Origin: Candidatus Aquidulcis sp.
GTDB lineage: Bacteria; Chloroflexota; Anaerolineae; UBA4142
Reading direction: 5' to 3'
Assembly (NCBI GenBank): GCA_020723345.1
Contig: DYJA01000036.1
Location: 24,141-57,879, forward strand
Length of the DNA stretch: 33,739 nucleotides
The translations under genes were made by a program, and so were the position numbers. The notes below the pieces were generated by a model, which saw only the letters and a list, made by a program, of their open reading frames with translations, had not been told where the DNA came from and did no database searches. Numbering within the stretch: the stretch's first letter is position 1; each line of letters starts with the position of its first letter. This document shows, in pieces, positions 1 to 33,739 of the stretch.

Positions 1-1
1 A

Positions 2-132
2 CTCCAATCCGGATGGGCAACAGGCGACCCGCCGTATCGCATTCGCTCGAATCCAGATCGCAACATCTATGCTGATCCACTGTTCGTCAATCCGGCTATC
101 GGCGATTTTCGCTTGAGAGCGACTAGTCCTGC
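2..132 (+). repeat. Direct repeat copy 1 (paralogous gene ends)
   Basis: Positions 2-132 align without gaps to 1861-1991. The first 49 bases are identical, and 118 of 131 are identical overall by eye. Of the 13 differences, 10 are synonymous in the shared reading frame. This is the homologous 3' part of two tandem beta-helix genes, not a mobile repeat. Confidence 0.9.
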
Positions 133-334
133 ATTGACCATCAGCGCGGGACCGTACAGCGACACGGTAAGCACTGCGACGGTCACGCCGCCAGCCACGC
201 CTACGCCGAGCGTGACGCCGAGCGCAACGCAGACAACTACGACGAAGGAACCTGCTATCTGCACTGTAATACCAATCGCCATATTGATTGTTTTGATGGC
301 TGTTCCACAAATTGTATCACTAATGGCACGGTGA
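2..334 (+). CDS. 3' end of a secreted right-handed beta-helix protein (5' end outside window)
   Basis: The frame is open from the window edge to the TGA at 332-334, so this is the C-terminal 110 residues of a longer gene. Its first ~44 residues match the C-terminal part of the beta-helix protein at 703-2208 almost exactly (GDPPYRIRS, then FRLRATSPA), so it is a paralogue. After that point the two diverge. This copy lacks the DLGAYEFG end of its neighbour and has a short Thr/Pro linker instead (around 175-250), then a hydrophobic tail (TVIPIAILIVLMAVPQIVSL) ending in MAR. I infer a C-terminal membrane anchor, or a wall-spanning linker plus anchor. The catalytic or binding part is not in the window, so only the family can be named. 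A terminator follows 22 nt downstream. Confidence 0.8.
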   Translation, partial: LQSGWATGDPPYRIRSNPDRNIYADPLFVNPAIGDFRLRATSPALTISAGPYSDTVSTATVTPPATPTPSVTPSATQTTTTKEPAICTVIPIAILIVLMAVPQIVSLMAR

Positions 335-356
335 GGTAGTTTCACTCCAATAACTC

Positions 357-400
357 AGCGCACGGGCGGCGATCGCCGCCTGTGCGCTATTTTATTCTTT
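357..400 (+). terminator. Rho-independent terminator
   Basis: A 7-bp outer stem (AGCGCAC at 357-363, GTGCGCT at 382-388) encloses the palindrome GGCGGC-GATC-GCCGCC (365-380). It is followed directly by a T-rich run (389-400, ATTTTATTCTTT). The element lies 22 nt after the stop of the partial gene, so it ends that transcript before the gene at 703. Confidence 0.88.
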
Positions 401-702
401 GCGTGATGTGAGTGGCAATATCCTGGGTGCACTCTCTAATTGGGAAATAAATCCTATTTGTGACAAACCCTAAAAGGACACGAGTACTATTTTGGAAATC
501 TCCTTCCGCGCTTAGACTTGAACCGTAATTTTCGCTCTTGCATCACAACTCTGCGTTCTCTCCCTCTCTCATCCCTCTGCATTGGAGCGACAGTTTTCTG
601 TATCACTGTTGAACAGCGTCGCTCTTTGCCCTTGCAGCATGGTGGCAATGCATTTGAGCTAATTTCGATCACCCGCGTTAGCCAACGCGCAAAGGAGCTA
701 GA
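401..702 (+). promoter_or_regulatory. Gene-free leader of the beta-helix gene, with three hairpins
   Basis: No convincing coding frame is present. A 7-bp stem GAGCGAC/GTCGCTC (585-591 and 618-624) encloses two smaller palindromes, ACAG-TTTT-CTGT (590-601) and CTGTT-G-AACAG (606-616). A perfect 6-bp hairpin CGCGTT-AGCC-AACGCG (674-689) ends one base before the ribosome site AAAGGAG (691-697) of the gene at 703. A GTGACA/TACTAT pair (460-465, 485-490) is a poor promoter candidate because its spacer is 19 nt. The 5' UTR of the next gene is probably structured. No known riboswitch class was recognised. Confidence 0.4.
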
Positions 703-2208
703 ATGAACATGCGAAATCTAGCCGTCGTCGTATTTCTGGCGGCGGTGCTCGTCGCTTTGCCTGCTCTACATGTAAACGCGCAAACGCCCAACTCCCCCGC
801 CATTTCGTTTTCAACGGATTTGAAAACGGTAGCGATTTCCTACAGTGGCAAAACGTACACCATTCCGCGCCCGACGACGCCTGCCGCGACCTTTACGCCC
901 GCCGGTGGCGGACGCTATTGGTGGGTCGCCACGAACGGCAACGACGCGAATGCGGGCACGGAAGCCGCCCCGCTCCGCACGATTGCTAAGGGTCTCACCG
1001 GCTTGAGCGCGGGCGACGTGTTAAATATTCAGCCAGGGACATACGAAGAAGCGGGCTTGCAAGAGTATGCCAGTGGCACCGCCAGTGCGCCGATTGTCAT
1101 TTCTGCCGCCCCAGGCGCAATGGGTCAAGTCAAGATCAAGTTCTCCGACGCCCAAATCGCCGCGTTTAATTCGGCGAAGAGTTCTCCGCCCGATGTCTTG
1201 CGGATACACGGTAGGTACGTGACCGTCAACGGATTGGTGTTAGAGGGACCGCTAGGGCGATTGAACTATACCCCTTTCCCTGCCAGTTCTGGATTGGCTT
1301 GGCAGGGCGCTACCTCACCTGGTGGGAAAGCAACCAACAACGTGGCATACTACAATTATTTCAATGGCATTGGGGCAGGTTCAACCGGCGAGTACAATGG
1401 GAATGTTTTGTTTGCCAACGGCACTGAATCGCGAGATCACGGTATTTACGTCTCGACAAGTGACGTTCGCGTCATCGGCAACATTGTCTTTAACAACGTT
1501 GGCTACGGCTTGCACGTTTTCAACGAGAGCACGACGCGCATCAAAAACATTACGCTTGCGAGTAACGTCACCTTTGACAACGCAACGGGTGGGATTCTGA
1601 TGTTTGGCGAGGGCGTGGTCTACAATAATACGGTCTATAACAGTTATGACCCTGCCGATTGCCAGAATTACCAGAACGTTTCGGGTATGTACTACTATGA
1701 TGTCATCGGCAACATTGATGCGCGGAACAATGTCTTTATGAACGCGTGCTACGCCAATGCGCGGTTTGACGGGAATCAGCAATGCCGCAATGCGGACGGG
1801 TCGAACAACTGCGTGAACAATTACAATGTCTACTACAACGACGCGCAAGTCGGTCCGTCTCTCCAATCCGGATGGGCAACAGGCGACCCGCCGTATCGCA
1901 TTCGCTCGAGTCCAGACCGCAACGTCTACGCCGATCCACTCTTTATCAATCCTGCCATCGGTGATTTTCGTTTGAGAGCGACGAGTCCTGCGATCAACGC
2001 GGGCATCAATATCGGTTTGCCATTTAGTGGGAGCGCGCCCGACTTGGGCGCATACGAATTTGGCAGCGGGTCCAGTACAGCAACCCCTACGGCAACTGCC
2101 ACGCGCACCTCCACGGCAACTGCCACGCGTACTCCCACCCGTACGCGCACGCCAACTCCGAGTGGAACTTCCAGCGCGCGTCTTTTTCTGCCCATCACAG
2201 TACGCTAG
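703..2208 (+). CDS. Secreted right-handed parallel beta-helix protein
   Basis: The 501-residue product has a Sec signal peptide (residues 1-26, hydrophobic VVVFLAAVLVALPAL, likely cut after VNA). Next comes a DUF1565-type opening, WWVATNGNDANAGT...PLRTI (73-94), then repeated N-rich turns typical of a pectate-lyase-like right-handed beta-helix. DLGAYEFG (447-454) is the usual end of such domains. A Thr/Arg/Pro linker and the terminal LFLPITVR (494-501) follow. The start is set by AAAGGAG 5 nt upstream of ATG 703. The fold is known in polysaccharide lyases, epimerases and carbohydrate binders; I see no diagnostic catalytic set, so function is unassigned. Lying next to a glycan locus, it may act on the secreted polymer. 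The upstream partial gene is a paralogue. Confidence 0.85.
   Translation: MNMRNLAVVVFLAAVLVALPALHVNAQTPNSPAISFSTDLKTVAISYSGKTYTIPRPTTPAATFTPAGGGRYWWVATNGNDANAGTEAAPLRTIAKGLTGLSAGDVLNIQPGTYEEAGLQEYASGTASAPIVISAAPGAMGQVKIKFSDAQIAAFNSAKSSPPDVLRIHGRYVTVNGLVLEGPLGRLNYTPFPASSGLAWQGATSPGGKATNNVAYYNYFNGIGAGSTGEYNGNVLFANGTESRDHGIYVSTSDVRVIGNIVFNNVGYGLHVFNESTTRIKNITLASNVTFDNATGGILMFGEGVVYNNTVYNSYDPADCQNYQNVSGMYYYDVIGNIDARNNVFMNACYANARFDGNQQCRNADGSNNCVNNYNVYYNDAQVGPSLQSGWATGDPPYRIRSSPDRNVYADPLFINPAIGDFRLRATSPAINAGINIGLPFSGSAPDLGAYEFGSGSSTATPTATATRTSTATATRTPTRTRTPTPSGTSSARLFLPITVR
1861..1991 (+). repeat. Direct repeat copy 2 (paralogous gene ends)
   Basis: This is the counterpart of positions 2-132: ungapped, 118 of 131 bases identical, with most differences at third codon positions. 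It lies inside the beta-helix gene at 703-2208 and encodes the last beta-helix turns. Confidence 0.9.
2089..2136 (+). repeat. 24-nt tandem repeat, two units, in a Thr/Arg linker
   Basis: Units 2089-2112 and 2113-2136 both begin ACGGCAACTGCCACGCG and differ at three positions. They encode eight-residue Thr/Ala/Arg units of the C-terminal linker. Such in-frame repeats change linker length by slippage. Confidence 0.7.
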
Positions 2209-2269
2209 CGCAGGTTTTCAGTAGTGGTACTTTTGTGCCATTGCTTGTCCTCCAGGTCTGTCGGATAAT

Positions 2270-2295
2270 CCGTTGGGTTGTCTGGTACCCAATGG
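2270..2295 (+). terminator. Weak hairpin after the beta-helix gene
   Basis: CCGTTGGGT (2270-2278) pairs with ACCCAATGG (2287-2295) with one G-U pair and an 8-nt loop. Only a weak T stretch follows, so it is at best a poor terminator or an mRNA 3' stabiliser. The rest of the 2209-2340 gap shows nothing else except the ribosome site of the next gene. Confidence 0.25.
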
Positions 2296-2340
2296 CTATT
2301 TCCGCGCGAACGATGAACGCAAGCGCAAAGGTAGGATGTG

Positions 2341-4137
2341 ATGCCTTTGAAAACCATCTTCCATCCGATAGAATGTCCCCGCGCCGTTCTGTCCCGCGTT
2401 CTGCGCGCGCGCCACGGGTTGGGGCTCGGATTGAGGACCCTCGCCCTGGCGATCCTTTTGGTATCCCTCGATACTTTTAGCGCGACCGCGCTAACAGATC
2501 ATCAATTCGGCAAGCAAACCCCAGATCGACGCGTCCAGATATCGACTAACGAGCCGGCGATGATCCCTGTGACCGGATTATCCAACGCCCCTCAAGCGGC
2601 AAGTCCGGTCTATCTGCCCATGATATTCCGATACGGTGTGGTCAATCCGCCGCCAACGGTGCCGACGTACTACGTCGATGGAACCAACGGGAATGATAGT
2701 TACGCCGGATCGATCAACGCGCCCTGGCGCACCATTCAACATGCCATCGCTACGATTAGCCCCGGCAATGCTGTAGTCATTCGCTCCGGCATTTATCGCA
2801 TGAGTTCGATCACGTTTGGACCGGCGGGAACCGGATTTGAACAACGGACAACTTTCATGGCGGCTCCTGGTGAACGCGTGATCATCACGCGCTCCAACGA
2901 CTTGGCGCCGGTCATCTATCTGCAAAACTTTGTTCGGCTAGACGGGTTGTGGATGGGCGGCAGTCCGTGGGACAAGACCAGCGGTTCTGCGGTTTTCGCG
3001 GGTGGAGGAATCGGCGAAGGCAAGCAAATCGTCAATTGCACGATCTTCGGATATACGAACGGCATTAACATCGGCTCATCCGAAAACCTGCTCGTTCAGG
3101 GGAACCGCTTTGTTCATACAGGTTCCGGCACGCATAATCACGGCATCTATCTCTCTGGCGGCTACACTGCCGGTTCAATGTCGCAACACGTCATCGTCGA
3201 TGGAAATTTGTTTGTCAAAGGCGAGGGTTATGCCATCCACGGCTGGCACGCTCCGCACTCGATGATCATCACGCGCAATTTTTTGGCGAATCACTACTGG
3301 GGCATCGTGCTGGGTCAGGAACAAGCCGCACTGGCAACCGATCACCTGGTCGCCAACAATACGATTTGGAAACAGAACAATTTTGGTTCGTGGCTCAATG
3401 GCGATTACATTCACTACCTGAATAATGTTCATGGACCCAACATGGGAATTTATAGTTCCGATTATTCCCACAATTACCTTAACAAGAACGCGTTTTTTGG
3501 GAGCGCAACCGGTCCCAAGGGCAACAACCCGATCATGTTAAGCAATTCCCAGGTCGCGACGCAACTCGGATTATCCGAACAAACGATTGACAATACAATC
3601 GCCGCGCTCGATCAATCGTTCAACCGAACCATCGCGCAGATTCTCGCTGATAATACCATCGAAGGAAATTTTGCGACGCTCAAAAATATTGCCGTGCCTT
3701 CGAGCAGCGCGCTTTATCGAACCGGCGAAAATTGGCAAGACACCTTGTCCGCGATCAATGTGGGCGCGGACGCGCCCGCGCCGGTGGATGAAGGCGTATT
3801 CTGGAAAGCATTTCGAGATCGGGGATTGCGCGATTTCAATAGTTCAGCCGCGCAGATTTATCCCCCGGCGATTTCAAACATTACGGCGACGCCCGCTTCG
3901 ACCAGCGCGGTCTTGACCTGGACGACAAACAAGTCCGCCGACTCGAAAGTATCGTACGGCTTGTCGACGACGTACAGCAATAGCACTTTTTCGGGAACGC
4001 TGTCCACGTCGCATTCGCTGACGCTTTCCAATCTCGCGGCGTGTACTTCCTATCATTATCGAGTGCGCTCAAGAGATTCGCTTTATCTCGAAACAGTCAG
4101 CGCAGACCGGACATTTACGACCACCGGTTGTCCGTAA
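2341..4137 (+). CDS. Secreted beta-helix protein with C-terminal fibronectin type III domain
   Basis: The 598-residue product starts at ATG 2341, with TAGGA at 2332-2336. A GTG one codon earlier is possible. The N-terminus has a long basic region, then a hydrophobic core (TLALAILLVSL, residues 33-43), read as a signal peptide or anchor. A linker holds the motif VYLPMIFRYG (90-99). The beta-helix domain begins with YYVDGTNGNDSYAG (110-122) and TIQHAI, and continues in G/N-rich rungs such as HNHGIYLSGG. The last ~91 residues (508-598, SNITATPASTSAVLTW to RTFTTTG) look like an FN3 module of the kind attached to surface hydrolases. It shares architecture, but little sequence, with the gene at 703. 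Catalytic activity is not demonstrable from sequence. A strong terminator follows. Confidence 0.82.
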   Translation: MPLKTIFHPIECPRAVLSRVLRARHGLGLGLRTLALAILLVSLDTFSATALTDHQFGKQTPDRRVQISTNEPAMIPVTGLSNAPQAASPVYLPMIFRYGVVNPPPTVPTYYVDGTNGNDSYAGSINAPWRTIQHAIATISPGNAVVIRSGIYRMSSITFGPAGTGFEQRTTFMAAPGERVIITRSNDLAPVIYLQNFVRLDGLWMGGSPWDKTSGSAVFAGGGIGEGKQIVNCTIFGYTNGINIGSSENLLVQGNRFVHTGSGTHNHGIYLSGGYTAGSMSQHVIVDGNLFVKGEGYAIHGWHAPHSMIITRNFLANHYWGIVLGQEQAALATDHLVANNTIWKQNNFGSWLNGDYIHYLNNVHGPNMGIYSSDYSHNYLNKNAFFGSATGPKGNNPIMLSNSQVATQLGLSEQTIDNTIAALDQSFNRTIAQILADNTIEGNFATLKNIAVPSSSALYRTGENWQDTLSAINVGADAPAPVDEGVFWKAFRDRGLRDFNSSAAQIYPPAISNITATPASTSAVLTWTTNKSADSKVSYGLSTTYSNSTFSGTLSTSHSLTLSNLAACTSYHYRVRSRDSLYLETVSADRTFTTTGCP

Positions 4138-4160
4138 GTTGGACAACTACGCGCCAACAG

Positions 4161-4200
4161 ACCGCGATCGCGTTACAGACGGATCGCGGTATTTTTTTCT
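4161..4200 (+). terminator. Rho-independent terminator
   Basis: A perfect 9-bp stem, ACCGCGATC (4161-4169) with GATCGCGGT (4182-4190), has a 12-nt loop and is followed by ATTTTTTTCT (4191-4200). It closes the beta-helix gene and separates region 1 from the long operon. Confidence 0.92.
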
Positions 4201-4296
4201 CCACAGGGCTGCCCGAGCCACCCTCCCCCGCGTATCAAAAAGGCGTAGAATGACCTCTTTTTGTATTGAAAGACGCCCTACCGTCTGGCTTTTCTC

Positions 4297-4302
4297 TATA
4301 AT
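4297..4302 (+). promoter_or_regulatory. Candidate -10 box upstream of the long operon
   Basis: A perfect TATAAT lies in an AT-rich stretch after the terminator at 4161-4200 and about 195 nt before the first operon gene. No good -35 sits at 17 nt; TTGAAA at 4266-4271 is 25 nt away. Transcription from here would start near 4309, just ahead of the stem-loop at 4321-4404. This is inferred from consensus only. Confidence 0.35.
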
Positions 4303-4320
4303 TCTGAATCCGCGAACAAG

Positions 4321-4404
4321 TCAGAGAAGATGATTCGGAAACCCGTTTCCTTGCCAAATCGGCGGGAAAAGAATCGAAAAAGCGCGGGAAACGAATTTCT
4401 CTGA
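4321..4404 (+). promoter_or_regulatory. Candidate structured leader RNA of the long operon
   Basis: The outer stem pairs TCAGAGAA (4321-4328) with TTCTCTGA (4397-4404) and ATTCG (4333-4337) with CGAAT (4392-4396). The right arm is contiguous; the left arm has a 4-nt bulge (GATG). Inside, CCCG (4342-4345) pairs with CGGG (4385-4388), and TTTCC...GCC (4346-4355) pairs with GGC...GGAAA (4361-4369) around an AAATC loop. A competing palindrome GGAAAC-CC-GTTTCC lies at 4337-4350. It ends ~90 nt before the first start codon with no T-run, so it is not a simple terminator. I recognise no known riboswitch consensus. Confidence 0.45.
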
Positions 4405-4454
4405 TCGACCGCGTGGTGCCAGAAGGGCGGAGCGCGCATAAAATTCGACTTCCT

Positions 4455-4463
4455 TGCGATAAT
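4455..4463 (+). promoter_or_regulatory. Candidate extended -10 site
   Basis: TGCGATAAT matches an extended -10 (TGn plus GATAAT) 33 nt before ATG 4496. No -35 is visible. It is an alternative or secondary start for the operon. Confidence 0.22.
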
Positions 4464-4495
4464 TGCAACGCAGTCTGTTTCTGAGGATTGACAAC

Positions 4496-5770
4496 ATGTT
4501 TCCAACGTCAACAGAGAAAACCACACCTCCAACATCGGAAGCAAGCAACTGGAGCGCACCCTCGAAATTTGGGCAACTCGCCATCGAGGGCGGCAAACCG
4601 CTCCGCGAAAAAATGCTCCCCTTTGGCGCGCCCTGCTTCGGTGACGCTGAAATCCAAGAAGTCGCAGATACAATTCGGAGCGGCTGGATCAGCACCGGAC
4701 CTAAAACGAAAAAATTCGAAGAGGAATTCGCGACGTACGTTCAGTGCAAATACGCGGTCGCGCTCAATTCCTGCACCGCGGGCTTGCACCTTTCGCTGAT
4801 TGTCTCCGGGATCGTCCCCGGCGACGAAGTGATCGTCCCCCCGCTCACCTTTGGCGCGACTGCGAACGTCGTGGAGCACATCGGCGCGCGCCCCGTTTTT
4901 GCCGACATTGATCCGCTAACTTTGTGCATCGATCCCAAGCAAATCGAACGCGCGATCACGCCGCGTACCAAAGCGATCATCCCGGTACATTATGGTGGAA
5001 TGCCTTGCGCGATGAACGAAATCCGCGCGATTGCGGACGAACACAACCTTGTCGTCATCGAAGACGCGGCGCATGCGATTGGCGCCAAATATCAAGGCAA
5101 GATGATCGGGACATTATCCGCGCTGACGAATTTCAGTTTCTACGCCAACAAGAACCTTTCGACGGCGGAGGGTGGCATGGTGACAACGGACGACGCGGAA
5201 CTGGAAGCCAAACTGCGGGTGTACCATTTGCACGGATTAAGCCGCGATGCCTGGAAGCGCTATCACACCAAAGAGTTTTCGATGAGTGAAGTCGTCGTGC
5301 CGGGCTACAAGTACAACATGACCGATATTCAGGCATCGTTAGGAATTCATCAACTTCGCAAGCAAGAGCAATTCATCGCGCGGCGCGAGGAAATCGCCGC
5401 GTTCTACGACGAAGCATTTAGCGAGTGCGCTGGACTCGTGCGAACGGTACCGCGTCCGCACGATGGGACAAGTCGTCACGTATTGCATCTGTACGTCCTG
5501 TTGCTCGACTTGGCGCGCTTGTCGGTGAATCGCAATCGAGTGATCAGCGCGCTGCTGGCAGAGAACATCGGTGTCTCGATGCACTTTTGGCCGCTGCACA
5601 TGCACCCGTACTATCGCGAAAAATACGGATACAAGCCCGATGATTATCCGGTCGCGCGACGGGTGGGCGAATCGGTCTTGTCGCTTCCGCTCGTTCCCCA
5701 AATGACAAAGCATGACGCGCAAGACGTAGTAGACGCGGTCGTGAAAGTAGTCGGAACCTACCGTCGATAA
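4496..5770 (+). CDS. DegT/DnrJ/EryC1/StrS-family nucleotide-sugar aminotransferase (ArnB-like)
   Basis: This is a PLP-dependent transaminase of the sugar-aminotransferase family, which typically aminates a 4-keto (or 3-keto) nucleotide sugar using glutamate. In the 424-residue product, EDAAHAIGA (189-197) is the PLP-ring-contacting segment and FSFYANKNLSTAEGG (213-227) carries the Schiff-base lysine, K219. ALNSCTAGLH (89-98) is the phosphate-binding region. The start is ATG 4496 with GAGGA at 4483-4487; a TTG further upstream is unlikely. The first ~25 residues are a Thr/Ser-rich extension not needed for the fold. It is the first gene of the long run. The KN(L/I)(S/T)TAEGG motif is closer to the ArnB group than to the second aminotransferase at 10979, so the two probably act on different sugars. 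Confidence 0.88.
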   Translation: MFPTSTEKTTPPTSEASNWSAPSKFGQLAIEGGKPLREKMLPFGAPCFGDAEIQEVADTIRSGWISTGPKTKKFEEEFATYVQCKYAVALNSCTAGLHLSLIVSGIVPGDEVIVPPLTFGATANVVEHIGARPVFADIDPLTLCIDPKQIERAITPRTKAIIPVHYGGMPCAMNEIRAIADEHNLVVIEDAAHAIGAKYQGKMIGTLSALTNFSFYANKNLSTAEGGMVTTDDAELEAKLRVYHLHGLSRDAWKRYHTKEFSMSEVVVPGYKYNMTDIQASLGIHQLRKQEQFIARREEIAAFYDEAFSECAGLVRTVPRPHDGTSRHVLHLYVLLLDLARLSVNRNRVISALLAENIGVSMHFWPLHMHPYYREKYGYKPDDYPVARRVGESVLSLPLVPQMTKHDAQDVVDAVVKVVGTYRR

Positions 5771-5806
5771 TATTCGCATGAATTTCTCCCACCGGCGAAA
5801 ACGCGC

Positions 5807-6910
5807 ATGAGTAGCCAGTTGCTCGCGCTCAGTGGCTTGTCCATTCTGGCAGTCGTGGTCAACCATGCGGGGGGTTGGGGATATTACACCCTGTTTTGGT
5901 GGAGGGAGGGAGAACTCACCGTGCCCAACTACGATCAAGTTGGGACATGGTTTTACTACTATCTCGTCGCCCTCAAACAACTGACTGCCTTTGCCGTTCC
6001 GTCGTTTCTATTTATCTCCGCGTTTTTCGTGGCATACGCAGCGCGCGGCAGCCAGTCCACGCTGACTTGGCAAATGGCACTCAAGCGCGTCACCGGACTG
6101 ATGGTGCCGTACGTGATATGGTCGATCCTGATCTCCGTTGGCAATTTTCTGGTCGGCGTCCGGTATTCACCCTGGGAATCTTTGACGCGGATAATTACCG
6201 GTCAGGTTGCCGTCGGATATTTTTATCTGCCTCTCCTTTGCCAATTATATTTACTGTCGCCTATCTTGGTGCCTCTGGCAAAGCATCGCTCCAAATCCTT
6301 GCTTTGCATCACCGCGCTGATTCATGTGGGTTTAACGAGTCTGTACTACTTGGATGCCTTTCAGGTACCAATCCGTGGCATATATTTGCTCATCAATCTT
6401 TCACCCATGTGGTTTTTTCCAAGATTATTGTTCTTCTTTGCCTTCGGCTTGGTCTGCTGTTTCCACCTTGAGGATGTACGGCGATGGCTTGCCCGGTTCA
6501 GATGGCAACTCGTTCTGGCTACGGTCGTGCTCGGGTTGAGCGCCATTGTGGAAGCGGAGATCGTTACGCGTATGACGGGACGCGAATGGCGTCAGGGCGT
6601 ATTCTTTTTCTCATTTGGCTTGTACGCGTTCTGCTTTATCCTCTGCTTCCTGGCGTTCGACACGATTCCGGTTCCATTCTCAGATCGTTTAGCACAGTTA
6701 GGTACCAAGACACTTGGCATCTACTTGCTGCACAGCAAAGCCCTTGACATCATTGCAATGTTCCTAATTTTGAGCGCGCCGTGGGTACTGTCTGTTCAAC
6801 CACTTTTTCAATTGATGTTGATCATTTTTGCGTTAGCTGTCCCGCTATTGCTGATGCGAACAATCGCCCGATCGCCTGCCCGAAGTGTGTACCGGCAGCT
6901 GTTTGGGTAA
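5807..6910 (+). CDS. Acyltransferase 3 family integral membrane protein (glycan O-acylation)
   Basis: The 367-residue, multi-pass protein is of the OafA/Acyl_transf_3 type, which moves acyl groups across the membrane onto polysaccharide hydroxyls. Visible hallmarks are the N-terminal helix with the family histidine (LSILAVVVNHAGG, His20), the second helix FAVPSFLFISAFFVAYAARG, and RVTGLMVPYVIWS after it. About ten hydrophobic helices follow, and the last region (GTKTLGIYLLHSKAL) also fits the family. ATG 5807 is the only ATG/GTG/TTG in frame soon after the upstream stop at 5768; its ribosome site is weak. It sits between an aminotransferase and the ABC exporter, which fits decoration of the exported glycan. 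The donor (acetyl or another acyl) cannot be told. CGCG words are sparser here than in the neighbouring GT genes. Confidence 0.82.
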   Translation: MSSQLLALSGLSILAVVVNHAGGWGYYTLFWWREGELTVPNYDQVGTWFYYYLVALKQLTAFAVPSFLFISAFFVAYAARGSQSTLTWQMALKRVTGLMVPYVIWSILISVGNFLVGVRYSPWESLTRIITGQVAVGYFYLPLLCQLYLLSPILVPLAKHRSKSLLCITALIHVGLTSLYYLDAFQVPIRGIYLLINLSPMWFFPRLLFFFAFGLVCCFHLEDVRRWLARFRWQLVLATVVLGLSAIVEAEIVTRMTGREWRQGVFFFSFGLYAFCFILCFLAFDTIPVPFSDRLAQLGTKTLGIYLLHSKALDIIAMFLILSAPWVLSVQPLFQLMLIIFALAVPLLLMRTIARSPARSVYRQLFG

Positions 6911-6916
6911 GGAACT

Positions 6917-7792
6917 ATGAAAACAATCTCCGCCATTCCAAACAAAAAACTCATGTTCGACAAAGCAACCACCCGATCTAAAATCGTGATCAGACCCACG
7001 CGCGGGTGGGCATCGTTACGACTCTACGATCTTTGGCAATATCGCGAGTTGCTCTATTTTCTCGTGTGGCGCGATGTCAAGGTGCGTTACAAACAAACTG
7101 TTTTGGGAGTCGGGTGGGCGATTCTGCAGCCGCTCTTAACGATGGTAGTATTCACCGCTGTCTTTGGCGGTTTCGCCAAAATTCCATCAGACGGCGTGCC
7201 CTATCCCATTTTTTCTTTCGTCGCGCTGCTGCCCTGGAACTTTTTCTCCAGCGCGTTCAGCCGCGCGGGGAATAGTCTCGTCGGCAGCGCGAATTTGATC
7301 AGCAAAGTGTACTTTCCCCGGCTGGTCATCCCCATCGCGGCGACTCTCGGAGGAGTGGTTGACTTTGGCATCGGTTTCGTGATCTTGCTGCTGATGATGT
7401 TGTACTATGGCATTTATCCGACCTGGTTGATTTGGACCTTGCCGTTGTTTCTTCTACTTGCGCTCGCGGTTGCTTTAGGCCTCGGCTTGTGGCTAGCCGC
7501 GCTGAATGTGCGCTATCGCGATGTTGGGTATGTAATTCCATTTCTGGGGCAACTCTGGATGTACGCCTCACCCATCGCCTATCCTTCAAGTCTCGTGCCT
7601 GAACATTGGCGAACACTCTACAACTTGAACCCCATGGTCGCAGTCATTGAAGGGTTTCGCGCGTCGTTGCTAGGCACGGCGATATTAGATTGGACTTCCC
7701 TGGTTGCTTCAGCCGTCCTGGCAACTGCATTAGTAGCTTCCGGCGCATTTTACTTCCGCCGCACCGAGAAGACTTTTGCCGATGTGGTATAA
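6917..7792 (+). CDS. wzm: Polysaccharide ABC exporter, permease subunit (Wzm/ABC2-type)
   Basis: The 291-residue inner-membrane protein has the ABC-2 export permease layout: an amphipathic N-terminal stretch, then YRELLYFLVWRDVKVRYKQT, which is characteristic of Wzm/TagG/KpsM relatives. GVGWAILQPLLTMVVFTAVF opens the first membrane helix, and five more helices follow. The family segment LNVRYRDVGYVIPFLGQLWMY and the end NPMVAVIEGFRASLLG are also present. The start is ATG 6917 with AAGGA 3 nt upstream. It overlaps the ATPase gene by one base (TAATG), so the two are translationally coupled. It pairs with that ATPase to move lipid-linked glycan across the membrane. Confidence 0.93.
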   Translation: MKTISAIPNKKLMFDKATTRSKIVIRPTRGWASLRLYDLWQYRELLYFLVWRDVKVRYKQTVLGVGWAILQPLLTMVVFTAVFGGFAKIPSDGVPYPIFSFVALLPWNFFSSAFSRAGNSLVGSANLISKVYFPRLVIPIAATLGGVVDFGIGFVILLLMMLYYGIYPTWLIWTLPLFLLLALAVALGLGLWLAALNVRYRDVGYVIPFLGQLWMYASPIAYPSSLVPEHWRTLYNLNPMVAVIEGFRASLLGTAILDWTSLVASAVLATALVASGAFYFRRTEKTFADVV

Positions 7793-9060
7793 TGATGAGT
7801 GACAACGCAATTCTGGTCGAGCACCTTTCAAAACTATATCACATTGGTAAACGCTTGGAGAACCACGCGACCTTGCGCGATCAGATTGACGAGGCGCTCG
7901 CCACATCCATACGACGCTTGTGTCCAAGCCGCAACGGATCGTCGAGCGATGGTAGACATCGCCCCGGAGCAAAGCCGATGGAAGGCACCATCTGGGCGTT
8001 GAAAGATGTGTCATTCCAAATCGAACCAGGCGAAATCGTCGGCATCATCGGACGGAACGGCGCAGGCAAATCGACGCTGCTGAAAATTCTCTCGCGTATC
8101 ACCGAACCGACGGAAGGCTATGCCGAGATCAACGGTCGCGTGGGCACACTGCTCGAAGTTGGCACGGGGTTCCATCCTGAGCTGACGGGGCGCGAAAACA
8201 TCTACTTGAATGGCGCGATCCTGGGAATGAAAAAAGCGGAGGTCGTGCGCAAGTTCGACGAGATCGTCTCGTTCGCCGAGATCGAAAAATTCATCGACAC
8301 GCCGGTCAAGCGTTATTCAAGCGGAATGTACATGCGCCTGGCTTTTGCGGTAGCAGCGCACCTCGATCCGGAAATTCTCATCGTGGACGAAGTGCTCGCG
8401 GTTGGCGACGCGGCGTTCCAGAAAAAATGTCTGGGCAAAATGGGAGACGTGGCAAAACAAGGTCAGACGGTCTTGTTCGTCAGTCACAACATGGCGGCGA
8501 TTCAGGCGCTTTGCGAAACCGGCATTGTCCTGGAACGCGGAACAATTGCTACACTCGGTTCAATTGCCGAAGTGGTGTACGCCTACCAAAATTCACTCGG
8601 CAATTTCAGTTCCGCCTCAATCCAGGGAATCCGCGGCGTGAAAGTTTTGGCGACGCGTTTGACTTCCGATTCTGGGGCACAAGGTTTCACATCCCAAAGT
8701 TCGCTCATCGTCGAAATGGATTTCTATACTGAAATCAAATTGCCTTCCTGCTTTCTGAATCTTCACGTCGAGGATGTCGAAGGGCGTTCCTTGATCCATT
8801 CGCGAACGGATCAGTTTGGCGCAAATCCGACGTTCGATCCGGGAATCCATCGGGTCAAAGTAGAAATTCCCCGGTTGGGACTCCGGGCAGGCGTCTATAC
8901 TTTGTGGTTTCGTCTGTATGTGGATTGCAACGAGGTCAGCGAAAGGGCGGACTCGGAGCGATTGATGCTGGAGGTCCATGGACCACAGACTAGCGGATTG
9001 TTGGATGTGCCTTGTCGTTGGTCCTGGGATCGCTCTGAACTTGCCAGCCCAATCTCCTAG
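7792..9060 (+). CDS. wzt: Polysaccharide ABC exporter, ATPase subunit with C-terminal glycan-recognition domain (Wzt)
   Basis: The 422-residue product has Walker A GRNGAGKST (87-95), signature YSSGM (175-179), Walker B ILIVDE (195-200) and the switch histidine (H232). All fit the Wzt/TagH subfamily, as does the insertion of ~35 residues before WALKDVSF. Residues ~275-422 form an extra beta-rich domain like Wzt-C, which in known O-antigen exporters binds the capped non-reducing end of the glycan and gates export. The start is ATG 7792, overlapping the permease stop (TAATG); ATG 7795 is equally possible. The cap recognised cannot be read, but the two methyltransferases downstream are natural candidates for making it. 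Confidence 0.92.
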   Translation: MMSDNAILVEHLSKLYHIGKRLENHATLRDQIDEALATSIRRLCPSRNGSSSDGRHRPGAKPMEGTIWALKDVSFQIEPGEIVGIIGRNGAGKSTLLKILSRITEPTEGYAEINGRVGTLLEVGTGFHPELTGRENIYLNGAILGMKKAEVVRKFDEIVSFAEIEKFIDTPVKRYSSGMYMRLAFAVAAHLDPEILIVDEVLAVGDAAFQKKCLGKMGDVAKQGQTVLFVSHNMAAIQALCETGIVLERGTIATLGSIAEVVYAYQNSLGNFSSASIQGIRGVKVLATRLTSDSGAQGFTSQSSLIVEMDFYTEIKLPSCFLNLHVEDVEGRSLIHSRTDQFGANPTFDPGIHRVKVEIPRLGLRAGVYTLWFRLYVDCNEVSERADSERLMLEVHGPQTSGLLDVPCRWSWDRSELASPIS

Positions 9061-9091
9061 AACCAGTCAGCGAAACGAATGATCCTCTAGC

Positions 9092-10348
9092 ATGGCGATC
9101 CGAAAACTAGCGTTTATCGATCATCGCGCCAACATCGGGGGAGGACGGCGTTTTTCCGCATCGTTGGTCAACGCGCTCGCCGAGGCAACGCCCCCAAGTG
9201 AAATCCGGCTGATCGCGACGCGTGAAGCATTGGACGGGCGCGCTTTCGGAGAGATCGCATCTCCTTCGATCAAGCTCAGTGGCCTGGTCACAGAGGAAAC
9301 GGTGCGGCGATGGATTCCCGACGGGCGGGTGCGCGGCATCCCAGGAACCTGGCGGCTCAAGTCTGCCATACAGACTGCGCTATTGAAGAGTGTTTATCGC
9401 TTTGACCGACAATTAGAACGCTCAGTTCAGGACGCTGAATTGGTTTATCTCGCGTGGCCCTACTTTATCGATTACCAAAACTTTGGGAAACCTGTCGTTG
9501 CAACTTTGCACGACGTGACGTGGAAATACACCGAGGCATTCACGGCGGAACAGCAAGCGACGCTGGATACGCACATCCCGCGCTGGTTATCCGAATGTGC
9601 TGCCGTGGTCACCAGCACCAACTTTATGCGCCAGGAAATTGAGAGAATCTATCCCCAACGCGCCAAGCGCGTTCACGTGATCCCTCTGCCGACCAACCCT
9701 TTGCCGCAGCCGATGTTGGGGACGCACGCGGCGGAATTTTTGACGCAACGAAATATCCACCAACCTTTTGCGCTTTGTCCTGCGGGATTGTGGCAGCACA
9801 AAAATCACGAAAATCTGATCCAAGCGTTTGCGCGGCTGAAACGGAGACGCCTCACATTGTCGCTCGTATGTACCGGTCTCCACACCGATGAGGCGTTCGG
9901 CGCGATGACGCGCAATCCGATCTGGGAACGCGCCAAATGCCTACGCCGCCAGGCAATCGACCTGGGTTTGGTTCCAGGCGTCGACGTCATCGGACTCGGT
10001 CACGTAAGCGATCTGGAATTGGCAACTCTTTATTCGACGGCGCAAGGGTTAGTGATGCCCGTCCTGCTTGAAGCCGGTAGTTTTCCGATTCTCGAAGCCG
10101 CGGCGCAGGGAGTACCGCTTGCTTGCTCCAACATTCCGGTCTATCGCGAGCAAGCAGAATTGTATGGCTTACATCCTTTTTATTTTGATCCGCGGTCGCC
10201 GGAAACCATCGCGGATGCGGTGGAGCAACTCGTCCAGATCGCACATGCGGCAGAAGAATTGACGGCGGCGGCGCAGCGAGTTCACGCAAGAACGTGGCTC
10301 GATGTGGCGAAAGAGTACCTCCAAGTTTTCGAGTCGGTGGTTGGATGA
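9092..10348 (+). CDS. GT4-family glycosyltransferase
   Basis: The 418-residue product is a GT-B fold retaining glycosyltransferase. The N-terminal acceptor domain opens with KLAFIDHRANIGGGRR (5-20), carrying the glycine-rich loop. The C-terminal donor domain has GLWQHKNHENLIQAF (232-246) and the paired acidic motif E-x7-E at E327 and E335 (LEAGSFPILEAAAQGVP). Donor and acceptor sugars are unknown. ATG 9092 has no clear ribosome site and follows wzt by 31 nt, so coupling to upstream translation is likely. The end overlaps the next gene by 4 nt (ATGA). It is cytoplasmic, building the chain before export. Confidence 0.88.
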   Translation: MAIRKLAFIDHRANIGGGRRFSASLVNALAEATPPSEIRLIATREALDGRAFGEIASPSIKLSGLVTEETVRRWIPDGRVRGIPGTWRLKSAIQTALLKSVYRFDRQLERSVQDAELVYLAWPYFIDYQNFGKPVVATLHDVTWKYTEAFTAEQQATLDTHIPRWLSECAAVVTSTNFMRQEIERIYPQRAKRVHVIPLPTNPLPQPMLGTHAAEFLTQRNIHQPFALCPAGLWQHKNHENLIQAFARLKRRRLTLSLVCTGLHTDEAFGAMTRNPIWERAKCLRRQAIDLGLVPGVDVIGLGHVSDLELATLYSTAQGLVMPVLLEAGSFPILEAAAQGVPLACSNIPVYREQAELYGLHPFYFDPRSPETIADAVEQLVQIAHAAEELTAAAQRVHARTWLDVAKEYLQVFESVVG

Positions 10349-10977
10349 ATATGCCAAGCATTCCCTTGTATATTTTCGGCTCATCTGGACACGCGCGCGA
10401 AATCGCGGCGTACTTTCGTTTGCTCAACGCGCAGCGTCCGATCATTTTCGTCGATCAAAAGGTCGAGTCCGGCGACTGCGTTTCGGTCCACGAGTATCGG
10501 CGCCGGATCCAAAACGGCGAGCCCGGCGAGTCGATTTTGGGATCGGGACGCTGCGAAGTACGCCGCCGAATGCTCGCGGAAATGCTGCCGCCTTACGCGA
10601 CCATCGTTCATCCATCTGCCGTGATCCTGGGCGAAATCGGACCGGGGTGCGTGATCGCGCCGAACGCGGTGATTGCGCCCAATGCCCGACTAGACGGACA
10701 CGTGCTTGTGAATTATAATGCGACTGTCGGACATGACACCCGGGTCGGGATGCTGAGCGTGATTGGACCGACCTCCGCCATTGGCGGATTTTGCATTCTC
10801 GAAGAAGGCGTGTACGTTGGAGCCGGAGCGGTGATTCGCGAACGTTTGATCATTCATGCAGGAGCGATCGTTGGAATGGGCGCGGTGGTCACGCGCGAGA
10901 CGCTTGCCAATTCGATTGTGGCGGGTGTGCCGGCGCGCGAAATGGAACCGCGCCCCGGCAAACGCAGGTGGCTCTGA
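10345..10977 (+). CDS. PglD/NeuD-family sugar N-acetyltransferase (left-handed beta-helix)
   Basis: The 210-residue product has a small Rossmann-like N-terminal domain (LYIFGSSGHAREIAAYF, 8-24), as in PglD/NeuD/PerB proteins. Hexapeptide-repeat coils then run from ~residue 87 to 197 (VILGEIGPGCVIAPNAVIAP). The motif NYNATVGHD (123-131) places the conserved catalytic histidine at H130. The family N-acetylates the 4-amino group of UDP-2-acetamido-4-amino-trideoxyhexose or GDP-perosamine with acetyl-CoA. ATG 10345 overlaps the upstream stop; ATG 10351 is an alternative. The matching aminotransferase begins one base after its stop codon, which strongly supports a two-step aminate/acetylate module. 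Which nucleotide (UDP or GDP) is used is not decided by the sequence. Confidence 0.88.
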   Translation: MNMPSIPLYIFGSSGHAREIAAYFRLLNAQRPIIFVDQKVESGDCVSVHEYRRRIQNGEPGESILGSGRCEVRRRMLAEMLPPYATIVHPSAVILGEIGPGCVIAPNAVIAPNARLDGHVLVNYNATVGHDTRVGMLSVIGPTSAIGGFCILEEGVYVGAGAVIRERLIIHAGAIVGMGAVVTRETLANSIVAGVPAREMEPRPGKRRWL

Positions 10978-10978
10978 G

Positions 10979-12100
10979 ATGTCTACTCCCTCGGTGACCC
11001 AGGTTCGCTGGATTCCCGTCGCTGAACCGGCGCTCGTCGGAAACGAAAAGGCGTACGTCAACGATTGCCTAGATTCGTCATGGATTTCTTCGAATGGCAA
11101 ATACATCGAACGCTTTGAAAAATCCTTCGCCGAATTCTGCGGGGTCAATCACGCGATTGCCTGCGCGAACGGCACCGTCGCGTTGCACGCCGCGCTGCTT
11201 GGGCTAGGTGTCCAACCCGGCGACGAAGTGATCGTTCCGACACTGACCTACATCGCGACCGCGAATGCCGTCACGTACTGCGGCGCCAAACCAGTGTTTG
11301 CGGATTCCGAATTGAACACGTGGAATATCGATCCAGCGTTGATCGAATCCAAGATTACGGAACGCACCAAGGGAATCATTCCCGTGCATCTGTACGGGCA
11401 TCCGGTAAACATGGAACCACTTTTGGACATTGCGCGGCGACACAATCTCTTTGTCCTCGAAGATGCCGCCGAAGCCCATGGCGCAACCTACAAAGGGGAA
11501 AAAGTTGGCGCGTTAGGTCATGCTGCCGTTTTTAGTTTTTACGGGAACAAGGTCATCACCACCGGCGAAGGCGGCATGATCGTCACAGACGATGCCGCGC
11601 TGGCGGCGAGAATGCGTCAAATCAAAGGGCAAGGCATGGATCCCCAACGACGCTATTGGTTCCCGATGATCGGCTACAACTATCGGATGACCAATATCGA
11701 AGCGGCGATTGGCTTGGCGCAATTGGAACAAGTCGATTGGCACATTGAGCGCCGCCGCGAAAATGCCCGGTGGTACAGGGAATTCTTGCGGGATTGCCGC
11801 GCCTTGATCCTGATGCCGGAACTGCCGTGGGCGGCAAGCGTGTTCTGGCTATTCTCGGTAGTCTTGAAAACCGAGACAGGTATTTCTCGGGATGACGTGA
11901 TGACAAGACTCTGCGATCACGGAATCGAGACACGTCCATTCTTTTATCCGCTGCACACCTTGCCGGTGTACGCCGAGCAAGCCCAGTATCCCGTTGCCGA
12001 AATGCTCGCTGCCCATGGAATAAATCTCCCGTCGTCAGCCAAACTTGCGCGCGCCGACGTGGAGTATATCTGCGATTGTCTAAAAGCGATTGTGACGTGA
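10979..12100 (+). CDS. DegT-family sugar 4-aminotransferase (PglE / perosamine synthase-like)
   Basis: The 373-residue PLP enzyme has EDAAEAHGA (161-169) and FSFYGNKVITTGEGGM (185-200), with the Schiff-base lysine at K191. The run GQGMDP...YWFPMIGYNYRMTN is strongly reminiscent of GDP-perosamine synthases and of PglE-type UDP-4-amino-sugar synthases. It would convert a 4-keto-6-deoxy nucleotide sugar to the 4-amino sugar with glutamate. The start is ATG 10979, one base after the acetyltransferase stop; a longer reading from 10856 would overlap that gene by 122 nt and is rejected. The 4-keto substrate could come from the dehydratase domain encoded at the end of the run (30965-33550). No GDP-mannose dehydratase is seen here, which favours the UDP-sugar reading. 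Confidence 0.88.
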   Translation: MSTPSVTQVRWIPVAEPALVGNEKAYVNDCLDSSWISSNGKYIERFEKSFAEFCGVNHAIACANGTVALHAALLGLGVQPGDEVIVPTLTYIATANAVTYCGAKPVFADSELNTWNIDPALIESKITERTKGIIPVHLYGHPVNMEPLLDIARRHNLFVLEDAAEAHGATYKGEKVGALGHAAVFSFYGNKVITTGEGGMIVTDDAALAARMRQIKGQGMDPQRRYWFPMIGYNYRMTNIEAAIGLAQLEQVDWHIERRRENARWYREFLRDCRALILMPELPWAASVFWLFSVVLKTETGISRDDVMTRLCDHGIETRPFFYPLHTLPVYAEQAQYPVAEMLAAHGINLPSSAKLARADVEYICDCLKAIVT

Positions 12101-12104
12101 TCCC

Positions 12105-12132
12105 GATCTCCGATTTCGAAATTGGAAAGATC
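12105..12132 (+). repeat. Small imperfect palindrome between genes
   Basis: CCGATTTCGAAATTGG (12110-12125) is a near-perfect palindrome centred on TTCGAA. It is flanked by GATCT (12105-12109) and AGATC (12128-12132). It sits in the 49-nt gap before the secreted protein gene. There is no T-run, so it may be an operator or an RNA processing hairpin; function is unknown. Confidence 0.3.
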
Positions 12133-12149
12133 AGAAAGGACGAATAATC

Positions 12150-14309
12150 ATGTGCAACCCATTCACTCTGAAATTCCTTGCTCTTTTCATCATCCTCACA
12201 ATCGTGACGCTAATCATCGGTACACCCGCGGCAGTTGCCAGTCAAGATCAACCCGCGCTTGGCAATGCGGAGACGCATGATCGCCCCATGGCTCAGGTGT
12301 CTTGGTACCACGGAAATTGGCGATACCGCATTCCCGTAACGATTGCCAATCCGTCCGGATCGACGCTCACGGATTACCAAGTCCAGGTAACGCTCAACGG
12401 TACTTTTAATTTCGCTCATGCGCTTGCTAATGGAAGCGACCTGCGCGTGGCCAGCAGCAACGGCTATACGCTAATTCCCTTCTGGATCGAGTCTTGGAAT
12501 CCGCCAACTTCCGCTAGCATTTGGATCAAAGTTCCCAGTATTCCAGTCGGTGGCACAACCGTGTACATCTACTATGGCAATCCCGCGCCGACAGTACCAC
12601 CGGCGACGCCGATTTCTTTGCCCCCCATAGGACCATTTACCAAAGCGAGCGGTAACCCATTCACTGTCGCAGGCGCGCCCAACGGCAGCAACTATCTTTT
12701 CCCGGAAAATCTGATCTATGATGGTTCCACGTATTGGGTCTTGGTCACCGATCGTAGCATCAATCCAAACGTTCTTTCACTCGTTTCTTCCACCGATCTC
12801 TCTAATTGGACGTACCGGGGTATCATCCTCGACCAAACCGTAGTAGGCGATCCAGGGCGCAATTTCGACACCGGACACATTCTGCAATCAGGTGGCAATT
12901 GGTATGTTGTCTACGGTTCTTGGACGGGTCCTATCAGCACGGCAAATCCGGTAACTATTGGCATCGCGCGTTCAACCACCGGCATTCTCGGCAGTTATCT
13001 AGAGATTACTCGAACCTTGTTACCTGCCGGAACTGCGAGCAGTTGGGAAAATGTCGAGGTGAAAGGTCCATACTTGATCCAGCTTGACAATGGGAATTGG
13101 ATCCTCGCGTACACTGGTGATCAAGATGGAACGCTCTATCGGGTTGGAATCGCTACTTCGACTACGGGTATCACAGGACCCTATACCAAGAGTCCATCAA
13201 ATCCGGTTCTGCCTCTGGGGGCTGCCGGAAGCGCAGACGGAGGAACGGTCGCCGATCCGTGGGTATTCCGGTACGGCAGTACCTATTACATCGGCTACGC
13301 CGCTTCGGCAAAGACATCGGAATGGTACCAGATGTACGCGACGACGACGGATTGGGTAACCTTTACCAAAAGCAATCAGGTTGTTCTGCTTCAGGGACCC
13401 AGCGGCTCCTTCGACAGTGATTCGGCTTTTCGGGGCGCAGTAACGCAAGTCGGCAGTCAGTACATACTCCCATACACCGGGTTTGACGGAGGCTTTTATC
13501 GTTTCGGTTTAGCCACTCAGCCCATAACAGGGACCACTCCAAGCATCATCAACAACCCTGATGCCGTATTCGATTTTTACGATGGGTTTAGCGGCACACA
13601 GTGGGACTTGGCTAAATGGACACCCTGGATCAGAAATACAGGGACCGGTACTAGAATTGTTACAGGCGGCGTGCTCCAAATCACCCCTGACCCTGGGTCT
13701 TTCAATGGACTTGGATTGATGGGACTCCGCTCATTCGGCACTGGCTACTTGGTTGAAGCATTTGCTCGACATCCCGATGCCAATGGCGATAGTACCCGGT
13801 CGGCGCAACTTGGGTTGGGATACTTGACGGATCCGCTGATTCGTCTCCTAGATTATAACGATCCCCACTTCCAAAGAGGTACCAGTGTCCCAGGAATACC
13901 CAGCACCTATTCCCCAATGAGCCGACTATTGGACAGCACGAATTTTCTCCTCCACCGGATTTATTGGGAAAGTTCCAGTCGTATCCGATTCGCGATGGCA
14001 AGTGATCCCTGGGAAGATATCACGAGTGAGATCCCGACCTCGGCATTGCCGCCGTGGCTCCTGGGTTTTGCCATTCCGAATCAGTCCCGGCTCTACGTAG
14101 ACTGGTACCGCATCCGCAAGTACATCGGATCGGAACTCGCTGCCACAACTGGCTTGGAACAAGAGTACGGTCCGACGGCTGTGGTCGTGAGCAATTTCAG
14201 CGCGCGTGCCGACGCCAATGCGATGTTGCCGTGGATTGTGTTGGCAGGACTGACCCTAGTGGCGGGCGGCTTTGTGGCTTGGTGCTGGCACAAGGGGAAA
14301 CAGAGATAG
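12150..14309 (+). CDS. Secreted, membrane-anchored DUF2341 plus GH43-like beta-propeller protein
   Basis: The 719-residue product starts at ATG 12150 with AGAAAGGA upstream. Residues 1-~31 are a signal peptide (FLALFIILTIVTLIIG core). A DUF2341-like domain follows (WRYRIPVTIANPSG to TVYIYYGNP). Then comes a five-bladed-propeller-like region with recurring FPENLIYDGSTYWVL and VADPWVFRYGSTYYIGY blades; the latter has Asp369-Pro370, as in GH43/GH32-type sugar hydrolases. A concanavalin-like domain follows from FDFYDGFSGTQWDLAKW. A final helix (~693-713) with a KGKQR tail anchors it with the bulk outside. I infer glycan binding or trimming at the surface; the hydrolase catalytic triad was not verified, so it may be a lectin-like relative. 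It is the only clearly secreted protein inside the run. Confidence 0.75.
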   Translation: MCNPFTLKFLALFIILTIVTLIIGTPAAVASQDQPALGNAETHDRPMAQVSWYHGNWRYRIPVTIANPSGSTLTDYQVQVTLNGTFNFAHALANGSDLRVASSNGYTLIPFWIESWNPPTSASIWIKVPSIPVGGTTVYIYYGNPAPTVPPATPISLPPIGPFTKASGNPFTVAGAPNGSNYLFPENLIYDGSTYWVLVTDRSINPNVLSLVSSTDLSNWTYRGIILDQTVVGDPGRNFDTGHILQSGGNWYVVYGSWTGPISTANPVTIGIARSTTGILGSYLEITRTLLPAGTASSWENVEVKGPYLIQLDNGNWILAYTGDQDGTLYRVGIATSTTGITGPYTKSPSNPVLPLGAAGSADGGTVADPWVFRYGSTYYIGYAASAKTSEWYQMYATTTDWVTFTKSNQVVLLQGPSGSFDSDSAFRGAVTQVGSQYILPYTGFDGGFYRFGLATQPITGTTPSIINNPDAVFDFYDGFSGTQWDLAKWTPWIRNTGTGTRIVTGGVLQITPDPGSFNGLGLMGLRSFGTGYLVEAFARHPDANGDSTRSAQLGLGYLTDPLIRLLDYNDPHFQRGTSVPGIPSTYSPMSRLLDSTNFLLHRIYWESSSRIRFAMASDPWEDITSEIPTSALPPWLLGFAIPNQSRLYVDWYRIRKYIGSELAATTGLEQEYGPTAVVVSNFSARADANAMLPWIVLAGLTLVAGGFVAWCWHKGKQR

Positions 14310-14358
14310 AAGAACTACCTGAGGCGGTAGACACCATCCTTTTCTGGAGATCTATGCC

Positions 14359-15258
14359 ATGTTGAGAACGCGGGAACGCGCTGAAGAGATCATTAAACTA
14401 AATCCAGAGTGGTATCACTCGATTGAGTTGGTGCCCGGCGTGATCACGCCGGGGCGCTGCCCGCTTGAGGCGTGGGAGAAGGAACTAGCAAACCTGCGGC
14501 TGCCCGACCTGCGCGGCAAATCGGTCTTGGACATTGGCGCCTTTGATGGCTTTTTCTCGTTTGCCGCCGAGCGGCTCGGGGCGTCCCGCGTGATCGCTCT
14601 GGACCACTATGTCTGGTTCACCGACAGGGTAGAGTGGATGAAGGAATGGAGAAAGTCGCGAGAAACCGGTACCCCGGTTACACCCCCACACGAGACCCGT
14701 CACTGGCGACCGGACGAGTTACCAGGGCGTCGTCCCTTCGATGCTGCCCGCGCGATACTCGGCAGCCAGGTTGAGCCGGTCGTGGGCGATTTCATGACGA
14801 TGGATCTGACTAGTCTGGGACGCTTCGACGTTGTTCTGTTTATGGGCATTCTGTACCATCTGGAAGATCCGCTCCGGGCAATGCGGCGGTTGGCAACTGT
14901 CGTTGCGCCCGGTGGGCTGGCTGTGATCGAGACAGAGGCAGTCGAGGTTCCCGGCTTGGGGGACGCGGCTTTCTGCCAGTTCTTTCCCGGTCAGGAGCTA
15001 GAGAACGATCCATCGAACTGGTGGTCACCCAACGCAAAAGCGCTGATGGGGCTGTGCCAAGCCGCCGGGTTCCGCGAAGTAATTCTTCTCACGGACCCGC
15101 CACGCTCACCGTGGCGTCCACTGGGAACGCGACTTGGCGCTGCAATCAAGCACCTGATCTTCGAGACACATATCCCGCAACGGCTCGGCTACAAAGGGAA
15201 TACGATTGCGCCCCTCCCGCGGATACGTTACCGAGCGATAGCCCATGCCCATCCGTGA
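14359..15258 (+). CDS. Class I SAM-dependent methyltransferase (CmoB/DUF1698-like)
   Basis: The 299-residue product has SAM motif I VLDIGAFDGFFSF (56-68), the acidic residue after beta-2 (ALDHY, 80-84) and the post-motif FDVVLFMGILYHLEDPL. The N-terminal WYHSIEL and PG..PG pattern resembles the CmoB/tRNA-mo5U34 methyltransferase-like group, whose members in glycan clusters are taken to methylate sugars. ATG 14359 has GGAG at 14346-14349. By analogy with ABC-exported O-antigens, a terminal methyl group could be the cap read by the Wzt C-terminal domain; that is inference. The gene uses CTG and GAG codons and fewer CGCG words than its neighbours, hinting at a separate origin. Confidence 0.8.
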   Translation: MLRTRERAEEIIKLNPEWYHSIELVPGVITPGRCPLEAWEKELANLRLPDLRGKSVLDIGAFDGFFSFAAERLGASRVIALDHYVWFTDRVEWMKEWRKSRETGTPVTPPHETRHWRPDELPGRRPFDAARAILGSQVEPVVGDFMTMDLTSLGRFDVVLFMGILYHLEDPLRAMRRLATVVAPGGLAVIETEAVEVPGLGDAAFCQFFPGQELENDPSNWWSPNAKALMGLCQAAGFREVILLTDPPRSPWRPLGTRLGAAIKHLIFETHIPQRLGYKGNTIAPLPRIRYRAIAHAHP

Positions 15259-15281
15259 GCTTTTGCCGATAGGTTCTCTCA

Positions 15282-16514
15282 ATGAAAATCGCCCTCTACC
15301 ACAATCTCACCTCCGGCGGCAGCAAACGCGAGGCGTACGAATTCGCGCGGCAGTTCGTGCGGGATGGACATACCGTCGATCTCTATTGCTCTTCGATCGC
15401 GGACGAGCGTTTCCTCCCGCTCGACGGTATCGTCCACCGCCAGCACATTTTTGATCTGGTTTTGGTACCTGGGCTGGCGATCCGTTTTCCCGGACTCAGA
15501 CGCTATGCTGATTTGCTCGGACTGGCGGCGAATTTGCGACGGCTGCACCGCCTAGCACAGCAAGTCGCCGCCCAGATCGACGCGGAGGCGTACGATTTCG
15601 TTCTCGCGCACCATGACCGGATCGTTCAAACGCCGTATCTTTTTCGATATCTCAAAACGCGCGCGCTTTACTATTGCAACGAGCCGATGCGCGAATTCTA
15701 TGATCCGCCGATCCCGCGTCCCTATCAACAACCTCGCACTTTCATCGATCGCGTGCAGTGGAAATGGTACGCCCTCGCGCGTAGCATTGAACGGGCAGTG
15801 ATCCAAAACGAGGATCGCCAGAATATCCAGCGCGCGCCACAGTTGTTGACGAATTCATTCTTTGCGGCAGAATCGATTTACCGCGCCTACGACGTGCGAG
15901 CATCAGTCTCATATCTCGGCGTTGACACAGACAAATTCAAGCCCCTGGATCTCGAACGTCAAAACGCCGTGCTGTCAGTCGGCGCGGTCTCGCCGTTGAA
16001 AGGATACGATTTCCTGATTCGCGCGATTGGATTATTGCCAATCGACGCGCGTCCCCGATTGGTGATCGTCGGCAATACGGTGTCCACCGGCGAAGTCGCT
16101 TTCTTGCGGAAACTGGCAGAGGAAAATCAAGTCGCGCTCGAGATCCACGTTGACATACCGGAAGATGAACTCGTGCGATGGTACAACCAAGCGCGCGCGC
16201 TCGTCTACACGTCCGTCCTCGAACCATTCGGCTTTGCCCCGCTCGAAGCCATGGCTTGCGAAACACCGGTCGTCGCCGTGCGCGAAGGCGGTGTGCGCGA
16301 ATCTGTGGTGGACGGTGTGACCGGTCTTCTGACTCAACGTGATCCTTGCGCCTTTGCCGCGGCGCTCGAACGAATTCTGCGCGATGAAAAACTGGCTGCC
16401 GCGTTCGGCAAACAAGGACGCGTCGAGGTACTGCGTTTCTGGACGTGGGAACACGCCTACGCCCGATTGATGGAACACTTGCCAACACCCCAGCGCGCAA
16501 ATACTTGCTCCTAA
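15282..16514 (+). CDS. GT4-family glycosyltransferase
   Basis: The 410-residue GT-B enzyme has an N-terminal MKIALYHNLTSGGSKREAYE with the acceptor-domain glycine loop. Its donor domain starts near AVLSVGAVSPLKGYDFLIRA (229-248), and the full E-x7-E motif is at E314/E322 (LEPFGFAPLEAMACETPVV). GGVRESVVDGVTGLL is the usual tail of the nucleotide site. It starts at ATG 15282, 23 nt after the methyltransferase, and ends 2 nt before the next GT4 gene. Specificity is unknown; it probably adds one internal sugar of the repeat on the cytoplasmic face. Confidence 0.9.
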   Translation: MKIALYHNLTSGGSKREAYEFARQFVRDGHTVDLYCSSIADERFLPLDGIVHRQHIFDLVLVPGLAIRFPGLRRYADLLGLAANLRRLHRLAQQVAAQIDAEAYDFVLAHHDRIVQTPYLFRYLKTRALYYCNEPMREFYDPPIPRPYQQPRTFIDRVQWKWYALARSIERAVIQNEDRQNIQRAPQLLTNSFFAAESIYRAYDVRASVSYLGVDTDKFKPLDLERQNAVLSVGAVSPLKGYDFLIRAIGLLPIDARPRLVIVGNTVSTGEVAFLRKLAEENQVALEIHVDIPEDELVRWYNQARALVYTSVLEPFGFAPLEAMACETPVVAVREGGVRESVVDGVTGLLTQRDPCAFAAALERILRDEKLAAAFGKQGRVEVLRFWTWEHAYARLMEHLPTPQRANTCS

Positions 16515-16516
16515 CA

Positions 16517-17674
16517 ATGCTTCATCTACTCTATTTATCCTTCCTTGGCGGTGGGCTTGACACCAATGTGCGCGTACTTGCGCCCGAATTGGTCAAGGCA
16601 GGACACCGTGTTTCAGTTCTTTATCTACACCATCCTGGCGCGAAAATTCCTGCGCCAACCAATTCGGTGGATGGCTACACCGTCTATCATACGACCATCG
16701 GTAATTGGCATTATTACGCACACCGCGCGACCTTGGGACATACCAGTCTACCCAGTATTATCCGCACGCTCGAATACGCGCGCGCGTTGGGCAAAATCAT
16801 CGCGGAGATTCATGCGCGTCAACCACTTGATCTCGTTGAACTTCCAGAAATCTTTGTGATGCCGCGCTGGATGTCCGGCATCCCGTACGCAATGCGCCTT
16901 CATGCGTCGGCGTGGACATGCCGGCGTTTATGCGCGGACCCTTCGCCCTTCGCCGATTCGGTGGAAGCGTACTTGGAAGGGGTAACGCTTGAACGCGCGG
17001 CAGACATCAGCTCGCCTAGCCGCTTTATCGCGGACTATATTCGACAAGCGTGTCGCGTGGACAAACCCATCGAGATTATCCCATATCCGATTGCTGTAAC
17101 TCAATTCACCCCCGGCACAAAACAGATCGCTCCGCCGATCATTCTTTTCGTCGGCAGAGTGGAACGACGCAAGGGCGCGGATGTATTGATCCGCGCGCTC
17201 CCACGCGTGAAAGCAAAATATCCCAACTGCGAATTTGTCTTTGCCGGGACTGTCTGCGAAGATGTCAGAGATCAAGTCGCACCTGCGACTGGGCAAGCGC
17301 GGTTCCTGGGCACGTGCCCGCGTGAGCAGTTGATCGCGTGGTACCAGCGCGCGTCGATTTTCGTCGCGCCGGCGCTGTGGGATAATTCGCCGAACACAAT
17401 TTACGAAGCGATGGCGTGCGGCACCCCGGTCGTGGCAAGTCGCGCCGGGGGAATTCCGGAGTTGGTAGACGATGGCGTGACCGGAGTACTCGTCCCGCCG
17501 CGCGATGAGACCGCGCTCGTGGATGCGATCACGCAATTGTTGGACGACCCAAGTGAATGTGCGCGGATGGGAAAACGCGCGAGAGAAAAATCAGTAGAAC
17601 AATATTCAGTCGATAAGATCATGGCGCGCACGTTGGATTTCTACCAGAGGACACTTCAGCCGTCGACCTGCTGA
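16517..17674 (+). CDS. GT4-family glycosyltransferase
   Basis: The 385-residue GT-B enzyme begins at ATG 16517, two bases after the previous stop. An in-frame TTG at 16445 would overlap that gene by 70 nt and is rejected. The N-terminus MLHLLYLSFLGGGLDTNVRVL fits the acceptor domain. The donor domain has ILFVGRVERRKGADVLIRAL (209-228) and a D-x7-E variant of the acidic motif (D289/E297, LWDNSPNTIYEAMACGTPVV), with Asp replacing the first Glu. DNSPNTIYEAMA is a common subfamily form, so it is likely active. Donor and acceptor are unknown. Confidence 0.88.
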   Translation: MLHLLYLSFLGGGLDTNVRVLAPELVKAGHRVSVLYLHHPGAKIPAPTNSVDGYTVYHTTIGNWHYYAHRATLGHTSLPSIIRTLEYARALGKIIAEIHARQPLDLVELPEIFVMPRWMSGIPYAMRLHASAWTCRRLCADPSPFADSVEAYLEGVTLERAADISSPSRFIADYIRQACRVDKPIEIIPYPIAVTQFTPGTKQIAPPIILFVGRVERRKGADVLIRALPRVKAKYPNCEFVFAGTVCEDVRDQVAPATGQARFLGTCPREQLIAWYQRASIFVAPALWDNSPNTIYEAMACGTPVVASRAGGIPELVDDGVTGVLVPPRDETALVDAITQLLDDPSECARMGKRAREKSVEQYSVDKIMARTLDFYQRTLQPSTC

Positions 17675-17706
17675 TCCAGTGAACGCGCCTGGCAGGGGAA
17701 AACTCT

Positions 17707-18930
17707 ATGCACATCGTTCTCGCAAATCAATGGTTTCCTCCTGAAAGTGGCTGGGGCGGCGTTGCCATCTACAATTATGTGATGGCGCGCGCCTATCGCG
17801 AATTGGGGCACCAAGTCACCGTCATCGCTTCGCGCATTGCGCCCAACATGCCCGCCATCCAAGATGCCGAGGGCATTCAGGTACAACGCCTGCTTGTCCA
17901 GGATGCTTATCCGTGGCGGCGTCTACCGATCATCGGGCGCTACGTCCGACCGCTCCAGCAACTCCTGTACGCTTGGCGCGTCAACCAAGCCATTCGCCAA
18001 CTACACCACGCCCAACCGATCGATGTGATCGAATTCGCCGAGGTGAACGCCGAGGGCTATTTCTATGCGCGCGCGCCGCAAACGCCCGTCGTCGTGCGAT
18101 GTCACACGCCGACGTTTGTCTTGGCGCGCTATTATGATCCGTCGGAAATGCCGTATGACACGCGCATCATCTCGCAGTGCGAGAAAGATTTGATCCGACG
18201 CGCCCACGCGCTCACCACGCCGTCCCAAGATACGGCGCGCGTGATCGGAGAGGAATGTCAAGTGCCGTTGAATGACATCCGCGTGATTCCCAACGCGCTA
18301 AGCATCGATGGAGTCACGCGCAAATCGCGCGCGCGTTCTGACAAGACCGTCACGATTCTTTTCGTCGGGCGATTGGAACGCGCCAAAGGCGTGACTGTTT
18401 TGGCGGACGCGATTCCGCGCGTCGTCCGCGCCGTCCCACATGCCCGCTTCATCATCATCGGCGAAGATCGCCCAACCGCGCGCGGCACTTCTCAACGACT
18501 GGAATTGAGTCGCCGCTTGTCTGAATCGCGCACCTTGCCTGTTCGATTTCTCGGCATCGCGCCGCCAACGATATTGCGCGAGTGGTACGCGCGCGCCGAT
18601 CTTTGCGTGGTACCGTCGCTTCTATACGAGAGTTTCTCATATACGTGCGCCCAAGCGATGGCGGCGGGCAAACCGGTCGTCGCTTCGCGCATCGGCGGGA
18701 TTCCGGAAACCGTGGAAGATGGCGTCACTGGCGTGCTCGTCAAACCCGGCAGCGTCGATGAACTTGTCCAGGCGCTCGTCCATCTCGTCGGAAACGAGAA
18801 ATTGCGCAAACAGATGGGACGCAAAGGACGCGAAAAAGCGGAACGTGAGTTCAACGCGATGACAGTTGCGCAACAAACGCTCTCCATTTATGCGCGAGCC
18901 ATTGAAAAGTTCAAAGGGCAGCCCAGATAA
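17707..18930 (+). CDS. GT4-family glycosyltransferase with variant acidic motif
   Basis: The 407-residue GT-B enzyme starts at ATG 17707 with AGGGGA upstream. The N-terminus MHIVLANQWFPPESGWGGVA (1-20) and the donor domain opening ILFVGRLERAKGVTVLADAI (217-236) are typical. The acidic motif is unusual: E308 is followed eight residues later by Q316 (YESFSYTCAQAMAAGKPVV), so the second Glu of E-x7-E is Gln. GGIPETVEDGVTGVLV follows normally. The first Glu is usually the mechanistically more important, so activity may be kept with altered donor binding; this is uncertain. It overlaps the next gene only if an upstream start is used there. Confidence 0.86.
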   Translation: MHIVLANQWFPPESGWGGVAIYNYVMARAYRELGHQVTVIASRIAPNMPAIQDAEGIQVQRLLVQDAYPWRRLPIIGRYVRPLQQLLYAWRVNQAIRQLHHAQPIDVIEFAEVNAEGYFYARAPQTPVVVRCHTPTFVLARYYDPSEMPYDTRIISQCEKDLIRRAHALTTPSQDTARVIGEECQVPLNDIRVIPNALSIDGVTRKSRARSDKTVTILFVGRLERAKGVTVLADAIPRVVRAVPHARFIIIGEDRPTARGTSQRLELSRRLSESRTLPVRFLGIAPPTILREWYARADLCVVPSLLYESFSYTCAQAMAAGKPVVASRIGGIPETVEDGVTGVLVKPGSVDELVQALVHLVGNEKLRKQMGRKGREKAEREFNAMTVAQQTLSIYARAIEKFKGQPR

Positions 18931-18931
18931 C

Positions 18932-20089
18932 TTGAAAGTCTGGGTGGTTGCTTCTAGTTATCTCCCCAAGACCGGCGGGCTTGAACGCGTGTCTTCGGGT
19001 TTGGCGAAGGAATTGCAGCGGCGCGGTTACTCGGTCAAAGTACTGACGCAACGCCATCCCCGAACATTACCGGAGAACGAAGCGATCGAAGGAGTCAGCG
19101 TACAACGTCTGGTCTTTCTCATACCCCGGCTGCATTATCTGCGAAATGGTCGGCTGCTCCTTTTTTTCGCCAGTTTCATCTGGTTCCCGCTTACGCTCGT
19201 TCGGTTGCTGTGGCAGATCGCCAACGAGCAACCTCAAGTCGTGAATCTTCATTTTGTCGGCGCGCCTGCAATTTTCTTGTTGCTGATCCGAAACATTCTG
19301 CGCTTTCGGTTCGTCGTTTCTCTGCACGGCGATGATGTCGAAGGACTCGCGCGCGGAAATCGGTTTGATCGATGGATCTTCCGGGCAACGCTGCGGCAGG
19401 CGGACGTGGTCACCGCTTGCTCGCGTTATCTGCTCGATCAAGCGGAAGTGATTGAACCGAGCATCCGGCGCAAAGCCCAGGTCATTCATAATGGCATGGA
19501 AATTTTCCCGCTCGCGCCAATCGACCAAGCGCGCGATGTAATTTTAGCGGTCGGGCGAATGGTGTACAAAAAGGGCTTTGATGTTTTGCTGCGTGCGTTT
19601 GCCCAGTGCCGGAATATCGGGACGGCTACGCGCCTAACCTTGATCGGCGATGGTCCTGAACGGAACCGGCTCGAGTCGCTCGCGCGCGACCTGGGTTTGG
19701 AACACCGCGTAGAATTCGCCGGTCTACAAAATCAGGATCAAGTTAGAGACGCGATGCAAGCAAGTCGCCTCGTCGTAATTCCCTCGCGCCAAGAGCCGTT
19801 TGGCATGGTCGCGTTAGAAGCGATGGCAGTCGGCAAGCCCGTCGTTGCTACGCGTGCGGGCGGATTGCCAGAAATCTTGAAAGAGGCAGACGCTTTGCTG
19901 GTCGAGCCGGATCAACCGCACATGCTCGCGATGGCGATAGAGAATATGTGGCAACGCTTGAATGACAATACGGCATTGGGCTCGCGGAATCGTGAGATTG
20001 CCAGCCATTTTTCCGTCGAGCGGATGGTGGATCAATATGCCGCCACCTATATCGATCGCTCGCAAGCGCAGAAAGGGCAGAGCGACTAG
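18932..20089 (+). CDS. GT4-family glycosyltransferase (probable TTG start)
   Basis: The family N-terminus (M)KVWVVASSYLPKTGGLERVS begins at TTG 18932, one base after the upstream stop, giving 385 residues. AAAGGG lies 13 nt upstream, a long spacing. The first upstream ATG (18890) would add 14 residues unlike the family and overlap the previous gene by 41 nt, but it cannot be excluded. The donor domain has ILAVGRMVYKKGFDVLLRAF (204-223), GDGPERNRLE and a full E-x7-E (E288/E296, QEPFGMVALEAMAVGKPVV). A hydrophobic stretch (LLLFFASFIWFPLTLVRLLW, 75-94) in the N-terminal domain suggests membrane association. The sugar specificity is unknown. Confidence 0.86.
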   Translation: MKVWVVASSYLPKTGGLERVSSGLAKELQRRGYSVKVLTQRHPRTLPENEAIEGVSVQRLVFLIPRLHYLRNGRLLLFFASFIWFPLTLVRLLWQIANEQPQVVNLHFVGAPAIFLLLIRNILRFRFVVSLHGDDVEGLARGNRFDRWIFRATLRQADVVTACSRYLLDQAEVIEPSIRRKAQVIHNGMEIFPLAPIDQARDVILAVGRMVYKKGFDVLLRAFAQCRNIGTATRLTLIGDGPERNRLESLARDLGLEHRVEFAGLQNQDQVRDAMQASRLVVIPSRQEPFGMVALEAMAVGKPVVATRAGGLPEILKEADALLVEPDQPHMLAMAIENMWQRLNDNTALGSRNREIASHFSVERMVDQYAATYIDRSQAQKGQSD

Positions 20090-20914
20090 GTGGACGAGAT
20101 TGCAGCGCCGAGTCTCAGCGGAGAAGCGTGGCGATCATATTATCAGAGCGACGAATTATCGTGGTGCGCGCCCAATCGCATCGCGCCGGAATATTTCGCG
20201 CGCTTCGCCCAATCGGATTGGATCGGCAAAATGCTCCGCTATACGCGCGTGCAGCCGGGTCCGGCGACGCGCGTTTTGGAAGCGGGCTGCGGTACGGCGA
20301 TGTACGGCTTGACGCTGGCGCGACTCGGTTTCACAGTCGATGCGTTCGACTACAACGAAGAGGCGCTTATCTTTGCGCGCAAGTTGTACGCCAAAGTCGC
20401 GCCGAACGCCGATCTGCCGATTCGGCTTTACTGCGGAAATCTTCTGAACATCGATTCTAAATCCGGCGCGTACGATCTCGTCTTCAATCAAGCCGTGCTC
20501 GAATATTTCACCGAACCTGACGAACGCGCGCGTGTGCTAGCCGAGATGGCGCGCGTGGCAAAGCCCGGCGGTTGGATCGCCTTGATCGTGCAGCACACGG
20601 GACATCCTTTTCGTCGTTTTTGGGAACGCCTGGGATGGAGTGGCTACACCAATCAACCGGCGACGACGCGTCAAACTCCCGATGAATTGGAACACAAGTT
20701 GCGTCAACTTGGCTTGGTCAATGTCAACTCCGATGGATTGTATCCGTGGAAAGCATTTTTCTTTTATCCGGATTGGCATCGGCGCTGGAAATTGACGGAG
20801 AATCTAGTTTATCTCGTGGGACAAGCACTGCACCGCGGTGTCCCGCTGCCGCGCGCATGGCGTAAAAAACTCGGACTCCAATTCCTGGCGATTGGACAGA
20901 AACCTCCGGCGTAG
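20090..20914 (+). CDS. Class I SAM-dependent methyltransferase
   Basis: The 274-residue product starts at GTG 20090, immediately after the TAG of the preceding GT4 gene, so translation is probably coupled. SAM motif I is VLEAGCGTAMYGLTLA (62-77), the ribose-binding acidic residue is D87 in DAFDYNEEAL, and the motif IV-like segment is YDLVFNQAVLEYF. MARVAKPGGWIALIV follows as motif V/VI. This is the Methyltransf_11-type fold, common in glycan loci for sugar O-methylation. The target is unknown. It is only distantly like the methyltransferase at 14359, so two different methylations are likely. Confidence 0.82.
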   Translation: MDEIAAPSLSGEAWRSYYQSDELSWCAPNRIAPEYFARFAQSDWIGKMLRYTRVQPGPATRVLEAGCGTAMYGLTLARLGFTVDAFDYNEEALIFARKLYAKVAPNADLPIRLYCGNLLNIDSKSGAYDLVFNQAVLEYFTEPDERARVLAEMARVAKPGGWIALIVQHTGHPFRRFWERLGWSGYTNQPATTRQTPDELEHKLRQLGLVNVNSDGLYPWKAFFFYPDWHRRWKLTENLVYLVGQALHRGVPLPRAWRKKLGLQFLAIGQKPPA

Positions 20915-20923
20915 CCGCAAGAT

Positions 20924-22033
20924 ATGAAAATTGCTTTTCTCCATTTCTGGACCTTCCGCCTGCGGCGCGGCGTCGAAACACTGGTCGTGAGTCTAGCCAA
21001 CGAATTGTCCAAGCGAAACCTGGATGTGAGTATTGTGACCGCGCGGCAAACGCAAACGCCCTTGATTACGCCGTCGCCTCAAGTTCGCGTCAAACAATTT
21101 CCGACTTTTCGCTATTATGAGTTTGTCACCATCGTCCCGTTTTACGCGTTCGATCTGCTGCGCGAACAGTACGACGTCGTCGTCACCTTCTTCGCCGATT
21201 TCGGCGAAGGCGCGGCGCTGCGCGCGGCATCATTGCGGAATCGTTCGCGCCTCTTCCTCTACCTGACCTTTCCGTACCACGGCGCGCCGCATCGCTACTC
21301 GGCGTACCGACAGTGGGGCTGGGACAAATCTGCCGCGCACATTCTGGCGGACGCCGAATTCACCGCGCGAGTGGGCGAAGAATTTTTCCATCGCCCGATT
21401 TCCGTTCTGCCGAGCGGAACCGACCCAAGGCGATTTTTCCCTAACGCCGAAAGACGCGCCGCGCTGCGCCGCGCGTTCGGCTTTGCCGATCACGATGTCG
21501 TGTTGCTCAATGTTGCCGCGCTCGAACGACGCAAGGGCGCGTGGCGCGTGATCGAAGCGCTGCCGCAACTGCGCGAACGCTGCCCCAATCTTCGCTACTT
21601 GATCTTGGGCGACGGCGACGAGCGCGCGAATTTGCAGCGTCGCGTCGAGGAACTGGGTCTGACGCGCAATGTGATCTTTGCCGGGACGACGACGGAGTTG
21701 CCCGCGTTCTACAATGCCGCCGATATTTTCGTGATGCTGCCGGACGCGGAAGCCGGTTCGATTGCGTGTCTGGAAGCGATGGCATCCGGTTTGCCGGTCG
21801 TGGTTTCCAACACCGGCGGTTTTGCCGAAGCGGTCAATTCACAGACAGGGCGGATCGCGGATCTCAATAACCCAGGAACAATTGTCGAGCAAATTGCCGA
21901 GTTAGCGCGCGATGAAGACTTGAGGCAAAATCTCGGCGCGGCAGGACGCCAAGTGGTGATCGAGAAATTTTCTTGGGAACGGATCGCGGACAAGTTTCTC
22001 AATCTGTGTCGGCAATCGGCTTACCATGAATAA
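20924..22033 (+). CDS. GT4-family glycosyltransferase
   Basis: The 369-residue GT-B enzyme (ATG 20924) begins MKIAFLHFWTFRLRRGVETL. The middle has VLPSGTDPRRFFP (161-173), the usual domain hinge. The donor domain has VVLLNVAALERRKGAWRVIEAL and LILGDGDERANLQRR, and a full E-x7-E at E276/E284 (AEAGSIACLEAMASGLPVV). The gene overlaps the following GT2 gene by 8 nt. Specificity cannot be read. Confidence 0.89.
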   Translation: MKIAFLHFWTFRLRRGVETLVVSLANELSKRNLDVSIVTARQTQTPLITPSPQVRVKQFPTFRYYEFVTIVPFYAFDLLREQYDVVVTFFADFGEGAALRAASLRNRSRLFLYLTFPYHGAPHRYSAYRQWGWDKSAAHILADAEFTARVGEEFFHRPISVLPSGTDPRRFFPNAERRAALRRAFGFADHDVVLLNVAALERRKGAWRVIEALPQLRERCPNLRYLILGDGDERANLQRRVEELGLTRNVIFAGTTTELPAFYNAADIFVMLPDAEAGSIACLEAMASGLPVVVSNTGGFAEAVNSQTGRIADLNNPGTIVEQIAELARDEDLRQNLGAAGRQVVIEKFSWERIADKFLNLCRQSAYHE

Positions 22034-22925
22034 AGGTTTCTCCGTCCTGATCTGCACCTATAACCGTCCGCAATTGCTTAGACAGTGCCTTGTCGCGCTC
22101 GTCGACAAAACTGTGGAAAAACCGGACGAGATCGTGATCGTGAACGGCGGCGACCAACAGGCAGATCGGGTGGCGCAGGAATTTGCCGGTCGATCTGGAA
22201 CCCAAGTGCAGTTGATCAAAACCGTGAACAGAAATCTTGCTGCCAGTCGGAATGTGGGCTTGCCGCATTGCTCCGGCGATCTGATCGCGATGACCGACGA
22301 TGACGCGCAAGTTTTTCCAGATTGGGTAACCCAAATGAAACGCGCACACCGCGAACATCCAGAAGCCGGCGCCATCGGCGGCGCGGTCATCGGGACAGAC
22401 ACGGAATCACTGATCGGCCGCTTGTCTGATCTGGTTACCTTTCCATCTTGGGGATCGCCGCGCTATGTTCGCACCTTGCCCGGGGTCAACATTTCGTACA
22501 AACGCCAAGTCGTCGAACGCGTCGGGCTTCAAGATGAGACGTTGTTTCGCGGGGAGGATGTGGATTGGAATTGGCGCGTGGGGCAACTCGGCGGCTCAAT
22601 CTATTTCGACCCCAGAATCCGTGTCTATCATCATCACCGCTCAACCTTGGGCGCATTCCTGCGTCAGCATTACATGTACGGGCGCGCCTATTATCTTGTC
22701 CGACGCAAGTGGGAGCAGATGTACTGTGTGTATCCTCATCACCTCCGGCGCCCCCAAGATGTTCTTAAGGCAATCAACTTTTTCGCCGCCATGTTCTACG
22801 AACCGCTACTCTATCTGCCGCGTCTGCAACGTCATGCCGATCGAGTGCTGGCATATCCTTTGTTGCTAGCAAACCAGATTGCGTGGCGCGGCGGAATGAT
22901 CAAAGAGAAACTTACCGCGCGATGA
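22026..22925 (+). CDS. GT2-family glycosyltransferase
   Basis: The 299-residue GT-A enzyme starts FSVLICTYNRPQLLRQCL (5-22), the nucleotide-binding opening of GT2. The metal-binding acidic cluster is DDD at 91-93 (MTDDDAQVFPDW). RGEDVDWNWRV provides the catalytic-base region (ED motif). The C-terminal part (FFAAMFYEPLLYLPRL and AYPLLLANQIAW) is hydrophobic and may attach it to the membrane. It overlaps the upstream gene by 8 nt and the downstream acetyltransferase by 4 nt (ATGA). It would add a sugar with inversion; donor unknown. Confidence 0.88.
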   Translation: MNKGFSVLICTYNRPQLLRQCLVALVDKTVEKPDEIVIVNGGDQQADRVAQEFAGRSGTQVQLIKTVNRNLAASRNVGLPHCSGDLIAMTDDDAQVFPDWVTQMKRAHREHPEAGAIGGAVIGTDTESLIGRLSDLVTFPSWGSPRYVRTLPGVNISYKRQVVERVGLQDETLFRGEDVDWNWRVGQLGGSIYFDPRIRVYHHHRSTLGAFLRQHYMYGRAYYLVRRKWEQMYCVYPHHLRRPQDVLKAINFFAAMFYEPLLYLPRLQRHADRVLAYPLLLANQIAWRGGMIKEKLTAR

Positions 22926-23518
22926 AACACTTTATTCGATTATTGTTTCGTGCGGTGATTGGGGTTGCCTATCGCGCCTATCGCGCCGAAGGCATCAACG
23001 CTTTGTTGTTGCTAATGCCCGCCAAATTGATCGCGCCCACCCTCCGCCAGTATGGCGCAACGATCGGCGAGCGCGCCGAAATTCATTCGCCGTTGATCAT
23101 TCACAACGCAAGCACGGAATCCGGGCAGCATTACGCGCACTTGAATATTGCCGACGATTGCTACTTTGGACGCGAGGTGTTTTTTGATTTAAAAGACGAA
23201 ATCCGCGTCGAAGAGCGCGTGACTGTGTCCATGCGCGCAATGTTCCTAACGCACACGGATGTCGGCAAAAGCCCGCTCGCAGCGACGATCCGTCCGCATC
23301 ATGCGCCGATCGTCGTACGGCGCGGCGCATACATCGGCGCCGGCGCGATCATCTTGCAAGGTGTCGAGATCGGCGCCGAAACAGTCGTAGGTGCTGGAGC
23401 CGTGGTGATCGAAAGTGTCCCTGCGCACTCTGTCGTCGTCGGGGTACCCGCGCGCGCTGCAAGAACGTTGCAAGCCGGCGTGGCGATTCCGGATATTGCC
23501 GGAGAGGCAAGTCGATGA
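22922..23518 (+). CDS. Hexapeptide-repeat O-acetyltransferase (WbbJ/NodL type)
   Basis: The 198-residue product has a short N-terminal helix pair, then left-handed beta-helix coils (IGERAEIHSPLIIHN, then IVVRRGAYIGAGAIILQG and IGAETVVGAGAVV). The catalytic-type histidine lies in FLTHTDVG (H111). GVPARAARTL is the normal C-terminal turn. The family acetylates sugar hydroxyls with acetyl-CoA in the cytosol. The ATG 22922 start overlaps the GT2 stop; the frame opens earlier at 22883, but that start would overlap by 43 nt. It ends overlapping the Wzy/ligase gene by 4 nt. Unlike the PglD-type enzyme at 10345, it has no Rossmann N-domain, so O-acetylation is the more likely role. Confidence 0.86.
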   Translation: MKHFIRLLFRAVIGVAYRAYRAEGINALLLLMPAKLIAPTLRQYGATIGERAEIHSPLIIHNASTESGQHYAHLNIADDCYFGREVFFDLKDEIRVEERVTVSMRAMFLTHTDVGKSPLAATIRPHHAPIVVRRGAYIGAGAIILQGVEIGAETVVGAGAVVIESVPAHSVVVGVPARAARTLQAGVAIPDIAGEASR

Positions 23519-24909
23519 ACCCTGTGTATCGTTTTCTTCCACGCCTTTCACCTGCTACACTAATCATCGTGGGCGTTGCGGCTGGCATTGCGTTTCTCAT
23601 CGGACCATTAATGCGGTTAGGGAAAATCGGTACGCGCGAGATGGTCATCCTGATATTTGGCTTTGCGATGGCCATTCTCGTACTGATTCCGTCCAAGCGG
23701 GTGCTCAAACTCGGCATGGTGATCTGGATCGTGACGTTCGGGTTGGGTTGGCGCACCATTCACGTCACGAGCATCTTAAGCATTCACCCAGCGGTGGTAC
23801 TAGCGGTCTTGCTCTTTGTCGGTACGCTGATCCACGATCTCTTGTATCGCCGCCATACCGATTTTTCCATTTCGATCTGGATTCCACTCCTAACCCTGTT
23901 TGCATTCTTAGGGATGCTTACGGCCTATGACCGTGGCACGCCTGTCGATCTCATCCTACAAGAGTCACAGGTTTTCTTAGCGCTCATTCCTGCCTATTAT
24001 GTGATCCGATGGAACGTCGAAACGCAACGTGACTGGGAAAACGTTGCGCGATGGCTGATCGTCGTCGCCGTGTACGTTAGCTGCCTTGGCTTGCTTGACT
24101 TGGTCGCGCCAGATGTGAGCCGACGGCTTTCCGGCAACGAATCAATTGATACGGTGTACATGACAACGCAGGGCATTGGGCGCGCCATGTTTATTTTCTA
24201 CGGAAGCCCTATCGCAGGATTTCTAATCTATATGTTCTTTGGACTCACGGCGCACTTTTTCTTGACGAGTCTCCAACACGGCGGAATTGTGCGTTGGATC
24301 AGTGCGCTCGCCCTGCTGGCTGAACTCGCAGGAATTTATCTGTGCGGTTACCGTGGAGCGTACTATGCCCTAGGAGTATTTTTGCTTGTCTACGCCGTGA
24401 TCCTTCCGCGTGCCAAGATTCTACTTGCGGCTGGGATCGCAGGACTTCCACTTCTGCCTGAAGAATTTTATCTGCGCGTTATCTCGCTGATAGACACACG
24501 TTATGCGGATTCGAGCCAGTTCAAGCGGATTGATCGTGCGACTCAGGCGTTTGATCTGGTCAAGCAATTCCCACTCACTGGTGTGGGGTTTGGCGGCAGC
24601 GGGTACGTTCATAGTGATTTCGTCCAAATTGCTGCCAATCTCGGTGTCCCTGCGTTGGGTATTTTTCTCGTGTGGATTGCTAGCGTGATGTGGCGTCTAT
24701 TCCGAATCGCCCGGCAAGCCAATTGGATTGGTGAGTACGCCGGCGCCTTGTTCGCCACATTCTGCGGCTTGCTGGTTACATTTGCCGGGGAGGGGCTGAT
24801 CGTACTGCCCCAGCTTATGGTGCCGATCTGGTTTATGGTTAGCATGGCTCTCAAGTTGGTCGATTTGCACAAACAAGCGGAAGCACCCAGTCGAACCCTT
24901 GCAACTTGA
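23515..24909 (+). CDS. O-antigen ligase/polymerase-family membrane protein (WaaL/Wzy-like)
   Basis: The 464-residue product has about eleven hydrophobic helices and a large outer loop (~310-380) with the family signatures. These include CGYRGAYYAL (277-286, with conserved Arg280), R...TQAFDLVKQFPLTGVGFGGSG and VHSDFVQIAANLG (His366), typical of the Wzy_C/O-antigen ligase superfamily. Such proteins either polymerise repeat units or transfer lipid-linked glycan to an acceptor on the outer face. No Wzx flippase is in the window, and export is by an ABC system, so a ligase role (glycan to cell-surface acceptor) is the simpler reading. Polymerase cannot be excluded. ATG 23515 overlaps the upstream stop. 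CGCG words are sparse compared with the GT genes. Confidence 0.84.
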   Translation: MNPVYRFLPRLSPATLIIVGVAAGIAFLIGPLMRLGKIGTREMVILIFGFAMAILVLIPSKRVLKLGMVIWIVTFGLGWRTIHVTSILSIHPAVVLAVLLFVGTLIHDLLYRRHTDFSISIWIPLLTLFAFLGMLTAYDRGTPVDLILQESQVFLALIPAYYVIRWNVETQRDWENVARWLIVVAVYVSCLGLLDLVAPDVSRRLSGNESIDTVYMTTQGIGRAMFIFYGSPIAGFLIYMFFGLTAHFFLTSLQHGGIVRWISALALLAELAGIYLCGYRGAYYALGVFLLVYAVILPRAKILLAAGIAGLPLLPEEFYLRVISLIDTRYADSSQFKRIDRATQAFDLVKQFPLTGVGFGGSGYVHSDFVQIAANLGVPALGIFLVWIASVMWRLFRIARQANWIGEYAGALFATFCGLLVTFAGEGLIVLPQLMVPIWFMVSMALKLVDLHKQAEAPSRTLAT

Positions 24910-24914
24910 TCGCA

Positions 24915-26927
24915 ATGAAATGGAAATTCAGCATAGTGCGTCGCTTTTGGTCTGAATACGGCATATTCATCGTTTTGCTTTTGGCGTTTGCGATTCAGTT
25001 TGCCCTACTTGATGCGCGCACATTACATGGAGATGAATTCGGCAGCATCAATGAGGCAAAGCAACTCGGGCGGAATTTCAATTCGGTTCTTTACTTTGCG
25101 ACTTTGAACGCATGGCTCTCTCTGGGAGACGGAGAATTCTGGCTGCGTTCACCGTCTGCCCTAGCCACGGTATTCACCGGCGCGGTGACATTTACGTGGG
25201 TCAAGTTAGCATACGGCAAGGAAGCCGCAACTGCGACAGCGCTTTTGCTCGCCACCAATCCGTTCCTGATCGTCTATGGACAGCAGATCCGGTTTTATGG
25301 CTTTGCTTTGGTTACCGCCAGTCTTTCCGTGTGGGCATTTATCTATTATTTAAAGCACGGAACTCTTCGAGCGATAGCCCTGTGGGGCATTGCCAGCCTG
25401 CTCGCCGTGACCACACTCTTATTGAACGGGCTGCTATTGCTGTGCCAGGGCATTACGGTATTCTTTTTGAGCCAGCTATCCGCACGGCGTAAGATTGTCA
25501 TCGTCGGACTAGTTGTTGTTACGGCAATTCTACTAGTCGCGCTTCCGGCTGTGCGTCAGTTTGCTTTCGATACATTGGCGATCTATACAAATGCGGATTC
25601 ACGCTATTCCGCCTCGCGGGGATTGACCTTCACTCAGATCGTGAAGATTCCGGCGACTGGATTCTTTTTCATATTCGGCGAATCGGTCTATCCTCTCACC
25701 TACTGGCTTGTCATTCCTGGAATATGCCTTTGGGGCGTTGCTTTCGCTATCGGTGCGCGCAGGGTATGGCAAAATCGGCAGGTGGCTGTTTTCATCGCCC
25801 TGTCCCTGGTGATTGCCCCGTTGCTCCTCTATCTTGTGTTCGATCCATTGTCTCCCCCGACATTACAAGGCGCCGCACCGCGCTACCTGATCTTTCTTCT
25901 GCCGTTACTCATCGTACTTGGCGCGGCAATGAGACAATCAAAAATAGCGACCTGGGTAACGGTATCTCTACTCCTCGTGAATCTGAGTTCCCTGCTATTC
26001 TACTGGTATGGAGACTGGGCTTATACCGATGACCGGATTGACTGGCGCGGAGTAACGCGCTGGGTCAGTAATCACATTACAGCACAGACAAGCGTGCTCT
26101 TGGATGGACGTGCTCAAGAAGTTGCAAGTCGCTATTTTCCGCCCGCCTGGAACCAATCGAGTCTGTGGACTTGGGAATCCAATGGCACGAACGATCTCGC
26201 TGAGACTCAACGCATTATCGTGATCAGCAATGATTTCCACCAAGAGAGACGAAGCCAAACAACCGCGCTAATGCGCGAACTCGAGAAAAATTACATCCGC
26301 TCCGATGTCTGGGCGAACTATCCGACTTTCATCTATGTTTATGATCGCGCAGACAATCACGCTGGCACGTATCGCGTCGATCGCGTGACCGGTTCTGTGA
26401 ATCTTCCCGTAGAAATCTACGGATTGGAATTCCAAGATATCCATTTGCCCGTCGCAGTCAATCTTAAAGGACGCTCCACACAGATTTCAGGCGCGTTGAG
26501 ACTCTTCGATCAAAACAGTCCAACTTCTCGAATGTTACCCCTGGCAAAGCCGACCTCCGTACATAGCGTGTGGCTCTTGAGTAATATGACAGAAGCGCAG
26601 GGATTGAAGTTGGGCACACTCGTTGCCAACTTGAAATTAATCGCGGACGATAATTCGTTTCATACACTCCCGATCCGATACGGGGTTGAGACGAGCGCGT
26701 GGAATGAACGCTGCCAAACGGCGACATGCTCAAGTATCTATTCATGGCACAAGCGGATCGCTCTGCTCGGAACTGAGCGATACCCCGAAAGTTGGAAAGA
26801 CTTTGAAGCATTCATATTCGCCGGCAAGTTGATCTTGCCTAATCCTATATCCATTCGCGCCCTTGAGTTCAAGCGCGTTGAATCCCCTGGGACCCTGTAC
26901 ATCTGGGGCATGATGTTCGAACCATGA
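24915..26927 (+). CDS. GT-C membrane glycosyltransferase (ArnT/PMT-like) with large external C-terminal domain
   Basis: The 670-residue product has an N-terminal hydrophobic helix followed by LDARTLHGDEFGSINEA (32-48). Its Asp40-Glu41 match the first-loop acidic pair of GT39/GT83 transferases, which use polyprenyl-phosphate sugars on the outer face. About ten more helices run to ~residue 370. The last ~295 residues are soluble. Their final part (488-670) is beta-rich, with VHSVWLLSNMTEAQG, GTLVANLKLIADDN, LPIRYGVETSAWNE and a C-terminal LYIWGMMFEP, recalling galactose-binding-like sandwiches. ATG 24915 is 5 nt after the ligase stop; a TTG at 24906 is possible. It ends in ATGA overlap with the next gene. 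It would modify the exported glycan or a surface protein. Confidence 0.8.
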   Translation: MKWKFSIVRRFWSEYGIFIVLLLAFAIQFALLDARTLHGDEFGSINEAKQLGRNFNSVLYFATLNAWLSLGDGEFWLRSPSALATVFTGAVTFTWVKLAYGKEAATATALLLATNPFLIVYGQQIRFYGFALVTASLSVWAFIYYLKHGTLRAIALWGIASLLAVTTLLLNGLLLLCQGITVFFLSQLSARRKIVIVGLVVVTAILLVALPAVRQFAFDTLAIYTNADSRYSASRGLTFTQIVKIPATGFFFIFGESVYPLTYWLVIPGICLWGVAFAIGARRVWQNRQVAVFIALSLVIAPLLLYLVFDPLSPPTLQGAAPRYLIFLLPLLIVLGAAMRQSKIATWVTVSLLLVNLSSLLFYWYGDWAYTDDRIDWRGVTRWVSNHITAQTSVLLDGRAQEVASRYFPPAWNQSSLWTWESNGTNDLAETQRIIVISNDFHQERRSQTTALMRELEKNYIRSDVWANYPTFIYVYDRADNHAGTYRVDRVTGSVNLPVEIYGLEFQDIHLPVAVNLKGRSTQISGALRLFDQNSPTSRMLPLAKPTSVHSVWLLSNMTEAQGLKLGTLVANLKLIADDNSFHTLPIRYGVETSAWNERCQTATCSSIYSWHKRIALLGTERYPESWKDFEAFIFAGKLILPNPISIRALEFKRVESPGTLYIWGMMFEP

Positions 26928-27706
26928 ATGCAAATCAACCTCAATTGTCCATCTTGGTGCCAACCTTCAACAACGAAAAAATCATCCGCGACTGCCTCGA
27001 ATCGGTGAAATGGGCGGACGAAATTCTCGTCGCCGACTCGTTCAGCACCGATCGTACGCTGGACATTTGCCGCGAGTACGGCGCGCGCATCATTCAGCAC
27101 GAGTACGTTCAATCGGCGAAGCAAAAGAATTGGGCGATCCCGCAATGCGCGCACGCGTGGATTTTGCAAATCGATACCGACGAGCGATTGGAACAAGGCG
27201 CGCGTGAAGAAATCATTAACGCGATCGCCAACGCGCCCGACGACCTAAACGTCTTTCGCATTCCGCGCAAGAACCACATCCTCGGAACCTGGTTGCAAGT
27301 TTCCAATCTCTATCCCGATTACCAGACGCGTCTCTTCCGGCGCGACCTCGCGCGGTTCGAAGACAAAGAAGTTCACGCGCACATCCGCGTTCCCGGACAA
27401 GTCGGCACACTGCAACACCATCTTTTGCACTATGGCATGACTTCGCTGAGCAAACAACTGATGAATCTGGATCGCTATTCGCGTTATCAAGCCGACGAAC
27501 TGAAAAAGCGCGGCAAACATTTCCACTGGTACCAACTCGTGTTCCGACCCGTTGCCATTTTCGCGTACTATTACTTTTGGAAACGCGGTTTCACCGCGGG
27601 TTATCGCGGCTTGCTGATTTCGGCAATCAGCACGACCTTCGATTTTTGGGCGCACGCCAAACTATGGGAGATCGAAACATTCAATCTGCCCGCCAGTCCC
27701 CGTTAG
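26924..27706 (+). CDS. GT2-family glycosyltransferase (WaaE/KdtX-like)
   Basis: The 260-residue product has QLSILVPTFNNEKIIRDCLE (7-26), then WADEILVADSFSTDRTLDIC (30-49) and QKNWAIPQCAHAWILQIDTD (67-86). The metal-binding pair is D84-T-D86. This order, with the diagnostic DSxSTDxT and LQxDxDE blocks, is the WaaE/KdtX-type subgroup that adds glucose-like residues to LPS cores or glycan chains. The C-terminal part has a hydrophobic stretch (VFRPVAIFAYYYFWKRGF) that may be membrane-associated. ATG 26924 overlaps the GT-C stop. The acceptor is unknown here, and a Chloroflexota cell would not be expected to have a classical LPS core. Confidence 0.86.
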   Translation: MNANQPQLSILVPTFNNEKIIRDCLESVKWADEILVADSFSTDRTLDICREYGARIIQHEYVQSAKQKNWAIPQCAHAWILQIDTDERLEQGAREEIINAIANAPDDLNVFRIPRKNHILGTWLQVSNLYPDYQTRLFRRDLARFEDKEVHAHIRVPGQVGTLQHHLLHYGMTSLSKQLMNLDRYSRYQADELKKRGKHFHWYQLVFRPVAIFAYYYFWKRGFTAGYRGLLISAISTTFDFWAHAKLWEIETFNLPASPR

Positions 27707-28887
27707 CGCAAATTGCGTTTGTTCACGCCGCGGCGCAGATGAGCGGCGTCGAATTCAGCACACTGAACTTGCTCGCGCAACTCGACCGCGCGCGCTGGCT
27801 GCCGCTAACGATTTGTCCCTCCGAAGGCGACTTGCCGACGCGCAGTCGCGCCGCCGGAGTCGAGACCGCCATCGTGCCCATCCAGAATTTTCGTTCGACG
27901 AGTACGCGGCTTGCCGGTCGCACCATCGCGAATCCCTTTGCCCTCGGCGCGAACATGCGCGCGTTGTTCGTCAGCGCGCGCGAACTTGCGGCATTTCTCC
28001 GCGCGCGGCGTCCCGCTCTCGTCGTCACCAAAGGTTTGTTCGCACATCTGTACGGTGGACTCGCCGCGCGCTGGGCAAGGATCCCGTGCGTGTGGCACGT
28101 CCAAGATCGCGTCTCGAATCGTTTGGGTCCCATATTTCCCTGGACACTCGCGTTTGCCGGGCGCGTCCTCGCGCGCGAGATCATCGTGGACGCGGAGAGC
28201 ATCGCGCGGCAACTCACCCCCATCGTTCCTTCCAAGCGTGTAACTGTGATCTGGAATGGGGTAGACACCCATGTATTTTTTCCACAAGCCGCCCACTCTT
28301 ATCTAAGAGAAGAATGGCACGCCAACGACAGCGATTTGCTCATCGGCGTCATCGGACGGCTGACTCGTTGGAAGGGTCAGCACGTTTTGATTCAAGCCCT
28401 GGCGAAGATCGCCGATGAGTTTTCGAACGCGCGCGTAATCGTGATCGGCACGCCCCTTTTCGATAACGATTTGTACGCGCAGTCGTTGCGCGATGATGTA
28501 GCCCGCTTGGGTTTGCTTGAGCGAGTCGTCTTCGCCGGTTTCCGCTGGGATTTGCCCGCCGCGTTGGCGGCGCTCGACATCGTCGCGCATACCGCGTTGG
28601 AGAAGGATTCGACGCCACTCGCAGTTGTCTCCGCGATGGCGTCCGGCAAGCCGATTGTGTGTACACGCGTCGACGGGACGGCGCAACTGTTCGACGAAGG
28701 CGTCGATGGATTTCTGGTTCCACCCGGCGACGCGGACGCGCTCGCCCAACAACTCCGCAGTCTTTTGCAGAACACCGATATGCGCGATCGCTTGGGACGC
28801 GCCGCGCGCGTCAAAGCCGAACGCGAGTTGAGCATTGAGCAATTCGCGCGGCGCTGCGAATCCGTGTTCGAACGTGCATTGCCATGA
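27664..28887 (+). CDS. GT4-like glycosyltransferase with degenerate acidic motif
   Basis: The 407-residue product from ATG 27664 overlaps the upstream gene by 43 nt; no nearer in-frame start codon was seen. Family order is clear: IAFVHAAAQMSGVEFSTLNL (17-36), hinge VTVIWNGVDTHVFFP, donor domain IGVIGRLTRWKGQHVLIQAL (227-246), DEGVDGFLVPPGD. In place of E-x7-E it has D315 and S323 (KDSTPLAVVSAMASGKPIV), so neither Glu is kept in the aligned positions. It may be a variant donor-binding enzyme or a catalytically weak partner of another GT. The rest of the fold is complete and in frame, so it is not a decayed pseudogene. Confidence 0.82.
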   Translation: MGDRNIQSARQSPLAQIAFVHAAAQMSGVEFSTLNLLAQLDRARWLPLTICPSEGDLPTRSRAAGVETAIVPIQNFRSTSTRLAGRTIANPFALGANMRALFVSARELAAFLRARRPALVVTKGLFAHLYGGLAARWARIPCVWHVQDRVSNRLGPIFPWTLAFAGRVLAREIIVDAESIARQLTPIVPSKRVTVIWNGVDTHVFFPQAAHSYLREEWHANDSDLLIGVIGRLTRWKGQHVLIQALAKIADEFSNARVIVIGTPLFDNDLYAQSLRDDVARLGLLERVVFAGFRWDLPAALAALDIVAHTALEKDSTPLAVVSAMASGKPIVCTRVDGTAQLFDEGVDGFLVPPGDADALAQQLRSLLQNTDMRDRLGRAARVKAERELSIEQFARRCESVFERALP

Positions 28888-29873
28888 AACTCCTATTCGT
28901 CCACAATCACCAAACACGATTCGTTCAGATAGACCTTTCCCTCTTGCGCGAACGCTACCAAGTGGAGGAGTGGTATCAGGATAGTCGAGCAGTCAATCTG
29001 CCCAAACTAACTCGTTCGCTGAGCCAAAATGATCTGGTCGTTGGCTGGTTCGCCAGTTGGCACACTTTATTCCCGGTGTTGCTCGCGCCGATTCTCAAGC
29101 GTCCATCGATTCTGATTGTTGGCGGATACGACACGGCGAACCTGCCGGAGATCGGGTATGGCAGCCAGCGCGGCGGCATCAAGCGTTGGATGGCGCGCGC
29201 GACAATGCGTTTCGCCTCGCGCTTGATCACCAACTCGTTCTACGCGCGCGACGAAGCCGTTCGCAACGCCGGCATTGCCCCAGGCAAAATCACCGTAATC
29301 CATCACGGATTCGATGCCACAGACTTGCCTTGCAGCACTGGCAAAGAAAATATGGCACTTACGGTGGGAAATGTCGATCGGGATAATCTCCAACGCAAAG
29401 GTCTGGCGCCCTTTGTTCATGCGGCAGCGTTGCTGCCGGATCTTCCATTCGTTCTGGTTGGAGCGTGGCGCGATGGCGCGATTGAATATCTGCGGTCATT
29501 CGCTCCGGCAAACGTTCAGTTCACCGGCAGATTAGACAACGCGGCGTTATCCGCTTTGCTGGCGCGCGCGTGTGTGTACGTTCAAGCGTCGCGCCACGAA
29601 GCGTTTGGAATGGCGCTCGCCGAAGCGATGTTGTCCGAGTGCGTTCCCGTCGTAACACGCGCTGGCGCGCTGCCCGAAGTTGTCGGTGAGACGGGCATCT
29701 ACATCGACTCGGCAGAACCGCAAGTTGTAGCAGAAGGAATCCGCCACGCGCTCACTTGCGACGATGGCTGGGGCAAGCGTGCCCGTACGCGAATCATCAA
29801 CGAATTCCCATTAGAACGGCGACGACAAGGATTATATTCCGCAGTCGAAAAAACGCTGGAGCAGCATGGATAA
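28884..29873 (+). CDS. Short GT4-family glycosyltransferase
   Basis: At 329 residues it is 60-80 shorter than its GT4 neighbours, the loss being in the N-terminal acceptor domain. The opening MKLLFVHNHQTRFVQIDLSLL lacks the usual GGxE loop, and SNDLVVGWFASWH-like residues (47-60) follow early. The donor half is intact: ITVIHHGFDATDL, LTVGNVDRDNLQRKGLAPFV (159-178) and E-x7-E at E239/E247 (HEAFGMALAEAMLSECVPVV). It overlaps the upstream gene by 4 nt (ATGA) and the downstream GT2 by 8 nt. The shortened acceptor domain suggests a different acceptor, perhaps a lipid-linked one. Confidence 0.87.
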   Translation: MKLLFVHNHQTRFVQIDLSLLRERYQVEEWYQDSRAVNLPKLTRSLSQNDLVVGWFASWHTLFPVLLAPILKRPSILIVGGYDTANLPEIGYGSQRGGIKRWMARATMRFASRLITNSFYARDEAVRNAGIAPGKITVIHHGFDATDLPCSTGKENMALTVGNVDRDNLQRKGLAPFVHAAALLPDLPFVLVGAWRDGAIEYLRSFAPANVQFTGRLDNAALSALLARACVYVQASRHEAFGMALAEAMLSECVPVVTRAGALPEVVGETGIYIDSAEPQVVAEGIRHALTCDDGWGKRARTRIINEFPLERRRQGLYSAVEKTLEQHG

Positions 29874-30906
29874 GCCACCGCTGGTGACGATCATCATGCC
29901 GGTTCGCAATGAGGGACGGCACATCGCGCGCGCGCTCGAGGCGGTGCTCAATCAGGATTATCCGCGCGAGCGCATGGAAATTCTCGTAGTGGACGGCATG
30001 TCCAGCGATGACACGCGCCCCCTCGTCCAAGCGTTTGCGACGCGCGACCCGCGCCTGCGGTTGCTCGATAACCCAGAGCGCATCGTGCCGACCGCGCTGA
30101 ATCGCGGAATCTACGCCGCGCGCGGCGAGGTGATCATCCGCGTCGATGGACACGCCGAAATCGCGCGAGACTATGTGCGCCGCTGCATCGAAGGTTTGGC
30201 GCAAGTTGACGCGGAGTGTATCGGCGGTCCGATTGCGACAGTCGGCGAGACCTGGATTGCGCGTGGAATTGCGATCGCGCAAAGTTCACCTTTCGGCGTC
30301 GGCAACGCGGCTTTTCGCTATTCCAACCGCGCCCAGTACGTCGATACACTGGCGTTTGGCGCGTATCGCCGCCGAGTCTTCGACCGCATCGGCGTGTTCG
30401 ACGAAGAACTGATTCGCAATCAGGACGACGAATTCAATTTTCGACTCGTCCAGGCGGGAGGAAAAATCTGGCTCGCTCCGTCAATTCGTTCGACGTATTA
30501 TTCGCGCGCGTCGCTGCGCGGGCTGGGCAAACAGTACTTTGAGTACGGTTTCTGGAAAGTGCGCGTGATCCAGAAACATGGACGCCCCGCCTCGTGGCGG
30601 CATGTGGTTCCCGTCACATTCGTCCTGGCTCTGACCGCTTCGCTGGTAGTGAGTTTGTTCACGCCATTCTCATTTGGATTCTTCGCGGTGCTGTTGCCCT
30701 ATCTCGCGGCTTCATTGGCGATGTCGGTGTGGCTAGGCGCGCGCCACGGCTGGTCCTATGTGGCTCTGTTGCCGCTTGCCTTTGGTACGCTGCACATCGC
30801 GTATGGCATGGGATTCTTAGTGGGATTGTTCCATTTTGGCTTGCGGCGAAATGCGCGTCCGGTTGGGCTGCGCCGAGATGAACGGCTGGGAACGACGTCG
30901 CGCTGA
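29866..30906 (+). CDS. GT2-family membrane glycosyltransferase (ExoA-like)
   Basis: The 346-residue product has a GT-A domain opening VTIIMPVRNEGRHIARALEA (7-26). The acidic metal site is in IRVDGHAEI (91-99). The ExoA-type block SPFGVGNAAFRYSNRAQYVD (141-160) is followed by DTLAFGAYRRRVFDRIG and by RNQDDEFNFRL (184-194), which holds the catalytic base. Three C-terminal helices (~250-268, 271-291, 298-323) anchor it in the membrane. ExoA-like enzymes add a glucose-type residue to lipid-linked oligosaccharide. ATG 29866 has GGAG 4 nt upstream. The 58-nt gap to the last gene is the longest in the run and shows no terminator. Confidence 0.89.
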   Translation: MDKPPLVTIIMPVRNEGRHIARALEAVLNQDYPRERMEILVVDGMSSDDTRPLVQAFATRDPRLRLLDNPERIVPTALNRGIYAARGEVIIRVDGHAEIARDYVRRCIEGLAQVDAECIGGPIATVGETWIARGIAIAQSSPFGVGNAAFRYSNRAQYVDTLAFGAYRRRVFDRIGVFDEELIRNQDDEFNFRLVQAGGKIWLAPSIRSTYYSRASLRGLGKQYFEYGFWKVRVIQKHGRPASWRHVVPVTFVLALTASLVVSLFTPFSFGFFAVLLPYLAASLAMSVWLGARHGWSYVALLPLAFGTLHIAYGMGFLVGLFHFGLRRNARPVGLRRDERLGTTSR

Positions 30907-30964
30907 GTCGGCTCAAGATCGTATCGGTAAAAACACGCCACTGTTTTCTTATTCGGAGACCAAC

Positions 30965-33550
30965 ATGAAACGCCTATTTGATTTTCTAACTGCTCTGATC
31001 GGTTCGATCGTGCTCTCGCCCCTCTTCGCGATTGTCGCCCTTGCCATCAAATGCAATTCGCGCGGTCCGGTGTTCTTTCGCGGCGAACGCGTCGGTAAAG
31101 ACGGCAAACTTTTTCGGATTTTCAAATTCCGAACGATGGTCGCGAACGCCGCCGAGTTGGGCGGCGCAATTACGCACCGCGGCGATCCGCGCGTCGATCG
31201 CTTGGGGCGCATCCTGCGCCGCACCAAGATCGACGAACTCCCCCAGTTGATCAATGTTGTCCGGGGCGAGATGAGTTTGGTCGGACCGCGCCCCGAGGTG
31301 GAGCGCTATACCAAACTCTATAACGAACATCAAAAGCGGGTCCTGACCGTTCGACCGGGCATTACGAGCATTGCGTCGATCCGCTATCGCAGCGAAGAAC
31401 AACTCCTCCCGGCGGACGCGTGGGAAAAAGTTTATACGCAAGTCGTCCTGCCCGCCAAACTCGACATCGAACTAAAATATCTGTCGACGCGCACTTTCGG
31501 TCAGGATCTGTTGATCTTGTTCTCCACCTTGTTTGCCATTGCCGGGGACGAGGTGCATTTTGACGTGTGGGCGCAAGCGATTAGCCAGCTGGAAGAATTC
31601 GTCGGGCGCTATATCCAGTGGAATTTGGTAGACGCCGTGCTGATCCTGATCGCGTTTACCCTCGCGCTGGCGGTCCGGTCAATCAACGCGTCGCTTGACT
31701 TTTCCTTGGCGCTCTTGTATGCTGTCGGTGGCATCTTCGTCTACATCTCATTGAACTATCGTTTCGGGATCTATCAGCGCTTTTGGCGCTACGCGAGTGG
31801 ACAAGAATCGACGGCGCTGTTCGGCTCCATTTTCACGGCGACGGTCTTTCTTGGCGCCGTCGATCTGTTCCTCGAGGAACGCGTGCTTCCTTTGGGGGCA
31901 ATCGGACTCGGCGGGTTTTTCTCTTTCTGTTTGCTCGCCGCCGCGCGCTATCGCCGCAAAATTGCGCGCGGGATCTATGAACAGTTGCGGGATACGCTTG
32001 GTTTTGCTTCCGGTCAGGGCGCGCGCGTTCTCGTCGTCGGCGCGCGCGACGCGGGGCAGTTGCTCGTTTGGCAGTTGCAAAATCATATCAACGCGTACCA
32101 AGTCATCGGATTTGTGGATGACGACCGGGATAAGCACGGCATGCGGATTCACAATGTGCCCGTCTACGGCAGCCGCTACGAAATTCCGGCGCTGGTCGCC
32201 CGGTTGCACATCGATCTGATCATCATCGCGATCCCACTCTCCCGCGCCACCAAGCCGGAAGAACTCTTGGCGCTTTGTCGTTCCAGTTCTGCCCAGATCA
32301 AAGTTCTCCCTGGATTGTTCGAATGGCTCGACAAAAACGGGAAAACCTTGCACTGGACGGATTTGCCGGAAGAAGAATTGCTCCAGCGCACGCCCTACCA
32401 AGTTGACGAAGCATCGTGCCGTCGGCTCCTGAACAATCGGGTGGTGATGGTGACTGGCGCGGCGGGCTCAATCGGCAGCGAACTCTCACGGCAGATCGCA
32501 GCGCACCAGCCGCAGCGCTTGGTGTTGGTGGACATTAACGAGAGCGGTTTGTACGATTTGAAGGTGGAACTGCAAACCAAATACAAAGGTCTGTGCGTGG
32601 ACGCGGCGTTGTGCGACATCACAAATCAAGTCCGTTTGCGCGTCGTGTTCGAACGGGCGCTGCCCCAGATCGTTTTCCACGCGGCGGCGTACAAACACGT
32701 TCCGATTTTGGAACAACACCCTCAGGAAGCGATTCGCGCGAACATTCAGGGGACGCGGACGGTGCATTCGCTGGCTGAGACTTTTGGGGCAGAGCGTTTC
32801 GTTTTGATCTCCACCGACAAAGCCGTCAACCCGACGAGCGTGTTGGGTATGACGAAATGGCTCGCCGAATTGATCGTCATCTCCTCGTCGCGCGCCAGCC
32901 CGATGCTTTCGACAACCGTTCGGTTTGGCAATGTCCTGGGCAGCCGGGGCAGTGTGATCCCAACTTTCGAAAAACAAATCGAACTCGGAGGACCGATCAC
33001 GATCACCCATCCCGATATGTCCCGCTACTTTTTGAGCACCAACGAGGCGGTCAGTCTGACGATTCAGACGGCGACGATTACGCGCGGAGGGGACATTTAC
33101 ATCTTGGATATGGGCGTCCCGGTGCCCATCGCCGATCTCGCGCATCGGATGATTCGCGCGCACGGCTTGCGCCCCGGTCAGGATATTCCCATCGAATATG
33201 TGGGCGTCCGGCCCGGGGAAAAATTGTACGAGGAACTCGTCGCGCGCGATGAAGAAAAAATCGGTACCGACAATCCATCCATCCAACAGATTCACCGGAC
33301 CGCGCCCTTGAATCTCATCGATTTCGACGAACGACTCGACGGGCTGATCGCCTTCAGCGAAAATGGCGCGACGCCGGAACAAATCCATATTGAATTGGAA
33401 CGCTTCGTTCGATCCTTGCAAGCGCCCGATCACCAAACACCAATCGCGTGGATGCCGCGGAGCCGCCCAAACGAAGCCGCCGCGCCGAGTTCCATCTACG
33501 ACAACTCGGTCAATGCGTCGGCGGGCATTTCTCCACTGTACTCACAATAA
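30965..33550 (+). CDS. Fused PglC-like phosphoglycosyl transferase and PglF-like UDP-HexNAc 4,6-dehydratase
   Basis: This is one 861-residue product in a single frame. Residues 1-~190 are a monotopic sugar-phosphate transferase: re-entrant helix with the Ser18-Pro19 break, FKFRTM (54-59), catalytic dyad Asp90-Glu91 in KIDELPQLINVVRGEMSLVG, GPRPE, and PGITSIASIR. It would load a sugar-1-phosphate on a polyprenyl phosphate. Residues ~218-330 hold four helices. A Rossmann CoA-binding-like domain (VLVVGARDAG, 355-364) follows. The dehydratase domain has VTGAAGSIGSE (496-506), the STDKAVNPT catalytic block with T617-D618-K619, K631 and RFGNVLGSRGSVI. ATG 30965 has GGAG at 30955-30958 and starts at the family N-terminus MKRLFDF; the frame opens upstream at 30836 without family sequence. 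The dehydratase would supply the 4-keto sugar for the aminotransferase at 10979. Confidence 0.93.
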   Translation: MKRLFDFLTALIGSIVLSPLFAIVALAIKCNSRGPVFFRGERVGKDGKLFRIFKFRTMVANAAELGGAITHRGDPRVDRLGRILRRTKIDELPQLINVVRGEMSLVGPRPEVERYTKLYNEHQKRVLTVRPGITSIASIRYRSEEQLLPADAWEKVYTQVVLPAKLDIELKYLSTRTFGQDLLILFSTLFAIAGDEVHFDVWAQAISQLEEFVGRYIQWNLVDAVLILIAFTLALAVRSINASLDFSLALLYAVGGIFVYISLNYRFGIYQRFWRYASGQESTALFGSIFTATVFLGAVDLFLEERVLPLGAIGLGGFFSFCLLAAARYRRKIARGIYEQLRDTLGFASGQGARVLVVGARDAGQLLVWQLQNHINAYQVIGFVDDDRDKHGMRIHNVPVYGSRYEIPALVARLHIDLIIIAIPLSRATKPEELLALCRSSSAQIKVLPGLFEWLDKNGKTLHWTDLPEEELLQRTPYQVDEASCRRLLNNRVVMVTGAAGSIGSELSRQIAAHQPQRLVLVDINESGLYDLKVELQTKYKGLCVDAALCDITNQVRLRVVFERALPQIVFHAAAYKHVPILEQHPQEAIRANIQGTRTVHSLAETFGAERFVLISTDKAVNPTSVLGMTKWLAELIVISSSRASPMLSTTVRFGNVLGSRGSVIPTFEKQIELGGPITITHPDMSRYFLSTNEAVSLTIQTATITRGGDIYILDMGVPVPIADLAHRMIRAHGLRPGQDIPIEYVGVRPGEKLYEELVARDEEKIGTDNPSIQQIHRTAPLNLIDFDERLDGLIAFSENGATPEQIHIELERFVRSLQAPDHQTPIAWMPRSRPNEAAAPSSIYDNSVNASAGISPLYSQ

Positions 33551-33664
33551 TTTGACAACGTTGGATTACATTTCTCCCCCTGAGAGAAAGGATCACGGAT
33601 GATCATTTTCTGCTCTATTCTTCCGTGTTCCTTTCAAGCGGTGGAGAAATCCAACCTTGTCGAA
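33551..33664 (+). repeat. Long imperfect inverted repeat after the operon (MITE-like or RNA hairpin)
   Basis: Ends 33551-33566 and 33649-33664 are inverted copies matching at 14 of 16 positions. Going inward, TTCTCC (33572-33577) pairs with GGAGAA (33643-33648). GAAAGGATCACGGA (33586-33599) pairs with TCCGTGTTCCTTTC (33622-33635) at 13 of 14 positions, leaving a 22-nt loop. It begins directly after the stop codon and has no T-run. No coding frame is seen inside or in 33665-33739. Confidence 0.6.
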
Positions 33665-33739
33665 CCGATCGCTGTGCGACGAGACTAGCGTAGGTTTTGT
33701 GCAACCAGACGCCGAATCGTTTACTAGGCTGAAATTCCG

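Follow-up and report, generated by a model that had tools for sequence, protein, structure and literature searches.

The window analysed here, a stretch of 33,739 nucleotides from a Candidatus Aquidulcis sp. of the Chloroflexota (Anaerolineae), can be read from its genes as a polysaccharide locus, and it carries near its end a single gene in which an initiating phosphoglycosyl transferase (PGT) is joined to a PglF-type nucleotide-sugar dehydratase. The features concerned are the following:

4463-5767 (+): DegT aminotransferase (ArnB/PseC-like), candidate partner, from sequence searches
6917-9057 (+): Wzm/Wzt-type ABC polysaccharide exporter, two genes
10294-10974 (+): NeuD/PglB/VioB-type sugar acetyltransferase, candidate partner (TIGR03570, 150 bits, cut-off 161)
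10856-12097 (+): DegT aminotransferase (LegC/perosamine-synthetase-like), candidate partner (TIGR04181, 386 bits, cut-off 420)
20924-30906 (+): glycosyltransferases, a Wzy_C protein (23515-24909) and a PMT-like protein, up to the fusion, from domain searches
30955-30958 (+): Shine-Dalgarno-like GGAG, 6 nt ahead of the ATG at 30965, from the sequence
30965-33550 (+): PGT-PglF fusion gene, uninterrupted frame of 861 codons (861 aa)
30965-31540 (+): monotopic PGT domain, residues 1-192 (PF02397, Pfam E 2.1e-57; model compared with WbaP 8t53 and PglC 8e37)
30968-31057 (+): re-entrant membrane helix, residues 2-31, with a Ser18-Pro19 break, from sequence and model
31232-31237 (+): catalytic Asp90-Glu91, aligned with WbaP and relatives
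31286-31294 (+): Pro-Arg-Pro (PRP) motif, residues 108-110, from sequence comparison
31550-31618 (+): linker, the first part of one predicted helix (residues 196-238) running into TM1, in frame with a relative from another genus
31619-31948 (+): four-helix membrane module, residues 219-328, from hydropathy and model
32021-32311 (+): soluble (Rossmann) part of PF13727, residues 353-449, from Pfam and model
32444-33292 (+): PglF-type dehydratase domain, residues 494-776 (PF02719, Pfam E 5.3e-101; PglF Z 45.8)
32813-32821 (+): Thr617-Asp618-Lys619, equivalent to T395-D396-K397 of PglF, from alignment
33446-33547 (+): disordered tail, residues 828-861 (pLDDT under 50)

The frame at 30965-33550 is translated into 861 residues without a stop and both domains are matched within it, which bears out the uninterrupted frame claimed in an earlier note on this DNA. 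A TTG at 30836 would offer a start further upstream, but a frame lengthened in this way would overlap the preceding gene, and the ATG at 30965 falls exactly at the usual start point of PGTs (MKRxFD). The contig and the window both end 189 nt past the stop codon.

Regarding the transferase half, the monotopic PGT profile PF02397 matches residues 2-192 with 194 bits against a cut-off of 27, and the model displays a helix at residues 2-16, a break and a second helix at residues 18-31, in line with the re-entrant helix of monotopic PGTs. Besides, Asp90-Glu91, Pro108-Arg109-Pro110, Lys54 and Arg85 are all present, so that the PglC-type dyad and the Ser-Pro break pointed out in the earlier note are both found, accompanied by the PRP motif. 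By their spacing, the PGT residues fit P24, K59, R88, D93-E94 and R111 of PglC, which are named in PMC12802240, while the Asp of the C-terminal KLxxD motif of most relatives is Glu169 in this fusion. A model of residues 1-202 (pLDDT 92) matches WbaP (8t53, Z 19.6) and PglC (8e37, Z 18.7), the next chain scoring 3.4. On sequence and model, this half looks competent.

The dehydratase half likewise looks competent from its motifs and predicted fold. Four membrane helices, PF13727 and PF02719 follow each other as in PglF, to which the full model compares with a Z of 45.8 over 337 residues (rmsd 1.9). As regards retaining versus inverting enzymes, it is closer to PglF than to the PseB-type structure 2gn4 (Z 35.5), and the sequence scores against the PDB amount to 237 bits for PglF and 124 bits for the inverting PseB. 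The NAD-binding GxxGxxG motif is present as GAAGSIG, and the Thr-Asp-Lys triad aligns with the three positions mutated in PglF structures, whereas the position of PglF M405 is a Leu, the SDR Tyr position being thus devoid of Tyr. Helices, Pfam matches, fold and motifs therefore agree on a full PglF/WbpM-type dehydratase with its own four helices, as the earlier note had proposed. A whole-genome scan indicates that the fusion is the sole PglF-type dehydratase of this genome; the other strong PF02719 match (C96) is a frame of 372 residues matching just the SDR part of the query. The full AlphaFold model has a pLDDT of 90.2 and a pTM of 0.64, and at this pTM the position of the domains with respect to one another is uncertain.

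Between the two catalytic domains sits one 4TM-PF13727 module, connected to the PGT by the predicted helix 196-238 and matched by PF13727 over residues 267-449 as a whole (E 4e-9). In a tree of the membrane modules, it sides with the dehydratase/permuted group and not with the large PGTs.

The same architecture was sought in a class sample of 396 genomes and a phylum sample of 400, complemented by a follow-up of long frames. Full-length PGT-4TM-PF13727-SDR proteins were found in G000, G120, G221, G324, G328, G032, G387, G536 and G667, and fusions cut by a contig end in G008 and in G544 (L138, which stops soon after the SDR domain begins), bringing the total for the phylum to at least 11 genomes; the 8 fusion-bearing genomes among the 396 of the class are a lower bound. 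The earlier note had asked whether the PGT-first order is known in this phylum: it is not unique to this genome, the PGT being N-terminal in every fusion seen. On the SDR-domain tree, the nine fused rows require at least six changes between the fused and unfused states, in a parsimony count that does not separate gains from losses, and a single ancestral fusion, with all fused rows in one clade, is rejected (AU p 2e-38). The fusion of G544 groups with unfused pairs of family f26 (support 100/99). It thus seems that, among related bacteria, the two enzymes were joined independently on at least six occasions. In unfused relatives, one of which came from a scan of the genome contigs, the PGT gene often lies directly 5' of the dehydratase gene, with overlaps of 4 nt (G077 and G104) or 11 nt (G006), or gaps of 24-131 nt in other pairs. 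Since such genes overlap or lie near each other, a small change would be enough to join them, and the fusion would have arisen from two neighbours in the order PGT-PglF. A match on a 'Subdoligranulum' plasmid, taken for a fusion by its coverage, is actually a 623-aa dehydratase without PGT domain and was discarded.

Several related architectures were also encountered. An SDR-less family of about 500-600 aa, PGT-4TM-PF13727, occurs in families f1, f29, f37 and f53 (L093, L096, L098-L107, L109-L111 and L118-L136, e.g. L074:9322-10950; L097 and L108 are fusions and not members). It forms one clade (100/100) in which the catalytic Asp is replaced by Asn in every sequence read, the other PGT motifs being kept. 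In most of the loci examined, these genes are followed by those of a LegB-like dehydratase, a nucleotidyltransferase and a DegT aminotransferase, and the Asn-Glu protein is the sole PGT seen in four of the 20-kb stretches read (L074, L139-L141); these proteins may be pseudo-enzymes or may catalyse a different chemistry. A common origin of the fusion and the Asn-Glu family has an SH-aLRT of 82 in the membrane-module tree and is not rejected by a combined test of PGT and membrane module (p 0.159), whereas a wider group that also takes in the G544 fusion is rejected (p 7e-7). A glycosyltransferase cluster homologous to window positions 22026-30906 is found in L073 and L074 (G013, and partly G007); it is followed by the Asn-Glu protein and a LegB-like dehydratase in G013, as in G007 over the stretch read, and by the fusion in the present genome, a difference that reads as the exchange of one initiation module for another at the same locus. 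Genome G032 carries, in addition to its monotopic PGT-PglF fusion, a 1024-aa protein (L145:1777-4851) in which a polytopic PGT (PF00953, WecA/MraY family, E 3e-33) is joined to a PglF-type dehydratase. The same two steps were thus fused once even with an unrelated PGT fold, and no second polytopic fusion was found in the 366 class genomes searched. Elsewhere, a C-terminal PGT follows a glycosyltransferase 2 or 4 domain (GT2-PGT and GT4-PGT, L073:3-1574 and L078:11023-12891), and a PglF-type dehydratase is extended at its C-terminus in one frame by Wzy_C (O-antigen ligase/polymerase) in L059, L060 and L062 (G453, G586 and G481). Pfam confirms the Wzy_C domain of L059 and of L060, and L062 has the same long frame.

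In the light of these data, we infer, with a probability of about 0.72, that the fusion acts as a bifunctional membrane enzyme within a surface-polysaccharide locus, its activities, the identity of its sugar and the benefit of the join all being read from sequence and model. PglF/EpsC is known to make a 4-keto sugar on which PglE/EpsN and PglD/EpsM act next, before PglC/EpsL loads the product, and in related pathways the dehydratase product is similarly aminated, acetylated and then loaded (PMC10653937); this order agrees with the earlier view of the fused halves as the first and last steps of sugar supply. More precisely, the C-terminal SDR domain would convert UDP-GlcNAc into UDP-2-acetamido-2,6-dideoxy-4-hexulose with bound NAD+, a separately encoded aminotransferase and then probably an acetyltransferase would finish the UDP-sugar, and the N-terminal PGT would transfer the sugar-1-phosphate to undecaprenyl phosphate through a covalent Asp90 intermediate, thereby starting the repeat unit. 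The candidate partners at 4463, 10294 and 10856, considered as the aminotransferase and acetyltransferase steps of a diNAcBac (PglFEDC) pathway, score just under or below the NCBIfam cut-offs, have their best PDB matches to other enzymes and lie about 19-26 kb upstream of the fusion, not adjacent to it; the true start of the one at 10856-12097 is probably further in. The aminotransferase at 4463-5767 is 77% identical to a gene located about 1.3 kb downstream of an unfused PGT-PglF pair in G005. The fusion gene of G328 is overlapped at its start by the gene of an aminotransferase, and G324 has an acetyltransferase, an aminotransferase and the fusion in direct succession. Candidate sugars are diNAcBac, FucNAc4N, another 4-amino sugar or a 4-reduced sugar.

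The idea that the fusion could channel the UDP-sugar did not hold as the main interpretation, since the intermediate must be released to the aminotransferase and the acetyltransferase. These two are encoded by separate genes of the same cluster, which makes a direct channel from one half to the other unlikely, and as the fused enzymes are first and last and hence non-consecutive, no hand-over from site to site is expected. Co-location, fixed stoichiometry or shared regulation most likely fits better: the value of the fusion would lie in a common position in the membrane, a 1:1 ratio of first and last enzyme, and possibly a common control by the 4TM-PF13727 module. Undecaprenyl phosphate is scarce, and it is the PGTs that commit it to a given pathway; how these enzymes are kept in step with the supply of donor sugar is poorly known. 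The recurrence of the fusion suggests that cells benefit from tying the two enzymes together, and the repeated convergent fusion of the committing enzyme with the first sugar-making one is evolutionary evidence for a functional tie.

In a first alternative, the PGT half would have no catalytic role and would instead anchor or regulate the dehydratase, the glycan being initiated by one of the several other PGTs of the genome. The two f64 fusions, L071:8786-11293 (G536) and L072:8464-11169 (G667), have lost the PGT dyad (ISALPE/IASLPE) while keeping intact dehydratase motifs; fusion therefore does not always keep an active transferase, which is why this alternative stays in consideration, and the Asn-Glu dyad of the SDR-less relatives points the same way. 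Nevertheless, the dyad, the Ser-Pro break, Lys54, Arg85, Arg109 and the PRP motif are all retained here and in G008, and the scan of window proteins turned up no further member of PF02397, so that an inactive PGT half is considered unlikely.

In a second alternative, the bifunctional enzyme would load an unfinished sugar, the 4-keto sugar passing directly from the dehydratase to the PGT, a true case of channelling, and amination occurring later on the lipid-linked sugar. Such a route would explain why exactly these two steps are joined, and recurrently so, yet no PGT with a 4-keto donor is known to us. In the characterised pathways, moreover, amination or reduction takes place on the nucleotide sugar, ahead of its loading (PMC10653937, PMC6441080), which makes this route distinctly improbable.

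There is also a slim chance that the one frame yields two proteins through internal initiation or proteolysis within the linker, given the GTG/TTG codons preceded by weak AGGA or GAGG sequences near residues 183-201; against this, the linker contains no ATG, the helix predicted across it is continuous and the joining of the domains recurs in other lineages. No stop or frameshift was found near residues 190-220, the place singled out in the earlier note. GC3 is even (0.60-0.80) along the whole frame, and the G008 protein, from a different genus of the same family, aligns without gap over residues 1-314, up to the end of its contig, with 6/20 identities in the linker and 19/20 around the dyad. 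Therefore, even though the genome is a draft of 132 contigs and a one-base error could join genes that overlap by just 4 nt as in unfused relatives, an assembly error or sequencing frameshift as the source of the fusion is very unlikely in view of the even GC3 and of a gap-free alignment through the junction with an independent assembly.

Returning to the bifunctional enzyme, its single middle module invites a further, tentative proposal. The PF13727 domain of WbaP binds UMP, UDP and UTP, WbaP is inhibited by UMP with an IC50 of 4.1 uM, and the occurrence of this module in both large PGTs and PglF-type dehydratases has been called puzzling (PMC10942596). It is possible, though doubtful, that one module serves both sites of the fusion by a WbaP-like sensing of uridine nucleotides that throttles dehydratase and transferase jointly, the hypothetical signal being UMP, the by-product of the PGT. 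If so, repeated PGT-PglF fusions would explain why large PGTs and PglF-type dehydratases have this module in common; as a single chain here holds two active sites with one PF13727 module lying between, such nucleotide feedback is directly testable.

As compared with known systems, the fusion shares the PF02397 fold, the re-entrant Ser-Pro helix, the Asp-Glu dyad and the PRP motif with PglC (C. concisus/C. jejuni), EpsL and CapM, which are stand-alone proteins of about 200 aa, and the 4TM-PF13727-PF02719 arrangement, the TDK motif and, for PglF, the fold with PglF, WbpM, CapD and EpsC, which lack a PGT. The large PGTs (Lg-PGTs) WbaP and WcaJ also unite PGT, 4TM and PF13727 in one chain, but in the reverse order, the 4TM-PF13727 part preceding the PGT, and without dehydratase, whereas the present protein begins with its PGT, and its module goes with the PglF side. 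In PglB of Neisseria, a bifunctional PGT, a monotopic PGT is likewise fused with an enzyme that modifies a sugar in its own pathway (PMC10942596, PMC6133551); its partner is a soluble enzyme of a late step, while that of the present fusion is the first, membrane-bound step. In the O-antigen locus of Shigella sonnei and in Deinococcus sp. QL22, the same two enzymes are adjacent but encoded by separate genes. Sugar-modifying enzymes are reportedly among the common PGT fusion partners described by O'Toole et al. 2021 (PNAS), which may include the PglF type. No description of a PGT-dehydratase fusion was found in the literature searched, O'Toole 2021 and Durand 2024 (PNAS) lying outside it. Bifunctional PGTs (Bi-PGTs) are a named class, in which a functional domain is attached to either end of the PGT core (PMC10942596), and with both domains in one frame the PGT-PglF fusion is filed as a new form within it.
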